Source of the DNA: Akkermansia muciniphila
Lineage (GTDB): Bacteria > Verrucomicrobiota > Verrucomicrobiia > Limisphaerales > BJHT01
DNA length: 64,000 bases
NCBI GenBank assembly: GCA_945861535.1
Contig: CAMAUZ010000022.1
Coordinates: 1 to 64,000, forward strand
Direction of reading: 5' to 3'
Of this stretch, positions 1 through 64,000 are shown piece after piece. A model generated the notes under the pieces. The model was not told the DNA's origin. It did no database searches and saw only the letters and a list, made by a program, of their open reading frames with translations. Position 1 is the first letter of the stretch. The number at the start of each line of letters is the position of its first letter. The position numbers and the translations under genes are program-made.

Positions 1-19
1 CTCGGTTCAGCGTTCTCAT

Positions 20-1264
20 TCAGTCGAACCGGATGCGCGGCACGAGGGGTCGGCGGGCCTGGAGTTTCACGAGCAGGAAGAAGATTCTCATGCGCCAGCG
101 GATGGCCCACCGGCCGGTGAGTTCGCCGGCAAGCGCGGCGTTTACAGCGGCGGGGATGCTCCACAGATCGCGCGGTTCGAGGAAGAGTTCCATGAAGGGC
201 TTGGTGTAAAACTGCTCGACCATCTCCCAGTAAAACCGCAGCGCGCGAAAGGTCTTCCGCTCGTAGCGCGCGAGCCGCCAGCGCGTGCCGAACGGCCGGT
301 GCAGACAGGCCTCGACCGTCTCGGCGGCGAGCTTGCCGGAGAACATCGCGAGGTAAACGCCCGCGGAAAAAATGGGGTCCATGAATCCGGCGGCGTCGCC
401 CACCCGCAGCAGGCGCGGGCCGGTGAGGCGGCGGTTGTAGTAGGAGAAATCGCCGGTGGTCTGGAACTCGCCGACGAGCCGCGCGTCCTGCATCCGCGCG
501 CGCAGCACGGGGCTGGTGGCGACGAGGCGATGGAAGAGCTCCGCGGGCGGCGTCTTCGCGGCGGCGAACTCCGCGGTATCCAGCACGCAGCCGACGCTGA
601 TTTTCGTGGCAGAAACGGGGATGAACCAAAACCACTTGTCCGCGAGCCGCACGATCACGGTGTCGCCGCCCGGCGCGCCGTCGTCGCGCACCACGCCGGT
701 GAAGTGGCCGAAGAGCGAGAGCTTTTTGAGGTCGGGATGAATGACACGCAGACCCTCCTGATTGCCGGTCACGTTGCCGCGCCCGCTGGCATCGATGAGG
801 AAACGCGCCTCGAGCGTGTGCGTCGCGCCCGTGGGGTCGGCGGCCTCCACGCGCACGCGGTCGGCGAGTTGCTCGAAGCGCTGGAAGCGCCAGCCTTCGC
901 GCACCTCCGCGCCCTTGGCCGCGGCGTTCTTCAGGAGAATGTGATCGAAGCTCGCGCGCTCGACCTGAAACGTCTGCGGTTGCTCGGTGAAGCGGCCTTC
1001 GCGGAAGACGAGCTTCAGTGACTTCCGGCCATTGCCGAGATGGAACTGCGCGCCGGTCTTGCGGGGAAAGCCCGCCGCCTCCAGCGCAGGGAGAACGCCC
1101 AGCTCCGCGAAGATCGGCCAGTTGTAAGGGAGCAGCGATTCGCCGATGTGAAAGCGTGGGAAACGTTCGCGCTCGAGCACGACCACCCTGCGCCCGCCCG
1201 CCGCCAGCAGCGCCGCGACGGTCGAGCCGCCGGGGCCGCCGCCTATGATGATCGCATCGTTCAC
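20..1264 (-). CDS. FAD-dependent oxidoreductase, flavin-dependent halogenase / geranylgeranyl-reductase-like
   Basis: N-terminal Rossmann motif NDAIIIGGGPGGSTVAALLAAGGRRVVVLERERFPRFHIGESLLP and C-terminal GDAAGFMDPIFSAGVYLA. GTG start at 1264 chosen because the ORF upstream of it reads through a palindromic repeat. Confidence 0.8.
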   Translation of the reverse strand: MNDAIIIGGGPGGSTVAALLAAGGRRVVVLERERFPRFHIGESLLPYNWPIFAELGVLPALEAAGFPRKTGAQFHLGNGRKSLKLVFREGRFTEQPQTFQVERASFDHILLKNAAAKGAEVREGWRFQRFEQLADRVRVEAADPTGATHTLEARFLIDASGRGNVTGNQEGLRVIHPDLKKLSLFGHFTGVVRDDGAPGGDTVIVRLADKWFWFIPVSATKISVGCVLDTAEFAAAKTPPAELFHRLVATSPVLRARMQDARLVGEFQTTGDFSYYNRRLTGPRLLRVGDAAGFMDPIFSAGVYLAMFSGKLAAETVEACLHRPFGTRWRLARYERKTFRALRFYWEMVEQFYTKPFMELFLEPRDLWSIPAAVNAALAGELTGRWAIRWRMRIFFLLVKLQARRPLVPRIRFD

Positions 1265-1347
1265 GCGGACCTTTGTAAGGGGGATTGCGGAAGAGTCCAA
1301 GGCCGACGGTGAAGGACGCCCGCGCCGGCGCGTCGGCGCACTGCCCG

Positions 1348-1505
1348 TGTCGCGCAGGTTTCCAAACCTGCGGCATCGCCGATTTCCGAATCGGCAGGGG
1401 CCGCGGGGTTTCGGGCGCGTGCGACAAGCCGGGGCGTTGCGGGTAGCTGGACCGGCGGCGGGTTTGGAAACCCGCGCTACAGCAGACTTGGAAGTCTGCG
1501 GTACG
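1348..1505. repeat. Palindromic repeat ('GCAGGTTTCCAAACCTGC ... GCGGGTTTGGAAACCCGC') in spacer
   Basis: Arms caggtttccaaacctg / gggtttggaaaccc with inner ccgatttccgaatcgg. Same family as the in-frame copy at 10001-10140. Confidence 0.75.
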
Positions 1506-1559
1506 CGCGAGCAGTGCGCGGATGCGCCCGCCCATACCACGGTGCAGAATGCGTACGCT

Positions 1560-1820
1560 TCATCCGCCGAAACAAACCGCCGCGAAGTGATGCTCGGCCG
1601 GGTAGGTTTGCGCCCATTTCACGCCATCGGTGGAGCGGAGGAGGAGGCCTTTTCGGTTCGCGACGACGAAAAGGTGCTTGCCGAAAACCACGGTCACGGG
1701 CGCACCGGTATTGGGCTCGCGTTGCCACGTTGTGCCGTCGGGGGAGCAAGACGTCGCGCCCGCGCCCACGGCCACGAAGCGGTCGCCGGCCCAGACGAGG
1801 GAGTTGAGATGCTCGCCTTC
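1560..1820 (-). pseudogene. Truncated BNR/kelch-like repeat protein fragment
   Basis: Peptide LNSLVWAGDRFVAVGAGATSCSPDGTTWQREP...LLLRSTDGVKWAQ looks like one repeat of a larger beta-propeller-like protein. No convincing start; the upstream part of the ORF is antisense to the neighbouring fumarase gene. Confidence 0.4.
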
Positions 1821-1914
1821 TTCGCCGCGCACGGGGACGCGGGCGGAGGGGGAGGATCGGGAGACGGCGAGAGATTTCCCTGGTCTGTCGCGTGGTGCCG
1901 CCGCCCGCCCGGCT

Positions 1915-2490
1915 TCACAGGCGTTTCGCCAGTTCCGCCTGGCTGCTGGCGAAGACCTCGCGATGCAGCGAGTGGCCGTGCGCATCCATCGTCACGACGG
2001 CGGGAAAATCTTCCACCACCAGTTCCCAGATGGCCTCGGGCGAGCCGAAATCCTTGAGAAAATACACGTTGCGCACCTGCTTGATGCACTCGGCCAGCAC
2101 CTGCGCCGCGCCGCCGACGCCGTGGAGATAGACGCAGCCGTAGTCCTTGCACGCCTGCAAGGTCCGCTCGCCCATGCCACCCTTGCCGATCACCCCCCGC
2201 ACGCCGAAGTCGCGGATCACCTGCCATTGATACGGCTCCTCGCGGATCGACGTCGTTGGCCCCGCGGCCGTGCAGACATAGGAGCCATCGGCCTGCGGCA
2301 TCATCACCGGGCCACAATGATAAATGATGCCGTCGCGCAAGCTCACGCCGGCGGGCAGTTGGCCGCCCTCGTGCAAGTATTTGTGAACCACATCGCGCCC
2401 GGTGTGGATGACGCCGGAGATGAGCACTTCATCGCCGACCTTGAGCGCGCGGACTTTTTCTTCGGTGAGGGGGAGCGAGAGTTTGGTCAT
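1915..2490 (-). CDS. Class I (Fe-S) fumarate hydratase, beta/C-terminal subunit
   Basis: MTKLSLPLTEEKVRALKVGDEVLISGVIHTGRDVVHKYL...GPVMMPQADGSYVCTAAGPTTSIREE...VIGKGGMGERTLQACKDYGCVYLHGVGGAAQ, typical Fumerase_C. Confidence 0.9.
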   Translation of the reverse strand: MTKLSLPLTEEKVRALKVGDEVLISGVIHTGRDVVHKYLHEGGQLPAGVSLRDGIIYHCGPVMMPQADGSYVCTAAGPTTSIREEPYQWQVIRDFGVRGVIGKGGMGERTLQACKDYGCVYLHGVGGAAQVLAECIKQVRNVYFLKDFGSPEAIWELVVEDFPAVVTMDAHGHSLHREVFASSQAELAKRL

Positions 2491-2551
2491 GAGAAATCAG
2501 GTTAAAGAGTTTTCTGCAGCAGCCGGGGCAAGGATTGTATCCGGCAATTCT

Positions 2552-2761
2552 CTACGCCGGTGGATTGCAATCGCCGCCATGTAACGCCCACTCCACGTCC
2601 GCCAAAATTTGTTTCTCCTGCCGCTCCACCGAATGGCCGCTCAAGTAGCGGCGCAGGGCTTCCAGCACGCCTTCTTCCGGCGTGGTGAACCAGCCTGCTT
2701 CCACCAGCTTCCGCAACTGTTCTTCCCACTGGTCAGCACATTGAATGGTCATGGTCTTCAT
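2552..2761 (-). CDS. Ribbon-helix-helix (ParD/CopG-like) antitoxin-type protein
   Basis: MKTMTIQCADQWEEQLRKLVEAGWFTTPEEGVLEALRRYLSGHS. Overlaps the upstream gene by 4 nt. Confidence 0.55.
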   Translation of the reverse strand: MKTMTIQCADQWEEQLRKLVEAGWFTTPEEGVLEALRRYLSGHSVERQEKQILADVEWALHGGDCNPPA

Positions 2762-2943
2762 GGCTTCACCACGCGCCCAAGTCCTTCGGCGATGTCACGT
2801 TTGCCCCGCTCAATCTCCGCCTTGAACTCGTCCGTTAGTTCCAGTTCGTCCTCCAGCATATTTTCCAGCCGGTCGCGCAACGCCGCCTGCTCGGCCTTGG
2901 ACAACTGCTTCACTGCATTCTGAATTTCTTCCAGCGTTTGCAC
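2758..2943 (-). CDS. Small addiction-module antitoxin-like protein
   Basis: MQTLEEIQNAVKQLSKAEQAALRDRLENMLEDELELTDEFKAEIERGKRDIAEGLGRVVKP; ATGA overlap with 2552-2761. Confidence 0.5.
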   Translation of the reverse strand: MQTLEEIQNAVKQLSKAEQAALRDRLENMLEDELELTDEFKAEIERGKRDIAEGLGRVVKP

Positions 2944-2994
2944 GGTGGGATCAAACCCGAACTGCGCCGGTTTACAACCCCCACATGTTTCCCG

Positions 2995-3897
2995 TTACGC
3001 CGGCGGCCACCCCTTCGGATCGCGCCCATAAACAGTCTGATAAGCACACACCGTCGCGGGCGGCGGACGATCCATCGCCTCGCGGCGGGCCTGGGCGGTG
3101 CCTTCGGCCAGTTCGGCGCGGACACGCTCCAGTTCCGCCTGCCGCTCGCGTTCCTCCTGCTCTTTGCCGAAGGCTTCTGACGGCGAGTACTCCTCCGGTT
3201 TCTGTTCCTCCATCGCCTCGCGCAGCGGCGACAGATCCACGATGCCCAGCTCCGGGAAATGGTATTCCCAATCCGCGCCCAGCGCCTTGAGCCGACGGAA
3301 AATCATGGCGTACACCGGCGTCAGGTCCGCGCGATCCCCAATCCAGATCGTGCCCATGTAAATCCGGCAGTAGTCCATGTTCCAAATATCGTCGTTCGGC
3401 CCGGTGAGATACTCGACGAGAAACCCTGCCGCGCCCCGGAACGACCCGATGTCCGCCACGCGCCGGTCCGCCGCGATCACCTCGTGATTGTCCGAAAAAA
3501 CGTCCCACAGACACAACGCGACCAGTTCCATCACTTCGTCGTGGGCGGCCACCGGCTGCTCCTGCCACTCCGCGCGAATCGCCGCCAGCGTCGGCTCGGG
3601 CGTGGGCGCGAATTTGGGATTGTCCGGCTCACGCTGGCGCCGGGCGTCCATCAGCTTCTCAATATTCCGATGCACCCGTACCCGCTCCGCGAACACCTTT
3701 TCCACGGAAGGATGAAAGCAGGCCAGCAACGGCGACTGCTCCCAGCCCTCCGGCGCAATTTCCGCCAGCACATCCGCCCCGGCAAAACCATGCGGGAACA
3801 AGCGCGCGAAGAACTCCTTGAGTTCCGGGTCAGTCAGTCGTTTGGCCTGCCAGTCATCCATGCCCGAAAAACTGCCGGGCTTGGGTCCGCGCGGCAA
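2995..3897 (-). CDS. Hypothetical protein
   Basis: 300-aa ORF with coding-like composition lying among TA genes; family not recognised. Confidence 0.6.
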   Translation of the reverse strand: MPRGPKPGSFSGMDDWQAKRLTDPELKEFFARLFPHGFAGADVLAEIAPEGWEQSPLLACFHPSVEKVFAERVRVHRNIEKLMDARRQREPDNPKFAPTPEPTLAAIRAEWQEQPVAAHDEVMELVALCLWDVFSDNHEVIAADRRVADIGSFRGAAGFLVEYLTGPNDDIWNMDYCRIYMGTIWIGDRADLTPVYAMIFRRLKALGADWEYHFPELGIVDLSPLREAMEEQKPEEYSPSEAFGKEQEERERQAELERVRAELAEGTAQARREAMDRPPPATVCAYQTVYGRDPKGWPPA

Positions 3898-3954
3898 TCA
3901 TTTCAAAAATATCCGCGCGCGTTCGGTGAGCGGCGATCTGTGTACGCACGCAGC

Positions 3955-4197
3955 TCACGCCAACTCCGCGACATTGTCGTCCTCGTATCTCTCGATGAGC
4001 ACGCCGAGGACTTCCATCAGCGAGGCGAGCGGGTGGTTTTCATTCTCGCCCACCTCGTCCACCAAGCGGTCGAGCAGCTTCACGAGCCGGCGGTATTCGC
4101 GTTCGTTGTGCGGCACGCGCAAGGCCGGCTCGATCTGCGGCCAGGCTTGAAATGCTTTCTCAATTTGGGCGGTGGACATGATCATCGTTCTTTCCAT
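3955..4197 (-). CDS. HigA-like antitoxin (short)
   Basis: MIMSTAQIEKAFQAWPQIEPALRVPHNEREYRRLVKLLDRLVDEVGENENHPLASLMEVLGVLIERYED; overlaps the upstream HigB-like ORF. Confidence 0.65.
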   Translation of the reverse strand: MERTMIMSTAQIEKAFQAWPQIEPALRVPHNEREYRRLVKLLDRLVDEVGENENHPLASLMEVLGVLIERYEDDNVAELA

Positions 4198-4472
4198 TTG
4201 CCGGCATCGTACTCGGCGTGCGTCAGCACGGCGCGGATATACACCTTCTGGCGATTATAGTGAATTGCGGCGATCAACCGAGCTTTGTTCCCGCCGATGT
4301 TGAAAACTGTCAGTCCGCCGACCTGATCCGCGTGCGGAAAAACACTCCGCAACGCGGTGAAGTTTTCGGGATTGTTCCGTTTCAACGCGCGGTACCAATG
4401 CGCCAGCCCACTCGTCGCGGTCGGATGCTTTTCGGCAAATTCATTCAAGCGCTTGCGAGTGATGACGTGCAT
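4182..4472 (-). CDS. HigB-like mRNA interferase toxin
   Basis: MHVITRKRLNEFAEKHPTATSGLAHWYRALKRNNPENFTALRSVFPHADQVGGLTVFNIGGNKARLIAAIHYNRQKVYIRAVLTHAEYD. Confidence 0.8.
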   Translation of the reverse strand: MHVITRKRLNEFAEKHPTATSGLAHWYRALKRNNPENFTALRSVFPHADQVGGLTVFNIGGNKARLIAAIHYNRQKVYIRAVLTHAEYDAGKWKER

Positions 4473-4505
4473 GGCGCGCTCTGAAACTGTCGGGGGGGAG
4501 AGTTT

Positions 4506-5384
4506 TTAGTAGAGCCAGTTAGAAATCTTCCCCTCCGCATCCAACACCACGCCCTGCCGCCGATACGCCCAGCACATGTAGCTGATGCTGACGAAGAACG
4601 ATGCGGGCAGGCGGTTGGCCGCGCAGATCTTGGTGCCCAGCAGCGTGGTCTTGCCGCCGAAACCCATCGGGCCGATGCCGAGTTCATTGGCCGTCTTGAC
4701 GATGTCTTGTTCGAGCGCATCGAGTCCCGCGTGCGGATTACGGTCGTCGAGGCGACGGAGGAATTGCTGCTTCGAGAGTTCGTAGCCGGTCGCGCGGTCG
4801 CCGCCGATGCACACGCCGAGGATGCCCGGGCCGCAGCCTTTTCCCTGCGCCTGCAACACGGCGTCGAGGATGACTTTGCGGCAGCCGTCGAGGTCGCGGT
4901 TGGCGTGGAGCTTCTCGTTCGGCAGCGAATATTGCGCGCCGACATTCTCGCAGCCGCCGCCTTTCAGTATCAGGCGCACGTTCAATTCCGGGCCGTGGTG
5001 CTGGTGAAAATGCACCGTCGGCGAGCCGGGGCCGACGTTGGTGCCGTCGTTCACGCCCGTCAGCGAATCGACGGAGTTCTGGCGCAGAAAACCTTTTTTC
5101 GTCGCCGCCTTCACCGCCAGCTTCGCCTCGTCTTCGAACGCCATCTGGTCCAGGCCGACCGGGCATTCGATGTAGAAGATGATGCTGCCGGTGTCCTGGC
5201 AGATGGGCTGCGACTTCTGCTTCGCCAGCGCGATGTTGCGGTCGATGATCTTCAGCGCCGATTCGGCGATCGTCCCTTTCTTCTCGTTCTCGAGCGAGGT
5301 CAGGATGGCTTGATGCACGTCGTCGGGGATCTCGGCGGAGGTGCGGCGGATGAGTTCGAGCAACGCGGCGGGCAGGTCTTTCAT
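4506..5384 (-). CDS. Class I (Fe-S) fumarate hydratase, alpha/N-terminal subunit
   Basis: KQKSQPICQDTGSIIFYIECPVGLDQ...NVGPGSPTVHFHQHHGPELNVRLILKGGGCENVGAQYSLPNEKL...KTTLLGTKICAANRLPASFFVSISYMCWAYRR, typical Fumerase domain. Confidence 0.9.
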   Translation of the reverse strand: MKDLPAALLELIRRTSAEIPDDVHQAILTSLENEKKGTIAESALKIIDRNIALAKQKSQPICQDTGSIIFYIECPVGLDQMAFEDEAKLAVKAATKKGFLRQNSVDSLTGVNDGTNVGPGSPTVHFHQHHGPELNVRLILKGGGCENVGAQYSLPNEKLHANRDLDGCRKVILDAVLQAQGKGCGPGILGVCIGGDRATGYELSKQQFLRRLDDRNPHAGLDALEQDIVKTANELGIGPMGFGGKTTLLGTKICAANRLPASFFVSISYMCWAYRRQGVVLDAEGKISNWLY

Positions 5385-5483
5385 GCGGGAACGCTAGGAA
5401 CTGAGGCCGGGGGTGTCAACGAATGGCGGGTGGGACCGCTGCAGTGCGTTGTATTCCGAGGCGGGCGGAGAACGGAGCGGAAG

Positions 5484-5700
5484 CTCCAAGGATAAAGCTC
5501 AAAGCTTAAGGGAAGGTCCATGGGACAAGTTGCATCCGCCGGCGAAGGGGGGGGCGATTGCGAATTTTGCGGTCCGCTGCGGACCGAACCCGTCGGTCAG
5601 CACACTGTCAGGATCGCAAAGCCGATTGCCAAACGCGTGCCGCCTGGAGCTTGTGGCTTGGTGTTTCCCTTGAGCTTTGAACTTTGGGCTTTGAGCTTTC
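5484..5700. repeat. Inverted copies of 'AAGCTCAAAGCTTAAGGGAAGG / CCCTTGAGCTTTGAACTTTGGGCTTTGAGCTTT' repeat
   Basis: aaagctcaaagcttaagggaaggtcc near 5486 and inverted cccttgagctttgaactttgggctttgagcttt near 5668; related copy at 31427-31491. Confidence 0.6.
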
Positions 5701-5779
5701 GCACCGCCGGCCACAACTCCGGAACGCAGCAAACCCAGCGCCTCGCCAGCCGGCGAGCACCGGACGACTGGCGTGCGCC

Positions 5780-6103
5780 TCAGTTCCCGATCAGTTGGTC
5801 CCGCAGCACCACCTGCAGGTTCTTGGCGTCGATGGCGAACTCCTTGCCGGGCGGCGGCGCGGGCATTTTCCGAATGAAGCCCGCCTTGATCATTTCCTGA
5901 AAATTCTTGGGTGCCTCGCCGCGGCTCGTGACCCACGCCTGCACCGCGCCGGTCATTTCCTCGATGGTCATCTCCTTTTCATCGGCGGTCACGGCGGCGG
6001 GTGGCGCGGCGGGGGGCGGGGGTTTGTTGCACGCCACCAGGCACAGAGCCGCCCCGGTCAGCAGCGGGAGGAGGGAACGACGGAGAGGAAAATGTTGCCA
6101 CAT
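5780..6103 (-). CDS. Small lipoprotein
   Basis: MWQHFPLRRSLLPLLTGAALCLVACNKPPPPAAPP: signal sequence with lipobox LVAC; ATG at 6103. Confidence 0.65.
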   Translation of the reverse strand: MWQHFPLRRSLLPLLTGAALCLVACNKPPPPAAPPAAVTADEKEMTIEEMTGAVQAWVTSRGEAPKNFQEMIKAGFIRKMPAPPPGKEFAIDAKNLQVVLRDQLIGN

Positions 6104-6289
6104 AAACAAACGTAGAAAACCAAACTCACGGATCAGAACTTGTCCCACAGGGCCGCCGAGTTGCCAGCGGGAGAAGGCCGAGGCGAGCGGATGCCGTCCG
6201 GGAGGCGAGGCCAAGGGACAATTCATGGATCGGGTGGTAGTTGACGCGCTCGCAACCGTCAACGTCCGAACCCTGATCGCCGCGTAATT

Positions 6290-6558
6290 GGGCGCATCTC
6301 AGTTTCCTGTAACCTTGGGCAGGCACAGGTGCCGTGCTCGAGGAAACCTGCGGCGGCATGCGCGCGGGCGCGGTGGGGCAGGCTTCCAACATGCCAGTTC
6401 GGGCGGCATCCCTGCCGCCAGCTCCTGCCTCCGCGCGGTGGAGGGTCACGGACACGGGAACACGGGGCAGGGATGCCCCGTCAACTGGCAGGCAAGGATG
6501 CCTTGCCCAACCGGCTGTCGCGGACGCCACGCCGCGTGCAAGAAACTGAGAGGCGTCC
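6290..6558. mobile_element. TIR-bounded nested palindromic element, copy A (upstream of pfaD)
   Basis: Left end GGGCGCATCTCAGTTTCCTGTAACCTTGGGCAGGCAC, right end TGCAAGAAACTGAGAGGCGTCC. The interior contains the GGGGCAGGC...GCCTTGCCC palindrome. Resembles the copies at 32961-33168 and 51830-52102. Confidence 0.65.
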
Positions 6559-6751
6559 GCGGCGAATTGAGCGAGTTATGGTTCCTTTACACGCGGGGGA
6601 TGTTTGCTACCGTGCGCGGTCGCTCGCCGAGTCGAACACCGTGATTTCATGGGGTTTGGTGGCCAGTCTTCCAAATGATAACGCGCATGTTCGACCAACC
6701 GCTCCGGGCGCCCGCCCGGCGCCCCGGATTTGCTTTCGTCACCCCGCCCGC

Positions 6752-8401
6752 ATGACCCCGGCCGTTACCCCGCAACCCCGCACCCGCGGCTGGTGGACGG
6801 CCAATGGCACTCCCGCCGCCACGGACGCGGCCGCGTTGCGCACAGCGCTGGCGGATTTGCATCAGCCGGTCGCACTGGTCGAGAGCGATGGCCAGTTGGC
6901 GCTGGCGGAGGGTGGAATGATCCGATTTGGCGCGGTGAACGCCGCCCCCGACGACGCGCCGATCTCGGGCTACGCGCCGGCCTCGCCGGTGGAGAATCTG
7001 GGGGAAAAATCTTTCTGCGATGACCACGGGCTGCGCTTCGCCTGCGTGGCGGGCGCGATGGCCAATGGCATCGGCTCGGAGGAAATCGTCGAGGCGATGG
7101 GGCGCGACGGGATGCTCGGTTTCTTCGGCGCGGGCGGATTGCCGCTGGCGCGTGTCGAGGCGGCGGTCGAGCGCGTGACGCGGGTGCTGGGTGCGCGGCC
7201 GTTTGGTTTTAATCTCATCCACAGCCCGAACGAACCCGATCTCGAGGCCGCCGTCGTTGAACTGTATTTGCGGCGCGGTGTGCGGTTGATCGAGGCCTCG
7301 GCGTTTCTCGGGCTGACGCTGCCGGTCGTGCGCTATCGGGTTCATGGAATTCGGCGCGACGCGGACGGGCGCGTGGTCACGCCGCATCGCATCGTGGCGA
7401 AGGTTTCGCGGGTCGAGGTGGCGTCGCAGTTTTTCTCCCCGCCGCCGCCGGCGTTGCTTCAGGAACTGGTGCGGCGTGGCGATATAACCGCGGAGCAGGC
7501 GAAACTGGCGGCGGAAATTTCCGTCGCGCAGGACGTGACCGCCGAGGCCGATTCCGGCGGGCACACGGACAATCGCCCGGCCATTTCACTGCTGCCCACG
7601 ATGATCGCGCTGCGCGACCGGATGCAGGAGCAATTTCACTACGCCCAACCGCTGCGCGTCGGCGCGGCGGGCGGCATCGCCACGCCGGCGAGCGTGGCGG
7701 CGGCGTTCGCGATGGGCGCGGCGTATGTCGTGACCGGCTCGGTGAACCAGGCGTGCGTCGAGTCGGGTTCTTCCGACCTCGTGCGCCAGATGCTCGCGCA
7801 GGCGCAGCAGGCGGACGTCGCGATGGCCCCGGCGGGCGACATGTTCGAGATGGGCGTGAAAGTGCAGGTGCTCAAGCGCGGCACGATGTTCCCGATGCGC
7901 GCCGCGAAACTCTACGAACTCTACCGCGCCCACGACCGGCTCGAATCGATCCCCGCCGCCGACCGCGCGAACTTGGAGAAGAATTTTTTCCGCATGACGC
8001 TCGAGGAAACGTGGGAGCAGACGAAGCGGTTTTTCCAGCAGCGCGACCCGCAGCAGATCGAGCGCGCCGAGCGTGATCCGAAGCACAAGCTGGCCCTCGT
8101 CTTCCGCAGCTACCTCGGCCAAAGCTCGCGCTGGGCCAACGCCGGCGAGCCGACGCGCGTGATGGATTACCAAATCTGGTGCGGCCCCGCGATGGGCGCG
8201 TTCAACGAATGGGCGCGCGGCTCGTTCCTCGAAGCGCCCGCCAACCGCCGCGTCGTCACCATCGCCCTGAACCTCCTCCACGGCGCGGGCGTGACGCTGC
8301 GCCTGGCCACGCTTCGCGGCCAGGGCCTGCGGCTGCCGGCCGAACTCACCCGCGTCCGCCCCGTGGAACCCGAAGCTTTGCGAGAACTTTTGCGCGCATG
8401 A
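6752..8401 (+). CDS. pfaD: PfaD-type trans-acting enoyl reductase of PUFA/secondary-lipid synthase (nitropropane-dioxygenase-like TIM barrel)
   Basis: GAMANGIGSEEIVEAMGRDGMLGFFGAGG..., EADSGGHTDNRPAISLLPTMIALRD, GAAGGIATPASVAAAFAMGAAYVVTGSVNQACVESGSS. Stop overlaps the pfaA start (ATGA). Confidence 0.9.
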   Translation: MTPAVTPQPRTRGWWTANGTPAATDAAALRTALADLHQPVALVESDGQLALAEGGMIRFGAVNAAPDDAPISGYAPASPVENLGEKSFCDDHGLRFACVAGAMANGIGSEEIVEAMGRDGMLGFFGAGGLPLARVEAAVERVTRVLGARPFGFNLIHSPNEPDLEAAVVELYLRRGVRLIEASAFLGLTLPVVRYRVHGIRRDADGRVVTPHRIVAKVSRVEVASQFFSPPPPALLQELVRRGDITAEQAKLAAEISVAQDVTAEADSGGHTDNRPAISLLPTMIALRDRMQEQFHYAQPLRVGAAGGIATPASVAAAFAMGAAYVVTGSVNQACVESGSSDLVRQMLAQAQQADVAMAPAGDMFEMGVKVQVLKRGTMFPMRAAKLYELYRAHDRLESIPAADRANLEKNFFRMTLEETWEQTKRFFQQRDPQQIERAERDPKHKLALVFRSYLGQSSRWANAGEPTRVMDYQIWCGPAMGAFNEWARGSFLEAPANRRVVTIALNLLHGAGVTLRLATLRGQGLRLPAELTRVRPVEPEALRELLRA

Positions 8402-11400
8402 ACCAAACGCCAGACCCCGCCGGACGCCCGGCCCCGGAGCCGATCGCCATCATCGGCATGAGCTGCCTCTTTCCGAAGGCGGACAACCTCCAGTCCTTCT
8501 GGGCCAACATCAAAAACGGTGTCGATGCCATCACCGAGGTGCCCACCGCCTCGCACTGGAACCCGCGCGATTTTTTCAACGCCGACCCCAAGGCGCCGGA
8601 CCAAACCTATTGCCTGCGCGGCGGTTTTATTTCCCCGGTGCAGTTTGATCCGCTGGAATTCGGCATCGCTCCGAAAGACCTCGAAGCCACGGACACCACG
8701 CAATTGCTCGGTCTCGTCGCGGCCAAGCAGGCGCTGCTCGATGCCGGCTACGGCGGCGACCGCGAGTTCAACCGCGACCGCACGAGCGTGATCCTGGGCG
8801 TCACCGGCACGCTCGAACTCGTCATTCCGCTCGGCGCGCGGCTCGGGCATCCGATCTGGCGGCGCGCGTTGCAGGAGGCGGGCGTGGACGCGCAGACGAG
8901 CGACGACGTGGTGCAGCGCATCGCCGATTCCTACGTGGGCTGGCAGGAGAATTCGTTCCCCGGATTGCTCGGCAATGTCACGGCGGGCCGCATTTCCAAC
9001 CGCCTGAATCTCGGCGGCACCAACTGCGTGGTGGACGCCGCGTGCGCCAGTTCGTTGAGCGCGATTCATCTCGCCACGCTCGAATTGCAGGCGGGCCGCT
9101 CGGACATGGTGATCTCGGGCGGGCTGGACACCTTCAACGACATTTTCATGTACATGTGCTTCAGCAAAACCCCGGCGCTCTCGCCGACGGGTGATGCGAA
9201 GCCGTTCGATCGCGATGGCGACGGCACGATTCTCGGCGAAGGCATCGGCACCGTGGTGCTCAAGCGCCTGTCCGACGCGGAGCGCGATGGCGACCGCATT
9301 TACGCGGTCATCCGCGGTCTCGGCTCGTCGAGCGATGGCAAGGGCGGCGCGGTCTATGCGCCCGTTGCCTCCGGCCAGATGAAGGCGCTGCGCCGGACAT
9401 ACGAACTCGGCGGCGTCACGCCCGACTCGATTGAAATGGTCGAGGCGCACGGCACCGGCACGCGTGTCGGCGACGCGACCGAAGTCACGGCGCTGACGAG
9501 TGTTTATCGCGACGCCAAAGCCGAAGGCACCTGGTGCGCGCTCGGTTCGGTGAAATCGCAGATCGGCCACACAAAAGCCGCCGCCGGCGCCGCGGGCCTC
9601 ATCAAGGCCGCGCTCGCGCTGCATCACAAAGTCCTGCCGCCGACGATCAAGGTCCGCCAGCCCGTCGAGCCGGCCGCGCCCGGCAAATCACCGTTTTATC
9701 TCAACACCACCAAACGCCCGTGGCTGCCGTCGGCCACGCATCCGCGTCGCGCGGCGCTGAGCGCGTTTGGTTTTGGCGGCAGCAATTTTCACTGCCTGCT
9801 GGAGGAAGTTTCCCCGACGAAGTCCGCGCCCGACTGGGACGGCGACACCGAGGTGGTCGCGCTTTCCGCCGACACCGTGGCGGAATTGAAGAAGGCGTTG
9901 AATGAACCGCTCGCCGAGCTGTCGTGGCCGGCGTTGCAACGACGCGCGGCGAAGACGCGGGCGGCGTTTTGTCAGAATTCCGCGACTGAGGGGGTGGGTT
10001 CTGTAGCGCAGGTTTCCAAACCTGCTGTGTCGCCGACTTCCAAGTCGGCGGGGCGCGCGCCAGCACGGACGCAGCAAACAACCCCGGCGGCCGCAGGTTT
10101 GGAAACCTGCGACACAGCAGGCTTGGAAGCCTGCGGTACCAACGCCAAACCCTTCCGCCTGTTGCTCGTCATCGAACGCGGTCGCACGGATTTGAAGAAG
10201 CTCGTCACGGCGGCGCGGGCGCAACTGGAGAAGCATTCAGCCAAGCCCTGGCAATTGCCCGAAGGCGCGTTCTTCGGCTGCGGACGTCCGAACGGTCGTC
10301 TGGGCGTGCTGTTCCCCGGGCAGGGTTCGCAATACAGCGGGATGCTGCGCGACCTGAGCTGCCAGTTTCCGCAGATGCAGGCCGGACTGGCGCAGGCCAA
10401 CGAGATTTTCGCCGAAGCCCACGCGGGCACCGCGCGGGTACCGCAGGCGTCCCCGCCTGCGAGTTCGCGGGGCGTCTCGCCCCGAGTACCAACGGGCGGC
10501 GAGACGCCGCCAGAACTCGCAGGCGGGGACGCCTGCGGTACCAAAGGCGCGCGGCTCACCGATTACATTTATCCGCATCCCGCCTTCGACGAGGCGACGG
10601 CGAAGGCGCAGGACGCCACGCTCAAGGCCACCGACATTGCGCAGCCCGCAATTGGCGCGGTCAGTCTGGCCGCGTTGCAGGTGCTCGAAGCGTTTGGCGT
10701 TTCGCCCGAGGCCGCCGCCGGGCACAGCTACGGCGAACTGCTCGCGTTGTGCGCCTCGGGCCGCATCCATTCCGACACGCTGCACCGGCTCTCGAATCTG
10801 CGCGGACGCCTCATGGCGCAGGCCAACGGCGCAGGCGACAGCGGCGCGATGCTCGCCGTGAAAGCGCCGGTCGAGACGGTCGAGCAGTTCATCCGCGAAG
10901 AACGCTTCGATCTCGTGGTCGCCAATCGCAACGCGCCCGATCAGGCCGTGCTGGCGGGCGCGGTCGGCGAGATCGAGCGCGCCTCGCAGAGCCTCGAACG
11001 CCGCGCGATCTGGAACCGCCGCCTGCCCGTGGCCGCCGCGTTTCACAGTCCGCTCGTGGCGGCGGCGCAAACGCCGTTCGCCGAGGCGCTCAGCACGGTC
11101 GAGCTTTCGCCGTCGCGCATTCCCGTCTATGCGAACACCACGGCCCGCGAATATCCGCGCGCAGCCCAGGACGCGCGCCAGCTCCTCGCCGGCCAGCTTG
11201 CGAACCCGGTCGATTTTGTCGCCGAGATCAACGCGATGTTCGCCGATGGCGTCACCACCTTCCTCGAAGTCGGCCCCGGCCACACGCTCACCGGCCTCGT
11301 GCAATCCATCCTGCGCGACCGCGATATCCACGCCATCGCGCTCGACAGCTCGCGCGGCAAACGCTCGGGCATCGTCGATCTCGCCCTCGCGTTGAGCCGT

Positions 11401-14400
11401 CTGGCCGCGCTCGGGCACGCGGTCGATCTCACCTCGTGGAATGCGGGCGTCGCGCTGCCGGAACCGGAAACCGGCGGCAAACCGCGCCTGACCGTTCCCC
11501 TCAGCGGCGCGAATCATCGCACGCCGAAGCCTTCGCGTCCGCCGACCCCGCCGCGCGCTTTGGCCGCTGCGCCGATTGCGCCCGTTGCTGCGCCTGCGCC
11601 GGTTGCGAGAACGATTGCTGCGCCGAGTTCGTCCGCGTCGCCGTTGCCCGCGCCGCCTGCTAAACCTGCGCCTTCATCGTTCGCTGTCGCGCCCGTTGCG
11701 GCCGCGCCCGGACAGATTTCCGAAGCGGTGCGCGCGAGTCGCGAGAGCCTCGCCGTGCTGCTCCAGCTTCAGGAACAAACTGCGCGTCTCCACCGGCAAT
11801 TCCTCGACGGCCAAGACGCCGGCCGCCGCACGATGCACGCGTTGCTCGAACAACAGCAGCGGCTACTGTCCGGCGCGGGGCCGATCTTTTCGCCGCTGCC
11901 TGCGGCGGCCACGCCGGTTGTGCCGAGCGCGCCAGTCGCGCCAGTTGCCCGTCTGACAAGTCCGACTCCAGCAATTGCGCCCGCAGCAACTCCCACGCGC
12001 ACTCCTGCCGCGCCCACACCAGCGCGCGTGGACGACGGACCCATCGAGAAAACGCTCCTCGGCGTGGTGGCGGAGAAGACCGGCTATCCCGCCGAGATGC
12101 TGAATCTCGAAATGAGCCTCGACGCCGACCTCGGCATCGACTCGATCAAGCGCGTGGAAATCCTCTCCGCGTTGCAGGAGAAACTGCCCGACGCGCCGGT
12201 GATCAAGCCCGACCAGCTCGGCGCGCTCCAGACGCTGCGGCAGGTCGCGGATTTTCTGCGGCAGGGCACGGCGCCCGCTGCGCCTGCCGCGATGGTTTCA
12301 GTCTCGCCCGCGCCGGTCGCGATCCCCGCTGCACGCGCTGACACCGGCCGCGTCGAGCAAACGCTGCTCGGCGTCGTGGCGGAGAAAACGGGCTATCCCG
12401 CCGAGATGCTGAATCTCGGCATGAGTCTTGATGCGGACCTCGGCATCGACTCGATCAAGCGCGTGGAAATCCTCTCGGCCTTGCAGGAGAAGTTGCCCGA
12501 CGCACCGGTCATCAAGCCCGACCAACTTGGCGCGCTCCAGACGTTGCAGCAGGTGGTGGATTTCCTGTGCGCTGGACTGTCGGCCAGTGCTCCGGCGGCC
12601 GGTGTCTCGCAGGCTTCCGCATCCGCTGCGCCTCCAGTCGCGCGCGTTGACCAAGGCCGCATCGAACAAACCCTGCTCGGCGTGGTGGCGGAAAAGACCG
12701 GCTATCCCGCCGAGATGTTGAATTTCGAGATGAGCCTCGACGCCGACCTCGGCATCGACTCGATCAAGCGCGTGGAAATCCTCTCGGCGTTGCAGGAGAA
12801 GCTGCCCGACGCGCCGGTCATCAAGCCCGACCAACTCGGCGCGCTCCAGACGTTGCGGCAGGTCGTCGAGTTTCTCGGTGCCGCGTCCGCAACCGCACCG
12901 GCGGCAGCGGGCGTGACCGCAGTTTTGAGCAATCCCAGCGCGGCTCCCGCCGTGGACAGCGCGCAAGTCGCAACCGTGCTGCTCGGCGTGGTGGCGGAGA
13001 AGACCGGCTACCCCGCCGAGATGCTGAATCTCGAGATGAGCCTCGACGCCGATCTCGGCATCGACTCGATCAAGCGCGTGGAAATCCTCTCGGCGTTGCA
13101 AGAGCGGCTGCCGTCCGCGCCGGTCATCAAGCCCGACCAGCTCGGCGCGCTTCAGACGCTGCGGCAGGTGGTGGAGTTTCTCTCCGCTGCATCGGCTCCG
13201 AAGGCCGCCGCGCCGAGCGTGGCGCGGGTCGCTAAAGTTCCCGCAATCCCGGTTTCCGCCCCGGTCCAACAGCGGCTTCAGCGCCTGATTGCGACCCCGG
13301 TGGCGCTCGGTTCGCGCGCATCCGCGCCCGCCCTTACGCTCGCGAAGAATACGCCGGTGTGGGTGACCGAAGACGGCAGCAGTCTCTCGGCGGCGGTGGC
13401 GGCGGCGTTCACGCGCAAGGGCATGACGGCGCGCGTCGTTTCGCTGACCGAGGCGGCGGCGCGGTCGGGTGCGGCGGCGGAGTTGCTCGGTGGCTTGGTG
13501 GTGTTGTCGCCGGCGCAGGAGTGTGGCGAGGCGTTTTTGAAACAGGCGTTTCTTGCAGTGCAAGCGCGGGCGGCGGCGCTGCGGCGGGCGGGCTCAGAGC
13601 AGGCCGCGTTTCTCGTCACGGTGTCGCAGCTCGATGGGCGCTTTGGTTTCGGTGGTGATCTGAATCAGCCGTTGAGCGGCGGTCTCGCGGGCTTGGCGAA
13701 AACGGCCGGGCGCGAATGGTCCGAGGTCGCGGCGAAGGCAATTGATCTCGCGGCCGATGTCGAGGTGTCGGCGGCGGCGGACGCGATTGTGGAAGAAGCG
13801 TTGCGTGTCGGTCCCGCCGAGGTCGGTGTGTCGCGCGAGGGGCGGATTGGTCTGGAATTGATCGACATGCCGGTGGCGGCGGCGGGCGCGGGCGCGGCGG
13901 TGTTGCGCGCGGGCGAGGTGGTCGTGGTGACGGGCGGCAGTCGCGGCGTGACGGCGGAGGTGGCGGTCGGATTGGCGCAGGCGTTCCAGCCGACGCTGGT
14001 GTTGCTCGGGCGCAGTCCCGCGCCGGAGGCCGAGCCGGAGTGGCTCGCGGCGTTGCACGACGAGGCGGAGATCAAGAAGGCGATCCACGCGCACCTGAAT
14101 GTTCCGGCCACGCCGAAAGCGGTCGAGACGCAGTTCCGGCGCTGGCTGGCGAATCGCGAGATTCTGCGGAACATCGCGCGGATGACCGCGGCGGGCGCGA
14201 CCGTTTTGTATCGCTCGCTGGATGTCCGGGACGCGCGGCAGATCGGCGCTTTGTTGAATGAACTGCGGCATGAGTTTGGCCCGATTCGCGGGCTGATCCA
14301 CGGCGCGGGCGTGCTCGCGGACAAACGGATCGAGGACAAGACGGCGGAGCAATTCGACTCGGTCTGGAGCACGAAGGTGAGCGGCGCGGAGGTGCTGCTG

Positions 14401-15723
14401 GCCGCGCTGACGAATGACGAGTTGCACTGTCTGGTGATGTTCTCGTCCTCGACCGCGCGGTTTGGGCGCGTGGGCCAGGTGGATTACGCGATGGCGAACG
14501 AGGTGCTGAACAAGCTCGCGCAGGCCGAGGCGCGGCGGCGTCCCGATTGCCGCGTGGTGGCGATGAACTGGGGTCCGTGGAATGGCGGGATGGTCACGCC
14601 GGCGTTGCGGCGCGTGTTCGCGCAGGAAGGCGTGGGCGTGATCGAAACGGCGGCGGGGGCGGATTTGCTGGTGCGCGAGTTGTCCGCGCCGGTCACGAGT
14701 TCGTCGCCGGTCGAGATCGTGGTGCTCGCACCGCTGAAGGGGAAGGCGGCGGCGGTGGGGGATGAGGTGGGTGGTGACGGCGGCGGGGAGCGGGGGGCGA
14801 GACGCCTCCCGAACTCGCAGGCGGGGACGCCTGCGGTACCGGGGGCGGTCGCGGAAGCGGCGGCGGTGACGGTGGCGTTCGAGCGCGAGTTGAGCGTGGG
14901 GCAGATGCCGTGCCTGAAGTCGCATGTGCTCGATGGCCGGGCGGTTTTTCCGGTCGCGCTGATCGTGGAGTGGCTGGCGCACGGGGCGCTGCATTGTCAT
15001 CCGGGCTTGGGGTTTTGCGGCTTTGATGATCTGCGGGTTTTCAAGGGCGTGCGGCTGGACCCTCGGCACGCGGTGACGCTGCGCGTGCTGGCGCACGCAC
15101 CGCAGCGTGCGGGCGCGGAGACACACGTCGTGATGGAACTGGTCGGCGGCGAGCGCGAGAAACCGGTGCTGCACGCGCGGGCGCGCATCATTTTGGGCGA
15201 ACGGTCGGCGGCACCGCAGGCGCAGTCGGCAGCGTTGCAGATGGGTGGCGACACATGGGTCGGCGGCGGCTGGTATGGGCCGGACGCGTTGTTTCACGGG
15301 CCGGAGTTTCAAGGCATCACAGCGGTCGAGGCGTGCGGGCCGCATGGGATTGCGGCGCGGGTGAAGACGTCGCCGTCGCCGAAGACGTGGGTGGCGAATC
15401 CGCTGCGGGGCAGTTGGATCGCCGATCCGCTCGCGCTCGATGTGAGCTTTCAGTTGATGATTCTGTGGACGCTGGGCGAGCAGCGCGCGCCGTCGCTGCC
15501 GTGTGCGGCAGTGCGGTATCGGCAGTTCGTGGCGCGTTTCCCGCGCGAAGGCGTGCGGGTGGTGGCGCGCGTCACGCAGGCGACGCCGCAGAAGGCCACG
15601 GCGGACATCGAGTTTCTCGATGCGTCCGGCGGCGTGCTAGCGCGGATGGAAGGCTACGAATGCGTGATTGATCCGTCGCTGGTCGAGGCTTTCAGGCGGA
15701 ACGCGCTGGGTGACGCGGTCTGA
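8398..15723 (+). CDS. pfaA: PfaA-type polyunsaturated fatty acid synthase subunit: KS-AT-ACPx4-KR-DH
   Basis: KS VDAACASSLSAIHLA / EAHGTGTRVGD / IGHTKAAAG; AT GVLFPGQGSQYSGM and GHSYGEL; four LGIDSIKRVEILSALQE ACPs; KR VVTGGSRGVTAEVA; DH HVLDGRAVFP. ATG at 8398. Confidence 0.93.
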   Translation: MNQTPDPAGRPAPEPIAIIGMSCLFPKADNLQSFWANIKNGVDAITEVPTASHWNPRDFFNADPKAPDQTYCLRGGFISPVQFDPLEFGIAPKDLEATDTTQLLGLVAAKQALLDAGYGGDREFNRDRTSVILGVTGTLELVIPLGARLGHPIWRRALQEAGVDAQTSDDVVQRIADSYVGWQENSFPGLLGNVTAGRISNRLNLGGTNCVVDAACASSLSAIHLATLELQAGRSDMVISGGLDTFNDIFMYMCFSKTPALSPTGDAKPFDRDGDGTILGEGIGTVVLKRLSDAERDGDRIYAVIRGLGSSSDGKGGAVYAPVASGQMKALRRTYELGGVTPDSIEMVEAHGTGTRVGDATEVTALTSVYRDAKAEGTWCALGSVKSQIGHTKAAAGAAGLIKAALALHHKVLPPTIKVRQPVEPAAPGKSPFYLNTTKRPWLPSATHPRRAALSAFGFGGSNFHCLLEEVSPTKSAPDWDGDTEVVALSADTVAELKKALNEPLAELSWPALQRRAAKTRAAFCQNSATEGVGSVAQVSKPAVSPTSKSAGRAPARTQQTTPAAAGLETCDTAGLEACGTNAKPFRLLLVIERGRTDLKKLVTAARAQLEKHSAKPWQLPEGAFFGCGRPNGRLGVLFPGQGSQYSGMLRDLSCQFPQMQAGLAQANEIFAEAHAGTARVPQASPPASSRGVSPRVPTGGETPPELAGGDACGTKGARLTDYIYPHPAFDEATAKAQDATLKATDIAQPAIGAVSLAALQVLEAFGVSPEAAAGHSYGELLALCASGRIHSDTLHRLSNLRGRLMAQANGAGDSGAMLAVKAPVETVEQFIREERFDLVVANRNAPDQAVLAGAVGEIERASQSLERRAIWNRRLPVAAAFHSPLVAAAQTPFAEALSTVELSPSRIPVYANTTAREYPRAAQDARQLLAGQLANPVDFVAEINAMFADGVTTFLEVGPGHTLTGLVQSILRDRDIHAIALDSSRGKRSGIVDLALALSRLAALGHAVDLTSWNAGVALPEPETGGKPRLTVPLSGANHRTPKPSRPPTPPRALAAAPIAPVAAPAPVARTIAAPSSSASPLPAPPAKPAPSSFAVAPVAAAPGQISEAVRASRESLAVLLQLQEQTARLHRQFLDGQDAGRRTMHALLEQQQRLLSGAGPIFSPLPAAATPVVPSAPVAPVARLTSPTPAIAPAATPTRTPAAPTPARVDDGPIEKTLLGVVAEKTGYPAEMLNLEMSLDADLGIDSIKRVEILSALQEKLPDAPVIKPDQLGALQTLRQVADFLRQGTAPAAPAAMVSVSPAPVAIPAARADTGRVEQTLLGVVAEKTGYPAEMLNLGMSLDADLGIDSIKRVEILSALQEKLPDAPVIKPDQLGALQTLQQVVDFLCAGLSASAPAAGVSQASASAAPPVARVDQGRIEQTLLGVVAEKTGYPAEMLNFEMSLDADLGIDSIKRVEILSALQEKLPDAPVIKPDQLGALQTLRQVVEFLGAASATAPAAAGVTAVLSNPSAAPAVDSAQVATVLLGVVAEKTGYPAEMLNLEMSLDADLGIDSIKRVEILSALQERLPSAPVIKPDQLGALQTLRQVVEFLSAASAPKAAAPSVARVAKVPAIPVSAPVQQRLQRLIATPVALGSRASAPALTLAKNTPVWVTEDGSSLSAAVAAAFTRKGMTARVVSLTEAAARSGAAAELLGGLVVLSPAQECGEAFLKQAFLAVQARAAALRRAGSEQAAFLVTVSQLDGRFGFGGDLNQPLSGGLAGLAKTAGREWSEVAAKAIDLAADVEVSAAADAIVEEALRVGPAEVGVSREGRIGLELIDMPVAAAGAGAAVLRAGEVVVVTGGSRGVTAEVAVGLAQAFQPTLVLLGRSPAPEAEPEWLAALHDEAEIKKAIHAHLNVPATPKAVETQFRRWLANREILRNIARMTAAGATVLYRSLDVRDARQIGALLNELRHEFGPIRGLIHGAGVLADKRIEDKTAEQFDSVWSTKVSGAEVLLAALTNDELHCLVMFSSSTARFGRVGQVDYAMANEVLNKLAQAEARRRPDCRVVAMNWGPWNGGMVTPALRRVFAQEGVGVIETAAGADLLVRELSAPVTSSSPVEIVVLAPLKGKAAAVGDEVGGDGGGERGARRLPNSQAGTPAVPGAVAEAAAVTVAFERELSVGQMPCLKSHVLDGRAVFPVALIVEWLAHGALHCHPGLGFCGFDDLRVFKGVRLDPRHAVTLRVLAHAPQRAGAETHVVMELVGGEREKPVLHARARIILGERSAAPQAQSAALQMGGDTWVGGGWYGPDALFHGPEFQGITAVEACGPHGIAARVKTSPSPKTWVANPLRGSWIADPLALDVSFQLMILWTLGEQRAPSLPCAAVRYRQFVARFPREGVRVVARVTQATPQKATADIEFLDASGGVLARMEGYECVIDPSLVEAFRRNALGDAV
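10001..10140. repeat. Palindromic repeat in frame inside pfaA (KS-AT linker)
   Basis: gcaggtttccaaacctgc...gcaggtttggaaacctgc, with inner gccgacttccaagtcggc and gcaggcttggaagcctgc. Translated as VAQVSKPAVSPTSKSAG...AAAGLETCDTAGLEACGT. Spacer copy at 1348-1505. Confidence 0.85.
10437..10542. repeat. Palindromic repeat with perfect 29-bp arms, in frame inside the pfaA AT domain
   Basis: GGTACCGCAGGCGTCCCCGCCTGCGAGTT ... AACTCGCAGGCGGGGACGCCTGCGGTACC, read as RVPQASPPASSRGVSPRVPTGGETPPELAGGDACGT. Confidence 0.9.
12022..13190 (+). other. Four tandem acyl carrier protein repeats (about 309-bp period)
   Basis: LLGVVAEKTGYPAEMLNxxMSLDADLGIDSIKRVEILSALQExLPxAPVIKPDQLGALQTL occurs four times; GIDSIK serines at about 12142, 12451, 12760 and 13069. 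Confidence 0.95.
14796..14840. repeat. Half-copy of the GGTACC palindromic repeat, in frame in pfaA (KR-DH linker)
   Basis: gcgagacgcctcccgaactcgcaggcggggacgcctgcggtacc; peptide RRLPNSQAGTPAVPG. Confidence 0.8.
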
Positions 15724-15734
15724 GCTGGGACGGG

Positions 15735-15778
15735 ATTTTAACCACGGATAAACACGGATGAACACGGATAGGAATGGA
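15735..15778. repeat. ACCACGGATAAACACGGATGAACACGGAT short-period repeat
   Basis: Three CACGGAT units with 10-bp period; related copies near 24118 and 55205-55312. Confidence 0.7.
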
Positions 15779-15848
15779 GGATTGGCGGGGGCGCGTGGCG
15801 TTCGTGGGGAGGCGGAGGGGGTGCGGGGTGATGGCGCTGCTTTGATTT

Positions 15849-16037
15849 GGAGTGCGGTGACTGGTCACCGCTTTTGCGCAGGCGACTTGTCGCCGTCGAA
15901 TTTCTGTGCGCGTTCGATCACGAGTGCGCGCCACCGCTGGCGCGAGCCGTGGACGGGCCTTTTGAATTCGCTCAATTGTCTCGGTTCGACGGCGACAAGT
16001 CGCCTCGCGAAAGCGGTGACGAGTCACCGCACTCCAA
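15849..16037. repeat. Palindromic repeat 'GGAGTGCGGTGAC...GTCACCGCACTCC' between pfaA and pfaC
   Basis: ggagtgcggtgactggtcaccgctttt / aaagcggtgacgagtcaccgcactcc plus inner gcgacttgtcgccgtcgaa / cgacggcgacaagtcgc type arms. Confidence 0.8.
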
Positions 16038-16088
16038 ATGACATGCCCCGAGTTGATGGAGCTGAGTCGCGAGTTTGGAACCGTTCTC

Positions 16089-16223
16089 CCTCACCCCAAC
16101 CCTCTCCCGCTGGGAGAGGGGGAAGGTTCGGACGCGGTCGTTGGCAGGAGAACGATCCACTGTTCGAGAGGCGGTCACAGGGCCTCCCTCTCCCAGCGGG
16201 AGAGGGTTGGGGCGAGGGAGAAT
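16089..16223. repeat. Inverted repeat 'CTCACCCCAACCCTCTCCCGCTGGGAGAGGG'
   Basis: ccctcaccccaaccctctcccgctgggagaggg at the left, inverted ccctctcccagcgggagagggttggggcgaggg at the right. Confidence 0.8.
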
Positions 16224-16271
16224 GGGTACGTCGCGCCAGGCCCGCTACGATTCGCCAATGCGGAGTTCGCG

Positions 16272-19200
16272 ATGAAGTTTGACCAGCCCATCGCGATCGT
16301 GGGGTTGGGCGGGATCTTTCCTGGATCGCCGACGCTGGAGGCGTTTTGGGAGAATCTGCGCGCGGCGCGAGACACGGCGCGCGAGGTGCCGGAGGGGCGG
16401 TGGAGTTTGCGTCCCGAGGAGGTACACGATCCGCGCGGGCCGATGCCGGACAAGGTTTACACGACCCGCGCTTGCTTCATCGAAGGTTTCGCGCTGGAGA
16501 CGGCGGGGCTGGATTTGCCATCGGATTTGCTGGGGAGTTTGGACCCGATGTTTCATCTGCTGCTCCACGCGGGACGACAGGCGTGGCGCGATGCGCGGAC
16601 GGAGGCGGTGGACCGCCAGCGGGTGGGTGTGATCATCGGGAATATCGCGCTGCCGACGGAGAGTGTTTCGGCGTTTGCCGAGGAGGTGCTGCTGCCGGCG
16701 TTCGAGGCAAAGTTGTTTGCGGAGGGGTTGGATCCGAGGTCTGAAGTCGGGGGGGCACACCCGCCCCCGGGTGTCGCTGGATGCGCCCTCGCATCCAGCG
16801 CCGGGGTGCGGGCCGGCGGCGCGGAAAGTTCGGACGATTTCGTGCCACCCGGGTTTTCCGCGAGGGCGCGGAAAACAGCACCCGAGGGCGGGTGCGCTCC
16901 CCAGGCAGGTTCGGCGTTCGGCTTGAACCGCTACGTGGCGGGGCTGCCGGCGGGGGTGCTGGCGCGGGCGCTGGGGCTGGGCGGTGGGGCGTTCACGCTG
17001 GATGCGGCGTGCGCGTCGTCGCTGTACGCGCTGAAGCTGGCGTGTGATGAACTGCTGGCGGGGCGGGCGGACGCGATGTTGACGGGCGGTTTGTCGCGGC
17101 CGGATTCGCTGTACACGCAGATGGGTTTTTCGCAGTTGCGCGCGCTGTCGCCGACGGGGCGGTGCTCGCCGTTCGATGCGCAGGGCAACGGGCTGGTGGT
17201 GGGCGAAGGCTCGGGGATGCTGGTGTTGAAGCGGCTCGCGGACGCGGAGGCGGCGGGCGATCACATTTACGGCGTGATCCGCGGCATCGGGTTGTCGAAT
17301 GACATCGAGGGGAATCTGCTCGCGCCGAGTTCGGAGGGGCAGTTGCGCGCGATGCGGGCGGCGTATGCGGAGGCGGGCTGGGTGCCGGAGAGCGTGGATT
17401 TGATCGAGTGTCACGCGACGGGCACGCCGGTCGGGGACGCGGTGGAATTCGAGAGTTTGCGGCGGCTGTGGAGCGGCGCGACGTGGCGCGCGGGGCAGTG
17501 TGCGTTGGGCGCGGTGAAGGCGAATGTCGGGCATCTGCTCACGGGCGCGGGCGCGGCGGGGTTGATCAAGGTGCTGCTGGCGATGCGCCATGAAACGCTG
17601 CCGCCGGTGCCGAATTTCACGCGGGCGGCGGAGAAGATTCCGCTGGCGGAAAGTCCGTTTCAGATTTTGTCCGTGGCGCAACCGTGGCGGCGGCGCGCGC
17701 CGGATGCGCCGCGGCGGGCGGCGGTGAGCGCGTTTGGTTTCGGGGGTATCAATGCACATGTGTTGGTGGAGGAATATTTGCCGACGGTGGCGAAGGCGCG
17801 GGGGGTGAGTGCGGGGCCGGCGGTGGAGACGTCGGCGGAGGCGAAGCGCGCGGCGGTGCCGGTGGCGATCGTGGGGATGGAGGCGATCGTGGGGCCGTGG
17901 GGGGATTTGCGGGAATTTCAGGAGCGCGTGCTGGGCGGGGGCGCGGCGGTGGAGCCGACGAGGGAACGGGCGGCGTTTGGCGTGGGGAGAGGAACTGGGG
18001 AATCTCGGCGGGAACGCCCCTCCTCTCCCCGGCCCTCTCCTCCCTCCGAGGGAGGAGAGGGAGACGGTGCGCGCCGTGAATTTCAGGTGGCGCTGAATTC
18101 GACGGGTGCGTTGGCGGGAGTGAGTTCGGCGACGGTGCCCGGATTTTATCTCGACGATGTGGCCGTGCCGATCGACCGGTTTCGCATTCCGCCGAAGGAG
18201 CTGGAGGAGATGCTGCCACAGCAGTTGCTGATGTTGCAGGCGGCGGCGGGGGCGTTGGCGGATGCGGCGCTGGAGACGATGGACCGGTTGCGGACGGGCG
18301 TTTTCATCGGCATCGCGTTGGATCTAGCGACGACGAATTTTCATTTCCGCTGGTTGATGTTGAAACACGCGCGCGAGTGGGCGCGGCGGGCCGGGCTGGA
18401 GCTTTCGGCGGAGGAAATGGAGCGCTGGGTGGCGCAGCTTCGCGACGCGGCGGGGCCGGCGCTGAATGCGAATCGCACGATGGGCGCGCTCGGGGGAATC
18501 GTGGCGAGCCGTCTGGCGCGGGAGTTTCGGCTGGGCGGGCCGTGCCACACGATTTCGAGCGAGGACACGTCGGGGCTGCACGCGCTGGCGGTGGCGGTGC
18601 GCGCGTTGCAACAGGGCGAACTCGACACGGCGCTCGTTGGCGCGGTCGAGCTGGCGGGCGATCCGCGGGCGCTGGCGGGGACGGCGACGCACCGGCAGTT
18701 CGCAGCGGAGTTGGGTGCGGCGGGTGTAAATCCGGGAGAAGGCGCGGTGGCGCTGGTGTTGAAGCGGCTCGATGACGCGCAACGCGATGGCAACCGGATT
18801 TACGGCGTTTTGCGGGGTGTGGGAATGGCGACGGGCGGCGGCGTGGTCGGCGGCGTGCCGGCGGCGGCGGCGTGCGCGGAGTCGTGGGGGCGGGCGCTCG
18901 GGGAGGCGGGGGTGACGCTCGCAGATGTGCGCTTGGTGGAGGCGAATGCGAGTGGCGACGCGGCGGAGGATGCACTGGAAGGCGCGGCGTTGACGCCGTT
19001 GCTGCGCGGTGAGCGCGCGGATGCGGGCGCGACGGCGGGGCCGCCGGCGTTGGTGCTGGGGCGGACGAAAAATGTGGTTGGGCACACGGGCGCGGCGGCG
19101 GGGTTGGTGTCGGTGGTGAAGGCGGCGCTGAGTTTGTATCAGGAAATGTTGGCGCCGGCGGCGAGTGCGGCGCGCGGTGCGGCGGGGGAGAACGCAATTT

Positions 19201-22200
19201 CAGCGGAGATGGTGCAACAACCGGAGACATCGCGGTATTGGCTGCGCGATCGGATCAAGGGGCCGCGGCGCGCGGTGGTGGGCGGGTTTGGGTTCGATGG
19301 AAATTCGGTGCATGTCGTGATGGAGGCGTGCGAAGGGCAGGATTTGGCGCGGGTACAAATGGAGCGTCGGCAGCCGTTGGGGGCGCGGGACGAGGCGCTG
19401 TTCGTCGCGACGGCGGGTGACGAGGAGCAGCTCGGGAAGGGGCTGCGGCGGCTGGGCGATTTTGCGCGGGCGGCGAATGGCGCGGCGATCGAGGCGACGG
19501 CGCGGCGGTGGTGGGCGCAGGAGAAGGTGCGCGGTGGCGGCGCGGCGATGCGTCGCGTGGCGTTGGTCGCGCGGGATTCGCTCGAGCTGGCGCGGTTGGC
19601 GGAGGCGGCGGCGCGGTCTTTGGAGGAGCTGCCGGGGGAATCGCCGGCGGCGAATCCGCGCGTGGGGCGTGGCGATGCGGAGCGGATTTTTTATGCGGCG
19701 TCACCGCTGGCGGCGCAGGGGGACGTGGCGTTTGTGTTTCCGGGTTCGGGGAATCACTTCCTGGACATGGGGCGCGAGCTGGGCGCGCAGTGGCCGGAGG
19801 TTTTGCGGGCGCAGGATCGCGAGAATGAGCGGCTGGCGACGCAGTTGGTGGGGGATTGGTTCTGGGGCGGGGCGTCGCTGGAGGCGGTGCAGGCGGATCA
19901 TCATGTGATGATTTTCGGGCAGGTGGCGACGGGTGCGGTGTTCAGCGACTGGGCGCGGGTGATGGGGGTCGAGCCGCGCGCGGTGATTGGGTACAGCCTG
20001 GGGGAATCGGCGGGGTTGTTTTCGTTGCGGGCGTGGGGGGCGGGAGAAATTTCTCCCAACCCAAGTTCGCGCTTTGGTACCCAGAACGAGCTTGGGGGAG
20101 GAGCGCCGAGCATCGCTCGGCACGATGCCGGCGCCGCACCCGCAGGCCGAGCAATGCTCGGCGCTCCGGTTCATGCGCGGGATGAGATGCTGCGGCGGAT
20201 GGAAGGCTCGACGCTGTTTACGCGTGACCTCGCGGGGGAATGTCGCGCGGCGAAGGCAGCGTGGAAGTTGGCGGAGGTCGAGGAGGTCGCGTGGCGGCTC
20301 GGGGTGGTGGATCGTCCGGCGGAGGTGGTGCGCGCGGCGCTGGCGGGGCGGCAGCGCGTGTATCTGCTGATCGTGAACACGCCGGGCGAGTGCGTGATTG
20401 GCGGCGATCTGGAGGGGGTGGGACATTTGGTGGCCGACCTGGGTTGCCAGTGGTTTCCGATTGCGGGCGTGACGACGGTGCATTGCGAGGTCGCGCAGCC
20501 GGTGGCGGCGCAGTATCGCGAGCTGCATTTGTTTCCGACGCAGGCGCCGACGGGCGTGCGGTTTTACAGCGGGGCGTGGGGGCGGTCGTTTGCGGTGACG
20601 CGGGAGACGGCGGCGGATGCGATTTTGGCGCAGGCGCTCGGGGGCGTGGATTTTCCAAAGACGGTGAACGCAGCGTATGCGGATGGCGCGCGGCTGTTTG
20701 TCGAGATGGGGCCGGGGAATTCGTGCAGCCGGATGATCGGCAAGATTCTGGAGGGGCGGGCGCATCTGGCGAGGTCGGTGTGCGTGCCGCGAGTGGATGT
20801 GGTCGGGCATGCATTGCGGGTCCTGGCGCAGTTGGTCGCGGAGGGAGTGCCGGTGAATCTGGAGGCGCTTTACGGCGCGCCGACGGGTGTGGTGGGGCAT
20901 CGCGAGGCGGGTGGCGACAGCGGGGCGAAGCGGGTGGTGGTGCCGCTGGCGTTGCGGGAATTTAAGGTGCCGGTGTGGCCGAGGGGGGCGGTGCGGGGCG
21001 AAGCGGGTGGGGAAGGCCGAGAGGAACTGGCGGCGAGACGCCGCCAGAACTCGCAGGCGGGGACGCCTGCGGTACCGGGGGCGGTGGCGGCAGCTCTGGC
21101 GGCGGGTGGACGGCCATCTTCTCCCCGGCCCTCTCGTCCCGCGGCGGGAGGAGAGGGAGACGGAGCGCTCGTTGTATCACAGCCTTTTGCCAGTGCGACG
21201 GTTGCGAGCGCGGTTGGTGGCGACTCAGCGGCGGAGGTTGATCCGTTGTTCGCGTTGTGGGCGGCGGCGGAGCGGGCGGGCGGGGAGGCGCACGAGGCGT
21301 TCTTGAGATTTTCGGAGAGGATGCAGGCGACGGTGGCGCAGCAGGTGGGCGCGGAGCAGGCGTTGTTGGCGGGGTTGGCGGCGCGCGGAGAATCGGCTGG
21401 CGTGTCGCCGCTGGTGTGGGCGCTGGAGCCGGAGCGACAGGCGGATGAATTGCCGCGGGCGGTTGGTTCCGCGTCTGGGACGCAGCCGCAGTCCGCGGCA
21501 GTCGCGGTGTCGCGGCCGCCGGTGGCGTTGACGCGCGAGCAGTGTCTGGAGTTTGCGGTGGGTTCGATTGGGCGCGTGCTGGGCGATCGGTTCGCGGCGG
21601 TGGATGCGTTTCCGACGCGGGTGCGGTTGCCGGATGAACCGCTGATGTTGGTGGATCGTATTCTCACCATCGAGGGCGAGCCGTGCTCGATGACGCGTGG
21701 GCGGGTGGTGACGGAGCACGATATTCATCTGGGCGCGTGGTATCTGGATGCGAACCGGATTCCGACGTGCATCGCGGTGGAGGCGGGGCAGGCGGATTTG
21801 TTTTTGTCGGGTTATCTCGGGATCGATTTTCAGTCGCGCGGGCTGGCGGTGTACCGGCTGCTGGATGCGGTGGTGACGTTTCATCGCGGGCTGCCGGGGC
21901 CGGGCGAGGTGATTCATTACGACATTCGCATCAATGGATTTTTCCGGCAGGGCGACACCTGGCTGTTCCGGTTCAGTTTCGAGGGCACGGTGAACGGCGA
22001 GCCATTGCTGACGATGCGGGACGGGTGCGCGGGATTTTTCACGCTCGCGGAATTGCAGTCGGGCAAGGGCGTGATCCACACGGCGCTGGATCTGCGACCG
22101 ATGCCGGGGAAGCGCGCGCCGGATTGGGAGGCGCTGGTGCCGGTGGCGGTGGAAGCGTACAGCGACGCGCAGATTGCGGCGCTGCGGCGCGGGGATTTGG

Positions 22201-24065
22201 CTGGGTGTTTTGGGACGGCCTTCGCGGGGTTACCGGTGCGGCGGGCGTACACGATTCCGGGCGGGCGGATGAAGCTGCTGGATCGAGTGCTGGAGTTTGA
22301 TCCGGCGGCGGGGCGGTTTGGGTTGGGCCGGATTCGCGCGGAGGCGGACATTCATCCGGATGATTGGTTTTTGACGTGTCATTTCGTGGATGACCAGGTG
22401 ATGCCGGGGACGTTGATGTTCGAGTGCTGTATGCACACGTTCCGCGTGCTGCTGCTGCGGCTCGGGTGGATCGGCGAGGAGGGCGCGACGAGTTGCGAGC
22501 CGGTGCCGGGGATCGCGAGCCAGTTGAAGTGTCGCGGGCAGGTGATCGCGACGACGCGCAAGGTGGTTTACGAAATCACGCTGAAGGAAATCGGCTACCG
22601 GCCGGAGGCGTATGCGGTGGCGGATGCGCTGATGTATGCGGACGGGAAGCCGATCGTGGAGATCACGAACCTGTCGGTGCGGCTGAACGGGCTGACGCGG
22701 GAGGGGTTGCGGGAGATGTGGGCGGGGCGCGGGGCGGTGGCGGCGGGAGAGGGGCGATCTCGGCAAGGACGGCCCTCCTCACCCCGGCCCTCTCCTCCCG
22801 CGGCGGGAGGAGAGGGAGACGGAGCGCCCGGTATTTCGCAGCCGCAGTTCCAGTCGAATGCCGTGGGAGCAAGGGAAATGGTCGCGGTGCCGCCGTTGCT
22901 GGCGTTGACGGTGCCGAAGACGACGCCGTCGGGCGTGGCGATTGTCGCGCCGCCGGCGATTTCACCGCAGACGAAACGGCCGGCGATTTTTGGGTTCGAG
23001 CGGATTCTGGCGTATGCGATTGGCAGGCCGTCGGAGGCGTTCGGCGCGGCTTACAAAATGTTCGACGGGCCGCGGAAGATCGCGCGGCTGCCGGGGCCGC
23101 CGTATCAGTTTTTGGATCGCATCGTCGAGATTCACGGCCAGCCGTGGAAGCTGGTGGCGGGGCCGGAGATCGAGGCGGAATACGACGTGCCGGCGGGCGA
23201 GTGGTATTTCGGCGCGAACCGGCAGGGCGACCTGCCGTTCGCGGTGCTGCTGGAGATCGCGCTGCAACCGTGCGGCTGGCTGGCGGCGTATCTGGGGTCG
23301 GCGCTGACGAGCGAGATCGACCTGCGGTTCCGCAATCTCGGCGGCTCGGCGGTGCAGCTCGCACCGGTGTTTCCGGGCGTGGGCACGCTGACGACGCGGG
23401 TGAAGATCACGAAGGTTTCCAGCTCGGGCGGGATGATCATCCAGAATTTCGATTACGAGATGCGCTCGGGCAGCGGGCCGGTTTATCGCGGCAATACGTA
23501 CTTTGGATTCTTCTCGGCGGCGGCGCTCGGGCAGCAGGTCGGCGTGCGGGACGCGAAGTTGTATGCGCCGACGGGCGCGGAGCTGGGGCGCGCGCGGGCG
23601 AGCGAGTTTCCGCGGGCGTGGCCGTTTGCGAGCGAGCAGTTGCGCATGGTGGATCGCGTGGAATGCCACGTGCCGGATGGTGGGCCGGCGGGTTTGGGTT
23701 TTGTGCGCGGGACGAAGCGGGTGAATGTGGCGGAGTGGTTTTTTCAGGCGCACTTTTTCGAGGACCCGGTGATGCCGGGATCACTCGGGCTGGAGGCGTT
23801 TTTGCAGCTCGCGAAATTCCTCGCCGCCGAGCGCTGGGGCACGCCGCCCGGCACGCGCCTCGAGGCCGTCGCCGTGAGGCAGCCGCACGAATGGGTGTAT
23901 CGCGGCCAGGTGATTCCCACCAATAAGGTGATGACCGTCGAGGCCGTGGTGACCGCCGCGGACGACCAGCGAAAGCTCCTGCGTGTCGATGGCTTTCTGC
24001 TGGTGGACGGGCGCGTGATTTACGCGATGAAGAATTTCACGGTGTGCCAGACGCGGGGCGGGTAG
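16272..24065 (+). CDS. pfaC: PfaC-type PUFA synthase subunit with internal AT: KS-CLF-AT-DH-DH
   Basis: KS LDAACASSLYALKLA / ECHATGTPVGDA; second KS-like domain lacking the Cys (ISSEDTSGLHALAVA); AT FVFPGSGNHFLDMG and GYSLGES; FabA-type hotdogs HFVDDQVMPGTLMFE and HFFEDPVMPGSLGLE. ATG at 16272. Confidence 0.92.
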   Translation: MKFDQPIAIVGLGGIFPGSPTLEAFWENLRAARDTAREVPEGRWSLRPEEVHDPRGPMPDKVYTTRACFIEGFALETAGLDLPSDLLGSLDPMFHLLLHAGRQAWRDARTEAVDRQRVGVIIGNIALPTESVSAFAEEVLLPAFEAKLFAEGLDPRSEVGGAHPPPGVAGCALASSAGVRAGGAESSDDFVPPGFSARARKTAPEGGCAPQAGSAFGLNRYVAGLPAGVLARALGLGGGAFTLDAACASSLYALKLACDELLAGRADAMLTGGLSRPDSLYTQMGFSQLRALSPTGRCSPFDAQGNGLVVGEGSGMLVLKRLADAEAAGDHIYGVIRGIGLSNDIEGNLLAPSSEGQLRAMRAAYAEAGWVPESVDLIECHATGTPVGDAVEFESLRRLWSGATWRAGQCALGAVKANVGHLLTGAGAAGLIKVLLAMRHETLPPVPNFTRAAEKIPLAESPFQILSVAQPWRRRAPDAPRRAAVSAFGFGGINAHVLVEEYLPTVAKARGVSAGPAVETSAEAKRAAVPVAIVGMEAIVGPWGDLREFQERVLGGGAAVEPTRERAAFGVGRGTGESRRERPSSPRPSPPSEGGEGDGARREFQVALNSTGALAGVSSATVPGFYLDDVAVPIDRFRIPPKELEEMLPQQLLMLQAAAGALADAALETMDRLRTGVFIGIALDLATTNFHFRWLMLKHAREWARRAGLELSAEEMERWVAQLRDAAGPALNANRTMGALGGIVASRLAREFRLGGPCHTISSEDTSGLHALAVAVRALQQGELDTALVGAVELAGDPRALAGTATHRQFAAELGAAGVNPGEGAVALVLKRLDDAQRDGNRIYGVLRGVGMATGGGVVGGVPAAAACAESWGRALGEAGVTLADVRLVEANASGDAAEDALEGAALTPLLRGERADAGATAGPPALVLGRTKNVVGHTGAAAGLVSVVKAALSLYQEMLAPAASAARGAAGENAISAEMVQQPETSRYWLRDRIKGPRRAVVGGFGFDGNSVHVVMEACEGQDLARVQMERRQPLGARDEALFVATAGDEEQLGKGLRRLGDFARAANGAAIEATARRWWAQEKVRGGGAAMRRVALVARDSLELARLAEAAARSLEELPGESPAANPRVGRGDAERIFYAASPLAAQGDVAFVFPGSGNHFLDMGRELGAQWPEVLRAQDRENERLATQLVGDWFWGGASLEAVQADHHVMIFGQVATGAVFSDWARVMGVEPRAVIGYSLGESAGLFSLRAWGAGEISPNPSSRFGTQNELGGGAPSIARHDAGAAPAGRAMLGAPVHARDEMLRRMEGSTLFTRDLAGECRAAKAAWKLAEVEEVAWRLGVVDRPAEVVRAALAGRQRVYLLIVNTPGECVIGGDLEGVGHLVADLGCQWFPIAGVTTVHCEVAQPVAAQYRELHLFPTQAPTGVRFYSGAWGRSFAVTRETAADAILAQALGGVDFPKTVNAAYADGARLFVEMGPGNSCSRMIGKILEGRAHLARSVCVPRVDVVGHALRVLAQLVAEGVPVNLEALYGAPTGVVGHREAGGDSGAKRVVVPLALREFKVPVWPRGAVRGEAGGEGREELAARRRQNSQAGTPAVPGAVAAALAAGGRPSSPRPSRPAAGGEGDGALVVSQPFASATVASAVGGDSAAEVDPLFALWAAAERAGGEAHEAFLRFSERMQATVAQQVGAEQALLAGLAARGESAGVSPLVWALEPERQADELPRAVGSASGTQPQSAAVAVSRPPVALTREQCLEFAVGSIGRVLGDRFAAVDAFPTRVRLPDEPLMLVDRILTIEGEPCSMTRGRVVTEHDIHLGAWYLDANRIPTCIAVEAGQADLFLSGYLGIDFQSRGLAVYRLLDAVVTFHRGLPGPGEVIHYDIRINGFFRQGDTWLFRFSFEGTVNGEPLLTMRDGCAGFFTLAELQSGKGVIHTALDLRPMPGKRAPDWEALVPVAVEAYSDAQIAALRRGDLAGCFGTAFAGLPVRRAYTIPGGRMKLLDRVLEFDPAAGRFGLGRIRAEADIHPDDWFLTCHFVDDQVMPGTLMFECCMHTFRVLLLRLGWIGEEGATSCEPVPGIASQLKCRGQVIATTRKVVYEITLKEIGYRPEAYAVADALMYADGKPIVEITNLSVRLNGLTREGLREMWAGRGAVAAGEGRSRQGRPSSPRPSPPAAGGEGDGAPGISQPQFQSNAVGAREMVAVPPLLALTVPKTTPSGVAIVAPPAISPQTKRPAIFGFERILAYAIGRPSEAFGAAYKMFDGPRKIARLPGPPYQFLDRIVEIHGQPWKLVAGPEIEAEYDVPAGEWYFGANRQGDLPFAVLLEIALQPCGWLAAYLGSALTSEIDLRFRNLGGSAVQLAPVFPGVGTLTTRVKITKVSSSGGMIIQNFDYEMRSGSGPVYRGNTYFGFFSAAALGQQVGVRDAKLYAPTGAELGRARASEFPRAWPFASEQLRMVDRVECHVPDGGPAGLGFVRGTKRVNVAEWFFQAHFFEDPVMPGSLGLEAFLQLAKFLAAERWGTPPGTRLEAVAVRQPHEWVYRGQVIPTNKVMTVEAVVTAADDQRKLLRVDGFLLVDGRVIYAMKNFTVCQTRGG
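16751..16904. repeat. Palindromic repeat in frame inside the pfaC KS domain
   Basis: gggggcacacccgcccccgggtg ... cacccgagggcgggtgcgctccccag with inner gctggatgcgccctcgcatccagc and gttttccgcgagggcgcggaaaac; lies between KLFAEGLDPR and LNRYVAGLPAG. Confidence 0.85.
18014..18068. repeat. 'GGCCCTCTCCTCCC...GGGAGGAGAGGG' repeat in frame in pfaC (CLF domain)
   Basis: cccctcctctccccggccctctcctccctccgagggaggagagggagacgg; peptide RPSSPRPSPPSEGGEGDGA. Confidence 0.85.
20045..20166. repeat. Palindromic repeat in frame inside the pfaC AT domain
   Basis: gagcgccgagcatcgctcggc ... gccgagcaatgctcggcgctcc plus cccaacccaagttcgcgc...gaacgagcttggg, immediately after the GYSLGESAGLFSLRAW motif. Confidence 0.8.
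21028..21076. repeat. Half-copy of GGTACC repeat in frame in pfaC (AT-DH linker)
   Basis: tggcggcgagacgccgccagaactcgcaggcggggacgcctgcggtacc; core identical to 10495-10542; peptide RRRQNSQAGTPAVPG. Confidence 0.85.
21117..21170. repeat. 'CCCTCTCGTCCC-GCGGC-GGGAGGAGAGGG' repeat in frame in pfaC
   Basis: Peptide RPSSPRPSRPAAGGEGDGA, same frame as 18014-18068 and 22769-22829. Confidence 0.85.
22769..22829. repeat. 'CCCTCTCCTCCC-GCGGC-GGGAGGAGAGGG' repeat in frame in pfaC (between DH regions)
   Basis: Peptide RPSSPRPSPPAAGGEGDGA. Confidence 0.85.
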
Positions 24066-24114
24066 GGGAGCGATGCGCGATGGCTCGGTTTTTGGGGCAA
24101 CTGGAAAACCGCCT

Positions 24115-24160
24115 TTCAACCACGGATGGCCACCGATGGACACGGATAAGGACGGTGGAT
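24115..24160. repeat. ACCACGGATGGCCACCGATGGACACGGAT short-period repeat
   Basis: aaccacggatggccaccgatggacacggataagg just after pfaC. Confidence 0.65.
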
Positions 24161-24475
24161 TTTCAGATCCCTAACCACCCCGGCGATTCACCAGCGTTGC
24201 CCACCTCCGCAAAATCGGCTCAAGTCGTCACCATGAAATTCCCGGTCGCCTGCTCTGCCCGTTCCTCGCACGCGGGGAGTGGAAGCCGGGAGCGCTGCCC
24301 GGCACGGCGGTGGATGTCTGAAATCTGGCAACGCCGCAGCGTGGAAACAGCCGTCGCGGCGGGCCACGAAAGTCACGAAAGCCGCGAAAACAAAGGGCCG
24401 CAACCGGGGCGGCCACCCGCGCGTTGTTTCCCTCGCACGCGGAACACTCCCGATTCCGCAACCCCTCCCCCTTTC

Positions 24476-25906
24476 GTGTCGTTCGTCCCTTTCGTGGTTC
24501 ATCTCCTCCTGCTCCTCCCCCTCCTCGCGTCCGCCCAAGACCACGACCTCGTCCTCCTGAACGCCCGCGTCCTTGATCCCGAAACCCGCCTCGACGCCCC
24601 GCGCCACGTCGGCATCCGCGACGGCCGCATCGCCGCCGTTTCCACCGAACCCCTCACCGGTCGCGCCACCCTCGACGCCCGCGGACTCGCCCTCGCCCCC
24701 GGCTTCATCGACCTCCACCAACACGGCCAGGACCCCGCCGATTACCGCCTCAAAGCCCGCGACGGCTACACCGCCGTTCTCGAACTCGAAGTCGGCACCG
24801 CCGACCTCGACGCGTGGTACGCCCGCCGCGCCGGCACGTCCGCGATCCACCACGGCGTCAGCATCGGCCATATCCCCTGCCGCATCGCCGCGATGGGCGA
24901 AACTCCCGTCTTCATCCCCGGCACTGCCTCCCGCGCCGCCACCAATCACGCCACCGCCGCCCAGCTCGCCGACCTCCTCCGCCTCATCGAAACCGGCCTC
25001 CAACGCGGCGCACCCGCCGTCGGCTTCGGCATCCAATACACCCCCGGCGCCACGCAATGGGAAATCCTCGAAACCTTCCGCGTCGCCGCGCGCCACCGCG
25101 CCTCGTGCCACGTTCACATGCGCTCCAAAGGCGAAACCGGCCCGGAAAACACCTTCACCGCCCTCGGGGAACTCATCGCCGCCACCGCCATCACCGGCGC
25201 GCCCGTCCACATCGCCCACGTCCAGAGCACCGCGAATCGCTCCACCCCGCGCATTCTCCAACTCATCAGCGACGCCCACGCCCGCGGCCTCGACATCACC
25301 GTCGAGTGCTACCCCTACACCGCCGGCATGACCGATATTAAATCCGCCATCTTCGACCCCGGCTGGCAGCAACGCGCCGGCATCGACTACGCCGACCTCC
25401 AATGGACCACCACCGGCGAACGCCTCACGCCCGAAACATTCGCCCGCCATCGCGCGACCGGCGGCATGGTCATCGTCCATTCCAACTCCGAAAATCTCAT
25501 CCGCGAAACCCTCGCTCACCCCCTCACGATGATCGCCAGCGACGGCATCGTCGGCCACCCCCGCAACGCCGGCACCGCGTCGCGCGTCCTCGGCCGTTAC
25601 GTCCGCGAAACCCGCACCCTCACCCTCCTGCAAGCCCTCGAGAAACTCTCCTTGGCCCCCGCCCGCCGCCTCGAAACCCGTGTCCCGGCGATGAAAAACA
25701 AAGGCCGCCTCCGCCCCGGCGCCGACGCCGACCTCGTCCTCTTTGACCCCGATAAAATTCTCGACCACGCCACCTACGAACAATCCGGGCTCCCCAGCAG
25801 CGGCATCCACCACGTCCTCGTCAACGGCGTCTTCATCGTGAAAAACGGCCAGTTCCTCGAAGCCACCCATCCCGGCCAACCCATCCGCGCCCCCCTCTCC
25901 CGGTAG
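24476..25906 (+). CDS. Amidohydrolase, N-acyl-D-amino-acid deacylase/dihydroorotase-like, exported
   Basis: Signal-like LLLLLPLLASAQ, LLNARVLDPETRLDAPRHVGIRDGRIAAV, ALAPGFIDLHQHGQ, GRLRPGADADLVLFDPDKI. GTG start at 24476 preferred; in-frame ATGs lie upstream in repeat-like sequence. Confidence 0.8.
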   Translation: MSFVPFVVHLLLLLPLLASAQDHDLVLLNARVLDPETRLDAPRHVGIRDGRIAAVSTEPLTGRATLDARGLALAPGFIDLHQHGQDPADYRLKARDGYTAVLELEVGTADLDAWYARRAGTSAIHHGVSIGHIPCRIAAMGETPVFIPGTASRAATNHATAAQLADLLRLIETGLQRGAPAVGFGIQYTPGATQWEILETFRVAARHRASCHVHMRSKGETGPENTFTALGELIAATAITGAPVHIAHVQSTANRSTPRILQLISDAHARGLDITVECYPYTAGMTDIKSAIFDPGWQQRAGIDYADLQWTTTGERLTPETFARHRATGGMVIVHSNSENLIRETLAHPLTMIASDGIVGHPRNAGTASRVLGRYVRETRTLTLLQALEKLSLAPARRLETRVPAMKNKGRLRPGADADLVLFDPDKILDHATYEQSGLPSSGIHHVLVNGVFIVKNGQFLEATHPGQPIRAPLSR

Positions 25907-26190
25907 GGACGCGTTGCGCGCGTCCGTAACCTTTCCGCCGCCCGCCGCGCCCGCCCGCAAACCACGCCGCCGCCGCCATCACCACGCGTGCGAACGGGGT
26001 CAGGTCAGGGCCGGGCACAGCGCAGCCCTACCCCATTTTGGTAGGGACGCGCTGCCGCGCAGGGGTCGAGGGCGGCTGACGTGTTTGGAGGAAAATCCGG
26101 GCCAGCCAGAGCAACCGGAAGTTCATTGGGATCGTCGAACCTTTCCCGCTCGGACGGGGTGTGATTATAAGCAGGTGAGGGGGGCGAGAA

Positions 26191-26286
26191 TTATGGAGTG
26201 CGGTGGCAAGTCGGACGCGACACCGCTTTCTCACGACATGGCGCATCCGAAAGCGGTGTCGCGTCCGACTTGCCACCGCACTCCAC
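26191..26286. repeat. Palindromic repeat 'TGGAGTGCGGTGGCAAGTCGGACGCGACACCGCTTTC...GAAAGCGGTGTCGCGTCCGACTTGCCACCGCACTCCA'
   Basis: Near-perfect long arms around tcacgacatggcgcatcc; same outer motif as 15849-16037. Confidence 0.9.
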
Positions 26287-26393
26287 ATCGCCCTCGTCGG
26301 CAATCAACTCCCAGCCGTCGCGACCCTCACCCACTTGCAATCACACCCGCTCGGGCGTGCCGCAGGTTTGGCGGCTCCGCGCTGGTTTCCAGT

Positions 26394-27719
26394 TCACAAC
26401 ACCGCGCGATGCGACTCATTCAGGCCGCGCTCGCTCGGGACATTTCCCGGCGTCGCGCCGAGCAGCTCCAGCGCTTCGCCGATCAGATAGAGCGAGCCGG
26501 TGATGAGCACGAAGGGCGCGTCCGCCGCGCGGCGCACGGCGTCGGGCAGCGAATCGCACACCGTGATCTCGGCGGCCGGATTGGCGGCGCGGCAGGGCGC
26601 GAGCAGTTCGGCGGCGGCGAGGGTGCGCTCGTTTTGCACCGGTACGAGGAGGAGGCGGCCGGCCAGCGGCGCGAGCATCGCGCACATCTCGGCGTGGTCT
26701 TTGTCGCGCAAAATGCCGAGCGCGAGGGTCGGGCGTTCGCCGGGGAAATGCAGCGCGAGGGCCGCGCGCAGGCTGCGGGCGCTGTCGAGATTGTGCGCGC
26801 CGTCGAGCAGGATGCGCTGCGTCCCGCGCCGCAGCAGTTGCAACCGACCCGCCCACACGACGGTCGCAATTCCTTGTCGCAGCGCCGCCTCCGACACCGG
26901 AAGGCGCGCGCCGACGGCACGCACCGCGGCCAATGCCAGCGCGGCGTTGAGGCGCTGATGCGCGCCGAGCAGCGGCAGTTCGATCGTGTTCAACGGCGCG
27001 CGGGCGGCATCGTCCGCCGTCACGACGGTGAGCGGGGCGTGCAGGCGGGCGGCGGTTTCCGCAATCACCACGCGGGCTTCGGGCGACGCGGCGCCGGTGA
27101 CGACCGGCACGCCCGCCTTGATGATCCCCGCCTTTTCCGCCGCAATTTCGGGCAGCGTGTGGCCCAGCCAGTTCTGGTGATCGAGGCCGATGGTCGTGAT
27201 GACGCTGGCCAGCGGCGTGACGATGTTGGTGGCGTCGAGCCGTCCGCCGAGGCCGGTTTCCCAGATGACCAGATCGCAGCGCTGCTCGGCGAAATAGCGC
27301 AGCGCCATCACGGTGACCGCCTCGAAAAAAGTCGGCTCCAAGGTTGTCGGCTGCGTGCTGCCCGCGCTGGCCGGTGCGTTGCCAACCGCAGCGTCCGCGC
27401 CCAGCCAGCCGCGCAATTCGGAGACCAGCCGGCAGATATTCGCCTCCGAAATGGCCTGGCGATTGATCTGGATGCGCTCCCCAAACGCCACGAGATGCGG
27501 CGACGTGAACAGCCCGACCCGCAGCCCCGCCGCGCGATAGATGCTCTCCAACATCGCGCACGTGGACCCCTTGCCATTCGTGCCCGCGACGTGGATGAAC
27601 TGGAGCCGCTCGTGGGGATTGCCCGCGCGCGTGGCCAGTTCGCGCGTGGTCTCGAGGCCGAGCCGCAGGCCGAACATCCGCAGGCCGTGCAGGAACTGGA
27701 TCGCGTCAGCGTAGGTCAT
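26394..27719 (-). CDS. folC: Bifunctional folylpolyglutamate synthase/dihydrofolate synthase
   Basis: FIHVAGTNGKGSTCAMLESIYRAAGLRVGLFTSPHLVAFGERIQINRQ; VIWETGLGGRLDATNIV; LDGAHNLDSARSL. Confidence 0.93.
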   Translation of the reverse strand: MTYADAIQFLHGLRMFGLRLGLETTRELATRAGNPHERLQFIHVAGTNGKGSTCAMLESIYRAAGLRVGLFTSPHLVAFGERIQINRQAISEANICRLVSELRGWLGADAAVGNAPASAGSTQPTTLEPTFFEAVTVMALRYFAEQRCDLVIWETGLGGRLDATNIVTPLASVITTIGLDHQNWLGHTLPEIAAEKAGIIKAGVPVVTGAASPEARVVIAETAARLHAPLTVVTADDAARAPLNTIELPLLGAHQRLNAALALAAVRAVGARLPVSEAALRQGIATVVWAGRLQLLRRGTQRILLDGAHNLDSARSLRAALALHFPGERPTLALGILRDKDHAEMCAMLAPLAGRLLLVPVQNERTLAAAELLAPCRAANPAAEITVCDSLPDAVRRAADAPFVLITGSLYLIGEALELLGATPGNVPSERGLNESHRAVL

Positions 27720-27764
27720 GCGAATCTCGCGTGCGGAGCGGGAGAGCCGCATCGGAATGCGCGC

Positions 27765-28013
27765 TCACAGCTCAAAGGGCACGTCGATCTGGCGCTCCCG
27801 CCGCAGCCGGTGGGCCTCGGGCGGGGCGGGAAACCAGCGGTTCAATTCCTCGTTTTCCGCGACGGCTTTCCAAAACGGAACGGACACGAGCCGCGGTTTC
27901 ATGCCGCTCCAGTCGGGGAATTCCAAGTCCGCCGACGCGGCGGACGGCTTCACCAGAGGGTCAGGATTTTCCGAAGGTGCGCTGGAGTTTGTCATAGAGT
28001 TCGGGAATTCCAT
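27765..28013 (-). CDS. Small hypothetical protein downstream of a nucleotidyltransferase-like gene
   Basis: 82-aa ORF overlapping the 3' end of 27961-28494 in another frame. Confidence 0.45.
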   Translation of the reverse strand: MEFPNSMTNSSAPSENPDPLVKPSAASADLEFPDWSGMKPRLVSVPFWKAVAENEELNRWFPAPPEAHRLRRERQIDVPFEL

Positions 28014-28494
28014 GGGTCAGGACGGTCTCCCGGAGTTTGTCCGAATATACGTCGAGATGGTTCACTTCGATCAGCCGGAGCACATCGTCCACGTCCTTCT
28101 CGACCCGGCCCGGATGGCCGTGTTTGATCGCGTGACACTTCAAGGCCAGCAGGTGCCAGAGCGACACGACCTTGGAAACGGCATCCCCGTAATGGGCGTC
28201 CCGCGCGTCGGCCGCCAGTTTGGCAAACGAGTCGTCGGCAACCACCATCAGGTCCACAGGCAGCTCGGAGGGCGGCGCGGTGAATTGCGAGAACGCTGAG
28301 CTCTCCTGCCACAGCTTGTAACCCAACGCCGCCAACAAGTCCGTCCATGCCACGCGGCTCCCGCGGCTGATCAGCAGATCAAGATCGAGCGTCGTGCGCG
28401 AAAACCCATGCGCCATCACCGCATACCCGCCCACGACCAGAAACGGCAGGCCCCGCTCCGCCGCCGCCTGACCGATTCGGCTCAACGTGCTCAT
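27961..28494 (-). CDS. Nucleotidyltransferase (AbiEii/MNT-like) protein
   Basis: LPFLVVGGYAVMAHGFSRTTLDLDLLIS ... KVVSLWHLLALKCHAIKHGHPGRVEKDVDDVLRLIE. Confidence 0.75.
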   Translation of the reverse strand: MSTLSRIGQAAAERGLPFLVVGGYAVMAHGFSRTTLDLDLLISRGSRVAWTDLLAALGYKLWQESSAFSQFTAPPSELPVDLMVVADDSFAKLAADARDAHYGDAVSKVVSLWHLLALKCHAIKHGHPGRVEKDVDDVLRLIEVNHLDVYSDKLRETVLTHGIPELYDKLQRTFGKS

Positions 28495-28501
28495 GCTTGC
28501 T

Positions 28502-30115
28502 TCACAACGGCCGCTTGTGCATGTGCGCGTGCGCCGCGGCGATGAAGCCCCGGAACAGCGGATGCGGCGCGTTCGGCTTGCTGAGGAACTCGGGATGAAA
28601 CTGCGACGCGACGAAGAACGGATGGTTCTTCACCTCGATGACCTCGACGAGCTGGCCGTCCGGCGACGTGCCGCTAAACACGAAGCCCGCCGCCTCGAAT
28701 TGCGCCCGGTAGGCGTTGTTGAACTCGTAGCGATGCCGGTGGCGCTCATGGATGAGAAACGCCCCGTAAAGCTGCGCCGCGATCGATCCCATCTGGAGCT
28801 GGCACGGCTGCGAACCCAGCCGCATCGTGCCGCCCTTTTGCGTCACGTTCCGCTGGGCGTCCAGCAGCGCGATGACCGGATGCGGCGTGGCCGGATCAAA
28901 TTCCGTCGAGTGCGCGCCCGCCAACCCGAGCACATTGCGCGCGAACTCGATGCTCGCGATCTGCATCCCGAGACACAGCCCGAGATAGGGAATGCCGTGC
29001 TCGCGCGCGAACTTCGCCGCCAAGATTTTTCCGTCGATCCCGCGCTCGCCAAAGCCGCCCGGCACGAGGATGCCGCCCAGCCCCTTCAACGTCTCCGCCA
29101 CGCCGGACTCGCCGAGGATTTCCGCGTCCACCCGGACCAGTTCCACCCCGCAGTCATTGGCGATGCCGCCGTGGATCACCGCCTCGTACACCGATTTGTA
29201 GGCGTCCTGCAGCTCGATGTATTTGCCGACCACGCCGATGCGCACGCGATGCTGCGGGGCGATGAGCTTGCGGATGAGGTCCTGCCAGTGCGTCATCTTC
29301 GCCGCCGGCACGGTGAGGTGCAGATACTGGCAGACCAGGTCGTCCATGCGCTCGCGTTGCAACATGAGCGGCACCTCGTAGATCGAGTGATCCACGTCCT
29401 TCTCCTCGATCACCGCATCGAACGGCACATTGCAGAAGAGCGACATTTTCTTCCGCAGTTCCTTGTCCAACGGATACTCGCACCGGCACACAAGGATGTG
29501 CGGCGCGATGCCGATTTCGCGCAGCTTGGCGACCGATTGCTGCGTGGGCTTGGTCTTCAGTTCGCCCGCCGCCTTGATGAAGGGAACGTAGGTGACGTGA
29601 ATGAAGCAGACATTGCCCACGCCCGCCTCGAGCGCGAACTCGCGGATCGCCTCGAGAAACGGCAGCCCCTCAATGTCGCCCGTCGTGCCGCCGACCTCGG
29701 TGATCAACACATCGCACTTGGTCTTCGCCGTCAGGTCATGGATGCGTTTCTGGATCTCGTCGGTGACGTGCGGAATCACCTGCACGGTCTTGCCGAGGTA
29801 TTTTCCCTCGCGCTCGTTGTTGAGCACGGTCTGGTACACTTGGCCGCTGGTGAGGTTGTTCAACCGGCTCAGCTTCGTGTTCGTGAAACGCTCGTAATGG
29901 CCGAGGTCCAGGTCCGTCTCCGCGCCGTCATCGAGCACATACACCTCGCCGTGCTGGAACGGACTCATCGTGCCCGGATCGACGTTCAGGTAGGGGTCGA
30001 ATTTTTGCAGCGCGACCTTGAGGCCGCGATTCTCCAGCAGCGTGCCCAGCGCCGCCGCGGTCAAACCCTTGCCGAGCGAACTCACCACCCCGCCGGTAAC
30101 AAAAATGTATTTCAT
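28502..30115 (-). CDS. pyrG: CTP synthase
   Basis: [77 protein letters not shown]. Confidence 0.97.
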
Positions 30116-30198
30116 GGCCAATCCTTCCGCCGCTTCCACGTTTCAACCCGTCCCCACTCGCGCTCGCGAACCCTTCACCGTTTCAACCCTTGAACCCT

Positions 30199-30954
30199 TC
30201 AACCCTTTCCCAGCCCAACCTTCCCCAACAACGCCTCCACCCGCGCCACATCCTCCGGCACATCCACGCCCACGCTGTCGTAATCCACCGTCACCACCGC
30301 GATGGGAATGTCATTTTCCAGCGCCCGCAACTGTTCGAGCCGCTCCGCCTGCTCCAGCGGCGACACCGGGAAACGCACCAACCGCAGCAGCGTCGCGCGC
30401 CGGTAGCCGTAAATCCCGAGATGCTTCAAAAACGGAAATGCCGCCAACTGTTCGTCCCCCGGACGGCTGGCGGCATCTCGCAGAAACGGAATCGTGCGAC
30501 GCGAAAAGTATAGGGCGCGCCCCGCGGCACTGACAACGACTTTGACGACATTCGGGTTGTCGTACTCACCCACACCACGCAACCGCGTCGCCGCCGTGGA
30601 CATCTCCGCCCCGGCCAGCGCGCCCGCCACCGCGTCGATCACCGCCGGATCGATCAACGGTTCGTCGCCCTGGATGTTCACCACCGCGTCGCACTCGCAC
30701 CGCGCCGCCACCTCCGCGATCCGGTCCGAGCCGCTCGGATGATCCTCGCGCGTCAGTTCGACCCGGCAGAAACCCCGCGCCACCGCGGCGATGCGCTCGT
30801 CATCCGTCGCCACGATCACCTCCGCCAGCAACCGCGCGCGCCGGCATTGCTCGACCACCCGCTGGAGCAGCGGCCTCCCCGCGATCGGATGCAGCGGCTT
30901 CCCCGGAAAACGAGTCGAGGCAAAGCGCGCCGGAATGATGCCGAGAATTTTCAT
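30199..30954 (-). CDS. kdsB: 3-deoxy-manno-octulosonate cytidylyltransferase
   Basis: MKILGIIPARFASTRFPGKPLHPIAGRPLLQRVVEQCRRA; NIQGDEPLIDPAVID. Confidence 0.95.
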   Translation of the reverse strand: MKILGIIPARFASTRFPGKPLHPIAGRPLLQRVVEQCRRARLLAEVIVATDDERIAAVARGFCRVELTREDHPSGSDRIAEVAARCECDAVVNIQGDEPLIDPAVIDAVAGALAGAEMSTAATRLRGVGEYDNPNVVKVVVSAAGRALYFSRRTIPFLRDAASRPGDEQLAAFPFLKHLGIYGYRRATLLRLVRFPVSPLEQAERLEQLRALENDIPIAVVTVDYDSVGVDVPEDVARVEALLGKVGLGKG

Positions 30955-31033
30955 CGCCGCGGATTAAGCCCCTTGCCGTTCAGAAATTCCAACCCTGAAT
31001 CCCGACGAAATCGCAGCAGCCCCGCGCACTTCC

Positions 31034-31150
31034 CGTCCCGGAGGGACACCGCAGGAAATTAGCCGGGGGCAAGACCGCCCCAGCGGTCGCCGCCCCCGGT
31101 CGGAGGCGCGAGCGGCCCATGCCCCAGCGGGGCATCGAAGAACTTCTCCG
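31034..31150. repeat. 'CCCGGAGGGACRCCGCAGGAAATTAGCCGGGGGCAAG...GCCCCAGCGGGGCATCG' repeat, copy 1
   Basis: Close match to 54856-54970 and inverted 55059-55170. Confidence 0.8.
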
Positions 31151-31196
31151 CCCCACCGTGGCACACAGCACCAACTGAATCGTCCGCCCGCCTCCG

Positions 31197-31312
31197 TCCT
31201 CTGCGTTTCTTCCCATCTCTGCGTGTTCTGCTCCGCCGCCCTCCCCTCCACGGCAGGACGTCTGTCTGGCAGACCACTCAAAACACCGCAGAGATGGGAA
31301 GAAACGCAGAGC
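31197..31312. repeat. Inverted repeat 'CTCTGCGTTTCTTCCCATCTCTGCG(T)GTTYTG ... CGCAGAGATGGGAAGAAACGCAGAG'
   Basis: 25-bp complementary arms around a spacer of about 60 bp. Confidence 0.85.
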
Positions 31313-31426
31313 AGCCGGAGGGGGTTGCTTTGAACGGCGACGGCCAGCGAGCGCGCCGCCCCTTTCGCCCGCCGTCACCGGCAAAATATCGTTCGCCGAT
31401 TCGTATAAAGAGCAGCCTCCCTACCC

Positions 31427-31491
31427 GGCTTGGAGCTTGCCCCCTTGAACCTTCCCTTAAGCTTTGAGCTTTAACCTTGGAGCTTTTCCCC
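31427..31491. repeat. 'CTTGGAGCTTGCCCCCTTGAACCTTCCCTTAAGCTTTGAGCTTTAACCTTGGAGCTTTT' repeat
   Basis: Shares CCTTCCCTTAAGCTTTGAGCTTT with 5484-5530. Confidence 0.65.
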
Positions 31492-31497
31492 CGCGCT

Positions 31498-32898
31498 CTA
31501 CACCGGCTCCACAATCGCCTCGCTCGCACTGTGCCCGATCACGCGAATGCCCTGCCCCGGCGCAATCATCTCCCCTTGCGAAATCACATCGATCACGTCG
31601 TCACCGAACCGCCCTTTGCCGCCGGGCCGTAACGGCGAGACACTCACGCCCACCTGTCCCACGCGCCGCGCGTGCTCCTGCGCCAGCAGAGCGACCGTCC
31701 GCTCGCCGCTCGCGGAATTCGTCACCAGCCGCCCGTAGAGCGACGTCTTCGGCAGCCACAGACTGAGCACCCAGCACACCACCCCGGCCCCAAGAAATGA
31801 GAACAGGATCCGCATCAGCGGCACCTGAATCTGCGGCAACGTCGGCATCGCCGGAGCACCCGGATAAATGTCCACCATCGCCATCACCAGCGCCGCCAGC
31901 ATCACGCCCGCGCCCATCAGCCCGAGCACGATCGATCCCGGAAACACAAAGAACTCCACCATCACCAACAGCAGTCCGATCACAAACACCGCGATCCATT
32001 CCATCCCCGACAGCCCCGCCACGTAACCGCCCAGAAAATAAATCGCGAACGCACACACCCCGACAATGCCCGGCAGTCCGAACCCCGGCGTCTTCATCTC
32101 GAGATAAATCCCCGCGATGCCGATCATCAACAACAGCGGGCTGATCGTGTTGATCCACGTCGCCAGCCGCTCGACGCCCGTCGGCTCGATGGTGAACCGT
32201 TTCGCCGCCGACAGCCCCGACCATTTCAGCAACTCGTCGAGCGACTCCACCGTCCCCAGCGACAACAGCGGCTTGGCCGGCTTGCCATACGATTTCTCCG
32301 CCTGCTTGTTCGTGAGCGTGAGAATCTGCCCCTTCTCGTTGAGCACCTCGCCGTCCACCGTCAGCTCCTTCGTCTTGTCGATCATCGCCTCGATCACCGC
32401 GATGTTGTGCCCGTTCTTCTCCGCGCTCGTGCGGACCAGCGCGCGAATCCCCGAGGTCATCTTCGCCTCGACCGTGTCGGGCAATTTCGTCGGCCCGCTG
32501 CCATCCGGCGACAGCATGATCGGCGCGGCCGCCCCGATGACACTCTGCGGCGCCATGTAAATCTTCTGCGTCGCCACCGCGAGGAACGCCCCCGCCGAGA
32601 ACGCCTTCCGGTTCACAAACGTGATCGTCTCGCCCTTGAACTGCCCGAGAATCCCGACGATCTCGCCGGTCACATCCACCCGCCCGCCATGCGTGTCCAT
32701 GTCCAGCACCAGCACGTCCGCCTTCTCCTTGATCGCCAGCTTCACCCCGCGCCGCACCAGATAAACCAGCGGCGGCATGATGTCCTCGCGAATCGGGAGC
32801 ACCACGACCTTGAGCTCCGCCTTCGCCTCGGCCGCACCTGCGCCACCCAGCGGCCACCACGCCAGACATCCGAGAAAAATCACAATCCAAGTCTTCAT
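31498..32898 (-). CDS. NfeD-family membrane-bound serine protease (ClpP-class)
   Basis: Signal peptide; LVLDMDTHGGRVDVTGEIVGIL; AFSAGAFLAVATQKIYMAPQSVIGAAAPI; multiple TM segments and a C-terminal OB-like region. ATG at 32898. Confidence 0.88.
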   Translation of the reverse strand: MKTWIVIFLGCLAWWPLGGAGAAEAKAELKVVVLPIREDIMPPLVYLVRRGVKLAIKEKADVLVLDMDTHGGRVDVTGEIVGILGQFKGETITFVNRKAFSAGAFLAVATQKIYMAPQSVIGAAAPIMLSPDGSGPTKLPDTVEAKMTSGIRALVRTSAEKNGHNIAVIEAMIDKTKELTVDGEVLNEKGQILTLTNKQAEKSYGKPAKPLLSLGTVESLDELLKWSGLSAAKRFTIEPTGVERLATWINTISPLLLMIGIAGIYLEMKTPGFGLPGIVGVCAFAIYFLGGYVAGLSGMEWIAVFVIGLLLVMVEFFVFPGSIVLGLMGAGVMLAALVMAMVDIYPGAPAMPTLPQIQVPLMRILFSFLGAGVVCWVLSLWLPKTSLYGRLVTNSASGERTVALLAQEHARRVGQVGVSVSPLRPGGKGRFGDDVIDVISQGEMIAPGQGIRVIGHSASEAIVEPV

Positions 32899-32960
32899 GC
32901 CGCGACCGTATCGCAACCCCTCCGCCGTCGCAACGATGCACCGCCAAGCGCCTCGCCGTC

Positions 32961-33168
32961 GGGCGCATCTCAGTTTATTGCACGCTCTCTGGTTCCCATC
33001 CCCAGTCCCGCAGGGACGAAAGAAACCGTGCGCCATCTCGCCGCTTTCGTCCCTGACGGGACTTTCCGGTTCCCCGACCGTACGCCCAGCACTGAAGGGC
33101 TGGGCTATTTTCGGTCGTCGGGACTGCGCCAACGCGCACCGATCGTTGCAGGAAACTCAGATGCGCCC
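32961..33168. mobile_element. TIR-bounded palindromic element, copy B
   Basis: GGGCGCATCTCAGTTTATTGCA ... TGCAGGAAACTCAGATGCGCCC (22-bp ends, 3 mismatches). The interior differs from copies A and C (cagtcccgcagggacgaaag...ctttcgtccctgacgggac). Confidence 0.75.
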
Positions 33169-33239
33169 CTCCCCGTCTGAAACGCGCAACGCGCGCCTCG
33201 TTGACATGCCTGGGGAATGATTCTTTACTCCCGCACCTT

Positions 33240-36005
33240 ATGACCTCGTCCCGCTGGCTTTTTTCTTCGCTCTCCCTGCTCGCCGGAGTGACGGGCGCGG
33301 CCGCTCAAACCGCACCCTCCGCGCTGCTGCCGACGCCAGGCGGGGGCGCCGTCCCGGCAACAACCACGGCGGTGACCAACAGCATCCGGTTCATCGCGCG
33401 CGGCGCTGCGACCCCGCCGCCCACGGGTCTGATGGCGAGTCCGCGCCCCGCGCGGGCGGGGCTGGCAACGTGGTCCTACACGCCGACCTATGCCGGCCAG
33501 CCGCTGAGTTCGGTGGCGTTGGACCGCGCCGCTGCGCCAACGACGACACCCCGCCCGCGGTCGAATCCGCCGACGCTCCCATCCGCCGGGGACATCACGC
33601 GCGAGGACAAGGTCACGGGCAAAAAAGAAGTGCTCCTGCCCGGGGGCTGGGTCGAGGTCACGACGTTGGCGAAAGGCTTCGCCGCGACTTCCCCCGAGCC
33701 GCTGACCGCTCTGGCGACCACTCCGGACAGCCGGACTCTCAGCCTCGAAAGTCCGTCGGCCCCGGTGAGCAATGCGTTTCCGTCATTACCCATCATGACC
33801 CCGCGGCTGGATGCCGGGTCGCCGCCGCCGGCGGTGGCGGTGCCGGACTCCCAACCCGCGACCAGCCTGCAGTCCAACACGCCTGGCTTTCTGCGCCCGA
33901 AAATGCGGGAGTTTCCGCGCGTGGGCCTGCCGCGCGGGGCCGCCGCCCCGGAGCCGCAGCCGTCGGCCGCGACCGCGCCGGAGATACCCGCAATTCCGTC
34001 GGCACCATTCGTGTCCCCCGTCCCTGCGCCCGCTCCGGCGCCGACGCTGGAGACCGCGCCGGTCGCGCCGCCCGCCGTCAGCAGCCTTCCATTTCCCACG
34101 CGGCGCACGGAATTTCCGCCCGAAATTGCAGCCTCGTCGGCCACCCCATCCGGGACGGTGTCGTCCACTCCGGGGGTGCATCCCATCGTGCGGCCCGCCC
34201 CCATTTCGACGCCCGCCGAACTGCCCGCCAGCGCCGACGACTGGGCGCAGGCCAAAGCGAAGGCCGACACCTTGGAAGCGCTGCGGGCCGAGACCCGCGC
34301 GCGGGCCGAGGCCGCCCGTTTGAAAACGCCGGGCGGCCAGGCCGATCTGGCCGCGCGTCGGGAAGCGGACCTAGCGTATCAGAGCGAGCTGGAGCGGGTG
34401 CGGCAGGAAAAGAAAAGTGCCGCGCAGACCGCGCGGGGACTCGACGAAGCGATGAACCGCGCCACGATCGGCGCACTGGACGCTGCGCCGGCTGCACCAC
34501 GCCGGCTCCCGCCCACGCCGCCGGTCGCCCCCGCGAGCGCTGCGGCACCGACCGTGGCTGCGCCGCCCGCCGCCGCGCCGGCCCCATCCGCCCGCCGCAC
34601 GCTGTCGCTGGACGACTGTCTGCAGGAGGCGCTGCGGCACAACTTCAACGTGCAGATCCAGCGCCTGGCACCGGAGATCGCCCGCCTCGCCCTCAACACC
34701 ACTTACGGCGCGTACGATCCGCTGCTGGGTCTGAACGCCACCCATTTCCACAACACGTCCCCCGGCGGCAACGACATCCAGGGCCGGCCGTTTCCCGGCA
34801 ATGAAATCACGGTGAACAGCGTGGGACCGTCGTTGCGCGGGCTGCTGCCCTTCGGCGCGACCTATGATGCGACCGTGGATGTCAACCAGCGCGACGGCAC
34901 GTTCGTGGGCGCGTCCGCGCAGTATTCCACCGCGGCAAACCTCAACCTGCGCCAACCGCTGCTGAGGAACTTCCTCATCGACACGACGCGGCGCACCATC
35001 CTCGTCAACAAGAAGGACCTCGGCATTTCCGAACACACGCTGATGACGGAGATCGTCAACACCGTCACCGCCGTGCAGCAGGCGTACTACGATCTCATCT
35101 TCAGCCGCGAGAATGTGAAGGTGCAGGAGAAGTCGCTCGAACTGGCCGAGCAGTTGCTCGCGGAAAACAAGAAGCGCGTCGAGGTCGGCGTGCTCGCGCC
35201 GCTGGATGAGAAACAAGCCGAGTCGCAGGTGGCCATCCGGCGCACCGATCTGCTCGCGGCGCGGACGGATCTGCAGACGCGGCAGAACGCGCTCAAGAAT
35301 CTCATCACCGACAATTTCGCCCAATGGCAGCCGACGGAGCTGTTCCCGGCCGAGCAGATGGTCGCGCTGCGCGAGCCGTTGGAGGTGCAGGCCAGTTGGA
35401 ATAAGGGCCTCACGCTGCGCCCGGAATTTTTGCGGGCCAAGCTCGATGTCGAGAAGCAGGACATTCATCTCAAGTTCTTCTCGAACCAGCGGTATCCCGC
35501 GCTCGACCTGGTCGGCAGCTACGGCCAGAGCGGCTTGAACGGTTCGCTGGGCAACTCGGTGTGGGACGTGCGGCCCGGCGGCGACAGCCCGAGGTATTCG
35601 GCGGGTGTCATTCTCAGCATCCCCCTGAGCAATCGCGAGGCGAGGAACCGCTACGCCCAAGGCAAGGCCGAGAAGCAACAATCCCTGCTCCGGCTCAAAC
35701 AACTCGAACAGGAAATCATGGTGCAGATCGACAACTCGGTGAAACTGGCGCGCAGCGAGTTCGAGCGCATCGACCTGACCCGCAAGGCGCGAGAGTACGC
35801 CGAGGCCGCCGTCGAGGCCGAGCAGATCAAGCTGGCCAACGGGAAGAGCACGAGCTTCTTCGTCCTGCAATTGCAGCGCGACCTCACCACCGCGCGCTCC
35901 GCCGAAATCCGGTCGCTGGCCGATTACAACAAGGCCATGGCCGTGCTCGCGCAGAGCGAGGGGACGACGCTCCAAAGGAACAAGCTTACGGTGGAGTTTC
36001 GGTGA
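33240..36005 (+). CDS. TolC-family outer-membrane efflux protein with long Pro/Ala-rich N-terminal extension
   Basis: TLSLDDCLQEALRHNFNVQIQRLAPEIARLALNTTYGAYDPLLGL and SRENVKVQEKSLELAEQLLAENKKRVEVGVLAPLDEKQAESQVA, preceded by about 430 low-complexity residues. Confidence 0.9.
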   Translation: MTSSRWLFSSLSLLAGVTGAAAQTAPSALLPTPGGGAVPATTTAVTNSIRFIARGAATPPPTGLMASPRPARAGLATWSYTPTYAGQPLSSVALDRAAAPTTTPRPRSNPPTLPSAGDITREDKVTGKKEVLLPGGWVEVTTLAKGFAATSPEPLTALATTPDSRTLSLESPSAPVSNAFPSLPIMTPRLDAGSPPPAVAVPDSQPATSLQSNTPGFLRPKMREFPRVGLPRGAAAPEPQPSAATAPEIPAIPSAPFVSPVPAPAPAPTLETAPVAPPAVSSLPFPTRRTEFPPEIAASSATPSGTVSSTPGVHPIVRPAPISTPAELPASADDWAQAKAKADTLEALRAETRARAEAARLKTPGGQADLAARREADLAYQSELERVRQEKKSAAQTARGLDEAMNRATIGALDAAPAAPRRLPPTPPVAPASAAAPTVAAPPAAAPAPSARRTLSLDDCLQEALRHNFNVQIQRLAPEIARLALNTTYGAYDPLLGLNATHFHNTSPGGNDIQGRPFPGNEITVNSVGPSLRGLLPFGATYDATVDVNQRDGTFVGASAQYSTAANLNLRQPLLRNFLIDTTRRTILVNKKDLGISEHTLMTEIVNTVTAVQQAYYDLIFSRENVKVQEKSLELAEQLLAENKKRVEVGVLAPLDEKQAESQVAIRRTDLLAARTDLQTRQNALKNLITDNFAQWQPTELFPAEQMVALREPLEVQASWNKGLTLRPEFLRAKLDVEKQDIHLKFFSNQRYPALDLVGSYGQSGLNGSLGNSVWDVRPGGDSPRYSAGVILSIPLSNREARNRYAQGKAEKQQSLLRLKQLEQEIMVQIDNSVKLARSEFERIDLTRKAREYAEAAVEAEQIKLANGKSTSFFVLQLQRDLTTARSAEIRSLADYNKAMAVLAQSEGTTLQRNKLTVEFR

Positions 36006-36030
36006 GCGGGGGGGCGGACGAGCGAAGCCG

Positions 36031-36135
36031 GGGTGGCACAGGCGTCCTCGCCGGCGAGTTCGGGCGGCGTCTCGCCGCCGGGACCGAATCGGGCGAGACG
36101 CCCCGAGAACTCACGGGCGAGACGCCTGCGGCACC
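36031..36135. repeat. GGTACC-family palindromic repeat in spacer (diverged)
   Basis: ggtggcacaggcgtcctcgccggcgagttcgggcggcgtctcgccgcc ... gggcgagacgccccgagaactcacgggcgagacgcctgcggcacc. Confidence 0.7.
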
Positions 36136-36262
36136 TTGGCGCAGCCGTACGTTGGCAGGCGGATTTCCGCGTCGTTGGGTTAAACCGCCTCCGCCTCGTC
36201 ACCTCGGCGGCTACTTTTCCCACACTCTCGCCACCCGCAGCGCTCCGCACCTGCGACCACCC

Positions 36263-36733
36263 TCATCCCCCGCTCTTCTTCTCCGGTCGCCATTCCCCGA
36301 TCAGGTCGGCGAGCATCACGGGCACGTCGGCGTCCTTGAGCGGCACGTATTTTCCGGTGGCGCTGGCGATCACGGCGCCTGCGGCATTTTTCACTTCGCC
36401 CTGCGCTTCGTAGAGGCGGTCGCGGCGGTTGCTCACCAATTCGGCGGTGACGAACAACTCTTCCTCCGGCGGCGTGGGGCGCGAGAAGCGGACGGTCAGT
36501 TCCGCGCAATAGGCGAAGCGTCCCGTGCCCACGGCGCAGGCCCAGACCATGATTTCATCCAGCACCGTGCTGAGGATGCCACCGTGGATCGTCTGCCGAA
36601 AACCGATGTGCTCGGCGCGCGGGCGGAAGCGCGTGTGCGCCACGCGGCCATCGGTCGCGAAACGCAGGCGGAGGCCGAACGGGTTGGACTCGCCGCAGAC
36701 GAAGCAGGAGCGCGTGTGGGGCAGTGGTTGCAT
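36263..36733 (-). CDS. PaaI-like hotdog thioesterase
   Basis: MQPLPHTRSCFVCGESNPFGLRLRFATDGRVAHTRFRPRAEHIGFRQTIHGGILSTVLDEIMVWA. Confidence 0.85.
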   Translation of the reverse strand: MQPLPHTRSCFVCGESNPFGLRLRFATDGRVAHTRFRPRAEHIGFRQTIHGGILSTVLDEIMVWACAVGTGRFAYCAELTVRFSRPTPPEEELFVTAELVSNRRDRLYEAQGEVKNAAGAVIASATGKYVPLKDADVPVMLADLIGEWRPEKKSGG

Positions 36734-36911
36734 GGGCGGAGGCTGGCGGAAACGGGCGCGGGGAAAAAGGCGAAAGCGACCCGGGCGAATTCTCCTCCCC
36801 CGGCGCACCCCCGCCGTCCGTCAGCTCGCGGCCCGGCGGGCCGCCCAAACCACCGCCCCGGCGACCGCCCCCGACGGTGCCGGAGACGGCAAAAATAGGG
36901 GGAATTGAACG

Positions 36912-36939
36912 TTGACCGTCCGGTGTTCCATACTAGCAT
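36912..36939 (+). promoter_or_regulatory. Putative sigma70-like promoter of gapA
   Basis: TTGACC-N16-TAGCAT, followed by a small hairpin (cccgcgcttgttcgtgcggg) in the 5' UTR. Confidence 0.4.
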
Positions 36940-36986
36940 CCCGCGCTTGTTCGTGCGGGTTGTGATCAAAACTAAAACGAAATTAA

Positions 36987-38048
<1,062 letters not shown>

Positions 38049-38072
38049 GGCCTTTGCCACCCACTCTTCGCC

Positions 38073-38107
38073 AGCGGCGTCCCGGCCTCGGGACGCCGCT
38101 TTTGTTT
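38073..38107 (+). terminator. Rho-independent terminator of gapA
   Basis: AGCGGCGTCCCG-gcct-CGGGACGCCGCT followed by TTTGTTT: perfect 12-bp stem, 4-nt loop, T-rich tail. Confidence 0.9.
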
Positions 38108-38186
38108 GCGGCCATCGCTGCGCGGTCCGGGGCCACGCCGCCCTCCGATTGCTCCTGCACACCGCCCGCGCCGCCGTCCGCCATCC

Positions 38187-40397
38187 CTACCGTCCGCTCC
38201 CCGCGCCGTCGGGTACGATCACCACAAAGAACAAATCCACCGGGTCCGCTGCGCCATCGGTCCACACTTCGCCGGGCACGATGTGGCGGCCGGCGGGCGC
38301 CGTGGCGGCGAGCGCGAATTCCAGCGCCTGCCGTTTCTCCGCCCCGGCGGCCACCACGATTTCCACCGCCACCGCAGCCACAATGTCCGGCCGCGCCAGC
38401 CGGACTTTGAACCGCCGTTCGCGCGCCGACGGATTCGTCACGACCAGTTCCACCACCAGCTTTTTTCCCGCGCGCACCTCGGCGATATGCGGCTCCACGC
38501 GCACGCGATGCAGGTCCCAGTCCCACGCGTGATCGCCGCTCAGCGCGATCGCGTCCGCCGCCACCGCTGCCGCCGCCGCCCACCGCACGCGTCGCCGAAA
38601 ATCCTCCTCGTTGAAAGCAAACGCCCCGCCGTGTTCCGCCAGAATCCAGTCCGGGCGCCCTTCGAGAATACGCCGCGCCGTGCGCTCGTAGCCGCGCGGC
38701 AGGCCACGGTTCAACGCCGACCACCCGCCGCTGCCCGTGTATTGGCCGGCGTGATAAAAATTGTCGCCGGTGAACACGCACCGCTTCCCATCCACCACGA
38801 CCTCCAGCCCCATGCCGAAAACCGTCTGCCCCGGATGATGCACCGCCCGCAGCCGATACTCGCGCCACGCCACCTCCTCGCCGTCCGCCAGCCGCCGCGC
38901 CACGCTCACCGGCCGCGCATCCACATACGGCGCGCGGAAGCGCCACGGGTCGCTGATCACGTCCGCGACGCGGTCGAGCGCCCACACCGCGAACCGCTCG
39001 CGCTCCGCCAGCGCGAAGATGCCCGTGTAATGATCGTTGTGCGCGTGGCTCACCGTCACCACCTCGACCGGACCGAGGCCGAAGTCGCGCCGCAGCTCGG
39101 CGACGCGCTGCGTGAGATTCAAACTGTACGCATCCACCAGCAGCACCGGACCGTCCCGCGACGCCAGCGCGTAGGTGTTGCCCGTCAGATACAGATGCGG
39201 CAACAGCCGCGTCCACGGCTGCGGATTCCCCTGCGGATTCGGTGACGCCACCTGGTCAATCGCGAGAAACGAATACGCCGGCGGCTCGCCAGCGATTTCC
39301 TTCGTGTAGCGCTCGAAACTCTTCAACACCGCGAGCCGCTCCAGCCGCTCCGTCGTGAGCGTCAGCGCTGCGACGGTGTTGGTGAAAATCGCCTCGCCGT
39401 GTTCGGGACAAAGCACCGTCGGGCGCGTCGCCGCCAGTCGTCGCAACGAATCCGCCGCCGCCTGCTGGCCGTCGCTGTTCACATGATGCCAGTCCAGCGT
39501 GAACGGCGCCCAGACCTTCCCCGCCGCCGCCAGCGCGTCGCCGCAGAACACCACGACCGGCGCCTTGCCCTCGCTCGCCGGCCCCGCGCCGCGCCGCGCG
39601 ACAAACGCCAGATGATCCCGGCTGTGTCCCGGCGTCGCGACGATCTCAATGCGCCAGCCACGCCACGGAATCACCGCGCCGTCCTCCAGATCAAAACTCA
39701 CCCCGGCGATTCCCACCGGCGACACGAAGTAATTCCACTGCCCCCAGAACCGCTCGAACAAGGGCGGGAATCTTCCGGGCAGGGCGCGCGGCATGGACTT
39801 CTCCCAGAAGTTCGCCACCGCCTCGGGACTCAGCCACGCCGCGGACATTTTCCCCGCGCGCACCGGCACGCCGGCCCGCGCCCAATCCGCCGCCTGCTCG
39901 CAACTGTCGCGATGATGATGCGTGAGCAACGCCAGCTCGACCGTCAGCCCGCGCGCCTGCAACGCCGCCCGATCACTGCTGCGCTGCGCGCCGATCAACA
40001 CCGCCGCCGCGCCGTCCGTAAGCGCGTAACCCGCGGGCATCCCCGCCGCGCGCAGCACGCCCGGCGCGATCTCCCGCCAGCCATCGGCCGCCGCACCACT
40101 GACTGCGAAACCCGTCAGCCACAGCACCAGCGCGAGCCACGCGCCCAGCCGCCTTCGCCGAGCCGGAACGGGAGCGCACGCGGCCCGCGTGCCGGTTTGG
40201 GCGGCCCGCCCAAACCGTCGTTTCCCCGTCTGCCTTTTCTGCCGCGGGAGAGTGTGGGTGGAACGAAGTTTTCGGCGGGCCGCCGAAAACTGCACGCGGG
40301 CCGCGTGCGCTCCCCAGCTCGCCGGGCTTCGCCCAATTGCGGCTGTGGAGTTCGTGCTGAATTCAGCGTTGGAACCCCCGAGCGACATCGCCCTCAC
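38187..40397 (-). CDS. Exported protein with two tandem metallo-beta-lactamase-fold domains
   Basis: First domain LLTHHHRDSCEQAADW, GHSRDH, FCGDAL; second domain VSHAHNDHYTG, HPGQTV, FTGDNF. N-terminus uncertain because the ORF reads through a palindromic repeat before the signal peptide. Confidence 0.75.
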   Translation of the reverse strand: MRAMSLGGSNAEFSTNSTAAIGRSPASWGAHAARVQFSAARRKLRSTHTLPRQKRQTGKRRFGRAAQTGTRAACAPVPARRRRLGAWLALVLWLTGFAVSGAAADGWREIAPGVLRAAGMPAGYALTDGAAAVLIGAQRSSDRAALQARGLTVELALLTHHHRDSCEQAADWARAGVPVRAGKMSAAWLSPEAVANFWEKSMPRALPGRFPPLFERFWGQWNYFVSPVGIAGVSFDLEDGAVIPWRGWRIEIVATPGHSRDHLAFVARRGAGPASEGKAPVVVFCGDALAAAGKVWAPFTLDWHHVNSDGQQAAADSLRRLAATRPTVLCPEHGEAIFTNTVAALTLTTERLERLAVLKSFERYTKEIAGEPPAYSFLAIDQVASPNPQGNPQPWTRLLPHLYLTGNTYALASRDGPVLLVDAYSLNLTQRVAELRRDFGLGPVEVVTVSHAHNDHYTGIFALAERERFAVWALDRVADVISDPWRFRAPYVDARPVSVARRLADGEEVAWREYRLRAVHHPGQTVFGMGLEVVVDGKRCVFTGDNFYHAGQYTGSGGWSALNRGLPRGYERTARRILEGRPDWILAEHGGAFAFNEEDFRRRVRWAAAAAVAADAIALSGDHAWDWDLHRVRVEPHIAEVRAGKKLVVELVVTNPSARERRFKVRLARPDIVAAVAVEIVVAAGAEKRQALEFALAATAPAGRHIVPGEVWTDGAADPVDLFFVVIVPDGAGSGR
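40152..40318. repeat. Palindromic repeat 'GGGAGCGCACGCGGCCCGCGTGC...GCACGCGGGCCGCGTGCGCTCCCC'
   Basis: Nested hairpins gtttgggcggcccgcccaaac and gttttcggcgggccgccgaaaac inside the outer arms. The outer end gtgcgctccccag is shared with the in-frame element at 16751-16904. Confidence 0.85.
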
Positions 40398-40780
40398 TTC
40401 GACCGCTTCACCGCCACCGCCTCGATCTCATATTTCAGCGCGGGCGGCAGGCAGTTCGTGATGGTGGTGCGCGTCGGAAACGGCGCGGAGAAATACTCGC
40501 GATAAAGCTGATTGTAGAGCGGCACGTCGGACGCCTCGCGCACGTAGTTCCGCGTCTGGATCACATCCGCCAGCGTGCAACCCGCGGCGGCCAGCACCTG
40601 GCGCAGGTTCTCGACGGACCGCCGGAATTCGCCCTCGAACGATTCGCTCACGATCTGCCCCTTCGCATCCACCGAGGCCTGCCCCGAGACGAATACGAAA
40701 TCTCCCGCCACGATGACGGGACTGAACGGCAGGTGCGACGTGGGGGTGTCCGGCAGGCGGGGATAGGAAACGTTGGTCAT
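40394..40780 (-). CDS. RidA-family protein
   Basis: SHLPFSPVIVAGDFVFVSGQASVDAKGQIVSESFEGEFRRSVENLRQVLAAAGCTLADVIQTRNYVREASDVPLYNQLYREYF. Confidence 0.93.
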   Translation of the reverse strand: MTNVSYPRLPDTPTSHLPFSPVIVAGDFVFVSGQASVDAKGQIVSESFEGEFRRSVENLRQVLAAAGCTLADVIQTRNYVREASDVPLYNQLYREYFSAPFPTRTTITNCLPPALKYEIEAVAVKRSK

Positions 40781-40870
40781 GATGTTGGGCACGATTGAAC
40801 GGCGCGCCTTCCGCGAATGCAAGAACGCGAACCGGGCCGGGGGACAGCGAGCACACGGTCTGGCTCGCCT

Positions 40871-41007
40871 GTGGGGCAGGCATCCTTGCCTGCCGGTTCG
40901 CGGGGCATCCCTGCCCTGTGTTCCTTGCCCCACCGCGCCGCACGGCCGCCGTGGGAACGGGCGGCACGGATGCCGCCCGAACCGTCAGGCTGGAAGCCTG
41001 ACCCACA
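40871..41007. repeat. 137-bp palindromic repeat 'GTGGGGCAGGCATCCTTGCCTGCC...GGCAGGCTGGAAGCCTGCCCCAC', copy 1
   Basis: gtggggcaggcatccttgcctgccggttcgcggggcatccctgccc ... ggcggcacggatgccgcccgaaccgtcaggctggaagcctgacccaca; second copy at 43250-43386. Confidence 0.85.
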
Positions 41008-41064
41008 AGACGCCGCGCCCACACTTGCCAACACGCACGCGCCACGGTGAACTCGCCGCACTCC

Positions 41065-43011
41065 ATGAAAACCGAACGTCCCGCCACCTCCATCCTCACC
41101 ATCGCGCCGCGCCTGTTGCTCGGCCTGCTCCTCCTCTTCGCCACCGCCGACCGCACCCGCGCCGCCGAGACCAATCGCTGGTTCAACACCCTCGTCGCCC
41201 ACTGGACCGACTACGCCACGCCCGAATATCTGGACTTCCTCGGCGAGGCGCGGCCCGAAATCGCGCAGGTCGGATTCTACGGCCTCACCTTTTACAGCCT
41301 CGCGCACACGCCCTTTTACAAAGGCTATCCGGCGCACTTTCCAATTCAGGGAACGAAGGAATGCGGCGACTGGTTCGCACAGTTGAATCGCGAGATCCAC
41401 AGCCGCGGCGTGAAGGTCGTCGGTCATTTCAACATGACCTTCATCTTCGGCGATCCGGCGAAGAAGGCGGGGTTCTTCGAGTGGTACGACAAGGGCTGGA
41501 ACGAAGCCGAGTTCGGCCCCAAGCCCTGCGCCGATCCGACCGAGATGTTGCAGCGCGACGCGGCGGGCCAGCTCGTGGCGACGCACTCCTACAAGATCGG
41601 CGGCTGGCCCGAGTACCATGGCTGCCTGAACAATCCCAAGTGGCGCACCTGCGTGAAGGCGATGGCGAAGTCCGCCATCGCGCGCGGCGTGGACGGCCTG
41701 ATCGCGAATTATTTCTACCGACGCGATTGCCTCTGCGAATTCTGCGTCGCCGGTTTCCGCCAGCATCTCGCGACGAATTACACCGCCGCGGATTTGCGCG
41801 CCCGCTTCGCCATCGCCGATCTGAAAACCCACGTCTTCACCGACATCCCGTCGTGGCACGATCCGAAGCAGACCACGCCGTTTCGCCTGGCCGCGCTGCG
41901 CTGGACGCAGCTCGCGCTGAAGGACGCCTTCGACGACGTGCTGCTGCGCTGCGGCCGCTCGCTCAAGCCGGACCTGCTGATCGCGCAATGGAATCATCTC
42001 GGCGCGTTCAATCAAATCAACGGCGACGAACGCTGCGTCCTGCCTGGCGACCTCTGGGGACGCGACGAAGATTATCTCTGGTACAGCACCGGCAACGCCG
42101 CGTCGCAGACCGATCTGGCCAACGGCGATCTCGGCGACGGCACGCTGCAACTGCGCTACCTCCGCGGCGCGTTCGGACCGAAGCCGGTCGTGCTCGGCAA
42201 ATACGAGCAGACCCGCACGCGCGCGACGATTGCCGAAGGGCTGGCGAATGCCGGCGGCGGCCTCGGTTTTTACGCGCCCTTCAAAAACCCCGCCGGCCGC
42301 ACGGCATTGGTGAGCTACTTCCGTTTCGCCCGCGAGCAGCGCGAGCTTTTTCTCGGTGCCCAACCCGCCGCCGAACTGCTGCTGCTCTATCCGCGCAGCG
42401 CCGTCCACGCCGGCGACATCGCGCCCGTCGCGCGCTTTCGGGCGCTGGGAAAACTGCTCGTGCGCGCCGGCTACGCCTTCGACATCGTGCCCGACGACCG
42501 CCTGTCCGCCGAACACCTGCGCGGCCGCACGGCCCTCGCAGCGGTGGATGAATCCGCGCTGAGCGCCGACGCGAAGAAACTGCTCGCTGATTTCAAAGGT
42601 GCCCGCCTCCCCGCGCTCACCGCCGAACTGCCCGCCGCCGACGGCTGGCAGCCGAAGGAACTTGCGTGCGTCACCCGCCGCACGGGCAGTTGGAAGGTCG
42701 CCGTCTCGGTCCTCACGGCTCCGACCGGCAATCGCAAATTCGTCCACCTCGTGAACTACGACCGCGAGGAACCCGCGAAAGGCGCGTCCAGCGCGGGCCG
42801 CGGGCCGCAGGACGAAAAACCGATCCTGAGCCAAAGCCTCACCATCGAACTGCCCCTCGCCCCCGGCCGCCGCGTGAAAAGCGTGCGCCTCCGCTCGCCC
42901 GACAGCGACGTGACCACCGGCCCGGTGCCGTTCACTGCCACCGGCGCGACCGCGCGTTTCATCGTGCCGCGCATGTTGGTGTACACGGTGGCGGAGGTGG
43001 AGTTGGAGTGA
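41065..43011 (+). CDS. Exported hypothetical protein with glycoside-hydrolase-like (TIM-barrel) character
   Basis: Signal peptide LLLGLLLLFATADRTRAAE; EIAQVGFYGLTFYSL, GVKVVGHFNMTFIFGD, GVDGLIANYFYRRDCLCEFCVAGFRQHLATNY resembles GHL-type putative hydrolases. Confidence 0.6.
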   Translation: MKTERPATSILTIAPRLLLGLLLLFATADRTRAAETNRWFNTLVAHWTDYATPEYLDFLGEARPEIAQVGFYGLTFYSLAHTPFYKGYPAHFPIQGTKECGDWFAQLNREIHSRGVKVVGHFNMTFIFGDPAKKAGFFEWYDKGWNEAEFGPKPCADPTEMLQRDAAGQLVATHSYKIGGWPEYHGCLNNPKWRTCVKAMAKSAIARGVDGLIANYFYRRDCLCEFCVAGFRQHLATNYTAADLRARFAIADLKTHVFTDIPSWHDPKQTTPFRLAALRWTQLALKDAFDDVLLRCGRSLKPDLLIAQWNHLGAFNQINGDERCVLPGDLWGRDEDYLWYSTGNAASQTDLANGDLGDGTLQLRYLRGAFGPKPVVLGKYEQTRTRATIAEGLANAGGGLGFYAPFKNPAGRTALVSYFRFAREQRELFLGAQPAAELLLLYPRSAVHAGDIAPVARFRALGKLLVRAGYAFDIVPDDRLSAEHLRGRTALAAVDESALSADAKKLLADFKGARLPALTAELPAADGWQPKELACVTRRTGSWKVAVSVLTAPTGNRKFVHLVNYDREEPAKGASSAGRGPQDEKPILSQSLTIELPLAPGRRVKSVRLRSPDSDVTTGPVPFTATGATARFIVPRMLVYTVAEVELE

Positions 43012-43125
43012 CGAACGAGGAGACAGGAGACAGGAGCCGGGAGCCAAAAGCGCAGGGTGCGTGGTCCTGCCTTTGACACGGAGGAGACCGGTTCTCCGTC
43101 GTTGTGGCCGGAATAGACCGGGGTG

Positions 43126-43204
43126 GGTAGGGCGCGTCTGTCCTCAGCGCGCCGGTGACGCGTCCCCACGGCCCGCGGCGCGCTGAGGACAGACGCGCCC
43201 TACC
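43126..43204. repeat. 79-bp palindromic repeat 'GGTAGGGCGCGTCTGTCCTCAGCGCGCCG...CGGCGCGCTGAGGACAGACGCGCCCTACC', copy 1
   Basis: Near-perfect arms; second copy at 58313-58392. Confidence 0.9.
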
Positions 43205-43249
43205 AGCGGCGGCGGCGTTTCTCCGCAGCGTGGGTGGCGCGCTGCTCGG

Positions 43250-43386
43250 GTGGGGCAGGCATCCTTGCCTGCCGGTTCGCGGGGCATCCCTGCCCCGTGT
43301 TCCCACGCGGTGATCTGCCCGCCGCCGGAAATTGGGCACGGGCGGCACGATGCCGCCCGAACTGGCAGGCTGGAAGCCTGCCCCAC
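43250..43386. repeat. 137-bp palindromic repeat, copy 2
   Basis: Same as 40871-41007, same orientation. Confidence 0.85.
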
Positions 43387-43452
43387 AGGACCGGGCCTCC
43401 GCGTTCCGCTTTCTGCATTCGTAATTCGCCGTTCGCCATTCATCATTCGCGC

Positions 43453-44253
43453 GTGTCTGACTGGACCAACATTCTCGTGGCGGCGATTGCGGTGACGTTC
43501 ATCGGTCTCTCGAAGGCCGGGTTCGGCGGCGGGCTGGGCATGTTGACCACGCCGCTGTGCGTGTTCGCCTTCGGGCCGAAGGACGCCATCGGCATCCTGC
43601 TCCCGCTGCTGTGCGCGGGCGACGCCTTCTCGCTGTATCACTACTGGGGCAAGTGGGAGAAACGGAACCTCGTGTATCTGCTGCCCGGCGTGGTGATCGG
43701 CGTGGTGATCGGCGTGCAGCTCATCGGCCGGTTTTCGCCGCAGCAATTGCAGTTTTGCATCGGCGTGCTGGCGGTGTTGTTCGTCGTGTTCCAGCTCGTG
43801 AAGGAGAAAATCTTCCAGGCGGAGGGCGCGTTTTCTCCCAGCCATGCGATTGGCATTCCGTGCGGCATCGGCGCGGGCATCACCTCGACGTTCGCGCACG
43901 GGGCCGGACCGGTCGTCGCGGTGTTCGTCATGCCGCAGAAACTGCCCAAGGAAATCTACGTCGGCACCACCGTGCTGATGTTCACCTGCATCAACTGGAT
44001 CAAGATGCCGTTCTTCCTGCTCGACCGCGAGCTGACCAACCTCTCCGTGCTGGTGCCGCACGCAATCATCACCCGCGAAACGCTCTGGCTCAGCCTGCTG
44101 TTTTTTCCGCTCGTGCCCGTCGGCGTGTGGCTCGGCGTCTGGCTCAATCGCCGCTTCTCCGAGCGGCTGTTCCTGCGTTTCGTGTACGTGCTGACGTTCC
44201 TCACCGGCCTCGAGCTGATCTTCCATTCGCACATCGTGAAACTGCTGCGCTGA
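43453..44253 (+). CDS. TSUP (TauE/SafE) family membrane transporter
   Basis: VSDWTNILVAAIAVTFIGLSKAGFGGGLGMLTTPLCVFAFGPKDAIGILLPLLCAGD; multiple TM segments. GTG start at 43453. Confidence 0.88.
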   Translation: MSDWTNILVAAIAVTFIGLSKAGFGGGLGMLTTPLCVFAFGPKDAIGILLPLLCAGDAFSLYHYWGKWEKRNLVYLLPGVVIGVVIGVQLIGRFSPQQLQFCIGVLAVLFVVFQLVKEKIFQAEGAFSPSHAIGIPCGIGAGITSTFAHGAGPVVAVFVMPQKLPKEIYVGTTVLMFTCINWIKMPFFLLDRELTNLSVLVPHAIITRETLWLSLLFFPLVPVGVWLGVWLNRRFSERLFLRFVYVLTFLTGLELIFHSHIVKLLR

Positions 44254-44298
44254 ACGTGGTCGCCGCGGTTGGGGTTGCGCGCGGCCGCGAGGGCGGCC

Positions 44299-44738
44299 TG
44301 TAGGAGCCGACGTTAGGAGAACCCGAGCGCCAAAAAAAGGCGCAGCATGGGGCCGACGTACTCGGCAGGCGAAGCGGGAGCAGTTGGCCGTGTCGGGTGT
44401 TTTCCGATCCCCGCAGAAGGGAGCCAGAGCCGCGTGGAAAACCCGCGCCGCACCCACGACAAAACTTTGTCGCATATGCGACAAAGTTTTGTTAACCGCC
44501 CTGTTGTCAGGGCTTTATTGATTTCATCAATTTGCGCAAACACCGGGAATCGGGGCGGGTGGCGGATGGGGTACGTTGGCAGGCTCCAACCATTTCCGCG
44601 CGAGACGGGGACCGAGTCTTGTGGGCCGATTCGGGCACAGCGTGTGGAACCGGAGCGCGGTTTCAAAACGCGGTTTGGCGCGGTTTGGCCGGGTCGCTCG
44701 TGGAAGGAGGTTAGGGTCTCGTGACCTCGACTCCTACA
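44299..44738. repeat. About 440-bp spacer bounded by imperfect inverted ends TGTAGGAGCCGACGTTAGGAG / TGTAGGAGTCGAGGTCACGAG
   Basis: tgtaggagccgacgttaggag at the left and ctcgtgacctcgactcctaca at the right; contains the 34-bp perfect palindrome 44459-44492. Confidence 0.5.
44459..44492. promoter_or_regulatory. Perfect 34-bp palindrome ACAAAACTTTGTCGCATATGCGACAAAGTTTTGT (operator-like)
   Basis: Exact dyad centred on CATATG, followed by a second small hairpin gccctg-ttgt-cagggc. Confidence 0.6.
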
Positions 44739-44781
44739 AGGGCAAGGGCGGGCGGCACGCCCTCCCGCCCGCGGCCACGGT

Positions 44782-45300
44782 TCAGGCCGGACTTTCTGAT
44801 TCGCGGAGGAACACCACTTTGACGCCGCCCTTTTTTGGGTCGGGCTTGTTGAAGCTGTCCATCAGGCTCGAGGGCACGGCCGCGGCTGCGGACGCGGACG
44901 CGGGCACTGCGGGAGACGACGCCGGGGCGGACGGTTCCAGCGCCTGGCGGATGGCGCCTTCCACGAGCGCAGTGCAATGCACTTTTGTTGGCGGCAGCGG
45001 GCCGAGGTCTTTGGCGAGCTCTTCGCCACGCATGGCCAAGGCTTCGGCGGGGGATTTGCCGCGGATGAGTTCCATCGCGAGGCTGGCGGCGGCGATGGCG
45101 GTTTCGCAGCCGAAGGATTGGAAGCTGGCGCGGTCGATCACTTTCCGGCCGCCTTCCTCCTTGAACTTCACCCACACGCGGAGCATGTCGCCGCATTCGG
45201 CGCTGCCGACGGTGCCGATGGAGTCGGCGTTGGGCAGTTCGCCCATATTTTGCGGGTTGGCCATCGCGGCGGTGACGCGGGATTGGAAGTCGTCTGACAT
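44782..45300 (-). CDS. NifU/IscU-like Fe-S scaffold protein
   Basis: MSDDFQSRVTAAMANPQNMGELPNADSIGTVGSAECGDMLRVWVKFKEEGGRKVIDRASFQSFGCETAIAAASLAMELIRGKSPAEAL ... TKVHCTALVEGAIRQAL. Confidence 0.88.
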   Translation of the reverse strand: MSDDFQSRVTAAMANPQNMGELPNADSIGTVGSAECGDMLRVWVKFKEEGGRKVIDRASFQSFGCETAIAAASLAMELIRGKSPAEALAMRGEELAKDLGPLPPTKVHCTALVEGAIRQALEPSAPASSPAVPASASAAAAVPSSLMDSFNKPDPKKGGVKVVFLRESESPA

Positions 45301-45388
45301 AAGTGGCGCGAGCCTAGCGCAACGAGGCGGATGCGCGAAGGGAAACCCGGCGAGACCGAAATCGGCAGTTGCCCAAGACGGGGAGTGG

Positions 45389-45500
45389 AAACCACTAACC
45401 GGCACTAACTGGCACTAGTGAAAACCCGGCAGGCAAAACCGGCGGAGTGAATTCGGGCCGGCGTTTTATTAGTGCCAGTTAGCGCCAGTCAGTGGTTTTA
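45389..45500. repeat. Inverted repeat 'AAACCACTAACCGGCACTAACTGGCACTAGTGAAAAC ... GTTTTATTAGTGCCAGTTAGCGCCAGTCAGTGGTTTT'
   Basis: Complementary arms of about 36 bp with few mismatches. Confidence 0.85.
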
Positions 45501-45594
45501 CCGCGTTCGTGTTTCAGCAATCGCCCGGTAAGGACCAGCGCAGGAAAGCGGCGGCGTGCGGTTGGGTTCTGCGGTTTTCCATACAGCACACAAC

Positions 45595-46149
45595 TCAGGT
45601 ATTCTCCACTCTGTACCTCGGCATTTTTCCATCCACTTCCTGCGCCCACGCGTCGATGCCGCCGCGCAGGTATTTGGCGTGGGTGAAACCGTGGCCGGCG
45701 AAGTAGGCGGCGGCGTCGAGGCTGGCGGCGCCGTCGTGATCGTAGAAGACGAGGAGCGCGTCACGCGGGGCGGTGCCCATGAGTTTTTGCACGAATTCCT
45801 GGTTTACGAATTCCGCGCCGTCGATGCGCACGGCGTCCCATTCTTCGCGGGTGCGGATGTCGAGCAGGCGCACGGGTTCACCGCGCGTGCGGCGGTCGGC
45901 GACTTCGCGGGGGGTGATCTCGATCTGCTGGTCCTGCGCGTGGCTGGCCTGGATGTGCGCGAGGACTTCGGCGACGGCAAGGTTGCCGTTGCGCTCGCAG
46001 AGTTGGGCGAGGGTCTCGGTGGGCTGGAAGCCGCAGCTCGAGCAGCCGCCGATGTGGTATTTGCGGAAGAGCGCCCGGCGCGCGCCGGGATAGGCCGCGA
46101 GGACGTCGCTCATGGCGCTGGTGGGGGAGATGGGGTCAGGGGTGGTCAT
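45595..46149 (-). CDS. Rhodanese-domain protein with N-terminal DUF1858/ScdA-like Cys motif
   Basis: FRKYHIGGCSSCGFQPTETLAQLCERNG ... LLDIRTREEWDAVRIDGAEFVNQEFVQKLM ... YDHDGAASLDAAAYFAGHGFTHAKYLRGGIDAWAQEVD. Confidence 0.85.
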   Translation of the reverse strand: MTTPDPISPTSAMSDVLAAYPGARRALFRKYHIGGCSSCGFQPTETLAQLCERNGNLAVAEVLAHIQASHAQDQQIEITPREVADRRTRGEPVRLLDIRTREEWDAVRIDGAEFVNQEFVQKLMGTAPRDALLVFYDHDGAASLDAAAYFAGHGFTHAKYLRGGIDAWAQEVDGKMPRYRVENT

Positions 46150-46211
46150 AAATCATCGGGTTGCAAACCGGTTGGGCGGAGGCGCGACAAACCTATCGCG
46201 AACCGATTTTC

Positions 46212-46418
46212 TCACGCGGCGACGGAGAAAACTTCCACCAGTTCGGGCACGACTTCTCCGTGCTCCAAGCGGTCGGCCATCACCCGCAGCGCGAGGGCTT
46301 TGGTGCGGGCGACGGCTTCATCGCGCGACTGACCGTAGGCCATGACGCCGGGCAGTCCGGTGATTTCCGCCAGCCAGCGGCCGTCGTCCTCGCACTCGGT
46401 GTCGATTCGCAGATTCAT
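46212..46418 (-). CDS. HicB-like protein, no adjacent HicA
   Basis: MNLRIDTECEDDGRWLAEITGLPGVMAYGQSRDEAVARTKALALRVMADRLEHGE. Confidence 0.75.
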   Translation of the reverse strand: MNLRIDTECEDDGRWLAEITGLPGVMAYGQSRDEAVARTKALALRVMADRLEHGEVVPELVEVFSVAA

Positions 46419-46449
46419 GGCGGGAGTTAAGCCGGGCGCGCGGCTTTCT

Positions 46450-47685
46450 TCAAACTCCGAAGAATTTCTGGATTTCCTGCACGACCTCGATGAAGCGGTC
46501 CACCTCGGCGCGGGTGTTGTAGAAATAGAAGCTGGCGCGCGCGGTGGAGGGGACGCCGAGTTTTTTCATCAGCGGCTGGGTGCAATGGTGGCCGCCGCGC
46601 AGGGCCACGCCGAGGCGGTCGGCGATGGTCACGACGTCGTGGGCGTGAACGTCGTTGAGGAGGAAGCTGACGAGGCCGCCGCGCTCATTTTTGGGGCCGA
46701 ACAGGCGGACGCCTTTGAGTTCCGCGAGGCGCGCGTAGCAGTAGGTGGCGAGTTCGAGGTCGTGCTGGAAGATGTTCGCGCGGCCGATGGCGTCGAGGTA
46801 GTCGAGGGCGGCGGCCATGCCGATGGGACCGGAGATGTCGGGCGTGCCGGCTTCGAATTTGTGCGGGAGCGTGTTCCAGGTGCTGTGGTCGTAATCCACG
46901 GTGGAGATCATTTCGCCGCCGCCGTGCCACGGGGGCGTTTGCTCGAGGATTTCCTTGCGTCCATAGAGCGCGCCGATGCCGGTGGGGCCGCAGATTTTGT
47001 GGCCGCTGAAGGCGAGGAAATCGCAGCCGATGGCCTGGACATCGACGGGCAGGTGACCGGCGCTTTGCGCGGCGTCCACGAGCGTCGTGATGCCGAGGCG
47101 GCGGGCGCGGGCGCAGAGCGTGGCGACGGGATTGATGGTGCCGAGGGCGTTCGAGATGTGGACGAGCGAGAAGAGTTTCACCTCGGGCGTGAGGAGGCGG
47201 TCGAGCTGGTCGAGGTCGAGCAGGCCCTCGTCGCCGGTGATGGGGACGTAGCGGAGTTTCGCGCCGGTGCGCGCGGCGAGCATCTGCCACGGCACGATGT
47301 TGCTGTGGTGCTCCATCTCGGTGAGGAGGATGACGTCGCCGGCTTTGAGGAAATGGTTGCCCCACGCGTTGGCGACGAGGTTGATGCCCTCGGTGGTGCC
47401 GCGGGTGAAGATGATTTCCTCGATGCTGCGGGCGTTGATGAACTGGCGCGTGCGTTCGCGCGCGGCCTCGAAGGCGGTGGTCGAGCGGTTGCTCAGTTCG
47501 TGGATGCCGCGGTGGACGTTGGCGTTGTCGCGCTCGTAGTAGCGCACGAGGGCGTCGATGACGGCGCGCGGTTTTTGCGAGGTGGCGGCGTTGTCGAAAT
47601 AGACCAGCGGATGGCCGTGGACGGTCTGTTCGAGGATGGGGAAGTCGCGCCGGAGCGCGGACCAGTCGGGGGTGGGGGAGGGCAT
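46450..47685 (-). CDS. sufS: SufS-type cysteine desulfurase
   Basis: LRRDFPILEQTVHGHPLVYFDNAATSQKPRAVIDAL; FSGHKICGPTGIGALYGRKEIL; LRGGHHCTQPLMKKLGV. Confidence 0.96.
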   Translation of the reverse strand: MPSPTPDWSALRRDFPILEQTVHGHPLVYFDNAATSQKPRAVIDALVRYYERDNANVHRGIHELSNRSTTAFEAARERTRQFINARSIEEIIFTRGTTEGINLVANAWGNHFLKAGDVILLTEMEHHSNIVPWQMLAARTGAKLRYVPITGDEGLLDLDQLDRLLTPEVKLFSLVHISNALGTINPVATLCARARRLGITTLVDAAQSAGHLPVDVQAIGCDFLAFSGHKICGPTGIGALYGRKEILEQTPPWHGGGEMISTVDYDHSTWNTLPHKFEAGTPDISGPIGMAAALDYLDAIGRANIFQHDLELATYCYARLAELKGVRLFGPKNERGGLVSFLLNDVHAHDVVTIADRLGVALRGGHHCTQPLMKKLGVPSTARASFYFYNTRAEVDRFIEVVQEIQKFFGV

Positions 47686-47697
47686 GGAAAAATCAGT

Positions 47698-48048
47698 TCA
47701 ACGATGACCGACGCAAAGCGCAATGGCGGCGGCAATGGCGGCGATTTCGTCTTCGGCCAGGCGGCCGATTCGCCGCTTCAATCGCTCCTCGGAGAGCGAC
47801 TTCACCTGGAATGCATCTGCCGCGGAGGGTTTGCTCAGCCCGTTCTTCGTGGTCGGCGCGAGTGGGATGAACCAGACGCAGGCGGCGAAAACCGGCTTCC
47901 ACTCCGTCAGCGGGACCACAATGCACAAGGGGAGCCGGCCGATGTTGCGGGCCTGCATCACGACGGCGGGGCGCGTCTTGCAAATTTCCGAACCCACGGC
48001 CGGATCGAACGCCACTTCCCAGACTTCACCGCGTGTCGTTTTCGGCAT
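47698..48048 (-). CDS. PemK/MazF-like toxin
   Basis: TRGEVWEVAFDPAVGSEICKTRPAVVMQARNIGRLPLCIVVPLTEW ... SLSEERLKRRIGRLAEDEIAAIAAAIALCVG. Confidence 0.85.
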   Translation of the reverse strand: MPKTTRGEVWEVAFDPAVGSEICKTRPAVVMQARNIGRLPLCIVVPLTEWKPVFAACVWFIPLAPTTKNGLSKPSAADAFQVKSLSEERLKRRIGRLAEDEIAAIAAAIALCVGHR

Positions 48049-48286
48049 AGTCCATGGGGGGATCGACCACGTCCCAGATGATGTCGGGATTCTCCCGATA
48101 GATTCGTTCGGCCTGCCCCATCTGTGCGGCCAGAATCCGTTCTCGGATTTCGGGCGGGAGTTTCATCAATTCCGTGGCCGTGGGCGCGGGACGGCGCGTG
48201 ATGTCCTCGATGAATGCGAGCACCACTTCCGCCTGCGGCGCGGTCAGCGTGCGGGATTTTTCGGCGATGAGTTCAGTGGCAGACAT
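48026..48286 (-). CDS. Antitoxin-like protein paired with PemK/MazF
   Basis: MSATELIAEKSRTLTAPQAEVVLAFIEDITRRPAPTATELMKLPPEIRERILAAQ; overlaps the toxin start by about 20 nt. Confidence 0.65.
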   Translation of the reverse strand: MSATELIAEKSRTLTAPQAEVVLAFIEDITRRPAPTATELMKLPPEIRERILAAQMGQAERIYRENPDIIWDVVDPPMDYAENDTR

Positions 48287-48374
48287 GGGGCGAGGCTAGT
48301 TCGTTTTCACGAGGCGGGCAAGAAGCGCGGCGGATCGCGGTGGGACGCAGAGTGGTCGGGCGAGGAAGGCATGT

Positions 48375-48995
48375 TCAAAAATCGAGCGACTCGGAGAGGA
48401 GCTTGTCCACGCGCAGCTTGAAGCCGGGCAGCAGGCGCGAGGGCGCGAACTGGCGGCCGGTGTAGCGTCCGCGCAATTCGTAGGTTGCGGCTTCATTCAG
48501 CGCCCAGATTTCGACCTGGGTCTCGCGGGCATCGAGAATCCAATATTCCTTCACGCCGTACTGCTCGTAGCGGTCGCGCTTGTCCTTGTAGTCGCGCTTG
48601 CGCCGGTTGTCCGCGACTACTTCCACAGCCAGATCGGGCGCGCCCATAACGTGGCCTTGAATGATGCTCGTGCGATCCTTGGCGATGAACATCACGTCCG
48701 GTTGGAGCACCAGGTCCTCGGCCAGGACGCAATCCATCGGGGAGACGATGACGACGCCGAGGCGTTTGGCGCGAACCCACCGGTTCAAAGCTTCGGCGAA
48801 GCGAAAAACGATGTTTTGGTGACGAAAGAAGGGTGTCGCTGTCATAACCAGTTTCCCATCCCAGATTTCGACCGGCAGCATGGTTTCCGGCAGTTGCGCC
48901 AAGGCTTCCTTGTAAGTCCACTTGCGCCCGAAGGCCCACGCGGGCGGCGTTCCGAGCAGGTCTTCCGTTTCGCGTTTGAGAGTGGCAATGCTCAT
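48375..48995 (-). CDS. Uma2-family endonuclease-like protein
   Basis: KWTYKEALAQLPETMLPVEIWDGKLVMTATPFFRHQNIVFRF...VLQPDVMFIAKDR...GAPDLAVEVVADNRRKRDYKDKRDRYEQYGVKEYWILD. Confidence 0.88.
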   Translation of the reverse strand: MSIATLKRETEDLLGTPPAWAFGRKWTYKEALAQLPETMLPVEIWDGKLVMTATPFFRHQNIVFRFAEALNRWVRAKRLGVVIVSPMDCVLAEDLVLQPDVMFIAKDRTSIIQGHVMGAPDLAVEVVADNRRKRDYKDKRDRYEQYGVKEYWILDARETQVEIWALNEAATYELRGRYTGRQFAPSRLLPGFKLRVDKLLSESLDF

Positions 48996-49021
48996 GGGAG
49001 CAAAGTGCGGCTGCCGAGCGG

Positions 49022-49591
49022 TTACATCAACCCCAGTTGCAGCCGCGCGGCGTCGGTCATCATGCTCTGGTTCCACGGCGGATCCCACACGAGATCGACC
49101 GCGACGTCGTCGATGCCTTCGAGGCAGAGGAGTTTGTTTTGCACGTCCTGGACGAGCACGGGGCCCATGCCGCAGCCGGGCGCGGTGAGGGTCATCTTCA
49201 CGTCAGCCTTGTAGCTGCCTTCGCCGAGCGGGCTGAGGTCGGCGTTATAGATCAGGCCGAGATCGGCAATGTTGACGGGGATTTCCGGGTCGTAGCAGGT
49301 GCGCAACGCCGCCCAGACCTGTTCGTTCAGCACCTCTTTCGACACCGGCCCGGCGGGCTTGCCGGCGGGCGTGAAACCAGGTGCGGCCGCCGCGGCGTCC
49401 GCCTTGCCCAGCGCGTCGGCGTCCTTGCCCTCGATGCGCGCGAGTCCGCCGCCGAACTGCACGGTGTAACTGCCGCCGAGCACCTGGGTGATGGTGACTT
49501 CGGTGCCCTTGGCGAGTTGATCTTTTTCGCCCGAGGGGATGCGGACGGCATTGACATCGCGGGTGAGGGTGACGTTTTCGTAGGAGTGCAT
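49022..49591 (-). CDS. sufT: SufT-like (MIP18/DUF59) Fe-S assembly protein
   Basis: VNEQVWAALRTCYDPEIPVNIADLGLIYNADL ... KADVKMTLTAPGCGMGPVLVQDVQNKLLCLEGIDDVAVDLVWDPPWNQSMMTDAARLQLGL. Confidence 0.9.
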   Translation of the reverse strand: MHSYENVTLTRDVNAVRIPSGEKDQLAKGTEVTITQVLGGSYTVQFGGGLARIEGKDADALGKADAAAAAPGFTPAGKPAGPVSKEVLNEQVWAALRTCYDPEIPVNIADLGLIYNADLSPLGEGSYKADVKMTLTAPGCGMGPVLVQDVQNKLLCLEGIDDVAVDLVWDPPWNQSMMTDAARLQLGLM

Positions 49592-49716
49592 GGGGATCAG
49601 GAATTTTTTGGGGTAACGTTCAGCGGCCAACGCTCAACGTCCAACGTTGAACGAGGCGCTGGTGGGCAGTGTTCGCTCGTTTCATGGCTTGAGCCTATTC
49701 CGTTTGAACGCGCGAC

Positions 49717-50262
49717 TCACAACATTTTCTCGAAGCAGACAAACCGGCCTTTACGCATCTGCGCGCCGCCTGTGCGGCGATAGCCCAACCCGGCATACAA
49801 TGCGAGCGCGGCCGGGTTCGCCGTGAAGGCATCAAGCCTGATGGCACCAGCGCCGTTTTGTTTCGCGAGCGACTCGGCGCGTGCCATCAACTGTCGGCCG
49901 AGGCCGCGCCCTTGCTGCGCGGGGTGGACCATCAGGCGATGCACCGCGGCGACCGGGCCGGCGGACGGCTGCCAATCCATGTCTGCCCACAGCGGGTCGA
50001 GCTTGGCATCGAGCGTGAACGCGCCGAGGAGTGCCCCGTCCCCGCGAGCGACCTGCACGGTGCCCGCACTCAGGTCGGCTTGGAACAGCGCCACGGACGG
50101 ATAAACGTCGTCCCATTGGTCGATGCCCTGTGCGCGCATCTGGGCGACGCACGCATCCTTCAGTGCGCGCAGGAGCGGCAAATCCGCCACGGACGCCCGC
50201 TCGGTGCGGAAGGTGTTTCGGTCGGGGGACGGATCAATAAAATCGGGGAGGGGCATGGGCAT
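49717..50262 (-). CDS. GNAT-family N-acetyltransferase
   Basis: VAAVHRLMVHPAQQGRGLGRQLMARAESLAKQNGAGAIRLDAFTANPAALALYAGLGYRRTG. Confidence 0.9.
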   Translation of the reverse strand: MPMPLPDFIDPSPDRNTFRTERASVADLPLLRALKDACVAQMRAQGIDQWDDVYPSVALFQADLSAGTVQVARGDGALLGAFTLDAKLDPLWADMDWQPSAGPVAAVHRLMVHPAQQGRGLGRQLMARAESLAKQNGAGAIRLDAFTANPAALALYAGLGYRRTGGAQMRKGRFVCFEKML

Positions 50263-50307
50263 CCGCGATCAGGGCGGGGAAAGAGGTTCGCTCCGCGGCG
50301 CGGCGGT

Positions 50308-50393
50308 TCACCCTTTCAGATCATCGCCTTCAGTGCTCACCGTCACGGTCCCGGCGGGATTTTCCACCGCGGACTTGAACGCGGGCCTCGTCA
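50308..50393 (-). pseudogene. Remnant of a duplicated sufU 3' end
   Basis: tcaccctttcagatcatcgccttcagtgctcaccgtcacggtcccggcgggattttccaccgcggacttg closely matches the sufU 3' end at 51050-51120, including the stop position. Confidence 0.75.
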
Positions 50394-50398
50394 TGATT

Positions 50399-50623
50399 TC
50401 AGAGGTGTTGGTCAAGTTCTTCCATCGTCAGTTCCGTGTCTTTGAGGATGGCATTGAACAAACCCGGTCCAATGGTTTCACCCGCGTGAACCGGCACCAC
50501 CGTCCGCCGTCCATCCGCGTGCTGGAGGATATGGTGGCTGCCCTTGATGCGCGACACGCGGAAACCGAGCCGCTGCAAGGCGGCAATCAACTGGCGGCCG
50601 CGCACTCGGGGCAGGCGTGGCAT
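50399..50623 (-). CDS. hicA: HicA-like toxin
   Basis: MPRLPRVRGRQLIAALQRLGFRVSRIKGSHHILQHADGRRTVVPVHAGETIGPGLFNAILKDTELTMEEL. Confidence 0.92.
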   Translation of the reverse strand: MPRLPRVRGRQLIAALQRLGFRVSRIKGSHHILQHADGRRTVVPVHAGETIGPGLFNAILKDTELTMEELDQHL

Positions 50624-50625
50624 GG

Positions 50626-50835
50626 TCAAACTGTAATGCGCTGCAACCCGACGAACTCCGGGCCACTGCCCCGGTCTTGGTCCACTTCCAAACACAATTC
50701 GATCGCCTCGCGCACCCGCTTCATGAGCGTATCGAGCGACCTGGCCTGCGTGTGGCAGCCGCGCAACTCCGGCACCGTGGCGACATAGTAACCCTCAGTG
50801 TCGCGTTCGATGATGACGTTGAATTCCCGTTTCAT
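50626..50835 (-). CDS. hicB: HicB-like antitoxin
   Basis: MKREFNVIIERDTEGYYVATVPELRGCHTQARSLDTLMKRVREAIELCLE; ATG at 50835 overlaps the preceding stop. Confidence 0.9.
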   Translation of the reverse strand: MKREFNVIIERDTEGYYVATVPELRGCHTQARSLDTLMKRVREAIELCLEVDQDRGSGPEFVGLQRITV

Positions 50836-51008
50836 GATTTCAGCCCCTGCTTGCATTCCGCGTGCGGAATCGTCTCCTCGTCCCGTCGTTCAGCAATGCC
50901 GGCCCGATCGTCCAAGTCCTCGAGCAGTTTCCCGAACTCGCTGAAGGGCAGGACGACGGAGGTTTTCCGGCCTTTCTCGTTGGTCAGGTATTGAAGCGTC
51001 GCGCTCAT
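50832..51008 (-). CDS. 58-aa Phd/YefM-like antitoxin-type protein (not in ORF track)
   Basis: Manual translation of the minus strand: MSATLQYLTNEKGRKTSVVLPFSEFGKLLEDLDDRAGIAERRDEETIPHAECKQGLKS*; ATGA overlap with hicB. Confidence 0.75.
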   Translation of the reverse strand: MSATLQYLTNEKGRKTSVVLPFSEFGKLLEDLDDRAGIAERRDEETIPHAECKQGLKS

Positions 51009-51049
51009 GGGGGCGAAGGTAGTTATGGCGGGTCGGTTGTCGAGTTCAC

Positions 51050-51517
51050 TCAGCCTTTCGGATCATCGCCCTCCGTGCTCACCGTCACGGCTCCGCTGGG
51101 ATTTTCCACCGCGGACTTGGCGGCGTGCCAGGAGAGGATGGCGCACTTCACGCGGGCCGGGAACTTATGCACGCCCGCGAAGGCCGCGAGCTTGCCGAGC
51201 GCCGGGACCTCCTTGCCAGTGGTGACCATGTCATGCACCTGACCGAAGAGCGCCTCGACGTCGGCGCGCGTTTTGCCCTTGATCGTGGTGGTAAGCAGGG
51301 ACGCGGACGCCTTCGAAATGGCGCAGCCGGAGCCTTGGAAGCTCGCGTCCTTCACCACGTCGCCGTCCATGAGGAGATAAACGGTGTAGTTGTCGCCGCA
51401 GAGCGGGTTGCGGCCTTGGGCGACGCGGTTGGCGTTGGGCATTACGCGAAAGTTCCGCGGGCTTTTCGCGTGTTCGAGGATGACCTCCTGGTAGAGGTCG
51501 TTGAGGTCGTCGTTCAT
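51050..51517 (-). CDS. sufU: SufU-like Fe-S scaffold protein
   Basis: MNDDLNDLYQEVILEHAKSPRNFRVMPNANRVAQGRNPLCGDNYTVYLLMDGDVVKDASFQGSGCAISKASASLLTTTIKGKT ... RVKCAILSWHA. Confidence 0.95.
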   Translation of the reverse strand: MNDDLNDLYQEVILEHAKSPRNFRVMPNANRVAQGRNPLCGDNYTVYLLMDGDVVKDASFQGSGCAISKASASLLTTTIKGKTRADVEALFGQVHDMVTTGKEVPALGKLAAFAGVHKFPARVKCAILSWHAAKSAVENPSGAVTVSTEGDDPKG

Positions 51518-51829
51518 GGTTGAAAATTTCGGTGCTGGTTTCCCGTCAGCCGGCGGATTCTCACCGCCACAGCGGTCATTCCAGCCGTTTGCTGGTCAAA
51601 CAGATTTGTGTCCGCGCCGCGATCATCTGGCGCCCTTTGACCGGGTGCTACCATCCCGTGCCCGATCCATTCCCGCAACGTCCCGTTGCGAGCGCGGCCA
51701 ACCTTCGGCATTTGCCCTCCTCGCAGCGTGATTCTTCGTGGATCGAAGCGGGCAGCGCTCCAGCTTGCCAAAAAAAAGGATCCGCCGGCGATGGTTACGG
51801 AAGCCGCGCTCCCGCCGCACTCACGCCGC

Positions 51830-52102
51830 GGGCGCATCTCAGTTTGCTGCAACCTTCGGCAGGCACGGGTGCCGTGTTCGAGGAAACCTGCGGCGGCACG
51901 CACGCACGCACGCGGGCGCGGTGGGGCAGGCATCCTTGCCTTCCAGTTCGGGCGGCATCCCTGCCGCCCGTTTCGATCGCCGAGCACCCCCGCGGAACTG
52001 GGCACAGGGGCAGGGAGGCCCCGCCAACGGGCAGGCAAGGAGGCCTGCCCCACCCGGCTGGCGCGGACGCCAAGCCGCGTGCAGGAAACTGAGATGCGCA
52101 CT
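51830..52102. mobile_element. TIR-bounded nested palindromic element, copy C
   Basis: GGGCGCATCTCAGTTTGCTGCAACCTTCGGCAGGCACGGGTGCCGTGTTCGAGGAAACCTGCGGCGGCACG ... TGCAGGAAACTGAGATGCGCAC; the left part closely matches copy A; inner GGGGCAGGC palindrome. Confidence 0.75.
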
Positions 52103-52162
52103 CCCGCCGCGCCGCGCCATTTCGATGGTTGAAAATTCCTCCTCGCCACGAAAGCCTCACGC

Positions 52163-54649
52163 ATGATTCGCACCGTTCTTTCGCTCCCCGATTTCCGCCT
52201 CGGCCGCCGGTTTCGCAACCGCGGCTTCGGCTTCCCGCCCGCACTGCCATTGATCTTCGTCCTGCTGCTGACGGGCGCGACCCGCGCCGTGGCCGCCGTG
52301 GACTTCGCGCACGAGATCGTGCCCATCCTGCGCGAGCACTGCGCCGAGTGTCACACCGGCGACAAGAAAAAGGGCGGCCTGAGCATGAACGACCGCGGCT
52401 CACTGCTCGCGGGCGGCGAGAACGGCGCGGTGGTCGTGCCCGGCAACGCCGCGAAATCCAAGCTCCTCACGGCGATCCTTTCATCCGACCCCGACGCGCA
52501 GATGCCGCCGAAAGGCCCGCGGCTCGCGCCCGCAAAAGTGAAACTGCTGCGCGACTGGATCGACGCGGGTGCGCCGTGGACCGAGGGCTTCGCCTTCAAA
52601 AAAGCCGGCTACGAACCGCCGCTCAAGCCGCGCCGCCCCGAGCTGCCGCCCGCCGTGGCCGGACGCACGAACGCCGTGGACCGCATTCTCGACGCCCATC
52701 TCGCGGGGAAAAATGCGCCGCGCCCCGCGCCGATCGACGACGCCACCTTCGCGCGCCGCGTGCATCTCGATCTCGTCGGCCTGCTGCCGGAGCCAGACGC
52801 GCTGGCGAAGTTTCTCGCGGACACCGCGCCCGACAAACGCGCGAAGCTCGTGTCGGCGCTGCTCGCCAATGACACCGCTTACGCCGAGCACTGGCTGACT
52901 TTTTGGAATGACCTGCTGCGGAATGATTACTCGGGCACCGGCTTCATCACCGGCGGCCGCAAACAGATCACCGGCTGGCTCTATCGCGCGCTGATCGAGA
53001 ACCGGCCTTACGACCAGTTCGCCCGCGAGCTGATCGCCTACACGCCCGAGAGCGAGGGCTTCGCCATGGGCATCAAATGGCGCGGCGACGTGAGCGCGGG
53101 CGCCACGACGGAGATTCAATTCGCGCAATCGGTCGGCCAGTCCTTCCTCGGCATCAACCTCAAGTGCGCGTCGTGCCACGACAGTTTCATCGACCGCTGG
53201 AAGCTCGACGAAGCCTACGCGCTGGCGGCCGTGTATGCCGTGAAGCCGATGGAGATTCACCGCTGCGACAAGCCCGTGGGCCGCACGGCCAAAGCCGGCT
53301 GGCTCTTCCCCGAGCTGGGACAGATCGACGCCGCCAAGCCGCAGCCCGAGCGGCTCAAGCAGCTCGCCGCGCTGCTGACCCATCCCGAAAACGGCCGTTT
53401 CCCGCGCACCATCGTGAACCGCCTCTGGCACCGCCTCATGGGCCGCGGCATCGTGCATCCGACCGATGCGATGCAAAGCGAGCCGTGGAATCACGACCTG
53501 CTCGACTTTCTCGCGGTGCAGTTCGCGGACAGCCGCTTCGATCTGAAACAAACCCTCGCGCTCATCGCCACGTCCGCCGCGTATCAGTCGCGCGCGGAAA
53601 TTCTCGGCCCGAACGCCGACGAGCACGGCTACCGTTACGCCGGCCCGCGCGCGCGCCGGCTCACGGCCGAGCAGTTCGTGGACGCCGTCGGGCAGCTCTC
53701 GGGCACGGCCCCGGCGCGCTTCGATGCGCAGGTCGTGCGCGGTCGCCCGGCCGCCAGCGCCACCGCGTCCGTGCAACTTTCCGGCCATTGGATCTGGTCG
53801 CACGCCGACGCGGGCAACGCGAAGCCCGGCGAGGAAATGATCGTGCGGAAGAAATTCACGCTGCCCGCCGCGCCCGTGCGCGCCGGGGCCGTGGTGACCG
53901 CCGACAACAGTTTCACGCTGTATGTGAACGGCGCGAAAGTGGCCGCGAGCGAGAACTGGGAAAACCCCGAGACCATCACGCTCGAGTCGCGGCTCAAGGC
54001 GGGCGCGAACGAAATCCTCATCATCGCCCGCAACGGCGGCGCCGCGCCAAATCCCGCCGGACTGTTCTTCGAGGCCCGCGTGCGCCTGCCGGAGGGACGC
54101 GAGGAAATCATCGGCACCGACGCGACGTGGCAGTGGACGAAGTCGCAGCCGGACGGCAAGGGGAAGTTCAAGGGCGAGCCGAAGGACTGGCAGGCCGCGG
54201 TGCCCGTCGCCAACTCCAGCCCGTGGAACGCGAAGATCGGCAAACAACTCACGATGCAACTGGCGCAGGCCGTGTACTCGAACCTGCCGATGGTGCGGGC
54301 CTCGCTGCTGAAGAATGATTTCCTCATGCGCGCGCTCGGCCGCCCGCACCGCGAACAAATCGTCAGCGTCCGGCCCGCCGACCTGACCACGCTTGAAGCC
54401 ATCGACCTGAACAACGGCCAAATCCTCGCGACCCGCCTCGATGCCGGTGGCGTCAAGCTCGCTGCGAAGGACTGGCCGAACAGCGACGCCTTCGTGAACT
54501 GGCTCTACACCTTCGCCCTCGCGCGTCAGCCGACCGCGAACGAACTCACGCTCGCGCGCGAAGCCCTCGGACCGAAACCGACCGCGCAGGGCACGGCCGA
54601 TCTGCTGTGGGCCGTGTGCATGTTGCCGGAATTCCAGATGGTGCGGTGA
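52163..54649 (+). CDS. PSCyt1 / DUF1549 / DUF1553-type exported protein
   Basis: VDFAHEIVPILREHCAECHTGDKKKGGLSMNDRGSLLAGGENGAVVVPGNAAKSKLL...MPPKGPRLAPAKVKLLRDWIDAGAPW; NRLWHRLMGRGIVHPTDAM. Confidence 0.9.
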   Translation: MIRTVLSLPDFRLGRRFRNRGFGFPPALPLIFVLLLTGATRAVAAVDFAHEIVPILREHCAECHTGDKKKGGLSMNDRGSLLAGGENGAVVVPGNAAKSKLLTAILSSDPDAQMPPKGPRLAPAKVKLLRDWIDAGAPWTEGFAFKKAGYEPPLKPRRPELPPAVAGRTNAVDRILDAHLAGKNAPRPAPIDDATFARRVHLDLVGLLPEPDALAKFLADTAPDKRAKLVSALLANDTAYAEHWLTFWNDLLRNDYSGTGFITGGRKQITGWLYRALIENRPYDQFARELIAYTPESEGFAMGIKWRGDVSAGATTEIQFAQSVGQSFLGINLKCASCHDSFIDRWKLDEAYALAAVYAVKPMEIHRCDKPVGRTAKAGWLFPELGQIDAAKPQPERLKQLAALLTHPENGRFPRTIVNRLWHRLMGRGIVHPTDAMQSEPWNHDLLDFLAVQFADSRFDLKQTLALIATSAAYQSRAEILGPNADEHGYRYAGPRARRLTAEQFVDAVGQLSGTAPARFDAQVVRGRPAASATASVQLSGHWIWSHADAGNAKPGEEMIVRKKFTLPAAPVRAGAVVTADNSFTLYVNGAKVAASENWENPETITLESRLKAGANEILIIARNGGAAPNPAGLFFEARVRLPEGREEIIGTDATWQWTKSQPDGKGKFKGEPKDWQAAVPVANSSPWNAKIGKQLTMQLAQAVYSNLPMVRASLLKNDFLMRALGRPHREQIVSVRPADLTTLEAIDLNNGQILATRLDAGGVKLAAKDWPNSDAFVNWLYTFALARQPTANELTLAREALGPKPTAQGTADLLWAVCMLPEFQMVR

Positions 54650-54855
54650 AGGGGCGAGGCCGGCGCGGTGGCGTTGGAACGTCGGGACCAAACCGCCCAA
54701 CCCGATAACCACAGAGATACGAGAGACACAGAGAAATACACCCGAAGCACAGCGTCTGTACTTCAACTCTTCAAAATCCCCGCGCGCCGCGGGGATTTTG
54801 CCGTTGCCCGGCAACCCTCAGACCACCGGAGAATGGTCGCCGACGCCTGGCTCTT

Positions 54856-55170
54856 CGTCCCGGAGGGACGCCGCAGGAAATTAGCCGGGGGCAAGCCCGC
54901 GCCAGCGGGCGCGGCCCCCGGTCGCCACGCCGAACGGGCCATGCCCCAGCGGGGCATCGGAGAAGTTTTTGGCGTCGCCCGCCCCCCCAGCGTCGCTGTC
55001 ACCACTCGTCGCCTCGGGCAGATCGGGGTGCCGGCGATTGGCGAGCATCCCGGGCCATTTCTTCGATGCCCCGCTGGGGCACGGAGCCACCCGGCACGGT
55101 TTCCGGGGGCGGCGTCCGCTGGCGCGTACTTGCCCCCGGCTAATCTCCTCCGGCGTCCCTCCGGGACGGG
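54856..55170. repeat. Two head-to-head copies of the 'CGGAGGGACGCCGCAGGAAATTAGCCGGGGGCAAG' repeat
   Basis: Copy 54856-54970 forward and 55059-55170 inverted; third copy at 31034-31150. Confidence 0.85.
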
Positions 55171-55204
55171 AACCGGGCGGCCGCGCACGGACAAAGGGAA
55201 ACCT

Positions 55205-55312
55205 CCGATAAACACGGATCGAAATCGACCTCCCCCACACCACCTGCCGAATGCCAACCGAGTTTTTCAAAACCCCGTTCCCATCCGTGTCCATCCGTGG
55301 TCGAACAACTCT
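55205..55312. repeat. Inverted pair of CACGGAT short-period repeats
   Basis: cgataaacacggatcgaaa near 55205 and cccatccgtgtccatccgtggtcg near 55288. Confidence 0.6.
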
Positions 55313-55335
55313 TTTCCCATCCGCCGCCGCCCGCC

Positions 55336-56547
55336 TTACCGCGCCGGGTTGATGATCTCGCTCATCTTGAAGATGGGCAGGAACATGGCGATGACGATGC
55401 CACCGACGACGACGCCGAGGAACACGATGAGCAGCGGCTCGATCAGGGACGTGAGGCCGGAGAGCGTGGTGTCGATTTCTTCATCCAGGAAGTCAGCGAC
55501 GCGTTCGAGCATCTGATCGATTTTGCCGGTCTGCTCGCCCGCGGTCATCATGCGGATGATCATGGTCGGGAAGATCGGGCTTTTGGCGAGGGACGTAGAG
55601 AGGCCTTCGCCGCGCTCGATCTCGGTGGCGGCGGCGCGGATGGCTTTTTCCATGCCGACGTGGCCGCTGGTGTTGGCGACGATGTTCAGCACTTCCAAAA
55701 TCGGCACGCCACTGCGGACCATCGAGGAGAGCGTGCGGGCGAAACGCGCGAGCACGATCTTGTGGGCGATGCTGCCGAAGACGGGGAGCTTGATGCGGAT
55801 TTCATCCCAGCGGGCGCGGCCCGAGGGGGTTTTGACGTAGTTGATCAGTCCGTAAACCACGCCGGCACCGCCGAGGAAAATGAGGATGAACCACTTCTGC
55901 ACGAACTCGCTGGTGTCGATGAGCAACTGGGTCGGACCGGGCAGTTTGGCACCGAAGCCGGAGAAAATCTCGCCGAAGACCGGGACGACTTTGATGAGCA
56001 GAAAAATGGTGATGCTGATGGCGACGACCGTGACGACGGTCGGGTACATCATGGCGGACTTGATCTTCTTGTTCATCCGCGCGCGATTTTCCAGGAACGT
56101 GGCGACCCGCGCGAGAATCTCGGCCAACATGCCGCCTTTTTCGCCGGCATCGACCATCGAGGTGTACAGACGATCAAAAACTTTGGGATGCCGCCGGAGC
56201 GCTTCGGAGAAACTGTCGCCGCCCTCGACCTTGTTGCACACGTCCTTGATGACGTCGCGCATGGCTTTGTTGGTGGTTTGTTCGGCGAGCGCCTGGAGGG
56301 ATTGCACCATCGCGAGACCGGCGTCGATCATCGTGGCGAGCTGCCGCGTGAAGACGACGAGGTCGGCGAGGGCGATGGATCCCGATGCGGATTTGCTCCG
56401 CTTGGCGACCTTCTCGTTGATGCTGACGACCAGCAGGTTGCGGTTGAGCAGTGCGGCAATGGCGGCGGCTTCCGAAGACGCATCTACTGAGTTGCGAATT
56501 TCGCGACCGCTGCTGGCCTCCCGGGCGACGTAAACGTAGGACGACAT
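55336..56547 (-). CDS. GspF/PilC-type inner-membrane protein (type II secretion/type IV pilus)
   Basis: LADLVVFTRQLATMIDAGLAMVQSLQALAEQTTNKAMRDVIKDVCNKVEGGDSFSEALRRHPKVFDRLYTSMVDAGEKGGMLAEIL; ATG at 56547. Confidence 0.95.
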   Translation of the reverse strand: MSSYVYVAREASSGREIRNSVDASSEAAAIAALLNRNLLVVSINEKVAKRSKSASGSIALADLVVFTRQLATMIDAGLAMVQSLQALAEQTTNKAMRDVIKDVCNKVEGGDSFSEALRRHPKVFDRLYTSMVDAGEKGGMLAEILARVATFLENRARMNKKIKSAMMYPTVVTVVAISITIFLLIKVVPVFGEIFSGFGAKLPGPTQLLIDTSEFVQKWFILIFLGGAGVVYGLINYVKTPSGRARWDEIRIKLPVFGSIAHKIVLARFARTLSSMVRSGVPILEVLNIVANTSGHVGMEKAIRAAATEIERGEGLSTSLAKSPIFPTMIIRMMTAGEQTGKIDQMLERVADFLDEEIDTTLSGLTSLIEPLLIVFLGVVVGGIVIAMFLPIFKMSEIINPAR

Positions 56548-56832
56548 AATACTCGGGGGAGTATCGGAATTTTGCGAGCGGGGCTTGAGAGAGGGGGGAA
56601 GTAATTTGTGATTGGTATTTGGTAGGGAGCGGCCGGCTCGGGCTTGGGAGAGGAGGGGCTTGATCTGGCCTTCGGACGAATATCGGCGGCGACTGGGGCA
56701 TTGCGGGGCGATCCCGTCGGCGCGCGGGTGGAGCGCCGGGTGGCGGGGGGTGATTCCGTACTTCCTGAAAGTGCGGACGTCGCTGCGGCCGGGACGGCCG
56801 CACTCCACGCCCCGCCTGCGCGCCGCCTGCGG

Positions 56833-58269
56833 CTACGCACCTGCGAGCAGGCCGCTGACCACGTTCCCCTCCACGTCGGTGAGGCGGTAGTCGCGGCCCT
56901 GGTAGCGGAAGGTGAGGCGCTCGTGGTCGAGGCCGAGGAGGTGGAGCAGCGTGGCGTTGAGGTCGTGAACGTGGACGGGATTTTCGGCGATGCCGTAGCC
57001 GAATTCGTCGGTGCGGCCGTAGCTGACGCCGGGTTTCACGCCGCCGCCGGCGAACCACATCGTGAAGGCGTCCTTGTGATGATCGCGGCCGGCCTTGGTG
57101 GCGACGCCTTCGCCGCTGTCGGTCTGCTGCATCGGGGTGCGGCCGAATTCACCGCCCCAGACGATGAGCGTGTCGTCGAGGAGGCCGCGCTGTTTGAGAT
57201 CGCGCACGAGGGCGGCCATGCCGCGGTCCACGTCCTGCGCCTTGCGCGGCAGGCGCGTGGCGATGTCGCCGTGATGATCCCAGTCGGCGTCGTAAAGCTG
57301 CACCATGCGGACGCCGCGTTCGACCAGGCGGCGGGCGAGCAGGCAGTTGTTGGCGAAGGAGGCCTTGCCCGGCGTGGCGCCGTAGAGTTCGAGCGTGGCG
57401 GGCGATTCCTGGGTGAGGTCCATCAATTCCGGCACGCTGGTTTGCATGCGGAAGGCCATCTCGTATTGGCTGATGCGCGTGGCAATTTCCGGATCACCGA
57501 CGTCGGCGAGCTGCGCCTGGTTGAGCTGTTGCACGGCGTCGAGCACGCGGCGGCGGTCGGCGCGCGAGTGGCCGTCGGGATTGGAGAGAAAATGCACGGG
57601 GTCGCGGCCGCTGCGAATTTGAATGCCCTGATAAACGCTGGGCAGAAAGCCCGTGCTCCACAGGCTCGTCCCCGCGCCGGCGAGCGGTCCCGAGAGCATG
57701 ACGACGTAGGCCGGGAGGTCGCGGTTTTCGGAGCCGAGTCCGTAGGCGACCCACGCGCCGAGGCCCGGCCGTCCGCCGCGCCCGAAGCCGGTGTGGAGAA
57801 ACATCTGCGCCGGGGCGTGGTTGAATTCCTCGGTGTGCAGCGAGCGCACGACGGAGATTTCGTCGGCCACGCCGGCGAGGTGCGGCAGCAGTTCGGAAAT
57901 CATCTGGCCGCTCTGGCCGCGCGGCTGAAATTCAAAACGCGAGCCGAAGAGGCGCGGGTGACCGCGGATGAAGGCGAAGCGTTTGCCCGCGATGAACGAG
58001 TTCGGACAAAGCTGGCCGTGGAGTTTTTGCAGCTCGGGTTTCGGATCGAAGAGATCGAGCTGTGAAGGCGCGCCGACCATGTGGAGGTAGATGATGTGTT
58101 TGGCGCGCGGCGCGAAGTGTGGTGCGCGCGGGGCGAGCGGATCGGTGGGAGTGGCGGGCGCGGCGCGAGTGTCGCCGCGCAGGAGCGAACTCAGCGCCAG
58201 CGCGCCGAGCGAGAGGCCGCCGTGTTGGAGGAAGGTGCGGCGGGCGAGGAGGGGCTTCAGCGTGGTCAT
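56833..58269 (-). CDS. DUF1501 domain protein
   Basis: [95 protein letters not shown]. Confidence 0.95.
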
Positions 58270-58312
58270 GGGCGATTCCAGTACTCAGCGCGAAAATCGC
58301 CGCAGGCTGTTT

Positions 58313-58392
58313 GGTAGGGCGCGTCTGTCCTCAGTGCGCCGCCGGGGCGTTCGCACGGTTCCGCGGCGCGCTGGGGACAGACGCGCCCTACC
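58313..58392. repeat. 80-bp palindromic repeat 'GGTAGGGCGCGTCTGTCCTCAG...', copy 2
   Basis: Matches 43126-43204. Confidence 0.9.
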
Positions 58393-58489
58393 CGCGGCGG
58401 CCGACATGCGAGCGCTGTGGTGGCACCGCCCGCCACGCCGACGGGGCCGCTGCGGGCGGGACGCCCGCGCTCCGGGTTGTGGTGCGTGC

Positions 58490-60880
58490 TCATCCTTTGG
58501 TGATCATTTCGTCGAGGTTCAGGAGGGCGGTGGCGACGGCCTGCCACGCGGCGGATTCGGATTGGGTGGCGGCGAGTTGGTCGTTCAGCAGGCGGCGCAG
58601 CGCGGCGAGTTCGGCGGGCTGCGGGGCGCGCGTGAGGCAGAGGCGGAAGGCGTGGACGAGGCGCGGGTCAGGGTCTGCGGCCGGCTGTTCGCGCAGCACG
58701 CGGCGGGCGAGCGCGGCGGCGGCCTCGACGTACACGGGATCGTTCAGGAGCGTGAGGGCCTGGAGCGGCGTGTTCGAGCGCGAGCGCTGGATCACGCAGG
58801 CGGTGCGCGCGGTGGCATCGAAGTTCACGAAGCTCGGATACGGCGAGCTGCGCCGCCACACGGTGTAGAGGCCGCGCCGCCACGCGTCGTCGCCGGGGCT
58901 GGTCTCGTAGTTGTATTTTTCGCCGCCGATTTTCGCGCCCCACAGGCCGGCGGGTTGCGGCGGATAAACGGGCGGGCCGCCGAGTTTCAACTGCAACAAT
59001 CCGGCGGCGGCCAGCGCGTTGTCGCGCACCAGTTCGGCGGCGAGGCGGAAGCGCGGGCCGCGCGCGAGCAGTTTGTTTTCGTCGTCGCGGGCCAGCAGTG
59101 CCGGCGTCAGGCGCGAGGACTGGCGATAGGTGGCGCTGGACACGATGAGGCGGTGGAGGTGCTTCATGGACCACGGGCGCGCGGTGGTCGTGGCGGCAAC
59201 GGTGGCGGGGGCGTGTGGCAGAGGTGACGGCTCCATGAATTCCACCGCCAGCCAATCGAGCAGTTCGGGATGCGTCGGCGGTTCGCCCTTGAGTCCGAAG
59301 TCCTCGAGCGATGTCACGAGACCGCGCCCGAAGAACTCCGCCCACCAGCGATTCACCACCACGCGGGCCGTGAGCGGATTCGCGCGGTCGCCGAGCCAGC
59401 GGGCCAGATCGAGCCGCGACAAGCGCGGCGATGACGTGGCCTCTGCGCCAGCGCCGTCCGCGCCTGCTGCCGTCGCCAGCGGATGCAGCGCCACGGGCAC
59501 GCCCGGCGTGACGGCTTCGGCGGGGTCGAGGAAATTGCCGCGCTTGAGGATCGAGGTGGGGCGCGGCGATTCGAGCTCCTGCATCACGAGCGAGCGGGGC
59601 GGGGCATCGGCGGGCGCGTTCTTTTTCTTCGCGGCGGCAGGGCGGGTGTCGCTCGGGCGCGGCGGATTTTCTGACGGCGGGTGCGGGAGGCTGCGGTAGG
59701 GGCCGGTGAACTTGAGCGCCGCCATGGCCTTCGCGCTGGTGAACTCGGTCTCGCGTGCCGTGTTGTTGAAGAAGGCGAAGAGGCGGTAGTAGTCGCGCTG
59801 CGTGAAGGGATCGTATTTGTGGTTGTGGCATTGCGCGCACTCGAGGGTCGAGCCGAGCCACACGGCGGCGGTGGTGTTGACGCGGTCGAACACTTGGTTG
59901 ACGCGATTTTCCTCCTGATCGGTGCCGGCCTCGACATTGCACGGGGCGCAGCGGTGGAAGCCCGTGGCGATGAATAGATCGGCCTGGGCGGCGGCGTTGG
60001 TGCCGCCGGTCTCGCGCGCGAGCAGGTCGCCGGCGAGTTGGTGAACGGTGAACTGATCGAAGGGCAGGTCGGCATTCAGCGCGCGAATCACCCAGTCGCG
60101 GAACGGCCAGAGGTCGTGGAGATCGTCGCGTTGGAAGCCGTGGGAATCAGCGTAGCGCGCGAGGTCGAGCCATTGGCGCGCCCATTTTTCGCCGTAGTGC
60201 GGCGACGCGAGCAGGCGATCCACGACGCGCTCGTACGCGCCCGGAGCGCGGTCGGCGAGAAAGGCGTCGGCCTCGGCGGGCGTGGGCGGCAGGCCGATCA
60301 AATCGAGGTAAACGCGGCGCAGCAGGCGGGCGGGATCGGCCTCGGCGGCGGGTGCGAGACCTTCGCTGCGGAGGCGCGCGAAGACGAAGTGATCGATGGG
60401 ATTGCGGGCGGGCGCGGCGAGTTCGCTGGCGGCGGGCAGGGGCGGGCGGACGGGTGTCACGTAGGCCCAATGTTTGGCGTCCTCGGGCCAGACGGCTCCC
60501 TGTTCGATCCAGCGACGGAGCGCGGCAATTTGCGCTGCGGACAGGCGCTCGCCCTTGGGCGGCATTACGTCGTCAGCGGCGGCGGTGGTGACGCGGGCGA
60601 GCAGCGGGCTGGCGTCGGGTTGGCCGGCGACCAGCGCGGGTTTTCCCGATTTGCCCCCACGCAGCGCGGCGCTGCGGGAGACGAGGGAGAGGCCACCCTT
60701 GGGTTTCTCCGCGCCGTGGCAATCGAGACACCGGCTCGCAAGCAGGGGCTGAATGTCGCGCGCGAAATCGACCGCACCCCCAGCAGCCACCGCCCCGCGC
60801 GCTGCACCGCCGACGGAAACTGCAAGGCCCGCGCTGAAAGCGAGGAGCCAGAGGGAAAAGCAACGGAGTGTCGTGCGCAT
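58490..60880 (-). CDS. PSCyt1 / DUF1549 / DUF1553-type exported protein
   Basis: VDFARDIQPLLASRCLDCHGAEKPKGGLSLVSRSAALRGGKSGKPALVAGQPDASPLL; TRVVVNRWWAEFFGRGLVTSLEDFG. ATG at 60880. Confidence 0.95.
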   Translation of the reverse strand: MRTTLRCFSLWLLAFSAGLAVSVGGAARGAVAAGGAVDFARDIQPLLASRCLDCHGAEKPKGGLSLVSRSAALRGGKSGKPALVAGQPDASPLLARVTTAAADDVMPPKGERLSAAQIAALRRWIEQGAVWPEDAKHWAYVTPVRPPLPAASELAAPARNPIDHFVFARLRSEGLAPAAEADPARLLRRVYLDLIGLPPTPAEADAFLADRAPGAYERVVDRLLASPHYGEKWARQWLDLARYADSHGFQRDDLHDLWPFRDWVIRALNADLPFDQFTVHQLAGDLLARETGGTNAAAQADLFIATGFHRCAPCNVEAGTDQEENRVNQVFDRVNTTAAVWLGSTLECAQCHNHKYDPFTQRDYYRLFAFFNNTARETEFTSAKAMAALKFTGPYRSLPHPPSENPPRPSDTRPAAAKKKNAPADAPPRSLVMQELESPRPTSILKRGNFLDPAEAVTPGVPVALHPLATAAGADGAGAEATSSPRLSRLDLARWLGDRANPLTARVVVNRWWAEFFGRGLVTSLEDFGLKGEPPTHPELLDWLAVEFMEPSPLPHAPATVAATTTARPWSMKHLHRLIVSSATYRQSSRLTPALLARDDENKLLARGPRFRLAAELVRDNALAAAGLLQLKLGGPPVYPPQPAGLWGAKIGGEKYNYETSPGDDAWRRGLYTVWRRSSPYPSFVNFDATARTACVIQRSRSNTPLQALTLLNDPVYVEAAAALARRVLREQPAADPDPRLVHAFRLCLTRAPQPAELAALRRLLNDQLAATQSESAAWQAVATALLNLDEMITKG

Positions 60881-61227
60881 GACGGAATCAACCGGACACT
60901 GCCGGGCGCGGCGACATTCGGCGACTCCAATTCGGAGGACACCCGTCCCCTCCCGCTCGCTATCCGGATTCCTGAAAGTTCCGACCGCCAAAACTGGCCG
61001 CGCATCCGGGCCGTGAACCGCCGAGTTTGGGCCGACGTATAGGGACTGATGACTGGCGACCGGCGACCTCCGCTCCGATTCGTGAGACCCCGTTCGGCAG
61101 TCAAAGTTCCCGGCGGCTTTTGGAAAGGCACTGTGCTGCCGTTGAGGGACAAGCAATCAGGCGGCGCGGCTCAAACTGACGATTCTTCTCCGTCGGTTTC
61201 GCTCTCCGCCAAGCCCTCCGCCTCCCG

Positions 61228-61868
61228 CCCGCGACTTCGGCGGCGCGCCCGGCAAAGTCGAAATCTTCAATGCCAGCCTGCCTTTCACCGACCGCCAGCC
61301 CGCGCTGAAATGGGATGGCGAATGGCACATCACCCTCGAGGTCTTCCGCGACCTCGGCCTCGCCTTCGCCGCCGTGCTCGTCGTCATCTATGTGCTCATG
61401 GTCGGCTGGTTCCGCTCCTTTCTCACGCCGCTCATCGTCATGGCTGCCATCCCGTTTTCCCTCGTCGGCATCCTCCCCGCGCACGGCGCGCTCCACGCCT
61501 TCTTCACCGCCACCTCCATGATCGGCTTCATGGCCGGCGCGGGCATCGTCGTCCGCAACTCCATCATCCTCGTGGACTTCATCGAACAACGCCTCGCCGA
61601 AGGCATGCCGCTCGCCGAAGCCGTCGTCGATGCCGGCGCCGTGCGCTTCCGCCCCATGCTCCTCACCGCCATGGCCGTGGTCGTCGGCGCGGGCGTGATC
61701 CTCTTCGACCCCATCTTCCAAGGCCTCGCCATCTCCCTCATGGCCGGCGAAATCGCCTCCCTCATCATCAGCCGCATGGCCGTCCCCGTCCTCTACTTCA
61801 TGGCCAAGAATCGCCGCCAGCCCACGGGAGCGGAACCCGCTCCAATGGACGCCGTTCCCACGACCTGA
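61228..61868 (+). pseudogene. 5'-truncated RND efflux permease (AcrB/CusA-like C-terminus)
   Basis: [78 protein letters not shown]...[18 protein letters not shown]...[42 protein letters not shown]. Only the last quarter of a usual ~1000-aa RND protein is present. Confidence 0.8.
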
Positions 61869-62207
61869 TCGCCCGCTCCGAAACGCAGGCGGCCCTCTTT
61901 CGCATCAAGCGAGAGAAAGCAGTTGAGACCACGAAAGACACGAAAGACACGCAAAGGGAAAGGGTTGCCGCCAGCTCTTGATTCACTCACCAAGCGAGGT
62001 TTTCCGGTCCCGTGAAAACTCATTGGCTGCCATTGTTTTCGGGTGTTTCGGGGTTCATCGCAACTGCGGCTTTCAGGATTATTCGAGTATCTCCCTCCAG
62101 CTCGGGCGCTCTCGCACCTCCTTCGGGGGCGCCTCCCAAGGCGAGTGGGCATTTCCCGTGGTTCCACCGCGCTTCACCACCGGCCGGTTTCTTCGCTCCC
62201 TCCGGAA

Positions 62208-63209
62208 TCACCTCGGCTCGTCCGCGAATGGTTCCACCCGTTCCGATTGCCTCCCGGACAGATCGCCGTGGTTCCGGTAATGCTCGGCGCACTCGTCTTC
62301 GCGCCCGCGCACGATGCGCCGGCCGGCGAGACGGCCAAACTCGGAGGTGATGACGGTGCATTGCCGCTCGCCGTCGGGCCCGTCGTGGACGAGCACCACC
62401 CAATCGCGCGTTTTGCCCTGCTCGTGGGCGTGGGCGGTGTTCGAGTAGAGGGCGGTGTAGTGCCGCTCGCCGCGCGTGGTGTGCAGCACGGGAAGCCACG
62501 CTTCGCCGGTCGGGTTGAAGCGGCGCGGCGCAATTTTCTTCAGCGTCTCCGCGGCGTCTTCGCGGCGATACTCGGCGTCCACGTCGAGCAGTTCGGCCAC
62601 CGAAGGTTCAGCGGCTCGGGCGGCCGGCGGAATCGGCGCGGTCACCGGCGGGAGCGGGAGCAGGAGCGGCGATGCGGGCCGGGCCGAGGACGACGCGGCG
62701 GGCAACGATGGCGGCGTGGCGACGGGCGCGCGGCGGATGCGCCCGAGCCGGTGCGCAAGCGAATCGCGGATGCCCGCGAGGCGTTTCGCGCCGAGACCGG
62801 GAAGGTGCTCGAGCCGGCCATCGTGCGCGGCGGTTTCCAGTTCCGCCAACGACTCGATCCCCAGGTCGTCGTGGAGTTTCCACGCGAGGCCCTTGCCGAC
62901 GCCGGGAACGGAACGGAGCAACGCGATCGGATCGTGCTCGCCCCGCAGCCGGTCGAGCATGCCCAGCCGCCCGTGTTGAATCAGGTCGCGGATCGCGTGC
63001 GCGATGCTCACGCCGATGCCGGGCAGCTTCTCCAATCCCGCCAGTCCCTCGGCGGCGAAAATTTCGGCGACGGGCTGCGCCAGCCCCCGCAGGACCTCCG
63101 AGGCGTGATGATATGCCTGCACCCGATAGCGGCTCGCGCCCTGCTCGGCGAGGATGCGCGCCACTTCGTCGAGGCGTCCGGCGATGTCTTCGTTTAAGGC
63201 GGTGGGCAT
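62208..63209 (-). CDS. PolX-N-terminal-like helix-hairpin-helix DNA-binding protein
   Basis: MPTALNEDIAGRLDEVARILAEQGASRYRVQAYHHASEVLRGLAQPVAEIFAAEGLAGLEKLPGIGVSIAHAIRDLIQHGRLGMLDRLRGEHDPIALLRSVPGVGKGLAWKLHDDLGIESL; no polymerase or PHP domain follows. Confidence 0.85.
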   Translation of the reverse strand: MPTALNEDIAGRLDEVARILAEQGASRYRVQAYHHASEVLRGLAQPVAEIFAAEGLAGLEKLPGIGVSIAHAIRDLIQHGRLGMLDRLRGEHDPIALLRSVPGVGKGLAWKLHDDLGIESLAELETAAHDGRLEHLPGLGAKRLAGIRDSLAHRLGRIRRAPVATPPSLPAASSSARPASPLLLPLPPVTAPIPPAARAAEPSVAELLDVDAEYRREDAAETLKKIAPRRFNPTGEAWLPVLHTTRGERHYTALYSNTAHAHEQGKTRDWVVLVHDGPDGERQCTVITSEFGRLAGRRIVRGREDECAEHYRNHGDLSGRQSERVEPFADEPR

Positions 63210-64000
63210 GGTGATTCCACTTGGATGCGGGCCAGGCTTTGCAATGCCTTGGTCACGGTTTGGGCGAGCGGGACGGTGGTGCGGACGCGCGTGCGTTGGG
63301 CCGCGGCCAGCTCGACGGGCGGTTCGTAGAGGTGGGTGAGCGGGGCGAAATCTTCGAGGCGCGCGTCGGAGACTTCGTCGGGTTTGGCTTCGCGGGCGCG
63401 GAGGCGTTGCTTCACGGCGTCGTCGCTGGCGTGGGCCTCGAGGACGCGCCAGGACAGGCCGGATTTTCCGAAACGTTCCGCGAGCAGGTCGCGTTGCGCG
63501 CGGCGGGCGAAGGTGGCGTCGAGGATGACGCCGTGGCCCTTTTGCAATTGCACCGCGGCCGTGGCGAGCAGGCGGTCGTAGGTTTGCTTGGTCATCGCCG
63601 CCGAGTAGAGGCGCTTGCGGGCGGCGGCGCTGCTGCGTTCGTAGAGCGGGAAGCCCGCGAGCTTTTTGCGGACGTAATCGGAGGAATAAACCTCCCAGCC
63701 CAGCTCGGCACCCAGCGCGTGCGCGAGCGTGCTCTTGCCGGAGGCGATGCGGCCCATCACGGCGAGCGCGAGCGGCTGCGAGCCGGCGACGGCGTATTGC
63801 AGCGCGAGCCGGAAATAGCGGCGCGCCCGTTCGGCGCTGGCCCGCCGCTCTTCCTCGGAGGCGGCGTGCGCGAGGCTGTGGAGGCTCTCGACCTTGCCGC
63901 GCACGTAGGCGCGGTAGCACTTGTAGAAATCCAGCAGGCGCGGCAAGCCATCGTCGTGGAGCGCGCTGGCGATGCGCGTGGCGAAATGCCGGGCGAGATC
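63194..64000 (-). CDS. ATP-binding (AAA_33-like) domain protein, C-terminal part of an aminoglycoside-phosphotransferase-family fusion, runs off the window
   Basis: VMGRIASGKSTLAHALGAELGWEVYSSDYVRKKLAGFPLYERS...MTKQTYDRLLATAAVQLQKGHGVILDATFARRAQRDLL; overlaps the downstream HHH gene by 16 nt. Confidence 0.8.
   Translation of the reverse strand, partial: DLARHFATRIASALHDDGLPRLLDFYKCYRAYVRGKVESLHSLAHAASEEERRASAERARRYFRLALQYAVAGSQPLALAVMGRIASGKSTLAHALGAELGWEVYSSDYVRKKLAGFPLYERSSAAARKRLYSAAMTKQTYDRLLATAAVQLQKGHGVILDATFARRAQRDLLAERFGKSGLSWRVLEAHASDDAVKQRLRAREAKPDEVSDARLEDFAPLTHLYEPPVELAAAQRTRVRTTVPLAQTVTKALQSLARIQVESPCPPP

Follow-up and report, generated by a model that had tools for sequence, protein, structure and literature searches.

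Probable ISKra4-group MITEs with interchangeable palindromic cassettes, placed upstream of promoter-like sites in a Verrucomicrobiota genome

Main

Three short elements (A, B and C) in the 64,000-nt stretch of DNA analysed here (the window) are very probably ISKra4 MITEs that carry interchangeable palindromic cassettes and have inserted at a fixed distance upstream of promoter-like sites. A reading made from the sequence alone had proposed a non-autonomous element whose ends capture, or are invaded by, palindromes, and after testing this is still the best description, as judged by paired ends, target-site duplications and dispersed copies. We propose that A, B and C are gene-free MITEs that would be mobilised in trans by a transposase of the ISKra4 family (prokaryotic Mutator-like, DDE). 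This enzyme would recognise the inverted ends, make a 9-bp (sometimes 8-bp) target duplication and prefer a fixed distance upstream of sigma-A-type promoters, with the TTG of the -35 box 27 nt from the element end. The autonomous IS with the same ends resides in other Verrucomicrobiota and has probably been lost from, or is missing in, the assembly that holds the window (G000; 7.94 Mb, 169 contigs), and the arms and the strongly palindromic, interchangeable cassette are separate modules. Judged from sequence, this is a new family of ISKra4 MITEs. A literature search that excluded ISfinder and most subscription papers returned no account either of these repeats or of MITEs from the ISKra4 family, which is weak evidence of novelty. 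The DDE ISKra4 partner, the promoter-upstream preference and the occurrence of the same ends, around other palindromic interiors, in other families of the order go beyond the earlier reading.

Results

Reading each locus confirmed the three copies at the positions given earlier; they have the ends GGGCGCATCTCAGTTT...AAACTGAGATGCGCCC in common. The sequence-only reading had described a shared terminal motif and its inverse; these are present in all copies, but the right ends deviate (GCGCAC and not GCGCCC in C, GAGGCGTCC in A). Matches to a 15-bp end core number nine in the window at <=3 mismatches, compared with 2.6 +/- 1.6 in shuffles, and A, B and C account for the six best with their two ends apiece. 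Each copy combines a TIR pair with an imperfect target-site duplication of ~9 bp. Copy B is 208 bp long, against ~278 bp for its subfamily, owing to an internal deletion. An Rfam search of the window gave zero matches. The features are as follows.

6257..6262, reverse strand: -35-like TTGACG (TTG offset 27, left end of A)
6281..6289, no strand: left target-site duplication of A, CGCGTAATT
6290..6558, forward strand: copy A, a degenerate F1 MITE that holds a type-1 cassette
6559-6568: right target-site duplication of A, GCGGCGAATT, imperfect with an indel
32928..32933, reverse strand: -35-like TTGCGA (TTG offset 27, left end of B)
32952..32960, no strand: left target-site duplication of B, CTCGCCGTC
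32961..33168, forward strand: copy B, an internally deleted F2 MITE that holds part of a type-2 cassette
33169..33177, no strand: right target-site duplication of B, CTCCCCGTC, 8/9 matching
33201..33206, forward strand: TTGACA (offset 32, right end of B), with TTTACT after a spacer of 17 nt
40871..41006, forward strand: standalone type-1 cassette, without TIR
43250..43386, forward strand: standalone type-1 cassette, without TIR, 91% to the F3 cassette
51821..51829, no strand: left target-site duplication of C, TCACGCCGC
51830..52101, forward strand: MITE copy C, subfamily F1, type-1 cassette inside
51921..52053, forward strand: type-1 palindromic cassette inside C
52102..52110, no strand: right target-site duplication of C, TCCCGCCGC, 8/9 matching
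52129..52134, forward strand: -35-like TTGAAA (TTG offset 27, right end of C), which precedes the ORF at 52163

The window holds other features of note. Positions 6329-24065 carry a large cluster resembling a PfaA/PfaC/PfaD-type polyunsaturated fatty acid synthase, with ketoacyl synthase, acyltransferase, four phosphopantetheine sites, KR, dehydratase and FabA domains, plus an NMO/FabD-insert protein. Copy A sits just upstream of the cluster's first gene. A separate palindromic repeat of ~146 bp at 40170-40315, which is not a type-1 cassette, has dozens of copies in the same-genus assembly G001. A paired repeat, GGTAGGGCGCGTCTGTCCTCAG...CTGAGGACAGACGCGCCCTACC, occurs in two copies (43126-43213 and 58313-58401), and a unit related to it lies near a Y1 gene at locus L207.

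Across G000 the end core has 136 matches at <=1 mismatch, against 0 for the reversed control. The fetched loci contain 114 distinct ends. For 96 of these an inverted partner lies 80-480 bp inward, compared with six in an outward control window, so the ends are mostly paired and not single. Element counts here are drawn from targeted loci and are not a full genome census; 61 pairs were sampled, of high-copy elements of ~210-280 bp without a transposase gene of their own, and the MITE family to which A and C belong has about 40 matches genome-wide. With element boundaries taken as GGGCGC...GCGCCC, the 9-base flanks agree at >=7 positions in 34 of the 61 elements, the duplication being 8 bp long in a few. 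The longest word shared by the two flanks averages 6.28, against 3.84 +/- 0.13 when flanks are re-paired (0/500 shuffles), which puts the ~9-bp duplication far above chance. Copies of F1 average 94.6% identity to their consensus; hence, most are not fresh.

A joined-flank search of G001, covering 12 elements (2520 nt), returned one element-free site: at L008 the G001 alignment crosses the junction with the element absent (85%, 8-nt gap). At L053 the G001 match stops 12 nt past the junction, inside a dispersed repeat, and for B and C, whose flanks are rearranged, no clean empty site was found in G001. Gene blocks of window 32600-52599 are recovered at 84-93% identity on G001 contigs C22, C29, C6, C11, C9 and C174, with synteny often broken at or close to repeats, among them copy C and the 40871 cassette. 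A dispersed repeat of ~100 bp (CGGCCGGGGACGGCCGCACTCCGG type; seen on L217 and L216) is very abundant in G001, partly as tandem arrays, and is a frequent neighbour of MITEs in G000.

Clustering and inspection give three main subfamilies: F1 (n=34, including A and C, each of which entered twice through also being fetched as loci), F2 (n=14, including B) and F3 (n=9), all with consensus sequences that fold almost end to end. Inside arms of ~40-50 bp, F1 and F3 carry a type-1 cassette, GTGGGGCAGGC...GCCTGCCCCAC; at 134-138 bp it is longer than the palindrome that the sequence-only reading had seen in A and C, but the shared cassette itself is there, and it does stand alone at 40871 and 43250. The earlier claim that B has a different interior also holds, B being an F2 element with part of a type-2 cassette. 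Types 1 and 2 are unrelated sequences and each has standalone copies, those of type 2 starting at F2 position 43-45 (five loci). The interiors are modular and belong to a number of unrelated types, of which two are found on their own as well. A further interior type with the same ends occurs at L026 (384 bp), which we considered as an internal deletion of the IS and rejected, given that the outer 22-28 bp alone match. Another, CTCATTAGCACCCGGC...GCCGGGTG, is found between the same ends in G000 (L002, L030), its congener G001 and also G018, which belongs to another family. Interiors of MITEs in other genomes are more structured than shuffles in 12 of 13 cases (z about -4 to -18), the exception being G047.

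The standalone copies bear on whether anything was captured at all. One ancestral interior could simply have diverged, with standalone cassettes being decayed MITEs that have no ends, and weak arm-like flanks at L268 (44 nt, 86%), window 40871 (16 nt) and L263 (13 nt), together with a recognisable TIR on one side only in about a quarter of sampled cassettes, would fit this. However, 26 standalone type-1 cassettes are clean, lacking any TIR within 130 bp, and 23 of these bear no resemblance to the MITE arms. They terminate sharply at identical bases and have unrelated flanks. Two unrelated cassette types are found standalone, and G001 has cassettes yet only four exact end motifs. We consider decay unlikely.

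How cassettes come to lie within the ends is a separate question. F3 and F2 have 56 bp of one arm in common at 96%, and F3, which carries the type-1 cassette, retains ~12 bp of the type-2 cassette beside the arm; from its sequence, F3 looks like an F2-like element in which type 2 was replaced by type 1, the direction of that exchange being our inference. A tree of 47 cassettes places F1 and F3 versions in different parts, each near standalone copies, with moderate support (85/83) and with the degenerate copy A apart from other F1 copies. Homologous or hairpin-driven recombination (gene conversion, template switching) acting on real MITEs, and not transposition, could have exchanged the cassettes. 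Hairpins provoke template switching, the type-2 remnant beside the F3 arm is what a replacement would leave, and standalone cassettes have no target duplications (4.58 against 4.52 expected, n=26). Yet no intermediate or reciprocal product was found, and insertion without duplication (HUH-type) would give much the same picture; we regard exchange by recombination as a real possibility, somewhat short of an even chance.

Of 146 genomes of the order, 26 have the end motif, G000 and its congener among them. In G088 the two ends of a 1473-bp element have an identical 26-bp sequence, and its 473-aa ORF scores 209.7 bits against a curated ISKra4 transposase cut-off of 205; two relatives score higher. 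Intact IS in other Verrucomicrobiota measure ~1.47-1.5 kb and have the same ends, GGGCGCATCTCAGTTTCTTGCA, and 9-bp duplications, a length common to MITEs and IS. A scan of named genomes yielded 35 related loci, mostly labelled Verrucomicrobia or Opitutia (including an Opitutaceae MAG), with a few from Acidobacteria and unlabelled bins. Both ends and perfect 9-bp duplications are seen at six named loci (L300, L301, L304, which is the G045 element, L306, L307 and L309), and duplications are also perfect at the IS of G060 and G014. A transposase match at E <= 0.001 is found in 20 of the 26 end-motif genomes, several matches being short fragments.

The transposase with matching ends is a DDE enzyme of the ISKra4 family in other Verrucomicrobiota and not a RAYT, of which the earlier reading had seen none in the window. 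A transposase search of the G000 draft (169 contigs) found no intact ISKra4 transposase; there are two weak adjacent remnants (29.6 and 21.5 bits). Repeats are frequently missing from draft assemblies, so loss of the IS from G000 is likely rather than certain.

Among other genomes with these ends, G104, from another family of the order, has the highest count of exact end motifs (80), several near contig starts, and its MITEs have other palindromic interiors, some with perfect 9-bp duplications. A 17-bp end motif also lies on a viral contig (L298, IMG/VR; 4783-4799).

A RAYT (Y1, HUH) could in principle move the TIR elements as REP/BIME-type repeats, with the ends merely part of the palindromes. 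The interiors are indeed palindromic, high in copy and devoid of duplications when alone, and the genome has nine Y1 transposase matches, two with a cassette within about 0.7 kb. However, the TIR elements carry 9-bp duplications and match an IS that encodes a DDE transposase, and on these grounds we reject RAYT as their mover and consider such an origin highly improbable. Nor is the Y1 association of the cassettes above chance: cassettes lie near Y1 genes about as often as expected (a rough hand estimate of ~0.4 for type 1 and ~0.1 for type 2), the immediate neighbours of the two Y1 genes are other palindromes, and both Y1 proteins score below the RAYT cut-off. A RAYT reading may still hold for the cassettes alone. 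L207 and L208 have IS200-like Y1 transposase genes among CCCCAACGGGG / AACCCCGCCGGGGTT palindromes, which may be REP-like partners of these genes.

The insertion sites of the ISKra4 MITEs point to a preferred target. A TTG lies at offset 27 outside the element end in 26 of ~119 MITE flanks, against a mean of 1.7 at offsets outside 20-30. In flanks aligned on this TTG, A at +24 and T at +28 each reach 56%, which gives TANNNT behind a spacer of 17 nt. The offset-27 TTG is present at each copy in the window, to the left of A and B and to the right of C. Overall, a TTG lies 25-29 nt outside an end in 40 of 60 elements, with roughly 8 expected from background, and is absent on both sides in about a third. 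The motif and its offset were picked after viewing these flanks, and the independent check comes from the IS (G060, G047, G014, L300 and L302) and from MITEs of other genomes (G104, G047 and G018), which the offset-27 TTG also adjoins. Standalone cassettes have no TTG peak, with at most 3 of 52 flanks at any offset. A scan with a strict promoter consensus (>=9 of 12) gave only 4 matches and masked the signal; position-specific TTG counts revealed the peak.

For TnGBS and related IS, the reported insertion point lies 15-17 bp ahead of the -35 box in sigma-A promoters, and some ISKra4-group IS reportedly have a similar preference, with promoters on both sides (PMC3942029). The distance here, 27 nt from the end to the TTG, is about one helical turn more, which may be a lineage trait or a difference in counting. 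By sequence, the target signature of MITEs and IS resembles the promoter-upstream targeting of ISKra4 elements, and the TTG/TANNNT sites are putative promoters.

Discussion

These results point to the mobilising enzyme of an abundant, apparently undescribed Verrucomicrobiota repeat family and indicate that dispersed palindromes can travel inside mini-transposons of the DDE type. Given the preference for insertion ahead of promoter-like sites, the copies serve as markers of likely promoters, and they may have altered the regulation of many genes. A broader reading, to which we give an even chance, is an order-wide modular system in which one ISKra4 end set has taken up different self-dispersing palindromes, repeatedly and independently, and a promoter-seeking transposase places the hairpins upstream at a constant distance. 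If true, two repeat systems would be coupled into one, with hairpins near many promoters.

The nearest known system is the ISKra4 group of IS, p-MULT 4 among the prokaryotic Mutator-like transposases (PMC3942029). In line with what is reported for members of that group, the matching IS encode an ISKra4 transposase above the curated cut-off, their inverted ends are near-identical, their duplications measure 9 bp and promoter-like sites stand a set distance away, whereas the MITEs encode nothing. With bacterial MITEs such as Correia and RUP (PMC2817692) they share short length, absence of genes, high copy number, inverted ends in common with an IS and target duplications. They differ in having as interior a palindromic cassette, which comes in several unrelated types and is also found alone, and in having ISKra4 instead of IS630 as the partner family. 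Like mobile insertion cassettes (PMC5444012, PMC3129680), they have transposon ends without a transposase and foreign DNA inside, although the passenger is a non-coding palindromic repeat and not a gene. The cassettes themselves resemble REP/BIME (PMC2817692) in their paired inverted palindromes, high copy number and lack of target duplications. Unlike REP/BIME, they are ~135-195 bp long, contain several hairpins, are often enclosed by DDE-type ends and have at most a putative cognate RAYT, and the TIR elements that carry them do have target duplications.
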